A stretch of DNA of 64,000 nt. Origin: Branchiostoma floridae. Its lineage: Eukaryota; Chordata; Leptocardii; Amphioxiformes; Branchiostomatidae. A program made the translations under genes and the position numbers. The stretch covers positions 26,677,248 to 26,741,247 of the forward strand of contig NC_049979.1 in the NCBI RefSeq assembly GCF_000003815.2, given 5' to 3'. The notes beneath the pieces were generated by a model, which worked only from the letters and a program-made list of their open reading frames with translations, had not been told where the DNA came from and did not search any database. Shown in pieces: positions 1-64,000 of the stretch (its first letter is position 1; the number at the start of each line of letters is the position of its first letter).

Positions 1-125
1 TATATCACAAAATGTGTACAACGGGCAGCTTTTTTTATCGGAAAGATGCATTTCTCGAGTTTTTTTTACAGTAATTCTGTTGATGAAATGTATTTCTACC
101 ACACGGTGTCAAAAGCCATAATTAT

Positions 126-150
126 GCACCCCATATCTGCTTGGAGATTA
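126..150. mobile_element. Isolated terminus of MITE family C
   Basis: The sequence ending CTGCTTGGAGATTA matches the terminal inverted repeat of the small element at 53008-53144 and of the copy at 23803-24000. Only one end is recognisable here. Confidence 0.35.
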
Positions 151-202
151 GCTAACAAGAGCGTTTACAATGCGGCGAAGGTCATGTGATCGCATGTAGC
201 TC

Positions 203-274
203 GCCGTGATCGTCTAGTGGTTAGGACATTGCGTTGTGGCCGCAATAACCCAGGTTCGAATCCTGGTCACGGCA
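203..274 (+). tRNA. tRNA-His (anticodon GTG)
   Basis: This 72-nt cloverleaf has a 7-bp acceptor stem (GCCGTGA with TCACGGC), a D arm with the A-box GTCTAGTGGTTAGG, anticodon stem TTGCG/CGCAA around loop TTGTGGC (anticodon GTG at 236-238), and a T arm with B-box GGTTCGAATCC. It closely resembles animal nuclear tRNA-His genes. There is no intron and CCA is not encoded. A T9 run follows 36 nt downstream. It looks intact and functional. Confidence 0.95.
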
Positions 275-310
275 ATAGCGGTGAGGCGTTATTGTCACGG
301 CAGTGTGGTC

Positions 311-319
311 TTTTTTTTT
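311..319 (+). terminator. Pol III T-run downstream of tRNA-His
   Basis: Nine consecutive T residues lie 36 nt after the tRNA 3' end, with no earlier T4 run in the trailer. This is the expected form of an RNA polymerase III terminator. Confidence 0.7.
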
Positions 320-1472
320 GTTCAAATCCATGTTTTGTTCTTGATTGCGATCTTCAAAAAGGGGTCGGTTTATAGGGAAATTAATTTTCTTTTTTCTAAG
401 ATTTCGTACGAAGAGATCTGACAAATACAGCTAAAACTATTGAAAAGGGCTTATAATGTAATAATATAAAGATATAGTGTCATTTTTTGACGTCAATTTT
501 GCTGTATATAACAAATATGGAAGCAGACAGTACTATTTTTTAGCCATGCTTTCTGTTGCATTTTTGTTGTATAACAAAGTTTTCTTAGAACGACTTTTTT
601 TAGATCCAGGCAATAAAATCACATAGAAAGAAAGTTTATTTGCAAGTTCTTGCTCAAGAGCTAATTGCAACAAGGAACATACAGAATATGTACTAAACAT
701 ACAGAAAATAAAAGACATTGGTATAGATAACAAACATATTGGGTTTGACTTCTTTCTGGAAGCAGTGGAAGACGTGTCCACTTTTTCTATAATGTGTGGG
801 TTATGTGATAGTTTTGTTTTCGTCAGTAAACGTTTGAAAATTTTTGTGGGTTTTGTAGGCCTCTTCGAATAGCTCTTTTCTTTCCCGGTCGTTAGAAAGG
901 CAAGCAGTTAGAAATAAAATGTATGTCGTCTTCCACTGGTTTTGAAATACAATTATAGTTACAGTTTCTTTCGCCCACACGTAGATTTTTGTACCGCCCT
1001 TTCTCACATTCAAGGGGGTGGGCGCTAATTCTAAGTTTGCACATTGCCAATCAATCACATAAATGACGTCGAGTACGAATACAACATTTTCTGACAATTC
1101 TGACAAAAACAAGGTCAAACGTCAAATTATAGTCAATCAGTCTTTTCTTCGCAGACGAAATAAAAATTTAAGAGGTGCGTTTTCTGTCACATCGTCTTTG
1201 TTTTGTCCCTCATATTTGCAGTTTATGGCAACATAGTCCACTGAATTTTTTTCCCGAAGCCCGCTTGGTTTGTGTTTAACTACACACACACACCGTCATA
1301 GACACAATGTCATAGGTCACATGTGAGCGTGTAACAGACAAAATATCCTTGTGACAGTTGTACAAATTAGAGTCAAGAAAAAAATGTCTTTTGACCTTTT
1401 GCTTTCCACGGGTCAGAGCCTTTGCCGGGGGGGGGGGGGCTGGTATGTCAATGAATCATTTTCTGTCTCAGG
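320..1472. other. Intergenic, no gene seen
   Basis: AT-rich sequence with only short unsupported reading frames on both strands and no splice-linked exons. A G11 run sits at about 1428-1438, just before the MITE at 1473. Confidence 0.5.
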
Positions 1473-1845
1473 GGGTGTTGATTTGATTATATGGAAGACA
1501 CCTTATGGGGGTCTCAGAACTGATGCGAGCGTGCGATTAGAAAAAGATTGTCAAAGTTATCATGAAATCTACTTGGCCTGGAAGGTTGACGAAAATGACA
1601 CATTTTTGTTCTTGCAAATCTTCTTCTCTGACTTTTGAATTGACTTCGGCATTCTACACATTAGTGCCCGTTTTCTGACATATCAGTATTCTGATATTTT
1701 TGCAACTTAACAGCATATGCGTGTTAATTATGTAGCAGCTTTGTTCGATAATATAGATGCAGAATGGTCAAAAACTTTTTTGAAATAAACGAAAATTGAG
1801 GTGAGCGGTTGATGTCATCCATACAGTCAAATCAACAAGGCCTTA
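1473..1845. mobile_element. MITE family A, full-length copy
   Basis: The left end (TTGATTTGATTATATGG) is the inverted complement of the right end (CCATACAGTCAAATCAA followed by AAGGCCTTA). The interior shares blocks with the copies at 15099, 17220 and 42113, such as CATTCTAC. It has no coding capacity and is about 375 bp long. Confidence 0.7.
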
Positions 1846-2156
1846 GATAACGTTTATGTCGTCCTTTCTTTCCACAAAAATATATCAACATTGATATATA
1901 TATATATTCATTTTTTAGATATTCAAATCTTAAATTTCTTTTCACAATTTTTTTGAAAGGTTTATTCTATACTAGAGAGAGACGAGCTTTCCAAGATCCC
2001 GGTACTTCGTGACAGATCTAGAACCGGTTTTGCTGCTTGTCCGCGCCCGGGGCAATAATGTCAGCAAAACAAGAGAAATGTCACGAAATGTCAGGCCAAA
2101 CGGTCGCCACAGTAAATACACCTGTTGCTAACATGGTGTCGAGAGCTTGAAACAAC

Positions 2157-2440
2157 AAAAAAAGGACAAAATCCTCGAGGAACAAAAATGTATTCCAGTT
2201 GGGGGAATACTTGTGTTGAAACAATTACCATAGCTACTCTTCGTTATTGCAGTTTTTTAACAATAAAAACGCAACAAAAAAATGAATCATAACAGCCTCT
2301 ATGAAGTGGGATAAAAAAGGGACAAAATCACTGTGGAACAAAATATATTCCAGTTAAGGGAATACTTGTGTCGAAACAATGGTGGTTATATACAACAGCT
2401 TGTCGTAATTTGCAGTCTTTTGTTGTGATGTAAATGCTTG
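2157..2440. repeat. Diverged tandem duplication (~155-bp unit)
   Basis: Two adjacent copies share AAAAAGGACAAAATC, the word TATTCCAGTT, GGGAATACTTGTGT and GAAACAAT. A shorter third remnant is visible near 3205-3250. I see no coding function. Confidence 0.6.
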
Positions 2441-3443
2441 GTAGGCATTGTGGCCAACTAGCTGTACTTAAAACACTTATTGTGTGGGAGAAAGTTTCAA
2501 ATTTGACACAAATGCCCATGACAAGCATTCTCATAGAAACTCTCAACAAAATGCCAATATAGTTTTTCGACTGTAAAGTTTGCGATCGAAAGCTTGTGGT
2601 CTACCATTCTCAAAGTCTCATTTGTCAGTCCTACTTTACATGATCGACTTAAGAAACAATAGAAAAAGGTAGACACTTTGTAGACATCGCAATTCAACAT
2701 CGCAAACGAAGTGTGACCATGTGTCGAACACCTGGCTGCTTTCAAACTAAATCCCGGCACAGAAATACTTGCAATACGTCCGTAGGATTATGTTAACAGC
2801 TAACTTTAAATATAAGTTTAGAATTCTTTTTGTGGTAAAACGATACTTGCATGTAGTGGGTGATATCAAAGATAAGACATGACCACACTTTAAGCTTAAG
2901 TCCGCATAATTAACACCTTTAATGAAGGAGAAACCTTGCTGCAGATAAAAAACATATATTTGGTATGTCCTCTTTTTACCCCCAAAGTAAAACGTTAACT
3001 CATCGTTAATATAAAGACATGAACTATTTAACATTTCGTCCGACGATTTGCTCTGCAACCTATGAGTTAGCTGCTTCAGTACATACAGAAGTACAAGTAT
3101 ATAAGCCATATATATATATATCACATCCCGTATACGTATACAAGCCTACATTTCATTCCTATTACGTTACACCAACAAATTAGTCCAACAAAAAAACAAA
3201 TTTGAATCATTACAGCATCTATAAGGAATCAAAATCGTCGAGCAATTTTTGTATGGATTCATTAAAATTTACCACATTTGTGAAAGGATTGACATAACAG
3301 GTGACTATCACATTTTCAAGATTTGTAAGTTTTGATCCTCTTACACCTGGTAGGATCCTTGAAAATCTGTTTTTCTGTCACGCAAAATGAAATCTTTGAG
3401 ATCGTACTTAAGGCATATCACACTCTTACAGTCTGTTGTTTGC
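2441..3443. other. Intergenic, no gene seen
   Basis: AT-rich flank downstream of the minus-strand zinc-finger gene. It probably includes that gene's 3' UTR just below 3444, but no polyadenylation signal is clear. Confidence 0.4.
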
Positions 3444-4953
3444 TCAGTAGGTCACGTCGAAGAAGGGTAGGAGTTCTCCCCTGTCGCGCATCTCCTTGAC
3501 CAGGCGGTTGTAGACGGCGAGGACTCGGCGGCACTCCTGCTCCAGCCCCGCCACGGTGATCCTGCCCGTGTCGGCACGCTGCTTGTAGCTTTCGAACACC
3601 TTATGGTACAGAGTGGCGTCCAGGAGTCGCAGCTCGGCGATGCCCAGGCAATTCTTAACGCTCAATTTCGAGAAAGTCTCCCGACTGAACGCTTCTTGTA
3701 GCGACAATATGTTCCCGCTCTGGCGCAAGGTGTTGAGAATTCGACCGTACCTACCAAAAATATGTACATCAACCGTTTAGAATTTTTGTTGAAGCAGCGT
3801 AAAACAACAAATATTATACTCATGGTGATAGTTATTTTCTTGAAATGTTAGAAATGTTGGACAGGATTTGCAACGAGATGGCGATGGTTTTACCTGTTGT
3901 GGATGGGTCGGAGGTTGTTGCCGAAGGTGGCCCGGTACTCAATCGAGCGCGGGCCATCCTGGGGCGGACTGTCCCCGCCAGAGGCAGGCTCCACGGGCCG
4001 CTCGGCCCTGGACTGACCACGGGAGTCGGCCGGGTAAGGTGGGGGCTGCGTCCACTGTCTATGCCCTTCGGCTGAGAAAAGCCGAGTCTTCGGTAACACC
4101 GCCTCCCCTGCCCTGTCCTGGTTGACAGCTGTAACGACAACGACGGTATAAAATATCATTTTCGTTCAAGTTTTATTTCCGAGAAAGGCCCTTACCATCA
4201 CTCGGAACTTCATTTAGTACCATATATATAACGCAAAGGTTAATCGTCTGACGTTCAGCAAAATCGACATTACTGCTATCAATATGCAACAAATTCCCTT
4301 TTGAATTGCTCCCATTCCAACACAAAATAAGCTAATTTGATGCTTACACTTATTATGTTAATTCTTTTTTTTATTTATAAAAAGTTGTCACCTGTTGGCT
4401 GAGGCGAAGGAGACCACTGCATGCCCTGCGAAGGAGTTTCGACGATTTCCTTCTTGATGTGCCCGGGGTATGGATAGTTCTTCTGTGGCGGCAACTTGAC
4501 TGGGGAGTTGGGGGGCGAAGGGAGCAAGCTAGGCATGCCCGTGGATGGAACTTGGGGGTGGGGGTTGTGCATTTCTGCGGTCGGGTAAGGATGCCTAGCG
4601 GTGGTGGACTCCGGCTTGGCGTTTCGCCCCGGCTGGGGACTGAAGCTCTGCGTGGTTTGTTGGTTGCGGTACAAGAGTTGTAGAGACATGTAGAGAACGG
4701 TGGCGAGGCGGCGGTGGGCGACCATTACCGGGCTAGAAGGCGGGTGGAACTGCGCATCGCAGGCGTCGCACAAGCACAGCGCGCTCCCGCGGTTGTAGGC
4801 AACACACGCCGCATCCAAGCACACCCAGTTCGCCTTCTTCCCACCACAACCCCCGCACTGCATCTCGCGGGACTTTCGGTCAAAATCGTTCGCTTGCAGG
4901 AGAATCCACTCCGCCCTGGACCCCACATAGGGAGGGCGACTCGCACCCTCCAT
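3444..4953 (-). CDS. B-box-like zinc-finger protein, three exons
   Basis: Exons are 4953-4392, 4128-3894 and 3750-3444, with AG/GT boundaries and matching phases (1 then 2), giving 367 residues. The start ATG (4953) opens the first exon. The N-terminus carries a compact Cys/His cluster: C33-x2-C36, C45, C50, C60, C62-x2-C65, H70 and H80. This is reminiscent of a B-box or other cross-brace zinc finger, so a protein- or chromatin-interaction role is plausible but unproven. Residues ~95-187 are Pro/Ser-rich and probably disordered. Exon 2 is also polar and disordered. Exon 3 encodes a predicted helical, conserved-looking C-terminal domain of about 100 residues (LRLLDATLYHKVFESYKQR region) ending in FFDVTY and a TAG stop. 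The gene is GC-rich compared with its surroundings, as expected for a constrained coding sequence. I do not recognise the family. Confidence 0.8.
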
Positions 4954-5099
4954 CTTGAGGAAACTTGAGTTGTCTCACTGTCGTCTTGGGAGCAATTTTG
5001 TTTTATAATGTAGAAAGGTACCTTTAAACGACACGTGACTAAGAAAGGCGGGGAAAGGCCACAGGAATAAAAAATATTGGTTACCGTCCATCAAAATAA

Positions 5100-5185
5100 C
5101 ATTTAGGCCACAGTGACTTAATTTTATGGATGACATAATCTGGAGACACCAAAACTAATGCGCTGGCACGAAAAAAAAAGAACCG
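5100..5185. mobile_element. MITE family A, left end only
   Basis: TTAGGCCACAGTGACTTAAT, then TATGGATGACATAATCTGG and CTAATGCGCTGGC, correspond to the first ~75 bases of family A. No matching right end is found nearby; LINE sequence begins soon after. Confidence 0.5.
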
Positions 5186-5245
5186 TTCGCCTCTAAAAGA
5201 AAATGCCGCTAAAACAGTAAACATCCAGTCCCTTCGTTCCCATGC

Positions 5246-5630
5246 TTGATTTGTCTTATGTTCGCCACCAGCAAGCCGGTAAGAGACAATCGTTGCCATT
5301 TCAATAATGTGTTAATGTCATTTCGGATTGTGCTTTATGAATATATCAGAAAAGAGTTTCCATATTTTGAACATCTTAATGTAACGGATAAATTTCTATT
5401 TTTGATGCGCCTAGATAAACCCTGTATATTAAACATTATTTGTTCCTATATCTACACCTGTACAAAGAAGCGAGAAGATGTCGACCATAATGTTAGCTTA
5501 GTACCTTCAATTAGTTAAATTGTATCTTGTTGTCCCTGCATATGTCTGTTATGTCTGTTATCAGTGACCTGTACCTAGCCCGTCGGGGCATGAATGTACA
5601 ATAAAGGTCTTTCATTCATTCATTGAAGAG
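5246..5630 (+). mobile_element. LINE 3' end (reverse-transcriptase C-terminus plus 3' UTR)
   Basis: A frame ending at 5518 encodes the C-terminal type seen in CR1/L2-like LINE polyproteins (VTDKFLFLMRLDKP followed by an Arg-rich helix). It is followed by a short 3' UTR with CTAGCCCGTCGGGGCATG, AATAAAGG and a (TTCA)n tail at about 5611-5625. The copy is 5'-truncated, as is usual for LINE insertions. Confidence 0.65.
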
Positions 5631-8182
5631 GGGAACAAGGGTTTTGTGGCCCCATGCCCTGACCATGTGACACATGAGCCCCCTTACCATAGGGAGCAGA
5701 TACCCTACAAGCATAAACTTCTGATTGACCAGGGATGCTATTGGGTGAAATGTGGCCATAGTTCTTTTTAGAACAGGCGAAAATAAATGCGCGCGCGCTG
5801 ATGTCAAACATTAAATTAAGTCAGTGTTGCCTTAGAACGCATTGGTGCAGTGACGATAGGAGGTAACCCATCGACACAAAATCTTGCAATTGGGGTAAAC
5901 GAAAATACGCCAGAAGATTGTTGTTTATTGTTGTTGTTTATTGTTTATCAAGGAATCTCCATCAGTGTTGACATAAAACAACTTCTCTTCCTAGATAGAA
6001 GAACCAGTTAAAAGCCGCGTTCGACACATGAAATACATTCAAAAACTGATTCTATTGCTGTTGGAAGAAGATTTTGCTCCCAGCTTAAAACGTATTTTGA
6101 AAGTAAAAGTTCAAAGAATTCGTTTTTTTTTATCACCTGAGTGAGGTGATATCAATAGTTACGAAAGATCGTAAAATATTCTTAAGTTAAGTCAAGTTAA
6201 AAGAAATGTGCGCCGATTTTGTCAAGAAGTATTCTTCTGCAGGCACCAGAAAGTGGGACACGGAAACAGGTTTGACAAGTTTCTGGCACAGAAGAATGCA
6301 AACAACCGTAAACTTTCACAAAGTTTCTCTTCTTTAACTTGAAGCTCAAAACTTCCAAAAAAGGATCGAAATCTTGGGGTAACTTAAAAAAATATGATAC
6401 GGCAAAATAAACTAAAACTATTGCTTGAGATATGTGCTTTACACAAAAACGACTACGTCTAGCATTTCGTTGCGATGTGTTAGGTTATTGACTTCTGAAG
6501 ATATTGATGTACATATATTTGTCGACAGACAAGTAGTTTTAACATTCCACTACCGTGAAATTGGATATGATTGCGGGGACTTAACTTGGCGATAGTTCTA
6601 CTGCACTATACATCACATGTATAGTGCAGTAGAAGCCGCTTATTAATTGCACGGCCTATTTGCCAGTGAATTTCGTGCTATTATCCGGCTGGTGCAATAA
6701 TGCGAAGTTATCTAGCTGAGAAAGGTAGAAGTTATCTATCAATGAAGGCACAACTTTGAGCGCTTTCTTACTGATGATGCCATGTAAGTTTTGGGAATTT
6801 TGGCAACTTTATGTGGTGCAAATTGGTCAGAATTCAAATCAAGATAATACTGCAGTCGTCACAGAAATCTTGCATTGGGTTCATTGACCCGATTGGGTTC
6901 ATCGAAGGGCAAACCATCCTGATTCTTGATCTGACTACTTGATATACTGTATCAATAGGTTGCTATAGGTACATATGATTCATACTAGCCGTAGGGGATG
7001 ACTTCTTTGTTAGGTATTGTAGGGCATATCAGGCGTCACAGTTGAGTTGCGCAGAAGAAGGCACAAAATGTGAATAGTGCCATCAAAAATTCTTGAAAAT
7101 CCTCTTTTTCCTTGAAAACTTTGGCCCAACCTGGAGACGTTTTTGGGTTAGCAGGAACAGGTAGGGCCTAAGCTTTTCAATTTCGATCAGTAAAACAGGG
7201 CCTTCAGAAAAGTGCTAACCCCAATTTCAATCTTAATTTTTCTTCTTCACCAGACAGTCACAAGGGTCATCTTTATAACCATTAAAAAGAAGACACTTTT
7301 TGCTTTGAATCCTGACCAACTTGCACCACAAGTTGCCCCAAATACATATATCGTTAGTAGTAGTTAAAGAGGTGCCCCCAAGGCTTGTAGATGAATCACT
7401 GTGAATCACGATCGATGGATACAGCATTGTTGCCGTTCTGTAGGTCAATGAACATATTTCGTCAGACTTTTGCAAGCGTTCGTGCACTATATTTACTACA
7501 CATTGCAAGAATCCGTTGACCAAGCGGCTATTAAAAATGAACCAGAGGTTTTACGTTTCAAATAATGGGGGGGGGGGGTAAATACCTCACGAAAATGTAC
7601 AGATACAGCTTGCCAAGTGGATCAAGTGGAAAGGGGGGCTACGTATGGAACTCTCCGGCACTTGGGACATAGCACCCCCCCCCCCCCCCCTCAGATTAGT
7701 TCAGTTCAGTTCATCCTCGGATGTCTCCACGTGTTCCTGTCCAGCATGATTGAACGGAGCTCGTAGGCATGCAAATCTGTAACCTCCAGCAATAGAATGA
7801 AAAGCGGCCTGCTGGCCGATTTGAGCTTCTCATGAATAAACAAAGGTTCAAACAAAATAGTTTCACCCCTCATTATTATCATCCATCACCCGGGCGTGCT
7901 GATTGCACGGATGGACAATTAGCTCCTGTAACCAAAACATTAGGAGCTAATTGGCTCATTTGCATTGACTGTGTCTTAGCTTTGTTTCCTATTAAAATCC
8001 AAAGTTTTCTTCAGCTCGACTTTGTCTTACCTTGTATTTTCTATTGGAACCCTGGTTTTGGAAAGAAAGAAAAACCACACATACAAGAATTTGCCGCCTA
8101 CGGAGATGGTGAACATGACGAAAAAGTACCGAAATTGGGAAATATGTCGTTTGGTAGCCTTGATTGTACTTGAAGTGGCATG
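5631..8182. other. Intergenic; no gene, one perfect hairpin and homopolymer runs
   Basis: No credible exon was seen. The stretch holds the hairpin at 6596-6634, a TTG/TTTA-rich tract at 5930-5950, and G or C homopolymers at about 7567-7576 and 7675-7690. Confidence 0.5.
6596..6634. repeat. Perfect 18-bp inverted repeat with 3-nt loop
   Basis: TTCTACTGCACTATACAT is followed by CAC and then its exact reverse complement. Either strand would fold into an uninterrupted 18-bp hairpin. The function is unknown; it could be a foldback remnant, a regulatory site or a recent palindrome. Confidence 0.8.
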
Positions 8183-8745
8183 TACGAGGGGTGATCATTA
8201 AGTCCTCGGCCTCACCCAGAAATAATAAGCGCAACTCAGGTTTCGAAGCATAGATGTCATGTATAAAGTCTTATCTTATATGAATGTGTACCAAAATTCA
8301 AATTATTGTGATCATTACTTTGCAAGCGACACCCAGTAACTTTAAGTAAGGGAGAAGGAAAATAGGTGGACAATTTTTTTTTTTTTTTTAGCTGCGAGCT
8401 GAGGTGTGCGGGTCAACTTTCGCTGCTGGAAGTCAGATACCCCCTTTTTTCTGCTTGAAATCGAAAGAGAATCATTATCAAACATGTTGACCATGTCTTT
8501 TGTTAAATGATAAAGAATTTACGGCATAGGGAACTCGACCCACACATGTCTGATCACAGTTCACCCTTGTTTTTCTCGCCACTTTCCTTCTAATTTGCAA
8601 AAAACGAATGCCTGGAAAGTAATGACTGCACTGATTTGAAATTTGGAAGATATTGATAAAAGGCTTCATACTATGAAGTTGTGCCTCAAAATTTGAGTTA
8701 TGCTTATTATTTCTGGGGCCGAGGACTTATTGATCACCCCTCGTA
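8183..8745. mobile_element. Mariner/Tc1-like non-autonomous element
   Basis: The ends are inverted repeats: TACGAGGGGTGATCATTAAG at the left and, in inverse orientation, CTTATTGATCACCCCTCGTA at the right. Similarity extends inwards for about 50 bp (CCTCGGCC, then AAATAATAAGC). The element is flanked by TA dinucleotides, the target site of the mariner/Tc1 superfamily. The ~560-bp interior has no transposase frame. Confidence 0.75.
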
Positions 8746-9953
8746 CTAGTGAGTTGTATGTAGCCATGGTCGCAGTTGTTGACGTGAAACTAGTTTCAAA
8801 GTAAAATAAAAATAGCACCAATGTGGTATCCATGGCAGTAGTTGTCAACTTCTTAAGTGATGCCAGTTTATCACATGTGTCACTTTCTTGATTGTTTGAA
8901 AACAGATATTATAATACTTGTTGGTTGTGATATCATATTTGTCGCTCCAATTCTTGCTACAACATTTGTGGTGCCGATTTCTAATATCTACCCATCATGT
9001 TTTTTTGCCCATCTTGTTTTTCACCCTCTCGCAGCATCAAACTTGGAGTTTGCGGAGAGTGTCATCCATAAAATTCAATTACGGTGGCCTTACGTAATTT
9101 ACGAAGTTTCAACTCAGATCAAGGAGGTTAAAAATATCTCCTTGCCCAGACGAACTTTTTAAAAAATCGTATGGACGCTAGTGAGAACAGGCACTCGTAT
9201 CCAACCCACGTGCAGATGCACATGCGCGCAATGATGCGTCACGTGGTTCGGCATCTTGCAATGGGTTCATTGACCTATCAACTGTCAAGACAATCTACCT
9301 CATGCAATTATCTTTGTTGATACAACAAAAATACAGCAACGTTCATATGGTCTTGATTCTACATCAATACATACATACATATGTCTATACAAACAAGTGA
9401 ATACAAAAACAGTAATAAACAAGTGACTTTGTGACCGCATATTCTTATCTTATAGATTGTAATTGATTTGTAAGAATTTGAAAGTTTTGTATATCGGACA
9501 GGTACTGTATCCATAGACATGATTAATGGCCTTATTAGAAGGCTACCTCTTTGTTAAGTATCAGACTACTAAAGAGATTATAATCATAGTGTAAACCCTC
9601 TGGGGAGGGCGGAGACACCTGTGCGCTTTCTTGTGTCATGGTGTAGCAAACAATGATTGATACCATGCTTGTGTGTGTGTAAATCCAACCCGAGTCAAAC
9701 CCGGGTCAACTCCCGGAGAGTTTCACAATGCTTTGGGGTCATAAGAAATGCACTGGGCACAAATTTGAAAATTTGTGTCTAATTACTCTTTATGCCATAG
9801 ATTTTCGAACACATTTCGTTTCGCATTATAATACTAGTTACCTATGCTGTACGAAAATAGAATTTGAAGTAATCTGTTGCCTTCGTTGGATCAGGCTATC
9901 ATGATCTATCATGCATGTACAGTAGTTTCGTCCACTGCGGTGTTCCAGTGGGT
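8746..9953. other. Intergenic, with MITE family A right end near 9056-9096
   Basis: AT-rich, no exon seen. GTGTCATCCATAAAATTCAA and GTGGCCTTA at about 9059-9095 resemble the right terminus of family A; the left partner is not recognisable nearby. Confidence 0.4.
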
Positions 9954-10137
9954 ACTGTAAATGCAGAAATGTTCGCGGTGGATTAATGTTTTCGGTTTTC
10001 GCAGTGACCACTTAACGGTGAACATTTTTCTATTATTGTACTAGACTGCAGTCTATAGTGTTATCACGAACTTAAATCCACTGCGAAAAGTCCCTTTTCC
10101 CACTACCGCCCCGCGAATTTAAATGCATTTACAGTAT
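9954..10137. mobile_element. MITE family H (~185 bp)
   Basis: TACTGTAAATGCAGAAATGTTCGCGGTGG at the left is mirrored at the right by CGCGAATTTAAATGCATTTACAGTA. A related right end (CTGCATTTACAGTATA) occurs at about 30328-30343. No coding capacity. Confidence 0.65.
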
Positions 10138-10150
10138 TTGGGGCACCTTG

Positions 10151-10209
10151 ATAATATATTCCCACTCACGTTGCCTCAGTGGAGAGTTAAGGACTGGGGT
10201 GAGAAGACC
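10151..10209. repeat. 59-bp direct repeat, copy 1
   Basis: Identical over 59 bp (ATAATATATTCCCACTCACG to GTGAGAAGACC) to 10969-11027. The two copies bracket a block with LINE 3' sequence, suggesting a duplication or element boundaries. Confidence 0.75.
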
Positions 10210-10429
10210 GAGGCATCGTGGAATCCGAAATTCCATGCTTACCCGTAAAATACTTAGGGGGTGGGTGGGTGGGGGGGCTAAAAATTTGACTGCACTTCTT
10301 TCCCGTGCTCCCCCCATCTACTAATATCCTCTTCAGCAGAAAAGGTGAAGAATTGCTCCGAAACTTGATATCATGTGTTGCGCTCTGTTGTTCAGATATA
10401 ACACAGAAAAGACACCTACACTTGAACAG

Positions 10430-10692
10430 AACTTTATTGCCCGACAATTGTACATGATATGGCAACTATTATTACACAAAGTACCAAATGACTGACACTC
10501 GGTTTTATTCCGACTGCTGTACCACATGAGAAAGAGCCATACACTCTTTGTGTCTGGCGGTAGGCTGTTCCAGACATTGGGCCCACGGTAGGCTATTGAT
10601 CTTCTGAAGGTCTCTCGCTTAGGCTTTGGGACAACCAGTTGACTACTTGCTTTGGTTGTTCGTGTACTCTGGTCCCTGCAGTACACAAACAT
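10430..10692 (-). mobile_element. LINE reverse-transcriptase C-terminal fragment
   Basis: The minus strand encodes LVVPKPKRETFRRS and PNVWNSLPPD, a hallmark of the C-terminal end of CR1/Jockey-type LINE polyproteins (the W-N-S-L-P motif). The frame then degrades. It is a dead fragment. Confidence 0.65.
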
Positions 10693-10866
10693 CTAGCGCA
10701 TGTAGGGTAGTAGTTGCATATAACTTCGGAGCTTTGGATAATCCACACAGATCGGAGATATCCCTCTGGTGAAAAACGGCTACACTAGAAACCTACATTG
10801 CCTCTGACCGTGGACTGTAGCTAGACTAGTCTACTCTTGCTAGGCTGTGTCCCTCCCGTCCGGCTC

Positions 10867-10968
10867 ATGATTCACTTGTGAATAGAGGGGGAGTTATATC
10901 ACATGTCATAAACTCACGCGAGTGGAGATCTCGCGAGAGTTCATTCCATTGTGATATCATTGGGAATC
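10867..10968. repeat. 102-bp direct repeat, copy 1
   Basis: Identical over 102 bp to 14984-15085. The unit itself contains inverted segments: TATATCACA against TGTGATATC, and CTCACGCGAG/CTCGCGAGAG. It may be a small foldback element or the boundary of the intervening ~4.1 kb block. Confidence 0.8.
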
Positions 10969-11027
10969 ATAATATATTCCCACTCACGTTGCCTCAGTGG
11001 AGAGTTAAGGACTGGGGTGAGAAGACC
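10969..11027. repeat. 59-bp direct repeat, copy 2
   Basis: Exact copy of 10151-10209, directly abutting the end of the 102-bp repeat at 10968. Confidence 0.75.
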
Positions 11028-12235
11028 TCGGCACCCGCTTCTCCCGAGTGCCATTATTCCCCTAATTTAAGTTCCTACATTTCCCTTCATTTAATCCTCT
11101 CCCAATCCTTATACTTCTCCATTCCCTTTTCCCAATCCTTATTGTCTTCATTCCCCCAATCCCTTATATTTACTCCCTCACCTCTGTGCCTTTCCGTACA
11201 AAACCCTCTACGTATGCATTAAGCCACCTTGACAACACAGCAGCATCCCCTATGGTCTGCTGCGCATGCTTGTTGTTATCAACAGGGTGGGTGTGAGACT
11301 ATCACAGTCACAGTCATCAGTCTTTAGGTGTTCCTCAGGAATGCAGATTGATCCCTGGTTCTCAGCTAAGTTCCTTGGGCGCCTAAGGTCCGGCTCGAGT
11401 GGGACCTGTCCAATCCGAACTCAGTGGAATGGTCGACGACCAGTCCGATTAGATAGAGAACCTTTAGAGATTACCTGAGACCAACCTCTCCCAGGTTTAC
11501 AGTAGTTCAACTCATCCTGCGTCGTGTTGGAAATCAAACATTGATTTCTCTGCGTATACAAGAACAATATTCCAGCTGCAGAGAAAGCTATCACCACAAT
11601 GCTTGCTCAGTATCTAACCTGTAACTGTCGACCTTTACGCACAGTTCTATGTATTTCAGTCTGGACAGGCCCCACTCGCTTCCCGGACCACCAGGCCGAA
11701 GCCAGTATGGGTGGCAACAGCTTAAGGGAGCTGAACACGGTCCACGAGTGAGAACTAGGCCAGCTAAAGGTAGCCAATAAACAGGAACACAGAAAATCCA
11801 ATGGTAGGAAGGAATGTGACACGAGAAACTCGTCATGATCTTTGTCTTTATTCCAAACTTGCATAATAAGAAACGCAAACACCGGTTCAGTCAACGGTAA
11901 AATCACCATCCAACATTACCGTGCAGACGCTGCGGACCTTATCGAAAATTGCATGTCGTCCAAGGTCACAATCTAATTGTGACAAACGAAGTTCCATTGT
12001 TCCCATTGTGTCCTCCATTCCTTTGACCTTTACTTCTGACCTGTCCAACAAGGTAGGTCTTCACTGTACTACCGTACGGTTTGTTACCTACCATGGATTT
12101 GTTCACCAACCATGCAACAAACCAAACAAAATCTGAGGTTGTCCAACAACCTGTCGTCATATCAAATGAAACACCGACTCAAATCAAACAAAGTTACGAT
12201 TACCGTCCACCGGCGCCCGTTGTCTTACAGCAAAA
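11028..12235. other. No gene seen; pyrimidine-rich tract at 11038-11200
   Basis: The first ~160 bases are strongly C/T-rich on the plus strand with repeated CCCAATCCTTAT. The rest is unremarkable intergenic sequence leading into the minisatellite. Confidence 0.5.
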
Positions 12236-13362
12236 ATCCACTATACCGTCTGACGCACCCCGCTGTCCAACAACGAATTCTCTACACGATTGTCCAACAA
12301 TCTCACCACACCGTCCACCGGTGCCGTTGTTCAACAGCGAGTACAATATACAACCATGTACTGCACCCCACCGTCCGACGGTGCCGCTGTCCAACAGCAA
12401 ATACAACATACAGTCATATACTGCACCACTCCCTCCAACGGTGCCGCTGTCCAACCGCAAATACCAGATACAACAAAGTACTGTACCACACCGTCCAACA
12501 GCGAATACAACATACAACCATGTACTTGTACTACACCGCCCAACGGTGCCGCTGTCCAACGGCGTATACAACATACAACCATGTATGTACCGTGCCACAC
12601 CGTCCGGCGGTGCCGCTGTCCAACAGCGAATACAACATACAACCATGTACTGTACTACACCGTCCGACGGAGTCCGCTGTCCAACAGCGAATACAACATA
12701 CAACCATGTATGTACTGTACCACACCGTCCTACAGTGCTGCTGTCCGACAGCGAATACAATATACAACCATGTACTGTACCACACCGTCCAACGGTGCCG
12801 CTGTCCAACAGGAAATACAACATACAGTCATATACTATACCACACCGTCCGGCGGCCACGCTGTCCGACAGCAAATGCAATATACAACAAAGTACTGTAC
12901 CACACCGTTCAACGGTGCCCGCTGTCTGACAGCAAATACAATATGCAACAATTATTGTACCAAACCGTCCGACGGTGCCGCTGTCCAACAGCAAATACAA
13001 CATACACGATGTATGTACTGTACCACACCGTCCAACGGTGCCCGCTGTCCGACAGCAAATACAATATGCAACAATTACTGTACCAAACCGTCCGACGGTG
13101 CCGCTGTCCAACAGCAAATACAATATACACAAATTACTATACCACACCGTCCGACGGTGCCGCTGTCCGACAGCCAATACAATATACAACAATTGCTGTA
13201 CCAAACCGTTCGACGGTGCCGCTGTCCGACAGCAAATACAATAAACACAAATTACTGTACCACACCGTCCGACGGTGCTGCTGTCCGACAGCGAATACAA
13301 TATACAACAATTACTTTATTACGTCATCCGACGGTGCCGTTGTCCGACAGCGAATTCTAACC
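12236..13362. repeat. Palindrome-rich minisatellite, ~60-bp unit, about 19 copies
   Basis: Each unit contains two self-complementary words, ACCGTCCGACGGT and GCTGTCCGACAGC or a variant, separated by an AATACAATATACA-type spacer. Unit length is mostly 60 bp (some 63-64), so long frames stay open in all three plus frames and one minus frame; the longest run to 418 and 366 codons. The encoded peptides are simple 20-residue repeats such as CRCPTANTTYNHVLYHT. These frames are best explained by the repeat period and not by genes. Units vary by point changes and the first few are the most divergent. Confidence 0.9.
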
Positions 13363-13460
13363 AATTAAAACATTAAATCGATCGACGATCCTCAGTCATA
13401 CAGAGTCAAAACCTAAAGTTTCCCCACAAAAGTTACGTCCTCGGTACTAAGAAATCAGAC

Positions 13461-13840
13461 CACTGCGCCCCGCTGATCAGCCTGACAGGAGCTGGGGAGG
13501 AGAGAATACCGGGTTAGTGCAAAACTGCGACCCACTCCGAAACTACGTCCCGCTGATCAGCCTGACAGGAGCTGGGGAGGAAAGAACGCCGGGTTAGTAA
13601 CGAACTGCGCCCCGCCAGTCCGCCTGACAGGAGCTGGGGAGGAGAGAACGCCGGGTTAGTGCCGAACTGCTCCCCGCTAGTCAGCCTGACAGGAGCTGTG
13701 GTGGAGAGAACGCCGGGTTAGTGCCGAACTGCTCCCCGCCAGTCAGCCTGACAGGAGCTGGGGAGGAGAGAACGCCGGTTTAGTGCAGACCTGCGACCCG
13801 CCCCGAACTGCGCCCCGCCGATCAGCATGACAGGAGCTGG
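13461..13840. repeat. Second minisatellite, ~62-bp unit, about 6 copies
   Basis: GC-rich units share GCCTGACAGGAGCTGGGGAG followed by GAGAACGCCGGGTTAGTGC. The sequence is unrelated to the preceding minisatellite, from which about 100 bp separate it. Confidence 0.9.
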
Positions 13841-14983
13841 TAAACTGGAAGAAGGGCACATCACATGTTACGTCATCGCGGCAAAAATTACTGAGAAAAC
13901 AGAAACATCACGAGTTCACGACGGTTAAAAGATCTCTTACTAGCGTACAGGCTGTCCGACAACCTGAAGTGCAAAAACAAACACTTTCAGAAAGGATATC
14001 ACAGTCAACTTGGAATCACCGCTGCAAATTGTTGACTACTGCCCGAGTAATGAAGTCTTTGAGCCTGGTCCAACCACTTTCCGGGCTGTTGACTGCTCCA
14101 CAGATTGCAGAAATGCTGGCCTAGCACAGAAAACCATGGCAAAATTGTACGGTAAAAACAGACAAGCAACACTGCTAAAACGAGAGCAGCCCAATCAGGC
14201 AACTCTACCCGAAACATGGCGCTTCGGCACACACAGAAAAAACACTGACCACCACTTTGACGACTGCCCAAAGTTTCCAAAAAATGGCTTAACTCACCCA
14301 CAGCGGTGTCAGTAATAAGTTTAACCACTACTGTCGTCAGGGGAGGAATGTCAGGTGCTCCTCCAGGCCCTCGGTGATCAGTTCAGTGTTGTTCTGCTCC
14401 ATTAGGCTCCTTGCGCGAGAAAACAAGGATTACGGCAGTCCTGGTGGTGATACAGCCTTGTCTGAATACCTAACTCATGCGAAAAAACAAACAAACAAGG
14501 AAATCACAATGCATCCGAAGCCAAATTAACCACGCTAAGTTGAATCAATCTCACCTGCGCACCCGAACACGTGCGCTCCACATACAGATGCAAATTCCAC
14601 TCATAAATGACACGAGTATCAGAAGGAACATTTGAAAACTCGAATATGCTCTAAAACACAAGCTGCACGCCTTAGGAAAGGTGAGCAAACAAATTCACAG
14701 AATAATAAAACGAAATTCAGACAGCAAAATGTCTCTGCACTGAGAACACTGTCCCGCCAAAGCGCGGGAAACAGACCGCCAAACGAAAATTCCAGAACAC
14801 GCCATAAGGCGGCAAGGCAATACTGCGTACCTTCTAGGTTAGGGACACTAACGCCAAAGGAAACTACTCAGTCCTTTGCTGCCGGCAAGATACGTTCCCA
14901 GAAGTAAAAGATGTCACCGGCTTGCACATGGCTGGTACCGCACTACAGGAGCTCTGCTTGGCAACGTCCTGTTCGTGCGGCTT
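13841..14983. other. No gene seen between the minisatellite and the second 102-bp repeat
   Basis: Only short, unsupported frames on both strands. No family similarity or splice-linked exon was recognised. Confidence 0.4.
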
Positions 14984-15085
14984 ATGATTCACTTGTGAAT
15001 AGAGGGGGAGTTATATCACATGTCATAAACTCACGCGAGTGGAGATCTCGCGAGAGTTCATTCCATTGTGATATCATTGGGAATC
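14984..15085. repeat. 102-bp direct repeat, copy 2
   Basis: Identical to 10867-10968 in the same orientation, 4117 bp away. The lack of any difference implies recent origin or gene-conversion-like homogenisation. Confidence 0.8.
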
Positions 15086-15098
15086 CTGTGCAAGTTGG

Positions 15099-15498
15099 TT
15101 AGGCCATATTGATTTGCTTATATGGATGGCATCCTTTGGGAATCCGAAAACTGATGCGAGCGTGCGAATAAAAAAAGTTTGGTAAAAAAAGTTCTTCATT
15201 ATGAACTCTAAGTGGTCAAAATGGTTGAACAAATGACAGAACACACAGAATATACTATATTAGTATACCAAACAATAGGTTCTTCATTTTTTTTACATCT
15301 TTTTTTACCCTTTAATGGTGTATGACATTAGTATACGTTTTCCGATTATTACTTTTTGCAATCCACGGCATCTATTTGCTTATTTTGAAGCTATTTTGTA
15401 CGATTTCGAGTATGGTTGAAAATTTTATTTTTGGAAACGGCCAAAAATTGATGCACGTGCGCGGATGTCATCCATATAATCAAATCAACATGGCCTTA
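15099..15498. mobile_element. MITE family A, full-length copy
   Basis: Begins TTAGGCCATATTGATTTG with TATGGATGGCATCC and ends GGATGTCATCCATATAAT, CAAATCAACATGGCCTTA. The terminal inverted repeats extend about 35 bp, and the GATGCGAGCGTGCG subterminal word is shared with other copies. No open frame of interest. Confidence 0.8.
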
Positions 15499-16149
15499 TG
15501 TCTTATCATACAAAGCGAGACAATACTGCGGTCGTCTCACCACCGGCGCAGTTTGGCATTATTTCAAGTAATTTCGCGGCCCCATTGGTAAATAGGTCGT
15601 CCTGACATAATTGTATAATTGGATGACTGATTGTCATAATTGTATACAACCTCCAGGGTGGTTAACGTTTCCGATGCGCAAGCTCGCAATAATATCAAGA
15701 CACCAACTGTTCGTAAGTAGAGGTAGATTTAGAATAGATATTAAACTCAAACTCACAAACTATTACTTTATGGGGAGGCACAGAGAAGGTATAAAAGGAG
15801 GAGTGGTCCGATCTGTGTCATTCTTGAGAAAGACATATTAAACTCGAAACCGGTAGAATACCGTCGTCTCTGAGCCGTCATTTTCCCAAGCTACGAATGA
15901 TGTAAAACTATTACTTTATCTATAAATCTCATTTTCGTTCTTTGTTAAGAATACAATCTATACCACTGTTTTATTTATTTATTTGTTTATTTTTTATTTA
16001 TTCAACATCAAAGTACAAACAGGACGGAGAGGTAATACACTCTAGCAGTACGCTAATATTCACATCACCTCTCAAAAAGAGATAACTGACAAGAACAAAT
16101 AAATGACAATATCAAAACAAACAGTTCACAGCTATTTACATATAAGTCA
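15499..16149. other. Intergenic with repeat debris
   Basis: No exon seen. The word CTCGAAACCGGTAGAATACC at about 15843-15862 follows TTGAGAAAGAC, a weak relative of the GAAAC stem-loop motif described elsewhere in this window. Confidence 0.3.
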
Positions 16150-16480
16150 GGTTACAAGGTAGTTGCAAAACGTTTCGTATGTACAATATATAACTGGGTT
16201 AACTGTAAGATACTGTAGTTTGTAGAATGTGACAGGAAAGGTAAACCCCTTGATAGTAGATGGATACGGACTGATTCGAATAAACTATTGAAGTCAAAAG
16301 TATTGCCTAGCAGGTTCTGTAGATTGCCAAAAAAACTAATTCTGTATTGTTGATATGTAAGGCAGTATAACAAAAAATGTACAACACTTTCACATTGACA
16401 CCCACAGTTACAGGCTGGACTAGAAGCTAAATTGCGGATAAATAAACTATGGTTCAGACTGCAGGTGCCGATGCGAAGTC
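16150..16480 (-). mobile_element. LINE polyprotein C-terminal zinc-knuckle fragment
   Basis: Minus-strand translation shows CNCGCQCESVVHFLLYCLTY, the Cys/His arrangement (C-x-C-G...E...H-x-LL-x-C) typical of the C-terminus of LINE polyproteins, followed by a QQYR helix. No intact frame extends upstream. Confidence 0.65.
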
Positions 16481-16599
16481 GTGTGAGGAGGGCGCAGGTG
16501 TATCGAGGACCGTAACTTAAATGTTTATTGATGGAGGGGCGTACTAATTTTACTAAATGTTTTTATACAGTGAAAAGTTAATTACGAACAGCAATGTCA

Positions 16600-16665
16600 A
16601 GACCATTCCAGTGTTATTTTGTTTGCAATTAGCCTTCGGGCATGAACTTGCAATAAAGTTCGTAA
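16600..16665 (+). mobile_element. LINE 3' UTR remnant
   Basis: TTAGCCTTCGGGCATGAACT followed by TGCAATAAAG parallels the LINE 3' end at 5575-5610. Only the terminal segment is recognisable. Confidence 0.45.
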
Positions 16666-17219
16666 ACTGATACTTAGAAATTCCGTAGCTTTTATTATTT
16701 CTTTGATGCCTTGGCAGATGCTATATAGACGAAAAACAGGCGGTGACCACAGCGCCATAACATGTCATGTGCCTTGTAGATTTAAGCTGTTTTTTTACTC
16801 GAAATTCAGTAGCTATAGCTAAGTTATTTTAGTCCCGATGATTTTATGCTTGAAGCTTGACTCCTGTGAGTAAGTCGCAATTCAGCTCACCAGCTGCAAC
16901 GTTTTACAAAAAGAAAATCATTCATTCATTCATAACCTAATTTGCTTTCTGGTAAAAAAATTCCTTAGAACATAACATGTGTTGCTGTTTACTCGCATGA
17001 CCCTAGCAAAACCTGCTGACCTTAGAATGTTTTGGTAGACCGCTAGCACTGGCAAGGGACAAAAAGATCGTTTAAAATTGAGTGATGAAAATGTTGTGGA
17101 ATAGTTTTCCAACATGTTCTACTTATTTCTTTTAAAGTAGAAAATTTTGCTTGTAACTGTCACAATAGGCAGGGTTACATGTGTGAACAGCTCATGTCAC
17201 ATTTTACATACAGGAAGGT

Positions 17220-17617
17220 TGCCTTGGGCCCTTTGGATGCAATTATATGAATGTCATCATCTGGGAACCACAAAAGTGATGCGAGCGTGTGAATGAAAAA
17301 AAAAAGTTTTTAAATAAATTAATGGTCGGGAAGCTTGAATAAATAAACAAAAGAGTATGGCGTACAAAACAACGTGTTCTTCATTTGTGTTCTTTAACAT
17401 CTTCTTTGACTTCTTTGAATGGACTTTGGCATTCTACGACATCGGCGTCCGTTTTCCGATCCTCCTTTTTTTACAAGTTTAAGTATATATTTACGCATTG
17501 CTGCAGCTTTGTATGAGTTACAGTATGGTGAAGAATTGCTTTGGGAAACGGACGAAAGTTGACTTGATGTTGAGTCATCCATGATATAATCTAATCAATA
17601 TTGACAACATTGCCTTA
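17220..17617. mobile_element. MITE family A copy just upstream of the pseudokinase gene
   Basis: The left part has GATGCGAGCGTGTGAATG; the interior has CATTCTACGACATCGGCGTC; the right end has GAGTCATCCATGATATAATC and TTGCCTTAGTG. Its right end lies 142 bp upstream of the first ATG of the kinase-like frame. Confidence 0.7.
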
Positions 17618-17758
17618 GTGTCGACATTGTTACACGTTGTTTTAACAAACAGTGCTGCCATGCGGTTTTCTTGCAAAAGACAGGCAGCGGAGTTTAACGG
17701 CCCCTGTAACCCGAATCTCCTAGTTAGCCAGGTCTATTATTTCCCCGTCTAATTCTGA

Positions 17759-18904
17759 ATGCCCGAAAAAGGGCGGAAAGCGTGTCATGTTTCCTTTATA
17801 GCGTTTCAACGACTAGCGTTATGTCAACACACGGCTTGTTGCGTCCCAAGAAAAACACTCGGACGTAAAACTTTCTACTCGCTTTATGACTGTTTTCCAA
17901 CCGATATGAAGGATATAGTAGGCGGTTATAGAATCTTGGATAAGCTGTCGCAAGGACACTTCGGTGCAGTGTTTACAGCAAGACACAAGGAATCGTCGAG
18001 AGCCTACGCCTTAAGACTTGTCGAGTGTGACACTCTCACAGGAGCTAAAGAGGCGGTGGGACATTTCAACAAACTGAAGGAACTCGACGACTATTGCACC
18101 GTCTTATCTTACGTCGACGCATTCACGGATATCCAAGACTTGAACGTCTACGTATGCGTCGTGACGCCGTTCGAAGATGGACCGACGCTGAACGACTACG
18201 TCCTTCAACACCAAGGCGTATCCGATGAAGAACTCGGAGTGTTGTTGTGTGATCTAAGCGAGGGTTTGGCTTTCTTACACAAAAACAACATAACCCATGG
18301 CGGCCTTACACCGAGTAACGTTCTTCTCTGGACGGACGACGTTTTGCTGACTCGTGCAAAGATAGCCGACTTTGGCATGGCCAGAGTGTGCGAACATCTC
18401 GAAGAATGGACCTACGGTGGAAACGTCTACAAGTATTTCGTTAAGAGGCAGCTTGGAGCGCAATATTTTCTCCCGCCCGAATGCTGGAGGGGGACAGAAG
18501 TGGAGTTGTTAGAGAGAGTGGACGTGTTCTCGTTGGGTGCTGTGATTTGCGCAACCCTGCTCCACACAAGTGTGAATGTACAAAATAGGAGAATTTTGGC
18601 GTGTTTTGTCTTGAGTGGGGAGGGGCACTTACCGTTATGGCACGATGGGGCAGCCGAAGTACTACAACTTCCAGAAACGCCCATAAACTCTCTACTGAGA
18701 AAAATGCTGAAGGCTGATCCGAAACAACGTCCTGACGCTAACGAGGTCTTACACGTCATATCCAAAGCTTTTGGCAAATCTACTACCAAGGCACCCAGAC
18801 GATATTTCAGGACAAGACGGCTTTGTTACGGATTCTTTGGAGTCGTCGCAGCGGCGTTTGCAGTTGGCATTGGTGCTTGGAACGCGGGGATGTTCGAGTT
18901 GTAA
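17759..18904 (+). CDS. PDIK1L/STK35-like pseudokinase with C-terminal membrane anchor
   Basis: A single-exon frame encodes 381 residues. Met50 (17906) is a likely alternative or true start, because the kinase fold begins at about residue 53. The glycine loop is present (QGHFGAVF, 65-72), as are the DFG motif (204-206) and the catalytic-loop Asn187. The VAIK lysine is Arg86 (YALR), and HRD is replaced by H180-G-G, with T184 in place of the usual Lys. Phosphotransfer should therefore be lost or strongly altered. LAFLHKNNI, the PPECW helix and DPKQRPDA near the C-lobe end resemble the PDIK1L/STK35 family. Residues ~355-374 form one hydrophobic Gly/Ala-rich segment preceded by RRYFRTRR, which predicts a tail-anchored protein with a cytosolic kinase-like domain. 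ATTAAA at about 19032 is a possible polyadenylation signal. The lack of introns suggests retroposition or a lineage-specific family. Confidence 0.85.
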   Translation: MPEKGRKACHVSFIAFQRLALCQHTACCVPRKTLGRKTFYSLYDCFPTDMKDIVGGYRILDKLSQGHFGAVFTARHKESSRAYALRLVECDTLTGAKEAVGHFNKLKELDDYCTVLSYVDAFTDIQDLNVYVCVVTPFEDGPTLNDYVLQHQGVSDEELGVLLCDLSEGLAFLHKNNITHGGLTPSNVLLWTDDVLLTRAKIADFGMARVCEHLEEWTYGGNVYKYFVKRQLGAQYFLPPECWRGTEVELLERVDVFSLGAVICATLLHTSVNVQNRRILACFVLSGEGHLPLWHDGAAEVLQLPETPINSLLRKMLKADPKQRPDANEVLHVISKAFGKSTTKAPRRYFRTRRLCYGFFGVVAAAFAVGIGAWNAGMFEL

Positions 18905-19347
18905 CAAGATTGTCACTGGAAAAGAGATGACATTGGACTTGCTAATGTAACGCACACAGCCTGTAGACGGAGCACATAACGAATATAATTGTACAGAGTT
19001 TTTGATAAAGTTGGGTCAATGGTCAAGTTTTATTAAACCAGACTATTCAGAAAAAAAGTCGTGCGTGTTGTGATTGTCAAATGCATGCTTGCATACGAGG
19101 TAAACCGCCTCATGGCATAACACAGCAGGTTTGTACTGAACAATCAATCAGATATTGAGCCACTCATAAAAGATGGACACCTGCTCTTTTAGATAAGTGT
19201 GGTGGGTTCTTGGCAGGATAACATCGCTGACTGGACGGGCCTCAGCCTACAGGAGAGGATAACCCTGGCTAGGGATAGAAGAACCTGGAGGCAACTCTCG
19301 ATCTTCATGTCTACCTTGATCCCCAACGACCTGGAGGTCAAGGGACT

Positions 19348-19383
19348 AGGTAGGTAGGTAGGTAGGTAGGTAGGTAGGTAGGT
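19348..19383. repeat. (TAGG)n microsatellite
   Basis: About nine near-perfect copies of the tetranucleotide TAGG. Confidence 0.9.
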
Positions 19384-20384
19384 GGGTTCTTTAACGTTGA
19401 GGTTAACGTCCTATCCAAGAGACGTCCTTGACTGCAGTTAAGAACTCATTTTTCCCCAAGTGGAGTATATAAAGAAAGCCATGTTAAGTGCCAGGATCTG
19501 AGCCAAACACCACAATGTTTTCTAATCATTTGCAATAAATATGTCTGTGCCCTATTGCATTTAATGTGGATACGCTTTTTGCCTTGCCGCCAGGCAAGGC
19601 TTTACGCCAGCTTTTTTCCATGGATCAATGGACGGACCTTTTAACCCAGCCCTTCCAAAGCCCCTTCCAAAGGCCCTTCCAAATCGCCTTTCTCATGGAC
19701 AAGTTTGACGGCTCAGGCAGACAATGGTACATCCCTGTTGAATTTTAAACCGTCCATTTTACGTATTTGTTTCTGTTTGCGGTCGGTTCTAAAAGCATTT
19801 AATATTTGGTTACATTGAATAAATGAAGCGTTTGTATGGTAAAATTCCAAATTCATTTGGAGTGACATAAAATCAAGTGCATTATCTCGCAACAAGAATT
19901 GCATTAGCTATTCATAAAGATGAAACAATTTCCAAATCAGGCTAATAAATTGTATGTGAATATATAAGTAGCCATGACGTCATCAAAACGTTGGAGAGGC
20001 CTTCCGAGACCGCAGCAAAACGCTAACGTGAGTTTAGGAGAGCGCCAGCTCAAAACGTCACACGAGAAGTCGCAATAGATAATATTTAGGATCATTTTGT
20101 TATATCGCTGTGGCTATTGACACACTGAGTGTGCCTATAGCCTAAACAGGCTATTGACACACCGAGATTCCAGCCAGCCAATCAGAGCTTGTAACATGCC
20201 TTTCCCGACATTATTTTGCCAGGCTCTCGTCTCATTACAAACTTTTCACATAAGTAACAGTTGTTTAGACATTTTTCGGAGGATTAGACATTAGAATCTT
20301 TGAATCTTGGAATGAACGGACGTATTCAAGTTATGCCTTAGATTTGGATACCTGTTAATACGAGGTGGTACTGGGAATGTTAGC

Positions 20385-20461
20385 ATGGCGTAGTGGTTAG
20401 CGTGAATAGTCGCCACACTGCCGACCCCGGTTCGAACCCGCCTAGTGAAAGTTTTTTTTTT
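20385..20461 (+). mobile_element. tRNA-like Pol III element (SINE head or tRNA pseudogene)
   Basis: An A-box-like TGGCGTAGTGGTTAGCG and a B-box GGTTCGAACCC are correctly spaced and a long T-run follows. The T stem and acceptor stem do not pair, so this is not a functional tRNA. Confidence 0.5.
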
Positions 20462-23018
20462 TCAATTGTCCTTTTACCTTTTTATAACATCCATTTGATA
20501 TAAGAATATTTTCGTCATGCGACCAGAACCATGAAAACCCACCTTTGGGACTTTTTGGTCTGCATTTTCAAGAGTGCATGTTTAGGTAACAGTTACGTTT
20601 ATTTTTTTCAGCCGCAGAATCCACCCGCTACGTTCTTATTTTGGACGGTACACTTATTATTTCTTTTAAATTGGACCAGGGACCCCTGAAATAATAAAAT
20701 GTGGGGTTTTCCAAGGATAAAAGCTCCTTGGGTTTTCTAACCATAATTCTGCGGTATTTTTGCTCAAAATTCACGCCGTCGAAGCATATATTTCCGCGCC
20801 GCTATGTCATCCAAACATATCGGTTGATCTCGCTATGACGCTACAAAGTTCTTTCAAAATAATGAAAGTAAAACAACAACTATAACTTCGCTTCACTTGT
20901 GATATCAGTTTTGAGGCCGCAAATTCTCCCTAACGGCAGGAATTCGTCGGCAAACACAGCTGAAAACGTGTTCCAACATGGTCACATGCGGTGTTTGCAT
21001 GGTACTAAATATAGTTAGCTCATTTGCATACTTGTGACTGGCTACATGCGGCCTATACCGTAAACACGTGCACGTGAAAAAGATCGTATTTTGGGTTGAT
21101 GATGGGCACAGAATGCCATTTGTATTTTCAGAGTGTTGCCTTTCAAATATAATCGTAAGATTTTCTCATTTTCGTGGTTTCTAGTGTCAAAATTTTAATA
21201 ATACGTATTTAGCAGACAAGCAAATTATCCTTACTGCACGCCAAGGCACAGCATTTTGCCTTGCCGGGCTTGAAGTGCCGACCTACCTTTTCCTGACGAT
21301 ATTCCTACCACGCGGCAAGGCACAGCTTTTTTAAAAAGATTTCTTGTTTGTGGGGTGGGGGTTTATGTCATACTAGATGCAAATTTTTGGAAAAAATGTG
21401 TCAAAAAGGACCCAGTACATCACCCCTGAAGTGGGCGTGATCATATTAAAAAAATTCATTTAACGCCCCTCTCTAACTTAGCCTAAATTTTAGGGGCAAA
21501 CCTCAAGATTTGCATTTTTACGTATGTCCTGGAGCAAATAAAAAGTGTAACATGTATATTTTGCTCACAGTTGGAATTGCACACTAACAGTCTCTCATAA
21601 AAACTAAATTTATATTCTTGCAATTTGCTAAGGTAACCATCAGTGTAACACAATGTAAATACAAGTCATTAGCATATGTAGAAAAAGATACTTTATTCAT
21701 AAAATTGTTATTTGCATGCATAAAAAGATGACTTATTTCTCACAAAAGATCAATTGTATTTTTTTCAGAAAAAACAACCACAAGCGCAATTAGAATTCTC
21801 TATGTTGATGTTAAAAATCTGTACACACTCTTTATAGATATATTTCTTTGGGCTGCAAATGAATTATTACAACCAGTCTGGAATATACAAATCTGATATG
21901 TATTTTCATAAATTTTTACCAGTAAAAGCAAAGAATCGAATACAACATATAATACTGCATATACTCTGATGTGGTCCAATGATTGATCAGCTTACAGAAG
22001 CTTCCTTACTGCTATGAGGAACAGCCTTTGTGATTGGACGAAAATTTTACTTGACATCTGTTTCAGGAAAGGATTGTCTGTCAACTTAAAAATTTTGGAC
22101 GGAACATGTTAAAATTGTATGTGACTTTTCTACCAAAATCTGTCTACGTTAAAGGAGGCATCATCCTATGTCATGGTCTCACACAGCAGTTTTCCAACTT
22201 GATAAAGCCAAATATAATAATACAATTAGCAGACACCATCTTATGGAACTGCATTAGGATACCACATGATGGCAATTTTTGTGAATTTTAAGCATTGCAG
22301 GTTTTGCTAGCTTTTCATACAGCATTCTTGACTACAGCATTCTTTCTTGTTTATTTCATGTCTTTGAAAGTTTGACTTATCTTGATAAATTCTACTTGAC
22401 CTTTAAAGGCCTTTTTTATGGGTTTTTAGAGGAAGTCATGGTTATATAACAACCCCTTTCCACTTAAGGCTGTGACCTCTGAGCGAACAAACATTGTTGC
22501 TGATTGCTCAACAAATTTTATCCATAAAAGAGGAACTGTAAAATATTTTGTATGCTTTTCATATTTTGCCAAATTATATCATATTATGCAGATTCCGATT
22601 CTAAAATTGAGGGTCATGAAAATTCAATTTGGTTGCCCAGTGTTCACCAATCTAGTGGAAAGGGGCCTTTGCAAAAAGTGTCATGAGGGCGTGCTTGTAA
22701 TGGCACAATACTGTTAAATGCGTATGGCACCAAAACACAACAGTTTCAGATTATAGTAGTTTTAGTCAATGAACAAAGACATTTGTAAAGAATAAAATAA
22801 CACAGGTTGAAATTAACTAGATGACCAAGTGGGAAGAATCAAGAACTAGAAAACAGTACAATTTGCAAGAATCAATATTCAATAAGATTGGTAGGGTATT
22901 GGTATATTTCATGTGCAAATGTCTTTGTTCATTGAATAATAACTATGATCATAACAGTTGTTTGGAACTGTTGAATTGGCAACATGAGCACTGCAAGCAC
23001 TGTAATGGAGAGTGTGAT

Positions 23019-26000
23019 TCAGCTGCCCTTGTTGCCCTTGATCAGTGCCAGCAGGAGTTTCTTGTGGTCCCCTTTGCAGGAGTCCTCCACAGTCTCAGCC
23101 AGTGCCTGACCCTGCTGGTCCTTGAACAGGCGCTTGATTTCCAGCAGGTCCACCTGTGGTGACAGGTGTATCAATTATAGTGATTATCATACTCACTGAC
23201 ATGGCATCAGATCGTGGCCTTGAATGGCAACGAGGCCAAGAGGACAGATGTTTAGCTCCTGGCATTCCTGGCCAAATGTCGGCTAAATTGCAAGAGCAGC
23301 ACTTACTGACTTTTGTACATTTTTCTTACCTTTTCTTTGTGTTATAAGAAAATTATTTTCCTAACATATAAAAATAAAGTTGTTTAGATTATGATGCAGT
23401 TAGAAAAATCATCATAATATACATTTGATCCACCTGCCACTAACTACGAAAATGTACATGTAAAAACAACACTTGCACTCACTGAGTAATCATTTTGTTT
23501 TAAACCCTCTTTACCAGGAATTATTATGTCCCGGTAGTATAACCTCTGCTTGGAGAGTACATGTAATGTAATTGGCCATGATGCTTACTTGCACCAGCTG
23601 TGGACTGTACCATTACCTTTGAGAAGAGGGTGTCATTCTGTACATTTGTAAATAGATTACAGGACCAATAAATACTATTTTGCCCCAAATCAATGTGCAT
23701 CATTTTGCACATTCTACCAGACAATATGCCAAAGTACACATGAATACATAAAAGGGATCTTGACTTAAAACTCCCAACACACTGAAACAACCAATCGCAA
23801 TACTCTCCAAGTAGATCCTATGGTAGCATAAGATAGTATCAAAAGCTGGCATAGAAGTGAAGCCGGCTTAGGAGTGTGTTTCGCTACAGGGAATCTATTA
23901 TAGCTACATGTACGAGGCAAATGGACACCTTTTGGCTGACTACACTCCTTGGCAAATTTGGTACTATTTTATGCAATTGTAGGATCTGCTTGGAGATTAC
24001 AATCCCAATTCCCCGTATACATCCTTCATGGATCTCCAGAGGTAATTCTGGACTTACTTCTGATCTTGTCACCACGATGCGCATCAAGGTGTCCTCGTCC
24101 ATTCCTTCCGAGCCACTCACGGCTTCTGCCAGTCTGCCAGCAAAGAACTTGGCAGGGTCCTTGAGACAACGCACTGCAAAAGGGACATTTTTACAACAAC
24201 AAATTTACCAAAAGCATTAAGAAGTAAATAATGTGAAGAATCATTATTGAGATTTCAAGACTAGTGAAATGCAGATTAAATGGAATCATTTTTATGTACA
24301 TGTACCATTTTTCTACATGTACATTGCAGCAGGGTACTAAAAATGCATTAAAGTTGGCAGGGATTTATTTCGTGGTGGACAAAAAATGAAGTGTTATCAT
24401 ATTAGTCACATATTGTGCAGTTAAGGAAACCCTGTCAAAGGAAACATAAGACATTTTACCTTGTTGTACTTGAACAATGTTTACGGACAGCTAGTCAGAA
24501 ACTACATACTAGTGATCTAGAAACTGGGCAAAGATACGACAAAGAAGAGAAGATTATGCTAGTATGGGCAGACAGAGCAGTAACTTTATGGCAGTGCTAG
24601 TGTGATTGACTATCACTGATCTAAACGTATCTACCTACTGGATACGTAGAACTGTGAGTTGAATAAATAATGCATTCAATGTTCAAAGATCGGGTCTTTC
24701 TTCAATTTGAACTTTTGTAAGACAAAGTATATAAATTCAAGCATCTTCAATGTAGCAGGTGTCTCTTGCACACTTCTAGTACAATGTAGTTTAAAGGAGT
24801 ATGTACATGTAGTCCTAAGATAAGGGTTTTAATAAAACTTTTCACTGTGGTTTTAAAGTGGTCACAGTGAAGACCGTTATGGCGCCGTAAAACTCACCAA
24901 TGGCAGCAAAGCCCACTTTCTGGGTATCTGGCATCTCCGACTCTATCGTCTCTAGTAGCTCTCTGCCTGAAACCTGTAGTGGTAAATAAATTCATAAAGT
25001 ATGTTCACATGATATCAATTATCATCCTAGAAACAGCCAAATAACAGATTGCTGGTTTTAATAGATACAAAATCAAAAGCCCTTGAAATTCATAGTGCTA
25101 AGCTTTGTACATGTATTTCCTATAACTGTATAGTGGAAGGTTTTCTTGTGTATGATGTGCCACATGCAACACTTGTTGTGTCATAGAAAGAGATATGGAT
25201 ACTGCTCTTTAATACACCGAATGGAGTGTGTAGGATTTTTGCACTTTTTAAAATACTTTGGTTACGACCTCCTGATGACCTTTTAGTAACAATGCTTGAA
25301 ATTATCACACCATTGCTAAAACAACATATTATCCACAATCAGCCTGTTGGGTTGTCTGAATGCATGCAAGCAATTATGTCCAACTGCTTTGTTAAAGAAA
25401 CAAACTAAACTCACTCACTGATGACGATAATCACAATAATCAAGGATGGAGCTACATAATAAATGGACACTAAATACAGAGTAAGGTTTATGTCAGTTTA
25501 ATAACACTTTCTGTAGGCTTTGCTCTGTAACTCAACCATCTAATTACAGACAACATTGTTCCATACCGAAACCACCAAAAAACAAAATTGTCTTTAAGTT
25601 GTCTGATTGCATGCGATTAGGACAAATTGCTTAGTTGAAAAAACAAATTTTGTAATGACCAAAATCAAACTGAATACAGAGGCAGTCCAATTGAATAAAA
25701 AGGTGTAAAAACACTGTAACACATAATTTATTCAACCTATAATCTAATCTCACACAAAAACTCCTGGCCCATTGAGCTGTCTGAACACATTCAATTATGT
25801 CAAACTACAAAATAAACAGATACAGGTAAATTGACCATAATCACAGTCATTACAGAATGGCATTTATTCTAAGCACTTATTACACTCTGATTCTTCTTCT
25901 TCTTTCGTGTCATTACATTTAGCAACTATAAGTCTGGTAAGCATTGTTCAATGAACAGATTTTGTAAAAATCTGACACAAATGAACATCAAATCTCCCTT

Positions 26001-29000
26001 ACTATCAGACTCCTAGTTCTTGAAATATTGCACTTGCTGACATACATGTAAGCACGTAAAAATCCTAATCAACATAATGTCGAAGGAAACTTTGCATTCA
26101 TTATATCAGGACCTGGTATTCTCATTTCATATTCAGCAATTTCACTACTTATATATCAAAGGCAAATAATTCTACATCCTAGTTCTTTAAGCAGGAAATA
26201 TTGAACTTGCTGACATAAGCACTTAGATATCCTAATCAACATAATGCCAAAAGAAACCTTGCAGAAGCATCATTATATTAGGACCTGGTGTTTATTTTCA
26301 TTTCATATTCAGCAATTTCACCACTTACATGTTAAGGTAAGAGAAGGGGGAGTAGTGTAACAATGGGGTTCAAGCGCTGCCAAACTGACCACGCCAACAG
26401 CTCGGAGCTTTTGACGTTGTGGTTTGCAAGTTGGATTTGTGATCCGGCTGCCCGGGTTTGACGCAGGTTCGAATCCCAGGATTCGGGATGTTGTTACTTT
26501 CTGTTCTACTCGCCCCTCTGGTTGTCTCATTTACATTGTCGTGTCAATAAAGATTTCGTGTAAAAGGCAAATAATTCTACATCTGATACACATAGTTACC
26601 TTTTTGTAAGCTTGCAGTGTTGCTTTAAGTTGAGGTACACTTCTGTTTGCCAAGACTTCCACGATCCTGGACCTCTCACTGGCACCTAACTTGTCCTCCT
26701 GAAATATAAGCAATGTTAACAAATTATAAGAAAACATAATATATTACTGTTCTAGTATTGTTTTTCTAGGTGCAAAGGTTGTTATCAGTTCATGTATATG
26801 AATACTTTTCTTAAAAGTGGAACAAACTAGCCAGTCTCTGTTTGACATAATGCTAGTTCACCTTTATCCGTGGGTAACCTATATCCGTCATTTTTAAAAA
26901 CAAGGTATTAAGGGATAGCAAGACGACGGTCGGTGGTTTCAAACTGAAATATGGTGAAAATACCGTAATTTGAAACCAACGTCCGTCGACTTGATATCCC
27001 GCAATGCCATGTTTTTTTTACAAACGACGGATATAGGTTACCCACGGATAAAGGTGAACTAGCGTTAAACTTTTGACTTGTTACATGTACTACCCAAATA
27101 ATTAATTTGCTGGCAAGGCATCTTGTTGGCCTAATGGTTAGGGTGCTTGGCCCAGAACCCAGAGATACTGGGTTCGTATCCCCTGGCATGCCACCGAATT
27201 GTTGTGATCATGGGAAAGGCTTTTCTCTCTCCACTCAGGTGTAAACATTTGTACCTGTCAGTCCTGACTGCAGTAGTGGAGGTAACGCTAGTTCACCTTA
27301 ATCCGTGGGGTAACCTATAGCTAGATTCGTTGTTAAAAAAACTGGGTATTTAGATATTGCAGGTTTGTGACGTGAGTTTAAAATGTCGATATTTTCCAAA
27401 TATTGCAATGTGAAACTACCTTCCATCGACTTAACGATTCCCCAATACCCTATATTTATATACAACGGATATACATTGTAGGTTACCCTACGGATAAACG
27501 TGAACTAATGTTAGATGATTGTAAAAGGCAGTGGAAGGAGAGGGGTGGGCTCCACCTTCCAATACAGTGCTTAGACACAGTGGATTACAACCCACTTCCA
27601 CTACTGTGTCGGACGGTCTCAAAAATAGGCTATGAGACTACCATTCTCACCTCAGTGTCAGATATTTTTGCCTTAGGCGGACAATCATGCTGTCCTACTC
27701 AACATAAGACAGATACATGTACAGAAACCTTGCTAATTATATACATTTTTATCAACATTACAATATACATACCTCATATAACTCATGGGCATCCTCCTTG
27801 GCTCGTGACTGGTCTACTTTACCCCTCTCCTCTCTGTCACCCTAATGTTTTTTTTCAAAACAACAGAAAGATATGAAATAACACACTTTTGAGAAGACTT
27901 AGTACAGAAAATTGGTACATCTTGAAATTCCACTTTTCTATACTACATTTTTGACTGCACCTCTGAAAGACAACCTTAGCAGAGATTTGGAAAAACGCTC
28001 AATGTTGAGACTGTTATTCATTCAACAACAATTACAATGTAATTGTCAACAACAATAACAACACAAGAAGAAGTGAAAGGATGTCTGACCTTGGTGAGAG
28101 CCAGTAGAAGGTCGGCCAACCTGTCTGTACTGCAGGCCTTCAGATCATCCAGTAGATTACGGGAGAACACTTTTGGAGGGGGGAGGGGGAGATATTTTAG
28201 AATAACTCATCAGTACAATGGCCTAGATGAATGACTAAAAAATGTTTGGATAATTGTAATTTGACTGGATGAAATTGTCTGGGGGTCCTAAAAGTGATGC
28301 AAGCATACAAATAATATCATACCTCACTCTTCCAATTTATGGTAATCAGCAATACTAAGCACATTTTAATTATGGAGTAAGAAAATGACATATCTAATTA
28401 TCAAGCACATCAAAACAAATAAGCAGTATACTACTCACATTTCTTGTATGTCTCTCGCATCGCCCTGATTTGCTGTGAATAAAAAGGNNNNNNNNNNNNN
28501 NNNNNNNNNNNNNNNNNNNNNNNNNNNNNNNNNNNNNNNNNNNNNNNNNNNNNNNNNNNNNNNNNNNNNNNNNNNNNNNNNNNNNNNNNNNNNNNNNNNN
28601 NNNNNNNNNNNNNNNNNNNGAGAGCGGGAGGGTGGAAATGATATCGTCGTAAACAACACCTATTATATACAAGGTAATCGGCCTAACATCGAGGAGGTGC
28701 AGTACATAATGAAGGTTCAACATAAAAATTTTGTATTACACTACCGGTCTGACGCACCTACTGACGTTTAAAAGTCCATCAGACTTCCTCATTAGAGCTT
28801 GTAGCTGGAGTTAGCCACCAACACTCGGCTATATATAGCGGGGAGAAGCAGAACTCCAGTTAGAAACTCAGAGGAAGATGTCTGACAGACATCGAAACGT
28901 CAGCAGGTGAGAAAAACTGGTTGTGTAAAAGAAAATTCCTATGTTTAATATTCCTTTCAAACAGGTAATTTGTGAAGGTAGTCCACATTGCCTTTTTGAG

Positions 29001-29770
29001 GCAACTGGGGTAGCAGGTTGTTAATATCCAGAATGTCTTTTTATAACAGTATTTGAAGGCCAAGCTCAGCATTCTCCTATTCCACTACATTTTATCTCCT
29101 CTGGCCAGCAGAATTTTTACACTAATAGGTGGAGTAAGAAAAGACGTGTGAAGAGCCTTTCCCAAGGATAAAACATCTAGCCTGAAATTCCAGATATCAA
29201 GTCCACTAGACTAAAGTTTCATCACTAATGGCCAACAGTAATACGCCTTTAGAGGGATGAAATGGGAACATACATAAAATATAGTTCAAAGCACCAAATG
29301 AAAATGGCAACATGCACCTGCAATGGATCTGTTTAGATCTCCAAGAATAGATTTAAAGAAATCTCAAAACCTGCAGAATCTTCTGTAATTATTTGTTCTT
29401 CTCATTAAATGACAAACGTAACAATGTTGCTGCACCCAAAGAATTGAAAGTTTTCTGTAAGTTTCTCAGTAAACACACACGACATTTTACCTTGTTGTAC
29501 TTTGTCTTGTACTGCTTCTTAACTTGCTGTCTCTGGTCATGTGATCTGGATGACAACAACTTGATGAGCGGTTCTTCATCCGTACCTGCAAAAGGTGTTG
29601 GGAGAAAATTATTTAACACCAGGTCCTGTACTAATGATATTGGCCCCCTTGAATTATGCTTGGCATTAGCTCTGAAACTACTAATTTGTCCCTTTTGATG
29701 GCTACCGAGACAGGAGGATTATACATGCATGGACGTTAAAATTGACATAAACATACACTAAAGCATGCCC

Positions 29771-29821
<51 letters not shown>

Positions 29822-30875
29822 ACACATATCTATCCAGTCTTCTTCGTGAGGTCCTCTGTGCACTGTCTCTCTTTGTGTCAAAAACCTAGTCCGTTGTATA
29901 CCTGCCACTGTTCCCTCCAACATAATTATTGCTTAAGAATATATATCTGCAGCCTTGCCCACGTCAATCGTGTCATAATCATCCAAACTTATTCAAGCTA
30001 AACTTATTCAACAGGGACGATGATTACAGATAGTCGTAATTTTCAATAACAGTCCTCTCACTTACATATTCAACCATTCAAATATGGTCATCTAACACCT
30101 GAGGAATTGACAATTATCGTCATTTGTAGAAATTGCATGCAAACTCAAAAGAATTGTGTCTTGTATTTGTGTTTCTTCGCCGTATCTGTTACAATGTACA
30201 ATGCGTACATGTAGCGAGAAGGGGGTGTTGTATAGGTAGGGCATGGAAAATGTTTGCGGTGGTTTTGAGTTTGTCACTGGTGAAGCGGCCACCACAAAAA
30301 CCACAAACATAAAACCACTGCGAGAGTTTCTGCATTTACAGTATATATTTTCAGGCAAATAGATTCACAAGTAGTAGAAAACATACCCCATCTAGATATG
30401 GCATTCCTGAAGTCTTCACAGTCTCGCTCCACATGAAATCTCTTGGCTGGAACCACACTACCACTGGCCTGTGTGGGTAAATGACAGAAGAATATTCAAT
30501 TTAAGTAAACAGTGGATTATTGTAACATAATTATTTGTTGTCAAGTCACCTAAAGCTGGTAGTTGTGCCATATTCAAACTTTACTNNNNNNNNNNNNNNN
30601 NNNNNNNNNNNNNNNNNNNNNNNNNNNNNNNNNNNNNNNNNNNNNNNNNNNNNNNNNNNNNNNNNNNNNNNNNNNNNNNNNNNNNCCGTTCATCGCCAGA
30701 TTTGTAGATAATAATCACATGTGCTTACGGCACAAGACGAGCATGATTCAACAGCAATCTTGAATTTCTTTTGGTGACCTACAACTCGTGTAAAAGTGTG
30801 AGAAACCGTTGCATTATCGCCCGGATCTATGGCTGAATGGGTCAAATTGAACGTACGCCGCCATTTTCCCGCCAT
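23019..30875 (-). CDS. Annexin, four-repeat, downstream member of a tandem pair (two exons not seen)
   Basis: Annexins bind membranes through four ~70-residue helical repeats. Visible exons: 30875-30783 (candidate start, MAGKWRRTFN), 30468-30387, 29585-29491, 28472-28439, 28169-28090, 27841-27773, 26698-26600, 24973-24898, 24173-24058 and 23153-23019 (TGA). All junctions keep phase. Repeat 1 shows WGTDEEPLIKLLSSRS, repeat 3 ERSRIVEVLANRS, and repeat 4 GMDEDTLMRIVVTRSE with the C-terminal KLLLALIKG. The exons for the end of repeat 1 and start of repeat 2 (114 and 57 nt in the neighbouring paralogue) are absent. A 132-N gap lies exactly between the flanking exons, so they are probably unassembled. 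With them the protein would be about 349 residues, the usual annexin size. Calcium loops (GxGTD type) are imperfect in every visible repeat. Exon 1 is less certain than the rest because another gap (30586-30685) lies in intron 1. Confidence 0.88.
23803..24000. mobile_element. MITE family C, intronic copy
   Basis: The left end CTCCAAGTAGATCCTATGG, then CATAAGATAGTATCAAA, is inverted at the right as GGATCTGCTTGGAGATT, with a shared inner TTTTATGCAAT/ATTGCATAAAA-type segment. It lies in the last intron of the downstream annexin gene. Confidence 0.65.
26011..26327. repeat. Tandem duplication in an annexin intron (~170-bp unit)
   Basis: Two copies share TCCTAGTTCTT, GAAATATTG, ACTTGCTGACATA, CCTAATCAACATAATG, TAGGACCTGGT or a close variant, and TTCATATTCAGCAATTTCAC. 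They are diverged by substitutions and small indels. Confidence 0.75.
26347..26560 (+). mobile_element. tRNA-related SINE candidate
   Basis: A B-box-like GCAGGTTCGAATCCCAGG lies within a ~210-bp unit ending CAATAAAGATTTCG. The A-box is weak, so the assignment is tentative. Confidence 0.35.
26849..27067. mobile_element. MITE family B copy (palindromic)
   Basis: A ~219-bp near-palindrome from GCTAGTTCACCTTTATCCG to CGGATAAAGGTGAACTAGCG, with inner TTTCAAACT/AATTTGAAACC arms. It is flanked by TAA on both sides and lies in an annexin intron. Confidence 0.8.
27108..27280 (+). mobile_element. tRNA-derived SINE
   Basis: A-box TTGGCCTAATGGTTAGGG and B-box GGGTTCGTATCCC are spaced as in a tRNA and followed by an unrelated ~80-bp body (GGGAAAGGCTTTTCTCTC). 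It lies between two family B MITEs. Confidence 0.55.
27283..27512. mobile_element. MITE family B copy
   Basis: Terminal ACGCTAGTTCACC and GGATAAACGTGAACTAATG are inverted. The internal arms are more diverged than in the neighbouring copy. Confidence 0.7.
28488..28619. other. Assembly gap (132 N)
   Basis: A run of N between the annexin exon at 28472-28439 and the exon at 29585-29491, where two annexin exons are expected. Confidence 0.98.
28850..28935. repeat. GAAACG stem-loop element
   Basis: GAGGAAGATGTCTGACAGAC is followed by ATCGAAACGTC: a short hairpin (GATGTCTG/CAGACATC) next to a CGAAACG word. Similar modules occur at 40076-40106 and 53512-53545. Confidence 0.55.
29773..29826. repeat. 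(CA)n microsatellite
   Basis: About 26 CA units with a few T interruptions at the right end, within an annexin intron. Confidence 0.95.
30240..30345. mobile_element. MITE family H, partial copy
   Basis: GGAAAATGTTTGCGGTGGTT on the left and CCACTGCGAGAGTTTC with TGCATTTACAGTATA on the right parallel the element at 9954-10137. Confidence 0.5.
30586..30685. other. Assembly gap (100 N)
   Basis: A run of exactly 100 N, likely an arbitrary scaffold gap, inside intron 1 of the downstream annexin model. Confidence 0.98.
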
Positions 30876-30885
30876 TTTTAATGCT
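30858..30885 (-). promoter_or_regulatory. Tandem ATGGCGG words at the annexin start (YY1-like)
   Basis: On the minus strand AAAATGGCGG occurs twice within 13 bp, and the first supplies the candidate ATG. AAnATGGCGGC is the YY1-type core-promoter word often found at the 5' end of TATA-less animal genes. This supports transcription starting near here. Confidence 0.45.
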
Positions 30886-33137
30886 ATGGCCAGCAGTAAA
30901 GTTTTACGTCATAGCGGTTGTGACGGATCAAAATTAAATGAAAATTCTTGTCAGTATACGCTCATTTTCTGATGACTTTTTGTATGCTCATGCAGATTTT
31001 TGTTTTGTGCAACTACTAACAGGAAAGAAAGGAACAACAGAGGATGTATAAAGGTACATAGCGGCAGTTAATTGTGCCGTGTTTCGTTCGACCGGTATAG
31101 TGCACCCCCTTCCAACCACGCGCCCGTTCTCCGTGCAATTCCGCGGTGTGTTCCAATTACGATATTATGTTTTTAGCAGGACCAGAGAGACAAAATAATT
31201 TACACAGAAGAAGTGGCAAAGGTGAGCTGTAACAGCAACATGTAACTGGAGAAAATGATGCGTTGATCATTTGCCAAATTAGCATTGCTTGAGAAATTGC
31301 AGTAAACCGACCGGTATTGTGCCAATGGATGTTAAGTGGTGAGCTAATTGTATAACGAGATGATATCTAATCAACAGGCGACAGTATTCCAGACAAACAC
31401 TCTAATTCCGGAAAACCTTTAAGTTAATAATTTCAAAATAGATTGACCAGATGAATTAATATTTGCAGGTATGATATATCAAAGGATAGCGATTATATGT
31501 AGGCTGCAATGAGATGTCTCTACGAAGAAAGGCTGCAGAATTCTGGCAGAATCCAGAGAATTCTGCAGAATTGGTCTTCTTCGTGGAGACATCTAATTGC
31601 AGCCTATATATTCATGATCCTTTGATAAATCAAACCTACAAATATTAATCCATCTGCCTATTTTGAAATAAATGAAGGTTTTCCAGAATTGAAGTATTCG
31701 TCCGGAATTATACTGTCGCCTGTTATCATTTGTACAATGTATGCTTCTCTTTCTTGTACATGCTTTTGAAAGGGTTTAAATTATTCAGAAGACTGGTGCA
31801 TTCCATCTATGGAAATCGTGGATAAAGAGGACAAATAATGTTATTATGACTAGTGCCGAACAGAATGTCATGCAGTTACAGTGTGTACAGAATGTTTTCT
31901 TCACAGTGCATTGCATCTAGTATACGTCATGCAATGCATGCCATGTGGTATTTCTGATACCTTTTTTTCCCATCATCTCTGTAGCCTCTCTTTACTTTGT
32001 TGCTATCATATTTTCTCTGGGCTCCAACTTCAAACCACTAATGTTAAGCTGATGTTACTTGCAACATTGATATTAAAGATCATGTGGAGCAATACAATGA
32101 AATTCAACATTTAACAATCATCATTAACAAAACACCCAATAACAGTAATGTACCTGTCGCAACTATCATTAACACTTAAAACAAAACTTAAGACACCTTA
32201 ATTCTTAATAGCATTATAGAATAGTCATAACACACTAGGCCATGCGAGAAAACAGTAAAATACTGTTATCTTAGTAATTATGTAATATATTATATATATA
32301 TACACAATGTCATTGAAAGTGCTGCATATTATATCAAGAATGTTTAAGATGGTCAAGCACTGTAGTGTTACAATGTTCTTGATTGATATTGTCTACGACC
32401 ACGTTGGTTCAATTATTTGGATGACATCTGCACACACATTAATATTCTGCCATTTCCAACAAAAAGGGAAGTTTTTATGCAACCAATACTGAAATCTGTA
32501 AAATCAGGATGTCATCCATATATTTGAATCAGCGCATGCATGGCCCAATGATCATGAAAAGTAGCCGTATTAGTCAAATCAAATAGTAGCATAGACAGAA
32601 ATCATCACATTACATTGACTGTGAATCACATTTTAAGATATTTTGCATCTACATTATATTATGCCCAAGGCCTAAGTATCATTATAGATGCCACCTGTAC
32701 TAAAAAATGACATGAAGTTATTTAACAAAATAATCATGAAATTTAACAAAATAATCATGAAGTTCAACCCTAACAACAAAAGCTGCATCATGGACTTCTT
32801 CTTTTTGGCCTATAGTCAACTAGAAATGACCAACATTTCTGGAGTAAGATGAAACTAGGCATTCAAGTAGCCATACATAATGATAGACCTGGCTTATATA
32901 CTGAATGCTGTCAGTTCAATATTTTGGTGCTCTGTAGAACAGTAACCTGCAATGACCGCTTCACTGCAAACTCAAAACCACTTCAACAACAAAAAATCAA
33001 TTTTGAATCATAGTGATTGAAAAATTCAGCATGATATAGCTTCTGCAAAAAAACTTAAGAACAAACACAACATCAGTCAGACATAAGACAGCTTTTGTTG
33101 GATAGGATACTGATAAAAGAAAACGACAATCCTCAAA
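30886..33137. other. Intergenic between the two annexin genes
   Basis: Apart from the inverted-repeat element at 31369-31727, I see no gene. GATGTCATCCATATATTTGA at 32511-32530 with TGGCCC nearby is a worn right end of MITE family A. Confidence 0.45.
31369..31727. mobile_element. MITE family D, long inverted repeat
   Basis: CAACAGGCGACAGTAT and TCCGGAAAACCTT at the left are inverted at the right (AAGGTTTTCCAG, TCCGGAATTATACTGTCGCC). The arms extend for ~150 bp with TATATCAAAGGAT/ATCCTTTGATA and GAGATGTCTCTACGAAGAA/TTCTTCGTGGAGACATCT. The transcript would fold into a long hairpin with a small centre. No coding capacity. Confidence 0.8.
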
Positions 33138-36100
33138 TTATGTAACACTACAGTGCTTGTGTTCATCCACTTCTTCATCAGTTATCTCTTCAGAATCATT
33201 GCTCTCTGTTTCCCAGTCAGACTCAGTACCACATTCTTCATCTTGTTCATCCTCCTTTTCGTCTGTAAAGAGTGCATCCTCCACTTCTTTATGTTCTTCA
33301 CCTTGGTTCACTATGACATGTACCTCTATTGGGGACTCTACAATGGTCACTTTCTTTGGTTTTACAGGCATTTGTGGGGGCTGGTCTTCCGCTGTTTTGC
33401 TTTTTTCCTCTGTTTCTTCTGTAGTTGTCTGAGGCATTGCTTCCTCTTTCAGGTCTTTGTCCTCTTCAACATCTCTTTCAAGTGTAACAGTCTCTTTGTT
33501 ACTTTCTTCATCAGTCTCTTCCTCCTTTTCCTTGTCAATGTCATCATCCGATTCCTCCTGGCCTCCCTTGTCTTTGTCTTCTTCCAGGTTTCTGTCTTCA
33601 CCCTTAGTAACTTCTTCCACTTCTTTCTCAAGTGCCTTTGCAATCATCTCATCTAAAATACAATTTGCTACGGTCTCTGTCTCATTGTCCCTGTCATCAT
33701 CATCGAATTCTTCTTGGCCTCTCTCCTCTTTTTCATCTTCTTCCCTTTCTTTGACATACGTAGCTTCATCTGCATATTGCAATAGGGTACTCATAGAAAG
33801 ACATGCGGGCGCACTGTTAATGCGTGACGGCATCTCTTCTGTAGAAGTGACCTCCGACCTTTCTGTATCCACCTCCCTGTCGTCTTCGAGGCTTTGTCCG
33901 CTGTCGTCTTCTTCCCGCTCTTCTACCTCTTCCACGCTTGGTAGAGACATCTCGAGCGAGAGGCCACGGTTTTCCAGCATCCACGCGGCAACTTTTAGCG
34001 CAGGGGGACCCCTCCTAATGAGGTCCTCATGAAAACTCTACAGGAAAAATCACATCATTGCTCACAGAGGTACTTAGCCTACCATCTGTAAAGAATTGTT
34101 TTACAAATCAAAATTATATACAAAAAATGATATACAGAAGTTTCAGCATAAAAGCCTAAACTACTTTTACTGCAAATGTGCTTGAGTTGTTGTTTACAAA
34201 TAATAGATATTGTGAAAGGGTGTCTTATTCAATGTGCACCATTTTCCCCTCCCTTTCCCTTGGTGATATCCGTTATACACATTATGATAAAACATTAAAA
34301 CAATAACACAAGACAGTGTTTTAAAATTTCAAAGCTTTAACTCTTTAGCATTGCGTTAAATGTAACATGCATGACTGTGTGCTTTATACAAAGGAGATTG
34401 TTCTAGTTTTGACAGTGCATATCCTGCATGATTGAAGTAGAAAATTTATCATTTGAGTAAGTACCTCCTCCAGATAGAAACCGGATTCATCCTTGCAGCA
34501 AGTGAGGAAATAAAAGTACAACAGGTATTTGCAATGAAGAAAACAGTAAATGTCATGATACCATTATGTGTGTAATATAACATATAATGAAAATGTTAAC
34601 AGGCACACTTTATTCAATCATGCCTGTCACAGTCATTAGTTAAACTACATGAATAATAATTATTGTATTATTCTTAATCATCTGTAGCCAAACACAGACA
34701 CGACACAATAAAGAAAGTGTAAATCTTAGAGTCACTTATTTAATAACACTTTGTCAAAGAGATAAAACACAGGAACAGTGGCAGTTGATCATGTACTTGC
34801 ACACTTTTGTCACAATGTTTCAATCACACCAGTACCTGTCACAGACGGGTAAATATTATGATAATCTTAATCATCTGTAGCCAAGCAAAGGCATGACACT
34901 ATTAAGAAATATTGAGTCATTTATTTCATAAGTCAAAGAGATAAAACACAGTTGCAACAGATAACACTAGTTGACCTTTATCCGCAGGGCAACATAAATT
35001 CGTTGTGGTTACCAACACGGTATTAAGAGATGTCAACTGGACGGACGATGGTTTCAAGTTGTAATATGTTCAAAATATCGTAGTTTGACACTCTCGTCTG
35101 TCGACCAAATACCCATCTCTGACAGCAACAGATATAGGTTACCCCGCGGATGAAGGCGAACTAGCATTACATGTATAATTATGTACTTGCCCAAATCAAA
35201 AAACAATAAAGGTCAAATCCACTATGTTAAATCCACTATCTTCACAAAGATGACTGAGACTTACAAAACTAGTGCACTGACAGGTAACTATAGGCTTTGG
35301 GTCTTAACTTTTCATTAACAAAGTATAAAATACTAGCACAACTCATATGACAAAATGTTAAACTTACCTGTGCTTTTCCTTTCCCTCTATCCCTGTTCTC
35401 CTTGTCACTGCCATTCCTCCCTCCTTCAAGTCTTTCATTCGTCTTCTCGAACGACTTCTCCCTCTGTGCAGCAGCCAATGGCCTCTGGGAGGGTTGTGCC
35501 AGGGGGTTGTTCCTGACGTCCACGGGTTTGGGAGGGGGGATGGGCTGATGGCGCAGTGGTCTGAGCTGCGGAGGGGCGCGGTGGATCACCATGCCGTTGA
35601 TTCTCTTCTGTGACTGGACAACGACGACAAAGATCCATCAACACAATGTCATTCATTTTCATTAACAGTTTGTAAATATAACGCTAGTTCATCTTTATTT
35701 GCAGGGAAACCTTTATCCGTTGTATACAATACCAGGGTATTTTGGCATATCAAGTCGACTGACGGTGGTCTCAAACTACAATATGTTGAACAAAAAAGCA
35801 ATTTGAAACCACCGTCCATCTACGTGATACCCCTAAATATCCTGCTTTTTAGGTACAACGGAATTAGGTTACCCCGCGAATAAAGGTGAGCTGGCGTTAG
35901 AGAGAGAGTCTAAATGAATGGGAAATTTTGTTTTGAAGTAACAGACAAAACAATTTACCTTTTTCTGTCCATCTTGGCCATCAGAACCTACAATGACAAA
36001 AAAAAACTGTCTTGAAGCAAATGCAGTCATGTTGAATGCTACTTAGTATATGCATCAGAGGAAACTTACAAATGTACATCAATTTATTGCATAACATAAC

Positions 36101-39100
36101 TTTTTCATGGATTGAGTATTATGATTTGTACCAATACATCATGTGAACTATGCAAATACATGTAATATGATGTTTGGTCATTGAGTAATGTTGGGGACAA
36201 CATTATCATTAGCTTTTTATATAATACAAATACAAGAAAGCGAGACAATGTACATTCAGTCAATATTAGAATCTTTGGAGAAATGCCTACAATATAAGAC
36301 AAGAAAGAAGAAAAGCAAAATGTTTCCACAACTGACCTCTGACAAGGTCGACCAAGATGGGCTTATATGGTGCACTGACGTAACTCTCAAGGTCATCCAT
36401 GATGGTGGCACCATACGTCTTCTTGTATACCTTCCTGATCAAGGGCATGTCAGCCTAGAAAAACAACAAAATTAATGCAAAGACGAAGAAGGACTTAATG
36501 GTCTATGGATGCCGCTGAAAATGTTGTGTCTCCATAGTTTGGACATTTTTGTATGCAGTAGCATATACAATAAACAAGATGACCTGTTATTTGCAATGAA
36601 CATCTAGACCTATATGACTGTACTTTGTTTGTAAAGCCAATAGTGTGATCATTGATTTTCAGATGATAAACCTTTTAAATTAGTATACAGTACAAGGCTT
36701 GGGTACACTGTGCAAGAATGTTTATACAGTAGGTGCTGATCACATAGGACCATCGCACAATCACAAACTGAGGGCACTGCTTGGACATTGTTGTGTATAT
36801 TTGATTTAAAAAATCCACAAAAAAGGCTGTCTAACACCATAGACCCTTGTCATTGATCGGTTTTGTCACAGCCTTCTTGAAAATTTTGCAACAAAATTGT
36901 ACAAAATGTACATCAGGGACTACCAAGAATGCAACAACGCAGTGATATTGAATGTTAGGGCTTGTGTACCCATTGCAATTCGAAAAAAGTTAAAGTAGGC
37001 TTGTCCTTGGTGCTGAAATGGATGTCTGTACAATATGTGAAGTGTACCATGCATGATAGGCAAATAGTTTGTCCTTCGGCAGGTAAAATATGTAAAAGTG
37101 TGCAGGCTATGTAACATGCAGGATTTACTTAATGTAAAAATCAAGAGGGAATATGGCTCAGAGCATAAATTTTTTCACAAAACAACATCCTGGACTATGT
37201 AGATTTTCCACTGTCAGGGCTCAAAATACTGGGGTTTTGTGCACCCAAAATTGGAGCTGTGCACCCAATTTTTTTCTGTGGGTGCACAGCAGGGTGCACC
37301 CAAATATTTTCATAGGCTTATGTACACGTATGTTAAGATGTCAGTATACTAAGTAAACACTATATTCTTGACATCTATGTGTTAGAAAGATAATAGAATG
37401 ACTGTCATAGTACTTCCGATTTCTGAAGAGCTCTGTTCAAATTACTAATTTAGTAGGTTTGCAATTAAGTTATTCTGATATTCTACTTTATTTTATGTGG
37501 TGCACCCAAAAATATTGTGGTGCACCCAATTTTCTAGACTGGGTGCACCTATTCCCAAAAATAAATTTCGAGCCCTGACTGTAGATTACAAGCACATATC
37601 ACAGGGCTTATCATTGACATGGCTAACGGTGTTTCAAAGGTATTTTTATCTTTTTAAATTAGCAATAGAGAACTCAAGATGACCTAGCCTGGGTACCATC
37701 CGGAAAGCAGTTTGCTCCAGTGTTAATCATACACTAAATACAGTCGCTTTTTGCTCTGATATTTATCATACACTATATATAGTTGCTTCACTGCTGTTCC
37801 GTCTGGGATCCTTGGCCACGTTAACATCTGGAATTGTCCAAATTTTGAGCGAATTAAGGAATGGGTTCAAGCGTTCGTTCGAACAAGCATTCCAACATCC
37901 GAAAGCCCTCCGTCTGCTTGCGGGAGGCCTGATATCATAGAACGAGCTCTCTAGAACCTATTCCTTAATTCGCTTATTAATTGACGTTATCACCAAATGG
38001 TTTGAAAGTGCAGGTCTCCAGACTTAGCAGAAGTGAACATATAATAGGAGCAAACTACTACTCGGATGGTACCCAGGCTAATGATGACCACAATGATACA
38101 ACAGTTACGACATACCTCTGCTCTAGTCATCAAGCACCTGATGAGGGTTGCCGCATCGCCTCGTGGCCGCATGGCGCGGTAGATTCTCTCCGCAAAGAAT
38201 TTGGGGCAGTAGAAAATGACTTTAACTTGAGTAGGGAATACAAAAGAGATCTCATATCAGTATGAAATAAAAAGAATGGTTCACCTTAATTGTGCCATTG
38301 GAGACAAGTTTTCCAAATTAGTAATAAAAAAATAAAGCCAATAATCAACTAATGTGCCTGAAGTGTTGGATAAAAAATACAATAATTACTCACTCAGTAC
38401 AACACATGATAATTGAATGATTTATTATTTCTCACCATAATAATAAGAACATAACTGAGAAATAAGTTTAATTATTTAAAAAAATTGGTTAATAATATGT
38501 ACGTCCTTACCAAGTGCCACCATTGCTACGAAAAACTCCCCCGAAAGCTCGTCTTTTAGGACGTCTAACATGTCAGTCTGTGCCAGCTGTCAATCAAAAC
38601 AAATGCATCACAAATACATCCTTGTACGTTGTAAACAAATTCCATGATTGTAAACACATCAGGGACAGGACAACATTAGGTTGTGTTACTCAATCTCACA
38701 CTGTCAGCTAGGGGCTTATTGTGGAAGGACTGCTGAAGCTTAATTTGGACTAAGGCTAAAGACAACCTACATGTGTATGGCACTTAACCCTATTCAGACT
38801 TGGGGGCGGGGGGGGGTGGGGGGGTTGGGCTAAAAGTGCCCGCGCCAACTTTGACCTCCTATACCTCCTAAACGGCTTGTGCTAGAACAACTAAACTTGG
38901 TGAGTTTTCCTAAAATATTGTTGGCAACAATTTAAAAAAAATTGGGTAAGTTTATGATTTTTCGTGTTGCCATGGCAACGGGTTTCTGAAAGGCAAATTT
39001 TACAAAAATCACTAATTTTGGTTTAAACAATGGGATTTTAAGATTTTCTTGCTAAACTAAACTTCTTTTCATATATCTTTAATATCTAACACATGTTAGT

Positions 39101-42100
39101 TAAATATTTATAATTAAATATTCATAAATTATGCTAATGAGATGACGTAATTGCTCAAAATCCAAGATGGCCGACAATATCATGATTTAAAGTATAACAA
39201 ACTTATTTTCACTCAGATTTCATTACTACGTGGTATTTTTTTACAGAAAACATTCATGTGAACGTTTTTAATCCATTTCCATGGGGTTTTAGCGTTATAT
39301 GTTTCAAAAAATGTATCTTGAAAAATTTAAGGTTCATAATCCAAGATGGCGGATAGCTAAACTACAGATGACGTCATTCTATGACGTCATTTTGACGTCG
39401 TTGCGTTGGCTTTTGACAACAGATGTCTTATAACACTTAAATATCAATGAGAAAACTTTATTGGTAATTTTTTGAATGAGATATTAAAGTATTATGGGAA
39501 TTCCCCGTTTTAGCCAAAAATATCAATTAATGACGTCATAATTACGTCATATTACGGCATAATGATATAAAAATTTCAGGAATTAGAAAACTCGATGAGC
39601 ATAAACCCCCCTGCAAATTTGGTGATCGTACAGTAAGCCGTTTTGAAAATACGAAGGGGGGGTCGAATGAGCCCCCCCCCCAGGCCAGGGAAGGCCCAAA
39701 AAGCCCAGTCTGGATAGGGTTAAATAATTATGTATGGTGGTAGCGAGTAAATATTTTTGGTGACTACATGTAGCTATAAAGTTCATGTAATAGATCTAAA
39801 TATATATACATTTAATTGGGTCGATTGTGAAAGTCATGATTAAGACTTTGAGTTTATGAAAAAATATGATTACAGCAATTGTTTGCCTTAACTTGAACAT
39901 CAATGTATGGCATGCAACTATAATCCTCAACAACTACTTTACATTTGGGACCACATAAACACTGCATTAACTACATATAATCATGAATATCATTCTGTAA
40001 ATATGTTTGGGACCGCATCTGTAAGCAGTGACACCTAGTGCTGCAGTGTTATGTAAACCAGTCAGAACTGCCCTGAGGAAGGTGACAGATGGTCACATAA
40101 ACGTTAACGAATAAAACATTCAGATATTGACAAGGAATTTTGTTAGAATTCTGTAAAATTATTAATGATCAATAATAAATAATTACCTTCTCATACTCTG
40201 TAAACGTAGCCCTGATGTGTGCATAGCTCTTGGTAGTGATGAGAGACATCAGCTTAGAGTCACTGTCTGTACTCCATCTGTCCTTCTCATTCTGGCAATC
40301 AGAAAATAGAAATGAATGAATGAAATAATAAAGGAACGCATGAAAAATTTTATTCTATTTTATGTGCATAGCTCTTTGTAGTGATGAGAGACATCAGTTT
40401 GGAGTCACTGTCTGTACTCCATCTGTCATTCTCATCCTGGTAACCAGAAAATAGGAATGAATGAATGAAATAATGAATGAATGCATAAAAGACATCATTT
40501 ATGTTCTTACAGCTACATGTATGACGTGTTAAGGTGATAATGCTTAAGTACAAACAAAGTGAAACAACAATGTGATATTTTACTAAAATCTATGATGACT
40601 GATGAATACCCTTAGACTAGTATGTATCAACAAGACTTAGTTCAACTTCTTCACATTTCTTGTTGTATCACAGTTTGGGGCAAAGTCTAAAAAATAGAAA
40701 CAAAAAGATAATCCCTACCTACCCACCCTATATTTTGTAAGGATTGAAATAAGAAACGCAACATTTTTTTACTAGGCTTTGCATTATCCGTCATCAGTTT
40801 TTCACTACCTTTATCTTGCACTGTACTTGTTACCTTAAAGTTTATAGTGTAAAAGGTATTATCCATTTTAGCATTGCATACAAGTAATATTTGTCCTGAC
40901 CTCATATAACTCCTGAGCGTCTTGTCTGGCCAGGTCCTCGTCCACCTGGTTACTTTCATCCCTGTCACCTGCCAGCAGCCCCAGCAGCAGGTCCTGCAGC
41001 TGCCCAGCTGTCTCACTACGCACATCGTCTTCCAGGTTATTCAGGTGCTCTGGAGGATACCACCAATGTTAGGGGCAAGGTAAAATAAAATCTATGAAGA
41101 AACATAATACAACTCAACTTTATCAGCTCTTGACATAATACCATTACAATAATTGTACATTGCACTGCACTTCAGCCAATAACAACAATTGCTGCTTTTC
41201 GTTTTTAACATATGTTTAGTTGCTTCATTTGTTTACTAGACTATGTTTGTTTTCATTTGTTTGTTCATTCATTCATTCATTCAGAACATTCAAACACCAG
41301 TCTGCTATAATGATTTTTGGAGATTTTAAAACTTCAAAGCAATTTCTAAAATCCTAGAAGACCAACACAGGAGAGAAAATTTTGAGTACAAGGTTATTTA
41401 AAGAGATGTAACCCCCCCTCCCCCGCCAAAAAATGAACGTAGCATCAGTAATCCTGAGTTATACACACTTCAGATGTTTAGTACTGGTGTTCAAGACAAT
41501 CTTGAGAAGGCCTCTATAACAACTTTCTTATATGGTGGTATTATGAGAGTTGATATTATTACATAACAGTCCAAGGGAAGAATTTCAGTATAAAAAACAA
41601 CATTTTACACAGTAGCAAACATTAAGAACAGCAGCTATTTTCCATTTTGTACTCTTTCTTTTACTGATCAGATATCATTGCATTTCTATTTGTTGACAAC
41701 AAAATAGAATAACTTACCGTCTCTGTAAGCCTTCTTAATCTGCTCCAAAGCCTATGTATGACATAAAAAAATCAGTCTTAATATATTATACACAATCCTT
41801 CAATAATCTAAAGCAAATCAATTTACAAACGTCTGTATTGTCTAAAACAAAACTGTACAACAGCAACGTTATATGAAAAAAAGATTAATAAAATATCTCA
41901 ATGCAGCTCTATAGTGCAAAATTAAAAGATTCTAATCTGTCAAATCTCCAAACATACCCTATTGTTCCTTGTGCACAAAATTTCAATCAGGGTGGCCTCT
42001 GCTGAGGGTGATCCCTGCAGAAAAATTGAAAAAAAATCATTTGTAATATTAGACCAATGAAAACTTATAGAAAAGAAACAGTAAGAATAATTTGAATACA

Positions 42101-44180
42101 TACTTAGGCCATGTTGATTCGATCATAAGGATGACATCCTCTGGGAACCCACAACTAATCCAAATGAGCATTTGCCTTCTTTATGCAATGCAAATAGCCA
42201 GGGAGTATGACTGAGCATGGTATACTGAACAATAGACTCATTAATTTGTTTTTTTTTTACATCTTCTTTGACCGCAAAATTGATTGCAGCATTCTACGAC
42301 ATCAGCATCTATTCCCAATGTTTTTTGCAATTTACCGCATATACAAATGTACATGTAGCTGCTCATTCTAGTTTAAATTACTTTTGACACACTCATTACT
42401 TTGTTCAAAGGCAGGAACAGAAAAAAGATAGCAGGAGAGTACACAATGTGGACATCTTTAGAATAACTCTGGATAAAGGTAGAAAGCTATTCATGTATGT
42501 ACCTTCAGCGCATCGTGTACTGTCATGGCATCAAACTTCTCTCTTTCCACCAGGAGAGCATCGATCACCGGAGCGAAGTCATCACTCAGCTGGGACTTCA
42601 AGTCCTCAGACAACTCCTGCAATGCCATTGTTATTGCAAGTTATTGTTACTGCCGAAAACTCTCCCTTTGCAGCCAAAATACAGATAAAGGCATTTGTAA
42701 TGTCTTTGTCACTGTCCTTGGTGCTGAATCAAAGACAGAACTACATTGGGAAGAAGTTACTACTGCATCCACAGCTAGATTATCTCCAATTCTAGTTGTC
42801 ATAAGTGTGGTTCAACCAACAATCACATCAGTACATGGGCATGTTGTTGTTATCGTTATTGGTTATTGGGAGGGCCGACTACTCTCTCTTCACAGCTAGG
42901 GGCCGAATAGTGAGAAGCTTACGATAGGCAGGGCTAAATCACATGGGCATGGAGCGGCTGCCATTCGGCGCTAACTTGATCAGGTGACCTCGATATGACA
43001 ATAATTACTCAAAGTCGCATAGGACTGCAGGTTTTGAACCGCTCACACTGGGAAGGACCCTTTTAATCTTTTTGATAAGTGTGGTGGGTTCTTTTATGTG
43101 CTCAATGTATGGCTCCCCTCAAACAAGGGACCTCCATTTAATGTGCTACAGTTATTTGAATGACAGCCTTGACCAAGGCTAGGTGCTCATTTAAACCTGA
43201 GTGAATTATGAAAAGTCATGCAAAGTGCCTTCCCAATGGCCCAAGATTGGTTGCATCAATGGCTTGTATTTGGCTCATAATCATAATCATAATTTGGCTC
43301 ATAGGTCTTGGGGACCTCTGGATTATGAGCCAAATATCCTGCCATTATGAAGCCATTTGATTTCAATAATCAACATGTTTTCAAACAACTGAAAAGATAC
43401 ATAATTATATGAAAACAGTTTTGAATGTCTAATCCTTGTCACTGTCCTTGGTGCTGAAATACAGACATTCATCAGGGTGTATATTTTATACAAAGGTTCA
43501 TCGAATGATACCATTATGGCTGAAAGGGATACTTTTTGTCACATAAGCACTTTAACAGATGACAACCGACCTTGTCATAAAGCTCCCAGAACTTGGCCTT
43601 GGTCTCCTGACGTTGTCTGTAGGTACGCCGCACCAGTGTCTTGATGACTATGGATACTTCGTTTTGGCCTGATAGAACATAGGTCAAGAGTTCAATGTCA
43701 AGTGCAAGGCACATTTTAATGAAACAGTGTTAAGAAATTGCATGTATTGGTAAACCAAACAAAAAAAGCCTAACTTGCATTTCATTGTGTACATCTCTGT
43801 CTAGGCCATTAGCATACTGAATATAATGGACATTCATCATTCCTTTGTACAGTAACTGTTGATGGTCCTTGAAATATTTTCACAAAAATGCCCCTGAAGT
43901 TCCAGAGCAAGCTGCTATCTGCTATGAAGCCCAAACCTTTATGAAAAGCTGTCTACCACCAAAAAAAATCAAGACCATAGCATAGCCCGGACAAAAGACA
44001 CAAAACCAGGGGCACAGACACAATAAAACTAATAACCTCAATTTTTCATAGAGGTAACAAACACCAAATTTTGTTTGAAGATATTTGTACATGTATGTAG
44101 ATAATCAACTCACTCAAGCCCTTTGTGGCTTTGAATAGCATCCTGGAGTCTCTGTCAACATCATGTTGAGACAAATCAAC
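33138..44180 (-). CDS. Annexin with long acidic C-terminal tail
   Basis: Fourteen exons keep phase and encode at least 707 residues: 44180-44114, 43668-43571, 42616-42503, 42014-41958, 41751-41718, 41049-40901, 40291-40187, 38586-38511, 38219-38116, 36454-36337, 35987-35959, 35613-35368, 34491-34465 and 34037-33138. The first ATG exon is not identified, so the N-terminus is incomplete. Residues ~1-310 form four annexin repeats (SRMLFKATKGL, ATLIEILCTRNN, DSKLMSLITTKS, AATLIRCLMTRAE). The usual KGxGTDE loops read KGLSQNE, KGSPSAE, DRWSTDS and RPRGDAA, so calcium binding is probably weak or absent. Residues ~318-399 are Pro/Lys/Arg-rich, and ~430-707 are an extreme Glu/Asp-rich, likely disordered tail. 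Annexins normally end after repeat 4, so this extension is unusual. The gene lies head to tail with a second annexin and downstream of a CFAP97-like gene on the same strand. Confidence 0.87.
34610..34985. repeat. Diverged tandem duplication in an annexin intron
   Basis: Two ~190-bp copies share CTTAATCATCTGTAGCCAA, then GACAC, GAGTCA, TTATTT and GTCAAAGAGATAAAACACAG in the same order. Confidence 0.65.
34962..35168. mobile_element. MITE family B copy
   Basis: Terminal AACACTAGTTGACCTTTATC is opposed by GATGAAGGCGAACTAGCAT; the inner arms TTGACACTCTCGTCTGTCGA oppose the left half. Moderately diverged. Confidence 0.75.
35680..35899. mobile_element. MITE family B copy
   Basis: ACGCTAGTTCATCTTTATTT and AATAAAGGTGAGCTGGCGTT form the outer arms, with ATCAAGTCGACTGACGGTGG and CCACCGTCCATCTACGTGAT inside. 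Confidence 0.8.
37215..37577. mobile_element. hAT-like non-autonomous element with iterated GTGCACCCA
   Basis: The ends are CAGGGCTCAAAATA and its inverse (TTTCGAGCCCTG), the hAT-type CAGGG terminus. ACTGT is repeated directly on both sides. GTGCACCCA or its complement occurs about seven times near the two ends. Non-coding. Confidence 0.65.
37685..38080. mobile_element. MITE family F, host of a nested element
   Basis: TAGCCTGGGTACCATCCG at the left is inverted at the right as CGGATGGTACCCAGGCTA, 18 bp perfect. Its middle contains a second TIR element (37849-37973). Confidence 0.75.
37849..37973. mobile_element. MITE family E nested in family F
   Basis: GCGAATTAAGGAATGGGTTC at the left opposes GAACCTATTCCTTAATTCGC at the right (one mismatch). 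~125 bp, non-coding. Confidence 0.75.
38784..39723. mobile_element. piggyBac-like non-autonomous element
   Basis: A TTAA duplication flanks a 932-bp body beginning CCCTATTCAGACTTGGG and ending CCCAGTCTGGATAGGG. TTAA targets plus a CCCT terminus are the piggyBac signature. No transposase frame remains. ATGACGTCAT-type words recur inside at 39369-39545. Confidence 0.7.
40060..40115. repeat. GAAGGTGACAGATGGTCAC stem-loop module
   Basis: CCTGAGGAAGGTGACAGATG, then GTCACATAAACGTT: a GTGAC/GTCAC hairpin shared almost exactly with 53516-53540. Confidence 0.55.
40361..40487 (-). pseudogene. Duplicated copy of an annexin repeat-3 exon
   Basis: This segment duplicates 40213-40345 at high identity, covering an intact acceptor (TTACCAG at 40437) and the first ~24 codons of the exon at 40291-40187 (DRWSTDSDSKLMSLITTKSY). 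Homology stops before the donor, and the frame reads into AHKIE and a TAA. If spliced in, it would truncate the protein in repeat 3. It is a recent partial exon duplication and most likely a silent pseudoexon. Confidence 0.8.
42113..42390. mobile_element. MITE family A, right end missing
   Basis: TTAGGCCATGTTGATTCGAT and AGGATGACATCCTCTGGGAA match the left terminus. The interior GCATTCTACGACATCAGCAT matches other copies. No right terminus found. Confidence 0.65.
42925..43260. repeat. Dispersed repeat with GTGTGGTGGGTTCTTTTATG
   Basis: AAGTGTGGTGGGTTCTT is shared with 19195-19212, and an inverted, diverged relative lies at about 61860-62015 (GAAAGAACCCACCACATG). The boundaries are unclear. 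Confidence 0.45.
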
Positions 44181-44438
44181 CTGAAACAGGAAGACATGTT
44201 TGTACGTCAGAAACAGAAAATACTGAGTTGTGCATTGTTAAATTGAAGACTCTAAAGCATTGAGATATCAGCGCAAAATAAAACTAAAAAGTAAGTCAGA
44301 GCAACAATGTTTCCTAAGAAGCTAAAATAACAAACTGGACTACATTAAGTTAAAAGCTGGTTACAGGCTGAAGGAAAGAGAGTTCTTGCCTGTATTGGCT
44401 TGAATGTCTGTTAAGTGTTTGTCCACAGTTCTTTTATA

Positions 44439-44471
44439 GTCAGTCAGTCTGAGTCAGTCAGTCAGTCAGTC
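44439..44471. repeat. (TCAG)n microsatellite
   Basis: About eight TCAG units with one interruption. Confidence 0.85.
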
Positions 44472-44770
44472 ATTATAACATTTGACTCAGCTCCAGAAGT
44501 GTCACATGCCTGCTTTTTGTTGTGTTTTCTCACGCCTTTTTCTCTAACTTCTCTACACAATGATTCCTTTTTCTCTCACGTATTCTGTTTCTTGGACAGT
44601 TTTTTTTCTCTGCCATTTTACAGTTCACAAAGTCTGATTCACAAGAGTTAAAAAAATGTAAAAAAACACCAAAAAAACAAAATGTAACATTTTGTAAAAT
44701 TGTCCAGTACAAAACAAGTCACTATTCTTTCAAACCATCTCTAACATGAAGCTTTTCTCTCATCTCTACC

Positions 44771-47700
44771 TTAAGACCCTGGACGGACTGAAGTTCTATT
44801 TCTTGTTGACGCAGTCATATATGGTCCAGCCATCTTTCTCAATGCTTTATCCTTCTTGCTCTTTTTACTGTTTGCCTTACTCTTTTTCTCCCGATTTGCT
44901 TTTTCTTTCAAAACCTCTGACCTTTTTTGGCGTAGAATTCTAGATTTTGACTTCTCAGGCAACAAATCGGGGAGGGCAGCTTTGGTTATTTGAACACTTT
45001 TGACTGCCGTTTGTAGACCATCTTCTTCCCATTCCTTTAAGTAGTCTTCCTCCATTCTCCTCAGTTCCTTCTGACTTTCTGTCTCAGAGGACGACCTTGC
45101 TTCTCTTTCAAGGTCAACCGATGTTTCTTCGTCAATGATAGGCAGGAATGCAGGGGGCCGACGTTGCGCGTATTCCTCTTGCTCGGACTTCGATTTCTTC
45201 TTCTTTTTCTTAGACCTGCCCTTTTTCTTCTGGGATGTGCTCTCGTAGCACATAATGATGTCAACATCTCTGTTGTCGTTAGGTGTATCCTTGCTCTTTT
45301 GATAATCAAACACACATCTGTCAGAAAGTCTAAAGAAGTGCAGTCTGTCAAAGTCACTGTCAAGTCCAGAAGATTACACATTGAAAGGAAGCTTTTTTTT
45401 ACAACTAAAATACCTGGCAATGTGCTCAGCTAACTAAGCTAAGCTAAGAATTTTTCTATATTGCAGTAAAAGATATGCTAACTAAAAAGGCAAAAAAGAG
45501 CAACTCTCTATATGTGACGCTAGTTCACCTTTATCCGTGGAGTAACCTACATCCATTATTTTTCAAAACAGGGTATTCAAAAATACATGTATCAAGTCGA
45601 TGGACGGTGGTTTCAAACTGTGGAATTTTTATGATATTGTGATTAGAAACTACCATCCGTCGACTTGATATCCCTAAATACTATGTGTCTAACAACAATG
45701 GATATGGGTTACTCTGCGGATAAAGGTGAACTAGCGTTACATCTAATTGATTGTTGGACTAGGTCATTAACATAATCACACAAGGTTCCCCAGTAGTATT
45801 CAGTGTGTTTTGAGTAAACGAAAAAATTTAAAAATTAGGTTTTGCTATTTTTCAAACCTGTAATTATTCATATACAGCTAATATGTTTGTTAATGCAGTT
45901 CTACGCTCTGATAGCATTTTTGATGACATTAATGATACACTACATATTAATTACAAATTAAATGACTGCAATAATTTGACCCTGGTAACCCGAAATCCAT
46001 ACCGCCAAATGAGTATTACCCTACTCTCACATCTCCCTGGTACTACATGTAAATACCTTGTTTTTGTCCACCCTGTTGACCTTGGGCAGCTTGGTATGGA
46101 AGCGTCTGGGAGGCCAGGTTCCACCGCCCTTACTCCGCTCCAGCTTCTGCAGACAGAGAGGCACCATGGCTATTTTCAGCTCATTTTTGCCAAGACAAAT
46201 TCGCATGAAACTCAAGACTTCTACATGAACTTGCAACAAGTAAAGATGTCATACAGCTTTGACTGAATTTAAAGCAAAGCTAAACTTGAACTAAACTTGA
46301 AAAGCCTACAGTGGATTATATTGTCAAGTTCTTACTTATTTTACATAACGGGAGGTGCCCCAACACGGTACGCTTTTTCTTGCGCTCAAACTCATGGCGC
46401 TCCATCGCTAGTTGCCTGAGAGTGGTCAAAGTTTGATGACTGAATTTTTTACACATAGATTTGAACAACATACTTGAATAAGAAATGCATTCATGTGGTT
46501 CATGAACCTTTCGCGCTGCGTGTTACAAGCGGCAAACACTGTGAGACAATTTCGTGTATGTAACCTTCCAATTTTGTGCTACGCTGGACAGTGTGCCTAA
46601 CTCGGTACGCTTTTTTACATTTTGCTCTTTTCAGAAGTAAGTGGTAAATTCAAGTACACAGAAAAAATTAATAATATGATATTTTAGATTACTTTTAACA
46701 ATCGTGACTGTATGTACTTTCTGTCTCATATGAGGAAGGCTCTAACTAGAACAATCCAGCTGATGTTTTTACGGGCAATGGGCTGAATGCACTGATTGTG
46801 AATGCCCGACTAAAAAAACCATTACGAAAAAACGACACCGCCAACATCAACAAAACTTTGTGTGATATATGAAAATATCATATACATCTCTCTATCAAGT
46901 CTTATTTTCATAGACAGCACGAATCATTTGTTACAGTCAAATAAATCTTTGGAGCGTTCTCTTGTCTGCCACCTTCACGGCCACACTCCCTTGTGAGTAC
47001 AATGGTGGCAATGTTTTTGTCGCTTCCTTTTGGTTGCTTTTCTACTCAACAAACATTTGAAGACCCATATCCATAGTGTTTTATGGAGCTTTATTTATGT
47101 GTATTATGGCAGTTGTGTGACTGCTTGGACGAGTTCGTATAGTTAGCAACACAAGCCGCCAATACGCAGAGGCCGGTGACCGCAGTGATTCAGCACTGTC
47201 AACATTACTGTTAGAATTCTGTTTTTAAAAAACATGAAGTAAATATGTTAAAGTATACTTGGAATGCAAATTAAAGCTGTGTGCATGGACTTGGTTTATT
47301 TACCTTTGTAATCAGCATAGTCAGTGGCAACAAACACGGTGTACTTATGGATAATAAGATCAGCAAAAAATCCGTACCGTCTTAGGACGGGAACCGTCTT
47401 AGGGCGGCCCCCGTTAAAGGCTCTCCCACAGTTTGAAATTTTTGCTACCGGACAGACAATATAATTGAGTTCTGTAATGTCAGGAGATGGTAATGTTCCT
47501 ATCACTGAATCGTACATTGTGTATGACAAACTTGCGACAAACAATAAGAACTTGACTTTATGAGTTTACTCTGACTTTGACTTTAACGTTAGATCATGAT
47601 CATGATCATCATCGGTCGACGTGATCACACATGTTCGCACATGTTTACACACGACTGGGTTATACCGCCCCTTACGGGGTAACATACCCTTTCGCTGGCT

Positions 47701-50700
47701 AATTACAAGACGGGGATGCGCCAGGTCTCCCGTCCAGGTGAACGATGTAATTCATCATGATAGTGGTATATCTAGTACATGTAACGCTAGTTCACCTTTA
47801 TTCGTTTGGTAACCTATATCCGTTGTTTTTAAAACACGGTATTTAGGGAGCGACCGACGGTGGTTCTAAACTGCAATATTTTGAAAATACATGCATTGCA
47901 ATTTAGAACCACAGTCCGTCAACTTATTATACTGTCTTTTTAAACAACGGATATAGGTTACCCCACAGACAAAGGTGAACTAGCATTATATCAAGGCTTT
48001 TCAATCTTAAGGTTAGCTCTTCTTTAAATACAATGACATTGTGATTGATTTATGCTATTAACTGGAGATATTAGACTCACAATTTTGGGCAATTTTGTTG
48101 TCTCGACTTCACCATCTGTAGTGCTGGCAGCCTCTGTGGACCGATCAGTCTAAAAATAATAACATCACAAACTTTTAAAATGTGCTCAACAAAAAAACTG
48201 TTACTGAACAATAACCTGAGACAAATTTATCCCCATTAGAATTCTTTGTAATTTCATAAATCTTATAGCTGTATGCAGCCCATTATGTTTCACTGTTATT
48301 TTCTTTTAAAACATAAAAGAAGAACATACTAAAATGGTCTAATCAAAGAAAATACAAAATTTAAAGATGACTTGGGTACAAGGCTGATACAGAATATAAA
48401 GTATCAAAGGAAGATTTCAGGCCAGGCAAATGAAACAAAGATCGAATTATGAATTTCTTCAAGATCATTTATGATTCTATAATTTGAGCCTAAGGGCTGC
48501 ACATGCTTCTAAGCATCCAAATGGCATGTATCATTATAACATCAAAATACATTAAATTAAATGCATGATCTGCCAACTTTGCTTGCAATATGATTTCACC
48601 ATGGGTGAGCACAATACATCTCGTAGCAGCAAGAAATGCAGAGGGTCTGCTTTTACATCAGTCTACACTCAAATTTTTTTGCTTCTGAGTAGAAGGATCT
48701 ATTATAATTGTTGGTTTTAATTGGCATGCCAGCTAAGAAATTGGACATAATTTGACCCGGCGATGTTGATTTCATTGTATGGAACTTTTTTTGCTCAAAC
48801 TGTTTTTAAATTTGACCACTCGCATCAGTTTTGGGGTTCCTGGAGAACATAATCCATACAACCAAATCAACATGGCCTGATCTAGAGAAAAAAGTTTTCA
48901 TGTCTAATCATCGGTCCTCTGTTATTCCCCTTCAAAAGAAAAATTCATACGAAGAATTTCAAGTAAAGCACATGCAGTCATGCGGTTATGGTTTGAATTT
49001 GGGAGCCATTTTGTTAGTTCAGTAAGAGGCATTGATAGTGACGCATTCACTTTGATCCCATCACCAAGCTTTATAACATGCCTCGGAAAAACCAACCTTC
49101 GGACCAGACCACACGTTCGCATGTTCGGCCCAGTTTTTGAGAATACTCGTTCTCTTCTTTAAGGGCTTGGTCTGCATTATGATGTCTACATAGAAGTCTC
49201 TTGGCTCTTCCGTGTTGTCCACAAGGTAATAGTCATGGGTCAAGACTGGAACCATTCCGTCTTCCGCATCCGAAACGGGAGGGCACTCTAGCACTTCTGT
49301 TTCTACTGACCTTGTCTTTACAACAAGAATGACCTTGACTTTACTACGAGAACGTTGGGGTTTTGATGGACTTTGTACCAAAAGAATTTAGATTTGTTCC
49401 TTAATTCCTCTTGCACCCATATTCAATTTGATGCAAACTAAAGACCTAACGCTGATTCACCTTTATCCGAGGGTACTATTCGTTGTTTGTAAGAAAAATC
49501 GCATTTAGGAATATGAAGTCGACGGATGGTGGTTTCAAATCAGAACATTTTGAAAATATTACAAATTTGAAACCACTGGCCACAGACTTAATACTCCTAA
49601 ATGTGCTGTTTTTTTAGACAACGGATAAAGGTCACCCAACGGTTAAAGGTGAAATAGCATGAGTACATTTCATACTTGAACTTTTATAATAAAATGTGAT
49701 TATTTGTTAATACTAAGAAAGGGAACTGCAAAATAATATAATATTATACAACATAAATGAATCATCTAAAAAACAAAATAATTCTGTTAGCAGAACTAAC
49801 TTAAAACGAAACAAAATTAAAGAAAACAAACAAAAATGAAAGAAAAGGAACTTCAAGAACTTCCTCACCTCTGTTCCCGCGCTCCTTGGCCGCCTTCTCC
49901 GCGGGGGGTCGCGAGGCGTGGGCTCCAGACTGTCCAGGTCGTAGTCCTTAGTTACAGCCGCCATGTTGGCAAGGTAGTACTCGTGCTTCAGGAAGTCTTC
50001 CTCCTATGTGATAAATGTAAGACTTTCACTTAAAGATGAACACACAAGGCTAATAGAGCCTTCAAACTGAAACCAAATTAGCAGGAATCAAGCCGAATCA
50101 GACGGAATCAAGTACTTGCAAAATTCGTGCCACATTCGGGGCCATTTGAGTGGGAATTCCAAATGGACCTTATATCCCTTTCACACATTCAAGAAGGAAT
50201 GAGCCAAAATGTCATCAGAATGAAAATTCTTTTCTATTCCTGGGAATCCTAGAAATTCTTACTGCATTCCAGATATTCTTTTGGCCACATTCTGGCAGAC
50301 TCGAAGTGGCTTGCCGTTTCGGTTTTCCATCAAATGAGATAAGAATGTTTTCGAATAATGTTGGAACGGCATAGAATGTGGTCATACTGCAGTTAGAATA
50401 CGCTTTGATGCTGTTTGATATTTCTCCACTTCAAATGCACCTCGAAAGTTTTTAGCATTAAAAAAACTTTCGGGCCAGCCAAAAGAAGGCGCACTAATAT
50501 CTAGAATGCAGTGAGAATTCGTAGAATACACTACACGTATGATTAAAGCAAAGTGTATTATACTTGTGACAAATACAGTGCTAATTTTCAATTCTTCTTT
50601 GACATAGTACTAATTTTACCCCCCTCCCCCTGACTTACCCATTTGTTGAGATTATAGCTGGGCTGCACTCCCAGCAAACGACTCTTGATCAGTTCATTGT

Positions 50701-53700
50701 TCGTCGCAATCCTCTCGGCTTCCTTCTCTCGTACGTAGTAGTTTAAACTGAAATTCAGTTAAACAGTAACATTCAGTACAAAATCTTTAAATGGTATGAC
50801 ATTAGTGACACCAAAGTACATAATGTTCAGAATCAGATTAACAATAACATAGTATACATAACGATAACATTTAATTTTGTAATAGGTAATAATAATAATA
50901 ATAAACACTCTTCTGATGTTATTCAACACATAAAATGTCTTGATTATTGCTTATCAATAAATGATGTCATATGAAAGATTGCAACCGATTTGGAGCTTGG
51001 ATCCACCACTTTTGAAAAACATTGTAAATTTGTCTCTATTGTATTTTGAAGACAGGGTATTGAAGGATGTCAAGTTATGACAGACATTAGCTTCAACTAT
51101 AACTATTGCCAGTAACGTTACTGAAAACACCATCCGTTAAACGTCATGATATCCCTAACTACGCTGGTCTTAGATACAACGGATAAAGGTGAACTAGTGG
51201 TAAATCTGGTACCTTAAGTTATCCTTTTTAATTAGCAAGCTAACGCAACAATAATCTTATCAAATACCAAATTATAGTTTGCCTTATTTTAAAGTTAAAA
51301 AAACAAACCCATAACTCATTCCAGTATGACCTCTTTAGTATGCAACAATTGAAAAGTCAATAGTCCATAATAAACTCTGCAACATCTCTGATTGCAGCAA
51401 GATTACGGAATACAAAACCATTTTTCTGTTTCAAGGAGGAATTGATAGGCCAAAAATCCTGGTCCTGTAGTGCTTTTTCAAGCTGAATTGCTCCTTGAGG
51501 GATATAGAGGGAGTCAGAGAGGGACATTTTTTTTTGTGTAAAAGCTTTTGATTTGCAACAGCTGCCTTGACATCCAGGTGGCAATGCTGGACAAGACTGG
51601 TGTCCTACATTTAGAATTGGCAGAGTTTAGGCTTGTTCACCTTTATCTGCAGGGTAACTTAAATATGATTCTTTTGCCTTTAAAAACAGGGGTTTTAGGG
51701 ATATCAAGGAAATGGGATTCTCCTATGCAGAGACATCCAATGGTGCCAGCAAACCACCTCTTGTCTGTACTCTGCTATCTCAACCGTCACCATCAGTTCC
51801 TGTGGGCGTCACCACAAACCAGCTGTCAGCCAATCAGGAAATAGGCCTTTCGGTTTTCAAAAGGGATCTCGCATATATAAGGGTAAGGTCATTCATATTT
51901 ATAAGCAGGGCGGTCAGTTGAGATAAGTAACAGACAAGAGCGGTTTGCTGACGCCGTTAGATTATCTGCGTAGGAGAATAGGCAACGGACAGTGGTTTGA
52001 AATTGCAATATCAATTTAGAAAAATTGTTACAGTTTATAATCTGTTTATTGACTTGATATCCCTACATTGTATTAAAAAAAATAACTCGTCTTTGGGTCA
52101 GGAAGATTGAACAAATGACTAATGAAACAGACTATGGTACACCAAACATTTAGATCTTCATTCTGTTCTTTCATAAATAATTTGTTGGACAAAAAATTAT
52201 GGCCTGCTCGGATGTGATCCATATATTCAAATCATGAGGCCTTACTTCAGTATACAGGCTTTTCATTAAACGTCATATTATCAATAATCATACTTTGAAT
52301 CCCTCAGAGACCATATTGGCAGCTATCGTTAGTTCACCTTTATTCGCGGGGGAACCTATATCCGTTATGTTGCCAAATAGTATATCCAGAGATATCAAGT
52401 CGATGGAAGGTAGTTTCAAAATTGTACATTTTTTAAAAATACAGTTTGAAACCATCATCTGTCGACTTGATTTCCCTAAATACATTGTTCTTCAAAAGAA
52501 CGGATAAAGGCTACCCTACAAGGTGAACTAGCGTTACTCGGTTCAAGCAATATGCAGCATCTTCGTGTGTTTTAGATGTACGCTGTGATCCAACAGAGAT
52601 GACATCAAGCGAAAAGCGTGAGTGTATAGATAAAGAAAAGGTTAATGAAAGTTTGCGGATTTGTTCCAAACCTTCTAGGAGTGTAGTCGTTCCAGTTGTC
52701 CAGGGAACCATGTGTTCTCATGATCTGTGTCATCCTGGCCAGCAGCTTCCTATTGTCATGGTCCACCTGAGCTTGTCTCTCCTCTTCTGCCTAGAGTAGA
52801 AAAAATTATTAAAATAATAATTAAACATATCATAAAGTATATCCTACCCACTGCTGTTTAACCCCACAACCAATACAAATTTGATGACAAAAGGTTAGAT
52901 ACATGTAGGTTAAATAAAAATGAAGGTTAAATACATGTAACGCTAGTTCACCTTTATCCGTTGGGTAACCTATATCCGTGGCATTTAAAAACAGGGTATT
53001 TGGGGATTAATCTCGAACCAGATCCACGGTGCGTTATGTATAGTATCAAACTCCCTCCGGTGCCCGTTTGACTCCCTTAGCCAGCTATAGTCCCTGGCCA
53101 GCTTTGATACTATCTTATGGCACCGTAGGATCTGCTTGGAGATTATTTGGGGATATCATGTCGACGGACGTTGGTTTAAAATTGAAATATTTTCAGTACA
53201 TTGCAGTTTAAAAGTACCACCCGTCGACTTGATGTGCCTAAATACACTGTTTTGCCAAACAACGGATATAGGTTACCCCGCGGATAAAGGTGAACTAGCG
53301 TTATATATAAAAAACATGAACAATAACACAAACCTACCATTTGCAAAATGTTTTAAATTGTTACAACATAACTTTTGTTCTATAGAGAAAAATCATAATC
53401 CTCATAGATCTGTGAATACTTTTATAAGGTTAATACAAACATGTACGTCACTGGAAATTACAGACTCTTTTTACACAACCATTGCTTTATTCTCACCGAT
53501 GTTTCGAATTCTCACTGAAGAAGGTGACAGATGGTCACGGAAACATTGGAGAGAAGAAAGCAATGGTTGTGTAAAAAGAGTCTCTTAATTCAATCCTCAT
53601 TAGATGCTTGAAAATTGTTCTCAAGATATTTGTGCAGCATTTCAAACAAATATTCATTTGATAAGTTCAAACATGTTCGAAGTTCATCTTTAGTTGTCTG

Positions 53701-56700
53701 AACAATTTAATGCTAGTTCACCTTTATCCGTGGGGTGACCTTTATCCATTTTCTTTAAAAACAGCACATTTAGGGGTATTAAATCTGTGGACTGTGGTTT
53801 CAACTTTGCCATATGTTCAAAATGTTCCGATTTGAAACCACCATCTGTTTACTTCATATCCCTAAATACGTTTTTTCTTACAAACAACGAATATAGGTTA
53901 CCCTCGGAAAAAGATGAACCAGCATTAGAAATGTTGAGAATGAAATATCCTTTTTGTGAAATGGTTCCAAGTTATTACAAATATTATCTTAAAACCCTTG
54001 CGGTGACTTTGAATCAACTACTAATTCAAATGGGCCCAATGCCAAACAAAATTGCTACTAGTAGTTAGCAAGAACACACCTGCATAATTAGAGATAGCAG
54101 AATTTAGAATGATGGCCTTTGATGTGAATGATTAATACCTGTGTGAACTGTTCAAAATTAACTTCTCCGCAGATGCCAACTGGGTCTCTACTTATGTCTA
54201 AAGTTGGTTCATTTAAGAGGCAGAAAGTGCTTTCTGTCTGTGTGGCAAAATCAATACAATCTGTCAAGTTGAACCTTCCTAACTTTCCCAGATATCAGGT
54301 ATTTAGTACACTCACGTTGGTCTCTTGTTGTAGTGTTACTTGAATTCTGAATCTCACGGTTTTCTTTCTTATTGTTACAGGGATTAAATGAACTAAAGTT
54401 CCAATCCGACAGATTACTAATAGTGTGATTCGTGATTGTTTGTCTAATGCCTTCTTTTCTTTTTCCACACATCATGAGGAAAAAAAGCTGACTTGTGCAT
54501 ACACTTGTACAGGTATTTTAAGCTTGAACTCTCAGTACAAAGTGTCTTGCATAAAGGATACCTTGTGCCATTCCGATCCATACCTTTGATCGCTGTGTAC
54601 ATTGCCTTTTGTTATCAGAGAGAGGCCGTTTCTCTTGTGTGACAAGCGGAGCAAACACTTGTCGACCACCTTTGGCCAGACTGAGTCACACACAGACTGT
54701 AGATTTTGTTTTTACACACCAAACAAACTCATCTCTTTGGAAACAGCTGCATCTAAACAGTGGTGTCTGGTGCTTAGCTGATGCATTTACTGTTTTACAT
54801 GTTTAAGGCATGTTTTCTCTTCCAATTTTTATTGAATGGCTACAATTCTTAGTTTGAATTAATTTTTTGTTCTTTTGCTACATTACATGTAGGTGCATAA
54901 GGGGAAAATATTTGGCCCATTTAAACTCTTTACGCAACAATTTAAACCCAATTCCAATATTCAAATGCACATATTGCTAAATTGCTAATTGTTAAAACTA
55001 GATATACATGTAACACCATCATAATCCAATAGTGTAAATCATCATTTCAGTAATATCGATACCTAAAGTTAGATAGCTTGGAAAGAGAATTTTGTGTGTC
55101 AATTGATGGTATAATGAAAATCAGTTGCAATGTATAACCTTTATGTTAGATATTAAATTCCCCTCATTTGTTCTCGAGTGTGTGGTGCAATATAAAAATT
55201 GCATTCTATTTTATTGTTTAAAATGGATAAAACTCAAGACTTTTCACTAGTTCACTTTTATCCGCGAGGTAACCTTTATCCATTGTTATATCAAGTGTTT
55301 TTGGGAATCTAATATCGAGTCAAAGGACAGTGGTCTCAAATTACAATATCTTAAAAATATTTTGCATTTCATCTGTTTGAAACCACCATCCTTTAAGTTT
55401 AACTTTACATCCCGAATCATCGCTAAAGTTTAAAAAAACAACGGATATAGGTTAAAGGCAATAGGTTAAATATATTATATATTTAACCTCCTTGATAAAG
55501 GTGAACTACATGTAGCCTTATAGATCTTTAATTTTTCTCATTTATTCTTGTGGTGTGTGGTGTTGTGCAGATTTTTCATCTTACTTTATTGTATATTTTG
55601 TAAATGACAAAAAAGTTCTAAATTTGTGATACACTAGTTGTTTCCTTTGGTATACGTACCAATAGCTTCTTCAGTCGTAAGCGTATGTGTTGGTATGGCT
55701 TGGGGGACTTGTTGTCCAGATCCGCTTTCATAGCTGCCACCTACAGCGGGGTATGAAAACAGAAAAATATTGAGTGCTTTGTCCTGCCTCTTTCACAGAG
55801 AACACCCAACACTGGAGGGGTCCTCCTAGAACAAGTGGGGCAGACGCCACTGAACCGTAATCTGCTCTCGTAGCCCGCTTGGTTTGAATTCCAAGCGGGG
55901 ACGAGTGCACGTGACACGCTCGACTGCCGATTCAATCGCGTAGCCTGTTGATGGTGGGGTATCGGATGGTTACCAGCATAGCACCTATCCGTAAGCGAGA
56001 TGTGGCTTTACGAGTGCCATTGTTCGGAGCCGACTCACACAGTGGTGTCAAAAGTGCAAGGTTACCAGGTCCCCGGGTAACTATTGAAGTCGTCGCAGCC
56101 CGCTGGCGACGAAACCGAATTTGCACGCTGAAAAAATTAGTCCACCTATTATCCGGCTATTGCCACACAATGCAGCGACTCATCTAATATAACAGGTGAT
56201 TGGTTATGTCAATGTATTAAGTGGCAATTTGGAGCCATTTATAGCATGTGTCCTAGAATACTCTGTACCAACAAGTCACCTCTGATGGACGCCATCCCTG
56301 TTTACCGATAACAAAGCATTTGTCACAATATTTTAAACATTAGGAACAAACAAATCCCCCCATTTAAACCATTTGGGTGGCAATTACGTTACTAAATCTG
56401 CAGCTTCCACATAATACTGCTACATTTTTGAGTCCCAAGTCACCAGCTGAGCTGAAGCTTTGATTTTAAACAGAGTATCGATACGATAATGTAAATTACT
56501 TTGGGGTCAAAAGTCGTTCCTAACCCTCCTTCCATTTCACCTACTAACAAAATATTTGTTGACATCTCCTAAATAAACGTCTAAGGCCGATATCCTATGC
56601 AACTAGGAAAGAGGGAAAAACAAAGCTCGTAAACCATACTGTTATTTTAAGGCCCCCGTACTTTTATCACACAAAAGAAGCTTGGAAACTAGAGGATACC

Positions 56701-59700
56701 TTTAAAATGGACCGTTGTTAAGATTGCAAGGCCCCGCTAATAGCATTTGTTTTTCTAATCCGTAACCCTAAACATTTTGGATGCTTTTAGAACACCAAAA
56801 TAGTTACAGTGAGTTGAAAACCTTTCTGGTCAACTCAGTGTGTTGCCATAAACATAAGTTCAAAGTTGATAGAGCTAAAGGCTAAATGTGAACTGCATTT
56901 CGGTACATTTTCATTTGTTCGTCACAGTTTCTCAATGTCATAAAATTACTGATTGTCAATGCCTTCTTTTTCTAAAACTGAGCATTTCTAATTCAAAAGC
57001 ATGTATCACAAAAAGACTGTTTCCGTTTGGAAAAGTTTAAATACAACATTAACCCTGAAACTGTTTTTTAATGTGACCTTTGGTCTTCTTTTGTGGCCTC
57101 GACAGTAAAGCAAGTTGCTATGGAGAGGCTTCGGATAAACAAGAAGGGTGTACGCTCTCGCTCTGCGGACCTGTTATGCCCTTATCACGTTTTATTGTAA
57201 ACGGTCGCTACAGCTCGTTTACACTACCCTCCACAACAGGAAGACAAATTATATGGCCAGCCATTTATAACCCTATCATAAAACCATTTGCTTGATTTGT
57301 ATGACAACATGCAAACAAATTAACCCCATCAAACTCCCATGACTGTTGTCTCAGGAGGTGTTCAAGTGATTGACAGCTCTGTGGGACAAGGTGGATTGCA
57401 CCTGTATCCAGCTGTGACAGTTGACTGAAAAGCTGTTCCCTTGGCAACGTGTCGCCATGGAGATAAAGAAGCCATGTCTTCACAAGCGTCCATCTTGTTT
57501 TTTTGTGTAGACAAGGAGGTGAGCTTATCAATGGAAAGTTACTATCACTACACAAAAGAAGACGATTTTCCTCCATTGAAAAGTCTTTATGTTGCAACTA
57601 TTTCAGATCCATTCAACATTCGTCAAACATGCTATGCAAGGCACATCTTATTTAGTTAAGAAAAATACATTAAAACATTAAACAAACAAAACTACACACT
57701 TCTAGGGAGCGTACGTATTAGAATTTTCATTTGGCAAAACTCATATATTTTCCACAGGATTCTCAGAATAGTTTTGCCACAAATTGACCCTTTTCAAGTA
57801 TGAACCCTATTTTTTTTACGTCACAGGAGTACATTCATCTGGAATGAATGTATTGCGTGAGGCGGCTTTAGCAAGGCAGCTCGGACACCTCAAAAGCCTC
57901 GGACACAAAGCCGAGGAAGAAGTCAATAAAGAAAAGCACTTAGAATCACAAATCATGGGCTTATGGCAGTGCTGGGAGAGGATCAGGTTATGGAGTCACC
58001 CATGAAAACTGCATGAGCTGAGCATACTCCTGTGTTACGAAAGAAAAGAACGTTAGACAATCTGTTTTCTTTGCGATATCTATGGTCTGTTAATTCATTC
58101 AAATTCTTTCCAACATCTCTAAAGAAGATGGGAGGACTAGATAATGCACTGCTTTCCATTTCTTGCATGCCATGGACAATTTTAACAAAGACATCCGAAC
58201 AGAGAAAGCAAAGGAAGAACGTCATTTTTCAAACACTGACGTCTCAGGATACTCAGCTTGTTCTTTGACCAGAACAATTGTTATACATGTGTTTGAAAGT
58301 AGCAGCAAAGAAAGTTAACGTTAACCTTTCCTTTCATTTTCTCTCAGATGAGGCACAAGTGTCAAAGTCATATAACACTGTACTAACATCAAAATGTTCC
58401 AGTGTTGTATTTTGCCAGCCACCGTCGTGTTTTGTAAATAGCGACGGGTCAAACTTCAACGTCGAACCTTCCAAACTTTGTATAGCGGAGTCACGGCTTG
58501 TGGCGGGGCACAAAAAGAAAGCAGCGCGAGGCATGTTTGCGCTCAGAACGCGAATCAAAATGTAAGCAAACACTGTCAAACAACTGCTGCAAGGAAACAT
58601 TCTTACATTGTCTGACGAGAGTGATTTTACACAAATTAAGAAGGCAGCTATTTGGCAGCTATTTGCTTGAAAGTACAACAGAAGTTTGGCTAGCTAGAGC
58701 CCGGGGCCTAGCGGATATGCGAAGAAACCATATATTAAGCGAAGCACAGAGCATATAATATGACATATCTTTGACTTAAGAAAAATTTCAACAATGCCAA
58801 AAATACAGCAGTGTCATAATTCTGTCGGTAAGACTTAATGTACTTTTCTTCAAAGACTAAATCATATTGCAGCAGTTTTTATCAGCTTGCAATATTAGAG
58901 ATCTTTTTCGTGCTATTTACTATAGAAGGACATAAATAAAATCTGACATTGATGAAAAGTTCTATAATGTTATAACCACACCTTTCTTTCTACTTTGCAC
59001 AAATTTCTGGGTGCACCCTTTTATCGCAGATGTTTTGCCGTGGTTCCGTTTCTATTTACCCACAGATTAAGCCCACTTTGGCAGGCGTAGCACCAAGGAC
59101 TACAACACGCCGGGGTTTGACAAGACACACGGGCAAACAATCTCTAAAACGACTGCTATGTACATGCTAACACTAATAAAAACATATCCAAAATGAAAGA
59201 AATGGGGAATAGTAAAAAGAATTGTCAACATTTACAAAGAAAACACTGCTCTTTCTACCTGGTCATGATCAACAGGTGTGTCCAATACAGGTGAGCAAAG
59301 GTGTGCAACACAATAAAAATTGCAGGTGTTAAAATCTAACCACTAAGTTATGTTTGCAAGGGGAAATCTCACCTTCTGTTGGTGTAGCTGGAAAGCTTTG
59401 TCGTTCCATCGTTTCTGCAGAAGTTTGTTACTGACCGGGAAGCCGGACTTGGCTTTTAAGGGTGGCATGGCCGCCATGGGGGGTGGAAAATTCGTGGGTA
59501 CGAAACTACAGGCGACACTGGGTGGTGGTGGTGGGTGGCGAACTCCTTTTCAGTCTTACGTTGTACACGCTAAGTCTCTGTCCTTAGCTCTGTAAGGAAA
59601 TGTTTGAAGACTTGGTGTTACTTATTGCTAGGACGGGGGAACAAGGGAGTCACTAAAACTGTCCCAAACTATGAAGACTAACGTTAGTGGCAGCGAGATA

Positions 59701-59903
59701 CGACAGAAAAAATACAGTTCCTGTTTCTAGTCGTTCCTTTCGCTTCTAAAAGGCCCGAGTACACAAGAGACTCAGAAATTATAGAGCTTCTTGTTGTCTA
59801 CTGAAGCTAAAATATAGGCTAACTCATGCCCACGATGTGAGAAGCGAGAGCAACAGCGGAAGATAGAGATCTGAACTCACCCAAAGTGTGGCGGCGGTCC
59901 CAT
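44771..59903 (-). CDS. CFAP97/hemingway-domain protein, ten exons
   Basis: Exons: 59903-59881 (MGPPPHF), 59517-59373, 55740-55660, 52790-52672, 50747-50639, 50003-49869, ~49315-49097 (its 5' edge may reach 49376), 48149-48081, 46146-46057 and ~45295-44771 (TAA). Phases agree, giving about 504 residues. Residues ~28-165 fit the CFAP97 domain found in axoneme proteins of cilia and sperm flagella: an LLQKRWNDK start, PKPYQHIRLRLKKL, then DHDNRKLLARMTQIM and LDNWNDYTPRSLN. The C-terminal part is low complexity: WAEHANVW segment, a basic WPPRRFHTKLPK exon, then a Lys-rich and Glu-rich tail. The tail is longer than in the short CFAP97D proteins. The second ATG (59477) in exon 2 is an alternative start. 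Least certain are exon 1, the acceptor of exon 7 and the acceptor of exon 10. The stop lies only 591 bp upstream of the first recognised exon of the annexin gene on the same strand. Confidence 0.82.
45516..45739. mobile_element. MITE family B copy
   Basis: ACGCTAGTTCACCTTTATCC and GGATAAAGGTGAACTAGCGT are perfect 20-bp outer arms. GTCGATGGACGGTGGTTTC opposes the right inner arm. Flanked by dispersed intron sequence. Confidence 0.85.
47782..47988. mobile_element. MITE family B copy
   Basis: TAACGCTAGTTCACCTTTAT and AAAGGTGAACTAGCATTA form the outer arms, with GGTTCTAAACTGCAATATTT facing GCATTGCAATTTAGAACC. Confidence 0.85.
48756..48879. mobile_element. MITE family A, internally deleted copy
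   Basis: The left end GATGTTGATTTCATTGTATGG and right end CCATACAACCAAATCAACAT are inverted, but the usual ~300-bp centre is reduced to ~80 bp (GCATCAGTTTTGGGGTTCC retained). Confidence 0.65.
49448..49660. mobile_element. MITE family B copy
   Basis: AACGCTGATTCACCTTTATC opposes GGTTAAAGGTGAAATAGCAT. GAAGTCGACGGATGGTGG is present inside. Confidence 0.75.
51040..51203. mobile_element. MITE family B, degraded copy
   Basis: Only the right half is clear (CACCATCCGTTAAACGTCAT, ACGGATAAAGGTGAACTAG). The left arm survives as ACAGGGTATTGAAGGATGTC. Confidence 0.5.
51815..51885 (+). repeat. Repeat with CCAATCAG and TATATAAG
   Basis: CCAATCAGGAAATAGGCCTTT is followed 45 bp later by GCATATATAAGGG, a CCAAT plus TATA arrangement. 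An inverted relative (AATAGGCCTTTG with CCAATCAG) is at about 63525-63550, so this is a dispersed repeat and may carry promoter-like sequence. Confidence 0.4.
52120..52246. mobile_element. MITE family A, right part
   Basis: GAACAAATGACTAATGAAAC, GGATGTGATCCATATATTCA and ATGAGGCCTTACT match the interior and right end of the 15099 copy. Confidence 0.5.
52326..52536. mobile_element. MITE family B copy
   Basis: TCGTTAGTTCACCTTTATTC opposes AAGGTGAACTAGCGTTA. AAGTCGATGGAAGGTAGTTTC faces GAAACCATCATCTGTCGACTT. Confidence 0.75.
52938..53303. mobile_element. MITE family B copy interrupted by a family C insertion
   Basis: Outer arms AACGCTAGTTCACCTTTATC and GATAAAGGTGAACTAGCGTT are intact. The left half is broken after GGGTATTTGGGGAT by a 137-bp insertion and resumes with a second copy of ATTTGGGGAT. 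Confidence 0.88.
53008..53144. mobile_element. MITE family C nested in family B, with 10-bp target duplication
   Basis: TAATCTCGAACCAGATCC opposes GGATCTGCTTGGAGATT; ATAGTATCAAA opposes TTTGATACTAT. The direct repeat ATTTGGGGAT (52998-53007 and 53145-53154) is the target-site duplication. Confidence 0.85.
53463..53584. mobile_element. Foldback element with GAAGGTGACAGATGGTCAC core
   Basis: GACTCTTTTTACACAACCAT at the left is inverted at the right as ATGGTTGTGTAAAAAGAGTC (20 bp perfect). CTGAAGAAGGTGACAGATGG, then TCACGGAAAC, lies between the arms. Confidence 0.75.
53708..53928. mobile_element. MITE family B copy
   Basis: AATGCTAGTTCACCTTTATC opposes AAAGATGAACCAGCATTA, with TGGTTTCAACTTTGCCATAT facing GATTTGAAACCACCATCTG. 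Confidence 0.8.
55243..55517. mobile_element. MITE family B copy, diverged and expanded
   Basis: CACTAGTTCACTTTTATCCG opposes GATAAAGGTGAACTA. It is ~60 bp longer than the others because ATATAGGTTAAAGGCAATAG and a TTAAATATATTATATATTTAA palindrome were added near the right end. Confidence 0.7.
55741..59372. other. Large intron of the CFAP97-like gene
   Basis: No second gene seen. It includes a GC-rich patch at 55855-56115 with CCCGCTTGG/CCAAGCGGG inverted words, and AT-rich sequence elsewhere. Short frames around 57080-58760 have no family signal. Confidence 0.45.
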
Positions 59904-61399
59904 GTCTCCCCCCAAATCTGTTTGTTGATTGCGGCACTTTCCAAACTTTCCCCTCAAATGTTTGCAGGAATTCGGGCCTCCCTCAAAACTACCAGTACCC
60001 ACGATGCTTTCCCTAAGTTCTTCTACGCTCGGATTTGGAGTGTAGATCGTACGGGCATGCCAGGTATATCCACCGGACGGGGATCACAGATCATGGTGGA
60101 CACATCGCGGTATCAGGAGGGATCAGTGACCAGGCTGGTGACTCCGGCCTCCTAGGTTACGCGCCACGCGCTACCTCATGAATTATTCATGACCAACCCG
60201 GAAGTCCCCTTTCACAATGGTGTTGTTTTCAACAACAAGGTTTTTCTCGTACATCAGACTTCGTGCAGTCCTTGGTGCAACACAGCGAAACAAGTTTGAA
60301 CAAAAGTGAAAAGCCGTTAAGCTTGATCTGCTTGATCGTATTCCATTATTCATTTTATACAATAAAGGAAAACTTTATTGTTTTATTTCAATAGCGCCGC
60401 CTGAGCAGTGTTGTTTTCAAGAAGTTGTTTTTTTTCGTGGAGTAAGTTTCGCACAACACAGAAAAGTTTGATGAAAACTACCTAGGCAAAATGTGGCTAT
60501 ATAAGTTTAATCTAGTTAATTGTATCTTTTTATTTTATTTTATTTATTATTTTTTCCAGTCTTTCAAGTAATGTGTAACCTACCTACCTACCTGATGTAA
60601 CGTCCTTGGTTATACTTATAACAGTGCTTCGATAATCTTGCTCGGGCAACACTTTGGCGAAGTTACGTGAAAAAAGAAGGCTTGAAACTCTTAGTACTAG
60701 ACGTTATCTAACCAGTTTAATCGTGCTATCGAAAGGAATACTGCATCTTCAAATGGAAAACATTATGTGTTCTTTGACATACGACATGTCACACACAATA
60801 ATTTCTCTTCGCACGCGGTTTACTTGAGTTGTTATTTCTGTGCCATCTTCAGGAATGCATTAGTAGTTTTTTGAAGTTACCGTTTGTAAATATTGAAGAT
60901 TATGGTTGCTCAACATGTTTATTTAAATGAGCCGTTACGACGTCTTGTTGGAATTCACTTTAACCACACCACAGACATTGAGTCGATCGAACCACGATCG
61001 TGTTCAACCAAATGGGCTATATGGCCTCCTTCGTCCAACCTGTGAAGTTACAGTGCTTTTTTTTTTCTTTCAAAATACGTCATTGAACTAGGAACTCTGA
61101 AAAGTAGACATTGGCCATTCCAGGTCCAATCTTAAAGTCGGTCACTTTATAGTTCGTGTGTGCTCCGGACAGGGGCGAAAGCTCACGATCTCTTTGGAAA
61201 GAACTCTATCTGACATCTCCTCTGATGAAACGTTAACTTTTATGAACTTTGAGTTGGTGTAAATTCGACAATAACGATGGCCTCAGTCCCTATGTACACG
61301 TACAGAGCATGCAAAGAACGGGGCACAGTGTAGCAGCGCCACCTTACGATTTACATTTACTTTGCAGGGTTGTTTTCACAAGGAGCGGACGAGTTATTG
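59904..61399. other. Upstream region of the CFAP97-like gene, no gene seen
   Basis: The first ~270 bases are GC-rich and could hold a TATA-less promoter for the minus-strand gene. Further up the sequence is AT-rich without exons. Confidence 0.4.
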
Positions 61400-61469
61400 G
61401 TAAATCCGCGTCTAGGCTCCTTTGGCATTGAAGTTGCAGGTCACTGGTAAAATAAGGACCAGTAGAAAG
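61400..61469 (+). other. Candidate 5' UTR exon of the plus-strand gene
   Basis: A strong donor (AGTAGAAAG/gtatgt, exon end 61469) sits 780 bp before the acceptor at 62246. The 5' boundary is arbitrary because no transcription start is visible. Confidence 0.3.
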
Positions 61470-62248
61470 GTATGTAATCCTGTCCTACCTTTCTCCTAGT
61501 TTTCACTATGATTTTAGTTCTGCCGGACTAAAAATTAGGTTTTTATGTACCTGGCTATGTTTGGGGGAGGGGGGCATACAATGATACATGCTCTATTTTT
61601 GTAGCAAGCACGTGAGAAATTAAAGAACCTTGTAATAGCGTGTATAAGTGTTTGTGGGATTATCATTAATCCTACTATGCACAAAGAAATTCAAGAATGT
61701 GCAGAAGTTAGAAAAAAAAAGAAAGATGTTCAGAGATTACGTAGTAACGTTATGAACAAAGAGAACTATGATTATGAAATTGATTCCGTGATTCAAATCT
61801 GCTGATATATGCTAATAATCTTGTGCCTCAGTGACTTTCCTCACTACCTAAAGCTTCGGTTTGGGTAGTCCCTCAGATATGATGTCGCCGCTAAATGGAG
61901 GTCAAGTACAGAACCACACCTCAAGCATGAAAGAACCCACCACATGTACACTTGAACAAAAGAGTACTAGAAGGGGCCCTTCCTGGTGTGAGTGGATCAA
62001 ACCAAGTTGACTGATAAAAGCTCCTTGATCAAACCTTACAGTCTGGTTTTCAGTATGAAAACTGATAGACACTCGTTATGTCAATCCTTCCACAATGTGG
62101 CAAATCTCATATAATTGGGGTAATGTTAGATATTGTATATTATAATGTGGCCATGCAAATCTCAAAACTAAAATTGTCTTTGATACTGAGAATAAGTATC
62201 GAATCTTTGTTGTTGGTGTTGTAACATTCAAACATACTCTCAAACAGG

Positions 62249-63007
62249 ATGTCGTCATCGGAAAGAGGAAAGAAAAATGGACGACGAAGACGACAAAACA
62301 GACGCAGGCAGAAAGAGCAGGACCAGACTAGTGTGCCGGGATGTTTTCATGATCAACATCAAGGAAGAAACAGAACAACTGAAAGTGACTCACAGTCGTC
62401 AGATAGACCTTTCCATAGCCAAGGAGAAAGAAAAGGACACAGTCCTCAACACAGTACTTATCTTGACAGAGTACAAGAAACCTATAATCAACAACAAAGT
62501 TCAACACGGAGTCCAGTAGCATCTAGTTCTAGCAGACAAGAAAAAGACCACAGTGAAGGTACAACTACAAGTAAACCCATAAATGGACTGAGAAATGGTG
62601 GTGCAAGCGGCTTTGGAAACAAAGGACAGCGTAGAAACTCGTGGAGAAATTCGCGGCAAAGACACGGCGAGAATGAAACAAGTCTGAGGACTAATACTAA
62701 TACTGGTAGTAGGACAGGTGGACATTACAATGCGAGAGACAGATGGAAAAGCAAAACAGCTGGCCAAGATTCCTTCAGAGAGGAAAGGCCAAGGAAAGGG
62801 CAGAGAAAGAGGAGCCGACAAGAATGTGGGGATGGGAAGTCAGGTGATGCAGTTGCTAGGTTACCTGCAGGAGGGGTCAAAGGTCAGGGGTCATCACCTG
62901 TGGCTGCCTCCAGCAGTCAAGATGCAGGTGGACAACAGGCTGTGTCTGATATCCTTTCTGTAGGAATTTCTTCAGGAAAGTTTCGTAAATCTGATCTATT
63001 CCTGTAA
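62249..63007 (+). CDS. Arg/Ser/Gln-rich N-terminal coding exon, gene continues or is truncated
   Basis: The frame begins with an ATG two bases after an acceptor (CTCTCAAACAG/GATGTCG) and encodes up to 252 residues. The N-terminus is strongly basic (GRRRRQNRRRQK), then polar low-complexity sequence rich in Ser, Gln, Arg and Gly (RDRWKSK, RPRKGQRKRSR). It is probably disordered and nucleic-acid binding in character. The last ~25 residues (AVSDILSVGISSGKFRKSDL) look more ordered. The frame ends at TAA 63005-63007, exactly at the edge of a family B MITE, so this stop may be intronic or created by the insertion. CAG/gtggac at about 62929 is one possible donor. A ZNFX1-like N-terminus is a weak possibility on composition alone. 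I do not recognise the gene. Confidence 0.5.
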   Translation: MSSSERGKKNGRRRRQNRRRQKEQDQTSVPGCFHDQHQGRNRTTESDSQSSDRPFHSQGERKGHSPQHSTYLDRVQETYNQQQSSTRSPVASSSSRQEKDHSEGTTTSKPINGLRNGGASGFGNKGQRRNSWRNSRQRHGENETSLRTNTNTGSRTGGHYNARDRWKSKTAGQDSFREERPRKGQRKRSRQECGDGKSGDAVARLPAGGVKGQGSSPVAASSSQDAGGQQAVSDILSVGISSGKFRKSDLFL

Positions 63008-63210
63008 CGCTACAAGTAGTTCACCTTTATCTGATATTCGTTGTGTTGACCCACTCGGTATTAAGGGATATCAAGTCGGCGGACAGTGGTTTCAAGTTGT
63101 AATATATTCAAACTATTGTAGTTCGAAACTAACGACTTGATATCCCTAAATAGCCGTTTTTAAAAGCAACGAATATAGGTTACCCTGCGGATAAAGGTGT
63201 ATTAGCGTTA
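63006..63210. mobile_element. MITE family B copy abutting the preceding reading frame
   Basis: AACGCTACAAGTAGTTCACC opposes GGATAAAGGTGTATTAGCGTT; GGGATATCAAGTCGGCGGAC is present inside. The left edge contains the stop codon of the frame at 62249-63007. Confidence 0.8.
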
Positions 63211-63714
63211 TATTGATGCATTGCTGCTCCATCATGCATTTGTGTAACAATTAGGGTGAGTGGTAGAGGGTGACAACACAAAAATGGATGGAATACATTT
63301 GTATGTAATATTCTGAGTTGAACGGTTACCAACTAAAAACATGGACTTACTTTTACCCCATTTTTTACTGTTTAAATCCTGTCATCTGGATTGAACACAA
63401 TCCATTGCTTTTGTGGACTATCAAACATTTTTGAAATCTTAATGGGCAATTATCTTGCTTTTATATCTTGATATTACTGCTCAGTCCTTATTAATATCAG
63501 GCACAAGTTTCCCCTTTGGACAACACAAAGGCCTATTCTCTGATTGGCTGGCTGCTGGTTAGTTGGAATGCCAACAACTGTGGATGGCAGTAATCTAGTA
63601 AAGCAGAGTTTGAAACAGGTGGAGTTATAGGAGGGGGGTTGTACATGTATGTGATGTGAGCTGTAAGGGGGGTTTGTCTCTGTAATATTTAAGAGAATGT
63701 TTTGTGTGATATGA
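63211..63714. other. No exon seen
   Basis: AT-rich, probably an intron or downstream region of the plus-strand gene. It includes an inverted relative of the CCAATCAG repeat at about 63488-63572. Confidence 0.35.
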
Positions 63715-63906
63715 CAGGGCTTGAAATACTTTTTTCTGCATACCTGTACTGGTGCAGGTAACATTGAAAATTACCTGCACCAGACAAATTTTACCTGCAC
63801 CACTCAGAACTAACTGCAGGTTAGGTGCAGGTAGACACCAGAAATACCTGCACAGCTCCAATTTTACCTGCACTAACCTGCAGATGCAGGTGGTATTTCC
63901 AGCCCT
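63715..63906. mobile_element. hAT-like non-autonomous element with iterated ACCTGCACC
   Basis: CAGGGCTTGAAATA at the left opposes TATTTCCAGCCCT at the right. ATATGA flanks both sides. TTACCTGCACC or its complement is repeated about eight times. Non-coding. Confidence 0.65.
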
Positions 63907-64000
63907 ATATGAGGTGTTATTTGTACAAGCGTACCTAGTCTAGTATGTACCCTTAACTGCTGATCACAGATCCCAGGTTTTTATTATGACCCAGAGAAGA

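Follow-up and report, generated by a model that had tools for sequence, protein, structure and literature searches.

Which gene contains an annexin core that does not end where annexins usually end? This question is raised by a stretch of 64,000 nucleotides of the Branchiostoma floridae genome (C1:26677248-26741247; hereafter the window), and the genome to which it belongs (513 Mb, 431 contigs) was searched for comparison. On the minus strand, a model of 21 exons spanning 59477-33138 was obtained from the genomic sequence, encoding a protein of 945 residues (108.6 kDa). All 20 introns exhibit GT-AG borders and the phase is kept at each of the 20 junctions. The protein starts with a CFAP97D-type head and a basic linker (residues 1-236), followed by an annexin core (237-545), a basic tail (546-646) and finally a very acidic tail (647-945). 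The exons, their phases, the domains, the loss of the calcium loops, the composition of the tail and its occurrence at just one genomic site are direct observations. The simplest model is a single gene that joins CFAP97 head, annexin core and charged tail, and from it we infer joint transcription of the 21 exons. That one gene with all 21 exons codes for a CFAP97D-type head, an annexin core without type II loops and a basic-then-acidic tail is considered moderately probable; its predicted product would probably be one cilium-related protein.

The annexin core is encoded by ten exons, which make up four annexin repeats:

44114..44180, minus strand: exon a1, start of repeat 1; entry phase 0, no in-frame ATG before the acceptor
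43571..43668, minus strand: exon a2, annexin repeat 1
42503..42616, minus strand: exon a3, annexin repeats 1-2
41958..42014, minus strand: exon a4, annexin repeat 2
41718..41751, minus strand: exon a5, annexin repeat 2
40901..41049, minus strand: exon a6, annexin repeats 2-3
40187..40291, minus strand: exon a7, annexin repeat 3
38511..38586, minus strand: exon a8, annexin repeat 3
38116..38225, minus strand: exon a9, annexin repeat 4
36337..36454, minus strand: exon a10, second half of repeat 4; no stop where annexins usually end, donor phase 1

The core matches Pfam PF00191 (Annexin) with 175 bits in four stretches in tandem. Among the annexin sequences of the PDB (best 60 of 77 distinct sequences matching the core), ANXA6 is matched over 303 residues (5-307 of the 310 searched) with an E value of 2.5e-99 summed over both ANXA6 cores and 5e-52 for the better one. 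The four-repeat core is thus shared with vertebrate annexins such as ANXA6, ANXA4, ANXA8 and ANXA3. In contrast to these, the lancelet protein has lost the four type II loops, the model shows the CFAP97 head in place of the short N-terminal tail, and a C-terminal tail of 400 residues is added. Just upstream of a7, a partial copy of this exon was observed (40350-40442, minus strand), which is alike in 24 of 27 residues and runs into a stop.

The type II calcium site of annexins follows the pattern GxGT-(38)-D/E. The AB loops of repeats 1 to 4 read KGLSQNE, KGSPSAE, DRWSTDS and RPRGDAA, and GxGT is therefore found in none of the four. Sibling annexins of the same genome exhibit at least 20 distinct AB loops with GT[DNEC] (24 found, four counted twice), a number that cannot tally lost loops since the script sought only loops that keep the motif. 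At what we take to be the capping-acid position of annexin repeats, placed on the ANXA6 alignment and inspected by eye, the acid is retained in repeat 2 only, as Glu. With the calcium loops and most capping acids gone, a calcium-triggered membrane role appears unlikely for this core. Judged by its sequence, the lancelet protein is an annexin by kind and descent, which does not imply calcium dependence. An annexin without any type II site is already known, since all four seem to be missing from diplomonad annexin 13 (PMC4863580).

Annexins were stated in the preliminary description to end normally just after repeat 4. The sibling genes bear this out: all six of the last exons that were read, one from the window and five from contigs C2 and C3, have their stop 2-7 residues (counted by eye) beyond the LLxL that closes repeat 4, whereas the gene with the tail reads on. 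The last exon of a seventh sibling, near C3:29.15 Mb, was not located by the script. The continuation consists of four exons:

35959..35987, minus strand: exon t1, tail
35368..35613, minus strand: exon t2, 82 codons, basic part of the tail with Pro
34465..34491, minus strand: exon t3, microexon of 27 bases
33138..34037, minus strand: exon t4, acidic tail, 299 codons and stop

From a10 via t1, t2 and t3 to t4, all junctions are GT-AG and in phase, which confirms the proposed in-phase continuation of the core through four further exons into a charged tail of about 390 residues (390 counted from t2, 400 from t1). The last exon, described earlier as extremely acidic over its 299 codons, indeed contains 72 Glu and 34 Asp (35.5%), resulting in a net charge of -73 and a pI of 4.06. 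Exons t1-t3 are basic with a pI of 9.98. Skipping of the t3 microexon would leave the frame intact, so that a cassette exon is possible.

For comparison with chance frames, 200 sequences of 20 kb modelled on the introns of the lancelet gene were simulated. Their longest stop-free frames on both strands reached a median of 128 and a maximum of 207 codons. When the bases of t4 were shuffled 500 times, the median was 109 and the maximum 271 codons. With 299 codons t4 exceeds the longest frame of all 200 simulations, and the tail as a chance frame was rejected. Codon usage is strongly coding for t2, whose score was equalled by 0 of 2000 null draws, and weakly coding for t4, where 2.65% of 2000 null draws were as good and the score is negative. 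The GC content at third positions amounts to 0.41 in t4 compared to 0.63 in head and core. A known domain was rejected for the tail, as matches were absent both in Pfam at E up to 1 (t4 alone, and the whole tail within the full-length protein) and among the solved structures of the PDB at E up to 10. Searched against the whole genome, the tail matched only itself; a spread repeat was dismissed, no second genomic place being found at E up to 1. In a charge-hydropathy plot t1-t3 and t4 fall on the disordered side, a result that is weak proof of disorder on its own since the linker falls there as well, as does the head, if only just. The tail is probably disordered, as far as its composition can tell, and a protein-binding or charge-based role, as suggested earlier, is a fair guess on the same basis. 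In the 2.1 kb past the tail stop (31000-33137, minus strand) neither AATAAA nor ATTAAA was found, only variant hexamers.

The combination of annexin core and long charged tail is supported at the genomic level, and that both belong to one gene is regarded as highly probable. An earlier end of the annexin is conceivable, with read-through into the intron just past repeat 4 and the tail exons assigned to another transcript. The frame would then close after a short read-through of 16 residues (GQLWKHFAFLLSCLIL) followed by a stop, and an AATAAA is present at 36088. Yet the donor of a10 scores 11.1 and is the highest of the 20 donors in the gene, four in-phase splices lead from there to the end of the tail, and a10 contains no stop at the position used by the siblings, so that such an end is very unlikely. 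More improbable still is a pseudogene, in which the absence of calcium loops (0 of 4 kept) and the partial a7 duplicate (40442-40362) running into a stop would be marks of a decaying annexin. Against decay, all 21 exons are open with intact splice sites, and the core still matches one ANXA6 core at E 5e-52.

Upstream of the core, the model with a single gene includes seven further exons on the minus strand (59477-46057) with GT-AG borders and matched phases, which encode a CFAP97/Hemingway domain:

59373..59477, minus strand: exon c1, start codon and head residues 1-35; alignment to sea urchin CFAP97 begins at residue 14
55660..55740, minus strand: exon c2, CFAP97 domain
52672..52790, minus strand: exon c3, CFAP97 domain; border c3/c4 and its phase as in the CFAP97D gene of contig C12
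50639..50747, minus strand: exon c4, CFAP97 domain
49869..50003, minus strand: exon c5, last part of the head, first part of the basic linker
48081..48149, minus strand: exon c6, linker
46057..46146, minus strand: exon c7, linker; exit phase 0

Protein residues 32-126 match positions 1-99 of the 100 in the Pfam profile PF13879 (Hmw_CFAP97) with an E value of 2.4e-20 and 73.6 bits, the cut-off being 25.6. In the PDB, the head matches sea urchin sperm CFAP97 in 8snb (E 4.8e-31, 148 residues) and CFAP97D1 chains such as those of bovine sperm in 8otz (E 9.8e-15). The head thus carries the Pfam domain of the CFAP97D1/Hemingway family, members of which are required for stable axonemal doublets; the two PDB matches are its nearest relatives of solved structure by sequence. 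The five matched PDB sequences differ from the lancelet protein in that with 158-231 residues they are too short to contain a CFAP97 domain and a four-repeat annexin together. Both entries are doublet-microtubule structures, 8SNB of sea urchin and 8OTZ of bovine sperm, and in mouse sperm CFAP97D1 is found together with TSSK6 and EFCAB3 (PMC13066092). A figure legend lists CFAP97D1 among the additional microtubule-associated proteins of sperm (PMC11779644). A doublet is often missing in mouse sperm after loss of CFAP97D1 (PMC7444823), and in fly sensory cilia the loss leaves axonemes broken (PMC10425847). The earlier suggestion of a microtubule-related function for the architecture of core and tail is partly supported, by the CFAP97/Hemingway domain that the upstream exons encode and not by the tail.

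A second CFAP97D gene, which is unfused, is located at 18.16 Mb of contig C12 (loci L009, L011 and L012). The genome therefore contains at least two CFAP97D genes, that of the window and that on C12, a lower bound because the Pfam scan of the genome omitted the CFAP97 exons of the window itself, presumably due to their shortness. At the one border compared, the intron between c3 and c4 (phase 2) is shared by both genes, where it separates the exon containing NDY/NEY from the one containing SLN. Further along, the C12 gene contains a stretch rich in Ser and Arg, and its last exon is K/E-rich and acidic with five Glu at the end; no annexin match was found within the approximately 16 kb scanned after its stop. 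Since the unfused gene as well shows a Ser/Arg-rich stretch before an acidic end, basic-then-acidic tails may recur in this ciliary family, the resemblance being purely compositional.

The joint between c7 and a1 is the weakest of the 21-exon model. The exit phase of c7 and the entry phase of a1 are both 0, a match expected by chance in one of three cases. Splice sites were scored with a matrix trained mostly on the model itself (20 of 28 training donors), and its weakest sites (acceptor 4.8, donor 5.1) served as limits. At this strength, no internal exon with phase-0 exit was found between c7 and a1, and the frame of a1 contains no ATG upstream of its acceptor. First coding exons with phase-0 exit, for which 46050-44190 was scanned, comprise only 2 and 22 codons at the limit strength. 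The donors of four weaker candidates, which comprise 1, 7, 64 and 102 codons, score 3.3-5.0, those of the two longest being barely under the limit of 5.1. The same interval harbors a lysine-rich open frame of 200 codons (45373-44774, minus strand) with a stop (to 44771). Its codon usage was equalled by 0 of 2000 null draws, and by 2 of 2000 without the first 20 codons, at a slightly negative score. As an internal in-frame exon this frame was rejected, since it ends in a stop; moreover, its donors above 3 exit in phase 1 or 2, and a1 needs phase 0. The CpG-ratio profile gave no clear indication of a promoter.

That the CFAP97 head and the annexin core are joined in one gene is nevertheless rather probable in our view, the main competitor being two neighbours on the same strand, a CFAP97D-like gene from 59477 to approximately 44771 and an annexin-with-tail gene with its own start. 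As the codon usage of the lysine-rich frame looks coding, the upstream gene could end there, and this frame could be the last exon of a separate or alternative transcript with CFAP97 only. The C12 gene, itself unfused and ending in a charged K/E-rich exon, would be a precedent, and the frame matches this exon weakly with an E value of 0.002 (compositional, low-complexity filter off). For a start of the annexin gene, a TATA-like hexamer at 44438 and the above first-exon candidates are available, though short or weaker in their donors. However, acceptors of the lysine-rich frame scoring at least 4 need an entry in phase 2, unlike the phase-0 exit of c7, and the only phase-0 acceptor above 2 scores 2.2, under the gene minimum of 4.8. 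Exon c3 does exit in phase 2, yet splicing from there would drop half of the CFAP97 domain. Further, a1 lacks an in-frame start codon upstream, and translation from the Met inside a1 would truncate the first annexin helix. Neither AATAAA nor ATTAAA is found from the stop of the lysine-rich frame to a1, a lack that also applies to the region after the tail. Taken together, two separate genes are rather unlikely, at a probability well above that of the early end.

For the product of the fused gene, a mode of action can be proposed, for which we infer the cellular location and all binding steps. By analogy with its CFAP97 relatives, the head would dock on doublet microtubules, either in cilia or in sperm tails, and the annexin disc would thereby be held on the axoneme. 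There, the disc could provide a calcium-insensitive docking or scaffold surface for protein or the ciliary membrane and would not bind membranes in response to calcium. The charged tail would form a flexible, charge-based arm, the basic part of which could touch acidic tubulin tails; the acidic part could repel tubulin tails, or hold basic partners or calcium. That an annexin is welded here to an axonemal doublet-binding domain, giving a permanently microtubule-tethered and calcium-blind protein with a long charged arm, is put forward tentatively, at somewhat less than an even chance.

Annexins at flagella have been described for diplomonads, including the alpha-giardins. In Spironucleus, annexin 3 labels around the outer doublets and keeps all four calcium loops, and in the pertinent sections of that report no CFAP97 domain is mentioned, the N-termini being mostly short (PMC4863580). 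Diplomonad annexins therefore reach flagella without a CFAP97 fusion, as far as these sections go. According to a survey of 2014, additional domains had not been described for eukaryotic annexins (PMC3894181), although a paper of 2016 mentions a weak DndD-like domain in one annexin of Spironucleus (PMC4863580). In Nematostella, the genes tabulated for the apical organ include an annexin as well as a gene with a KIAA1430 domain, labelled C17orf105, and the same source mentions expression of a sea urchin annexin in the apical organ and ciliary bands (PMC4300403). Among the papers listed by searches of the open-access literature, none deals by its title with an annexin fused to CFAP97 or KIAA1430. 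C17orf105 is presumably CFAP97D1. Each part of the lancelet protein belongs to a family already described, and what appears new to us is the combination of the two, together with the long tail. If the fusion is real, it would hint that in other ciliated animals free annexins and CFAP97D proteins cooperate physically. Annexins would be linked to the doublet microtubule by an axonemal domain, and an annexin role in animal cilia would become directly testable.

The window contains further features. A second, diverged annexin gene lies in tandem on the minus strand (23019-30468), of which nine exons were read and one was not found, a run of N being nearby. GTDE is retained in its first repeat, and the protein ends directly after repeat 4. 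Open frames of up to 442 codons with repeated similar peptides were noticed by eye on both strands at 12040-13368; these are probably a minisatellite and not genes. On the plus strand (17759-18904), a frame of 381 codons resembles a protein kinase by eye and has a hydrophobic C-terminus. Inspection by eye also revealed a recurring intron element, for example near 53300, 45740 and 35160, which begins like 'aacgctagttcacctttatccg', has an inverted end and is probably a short transposable element.
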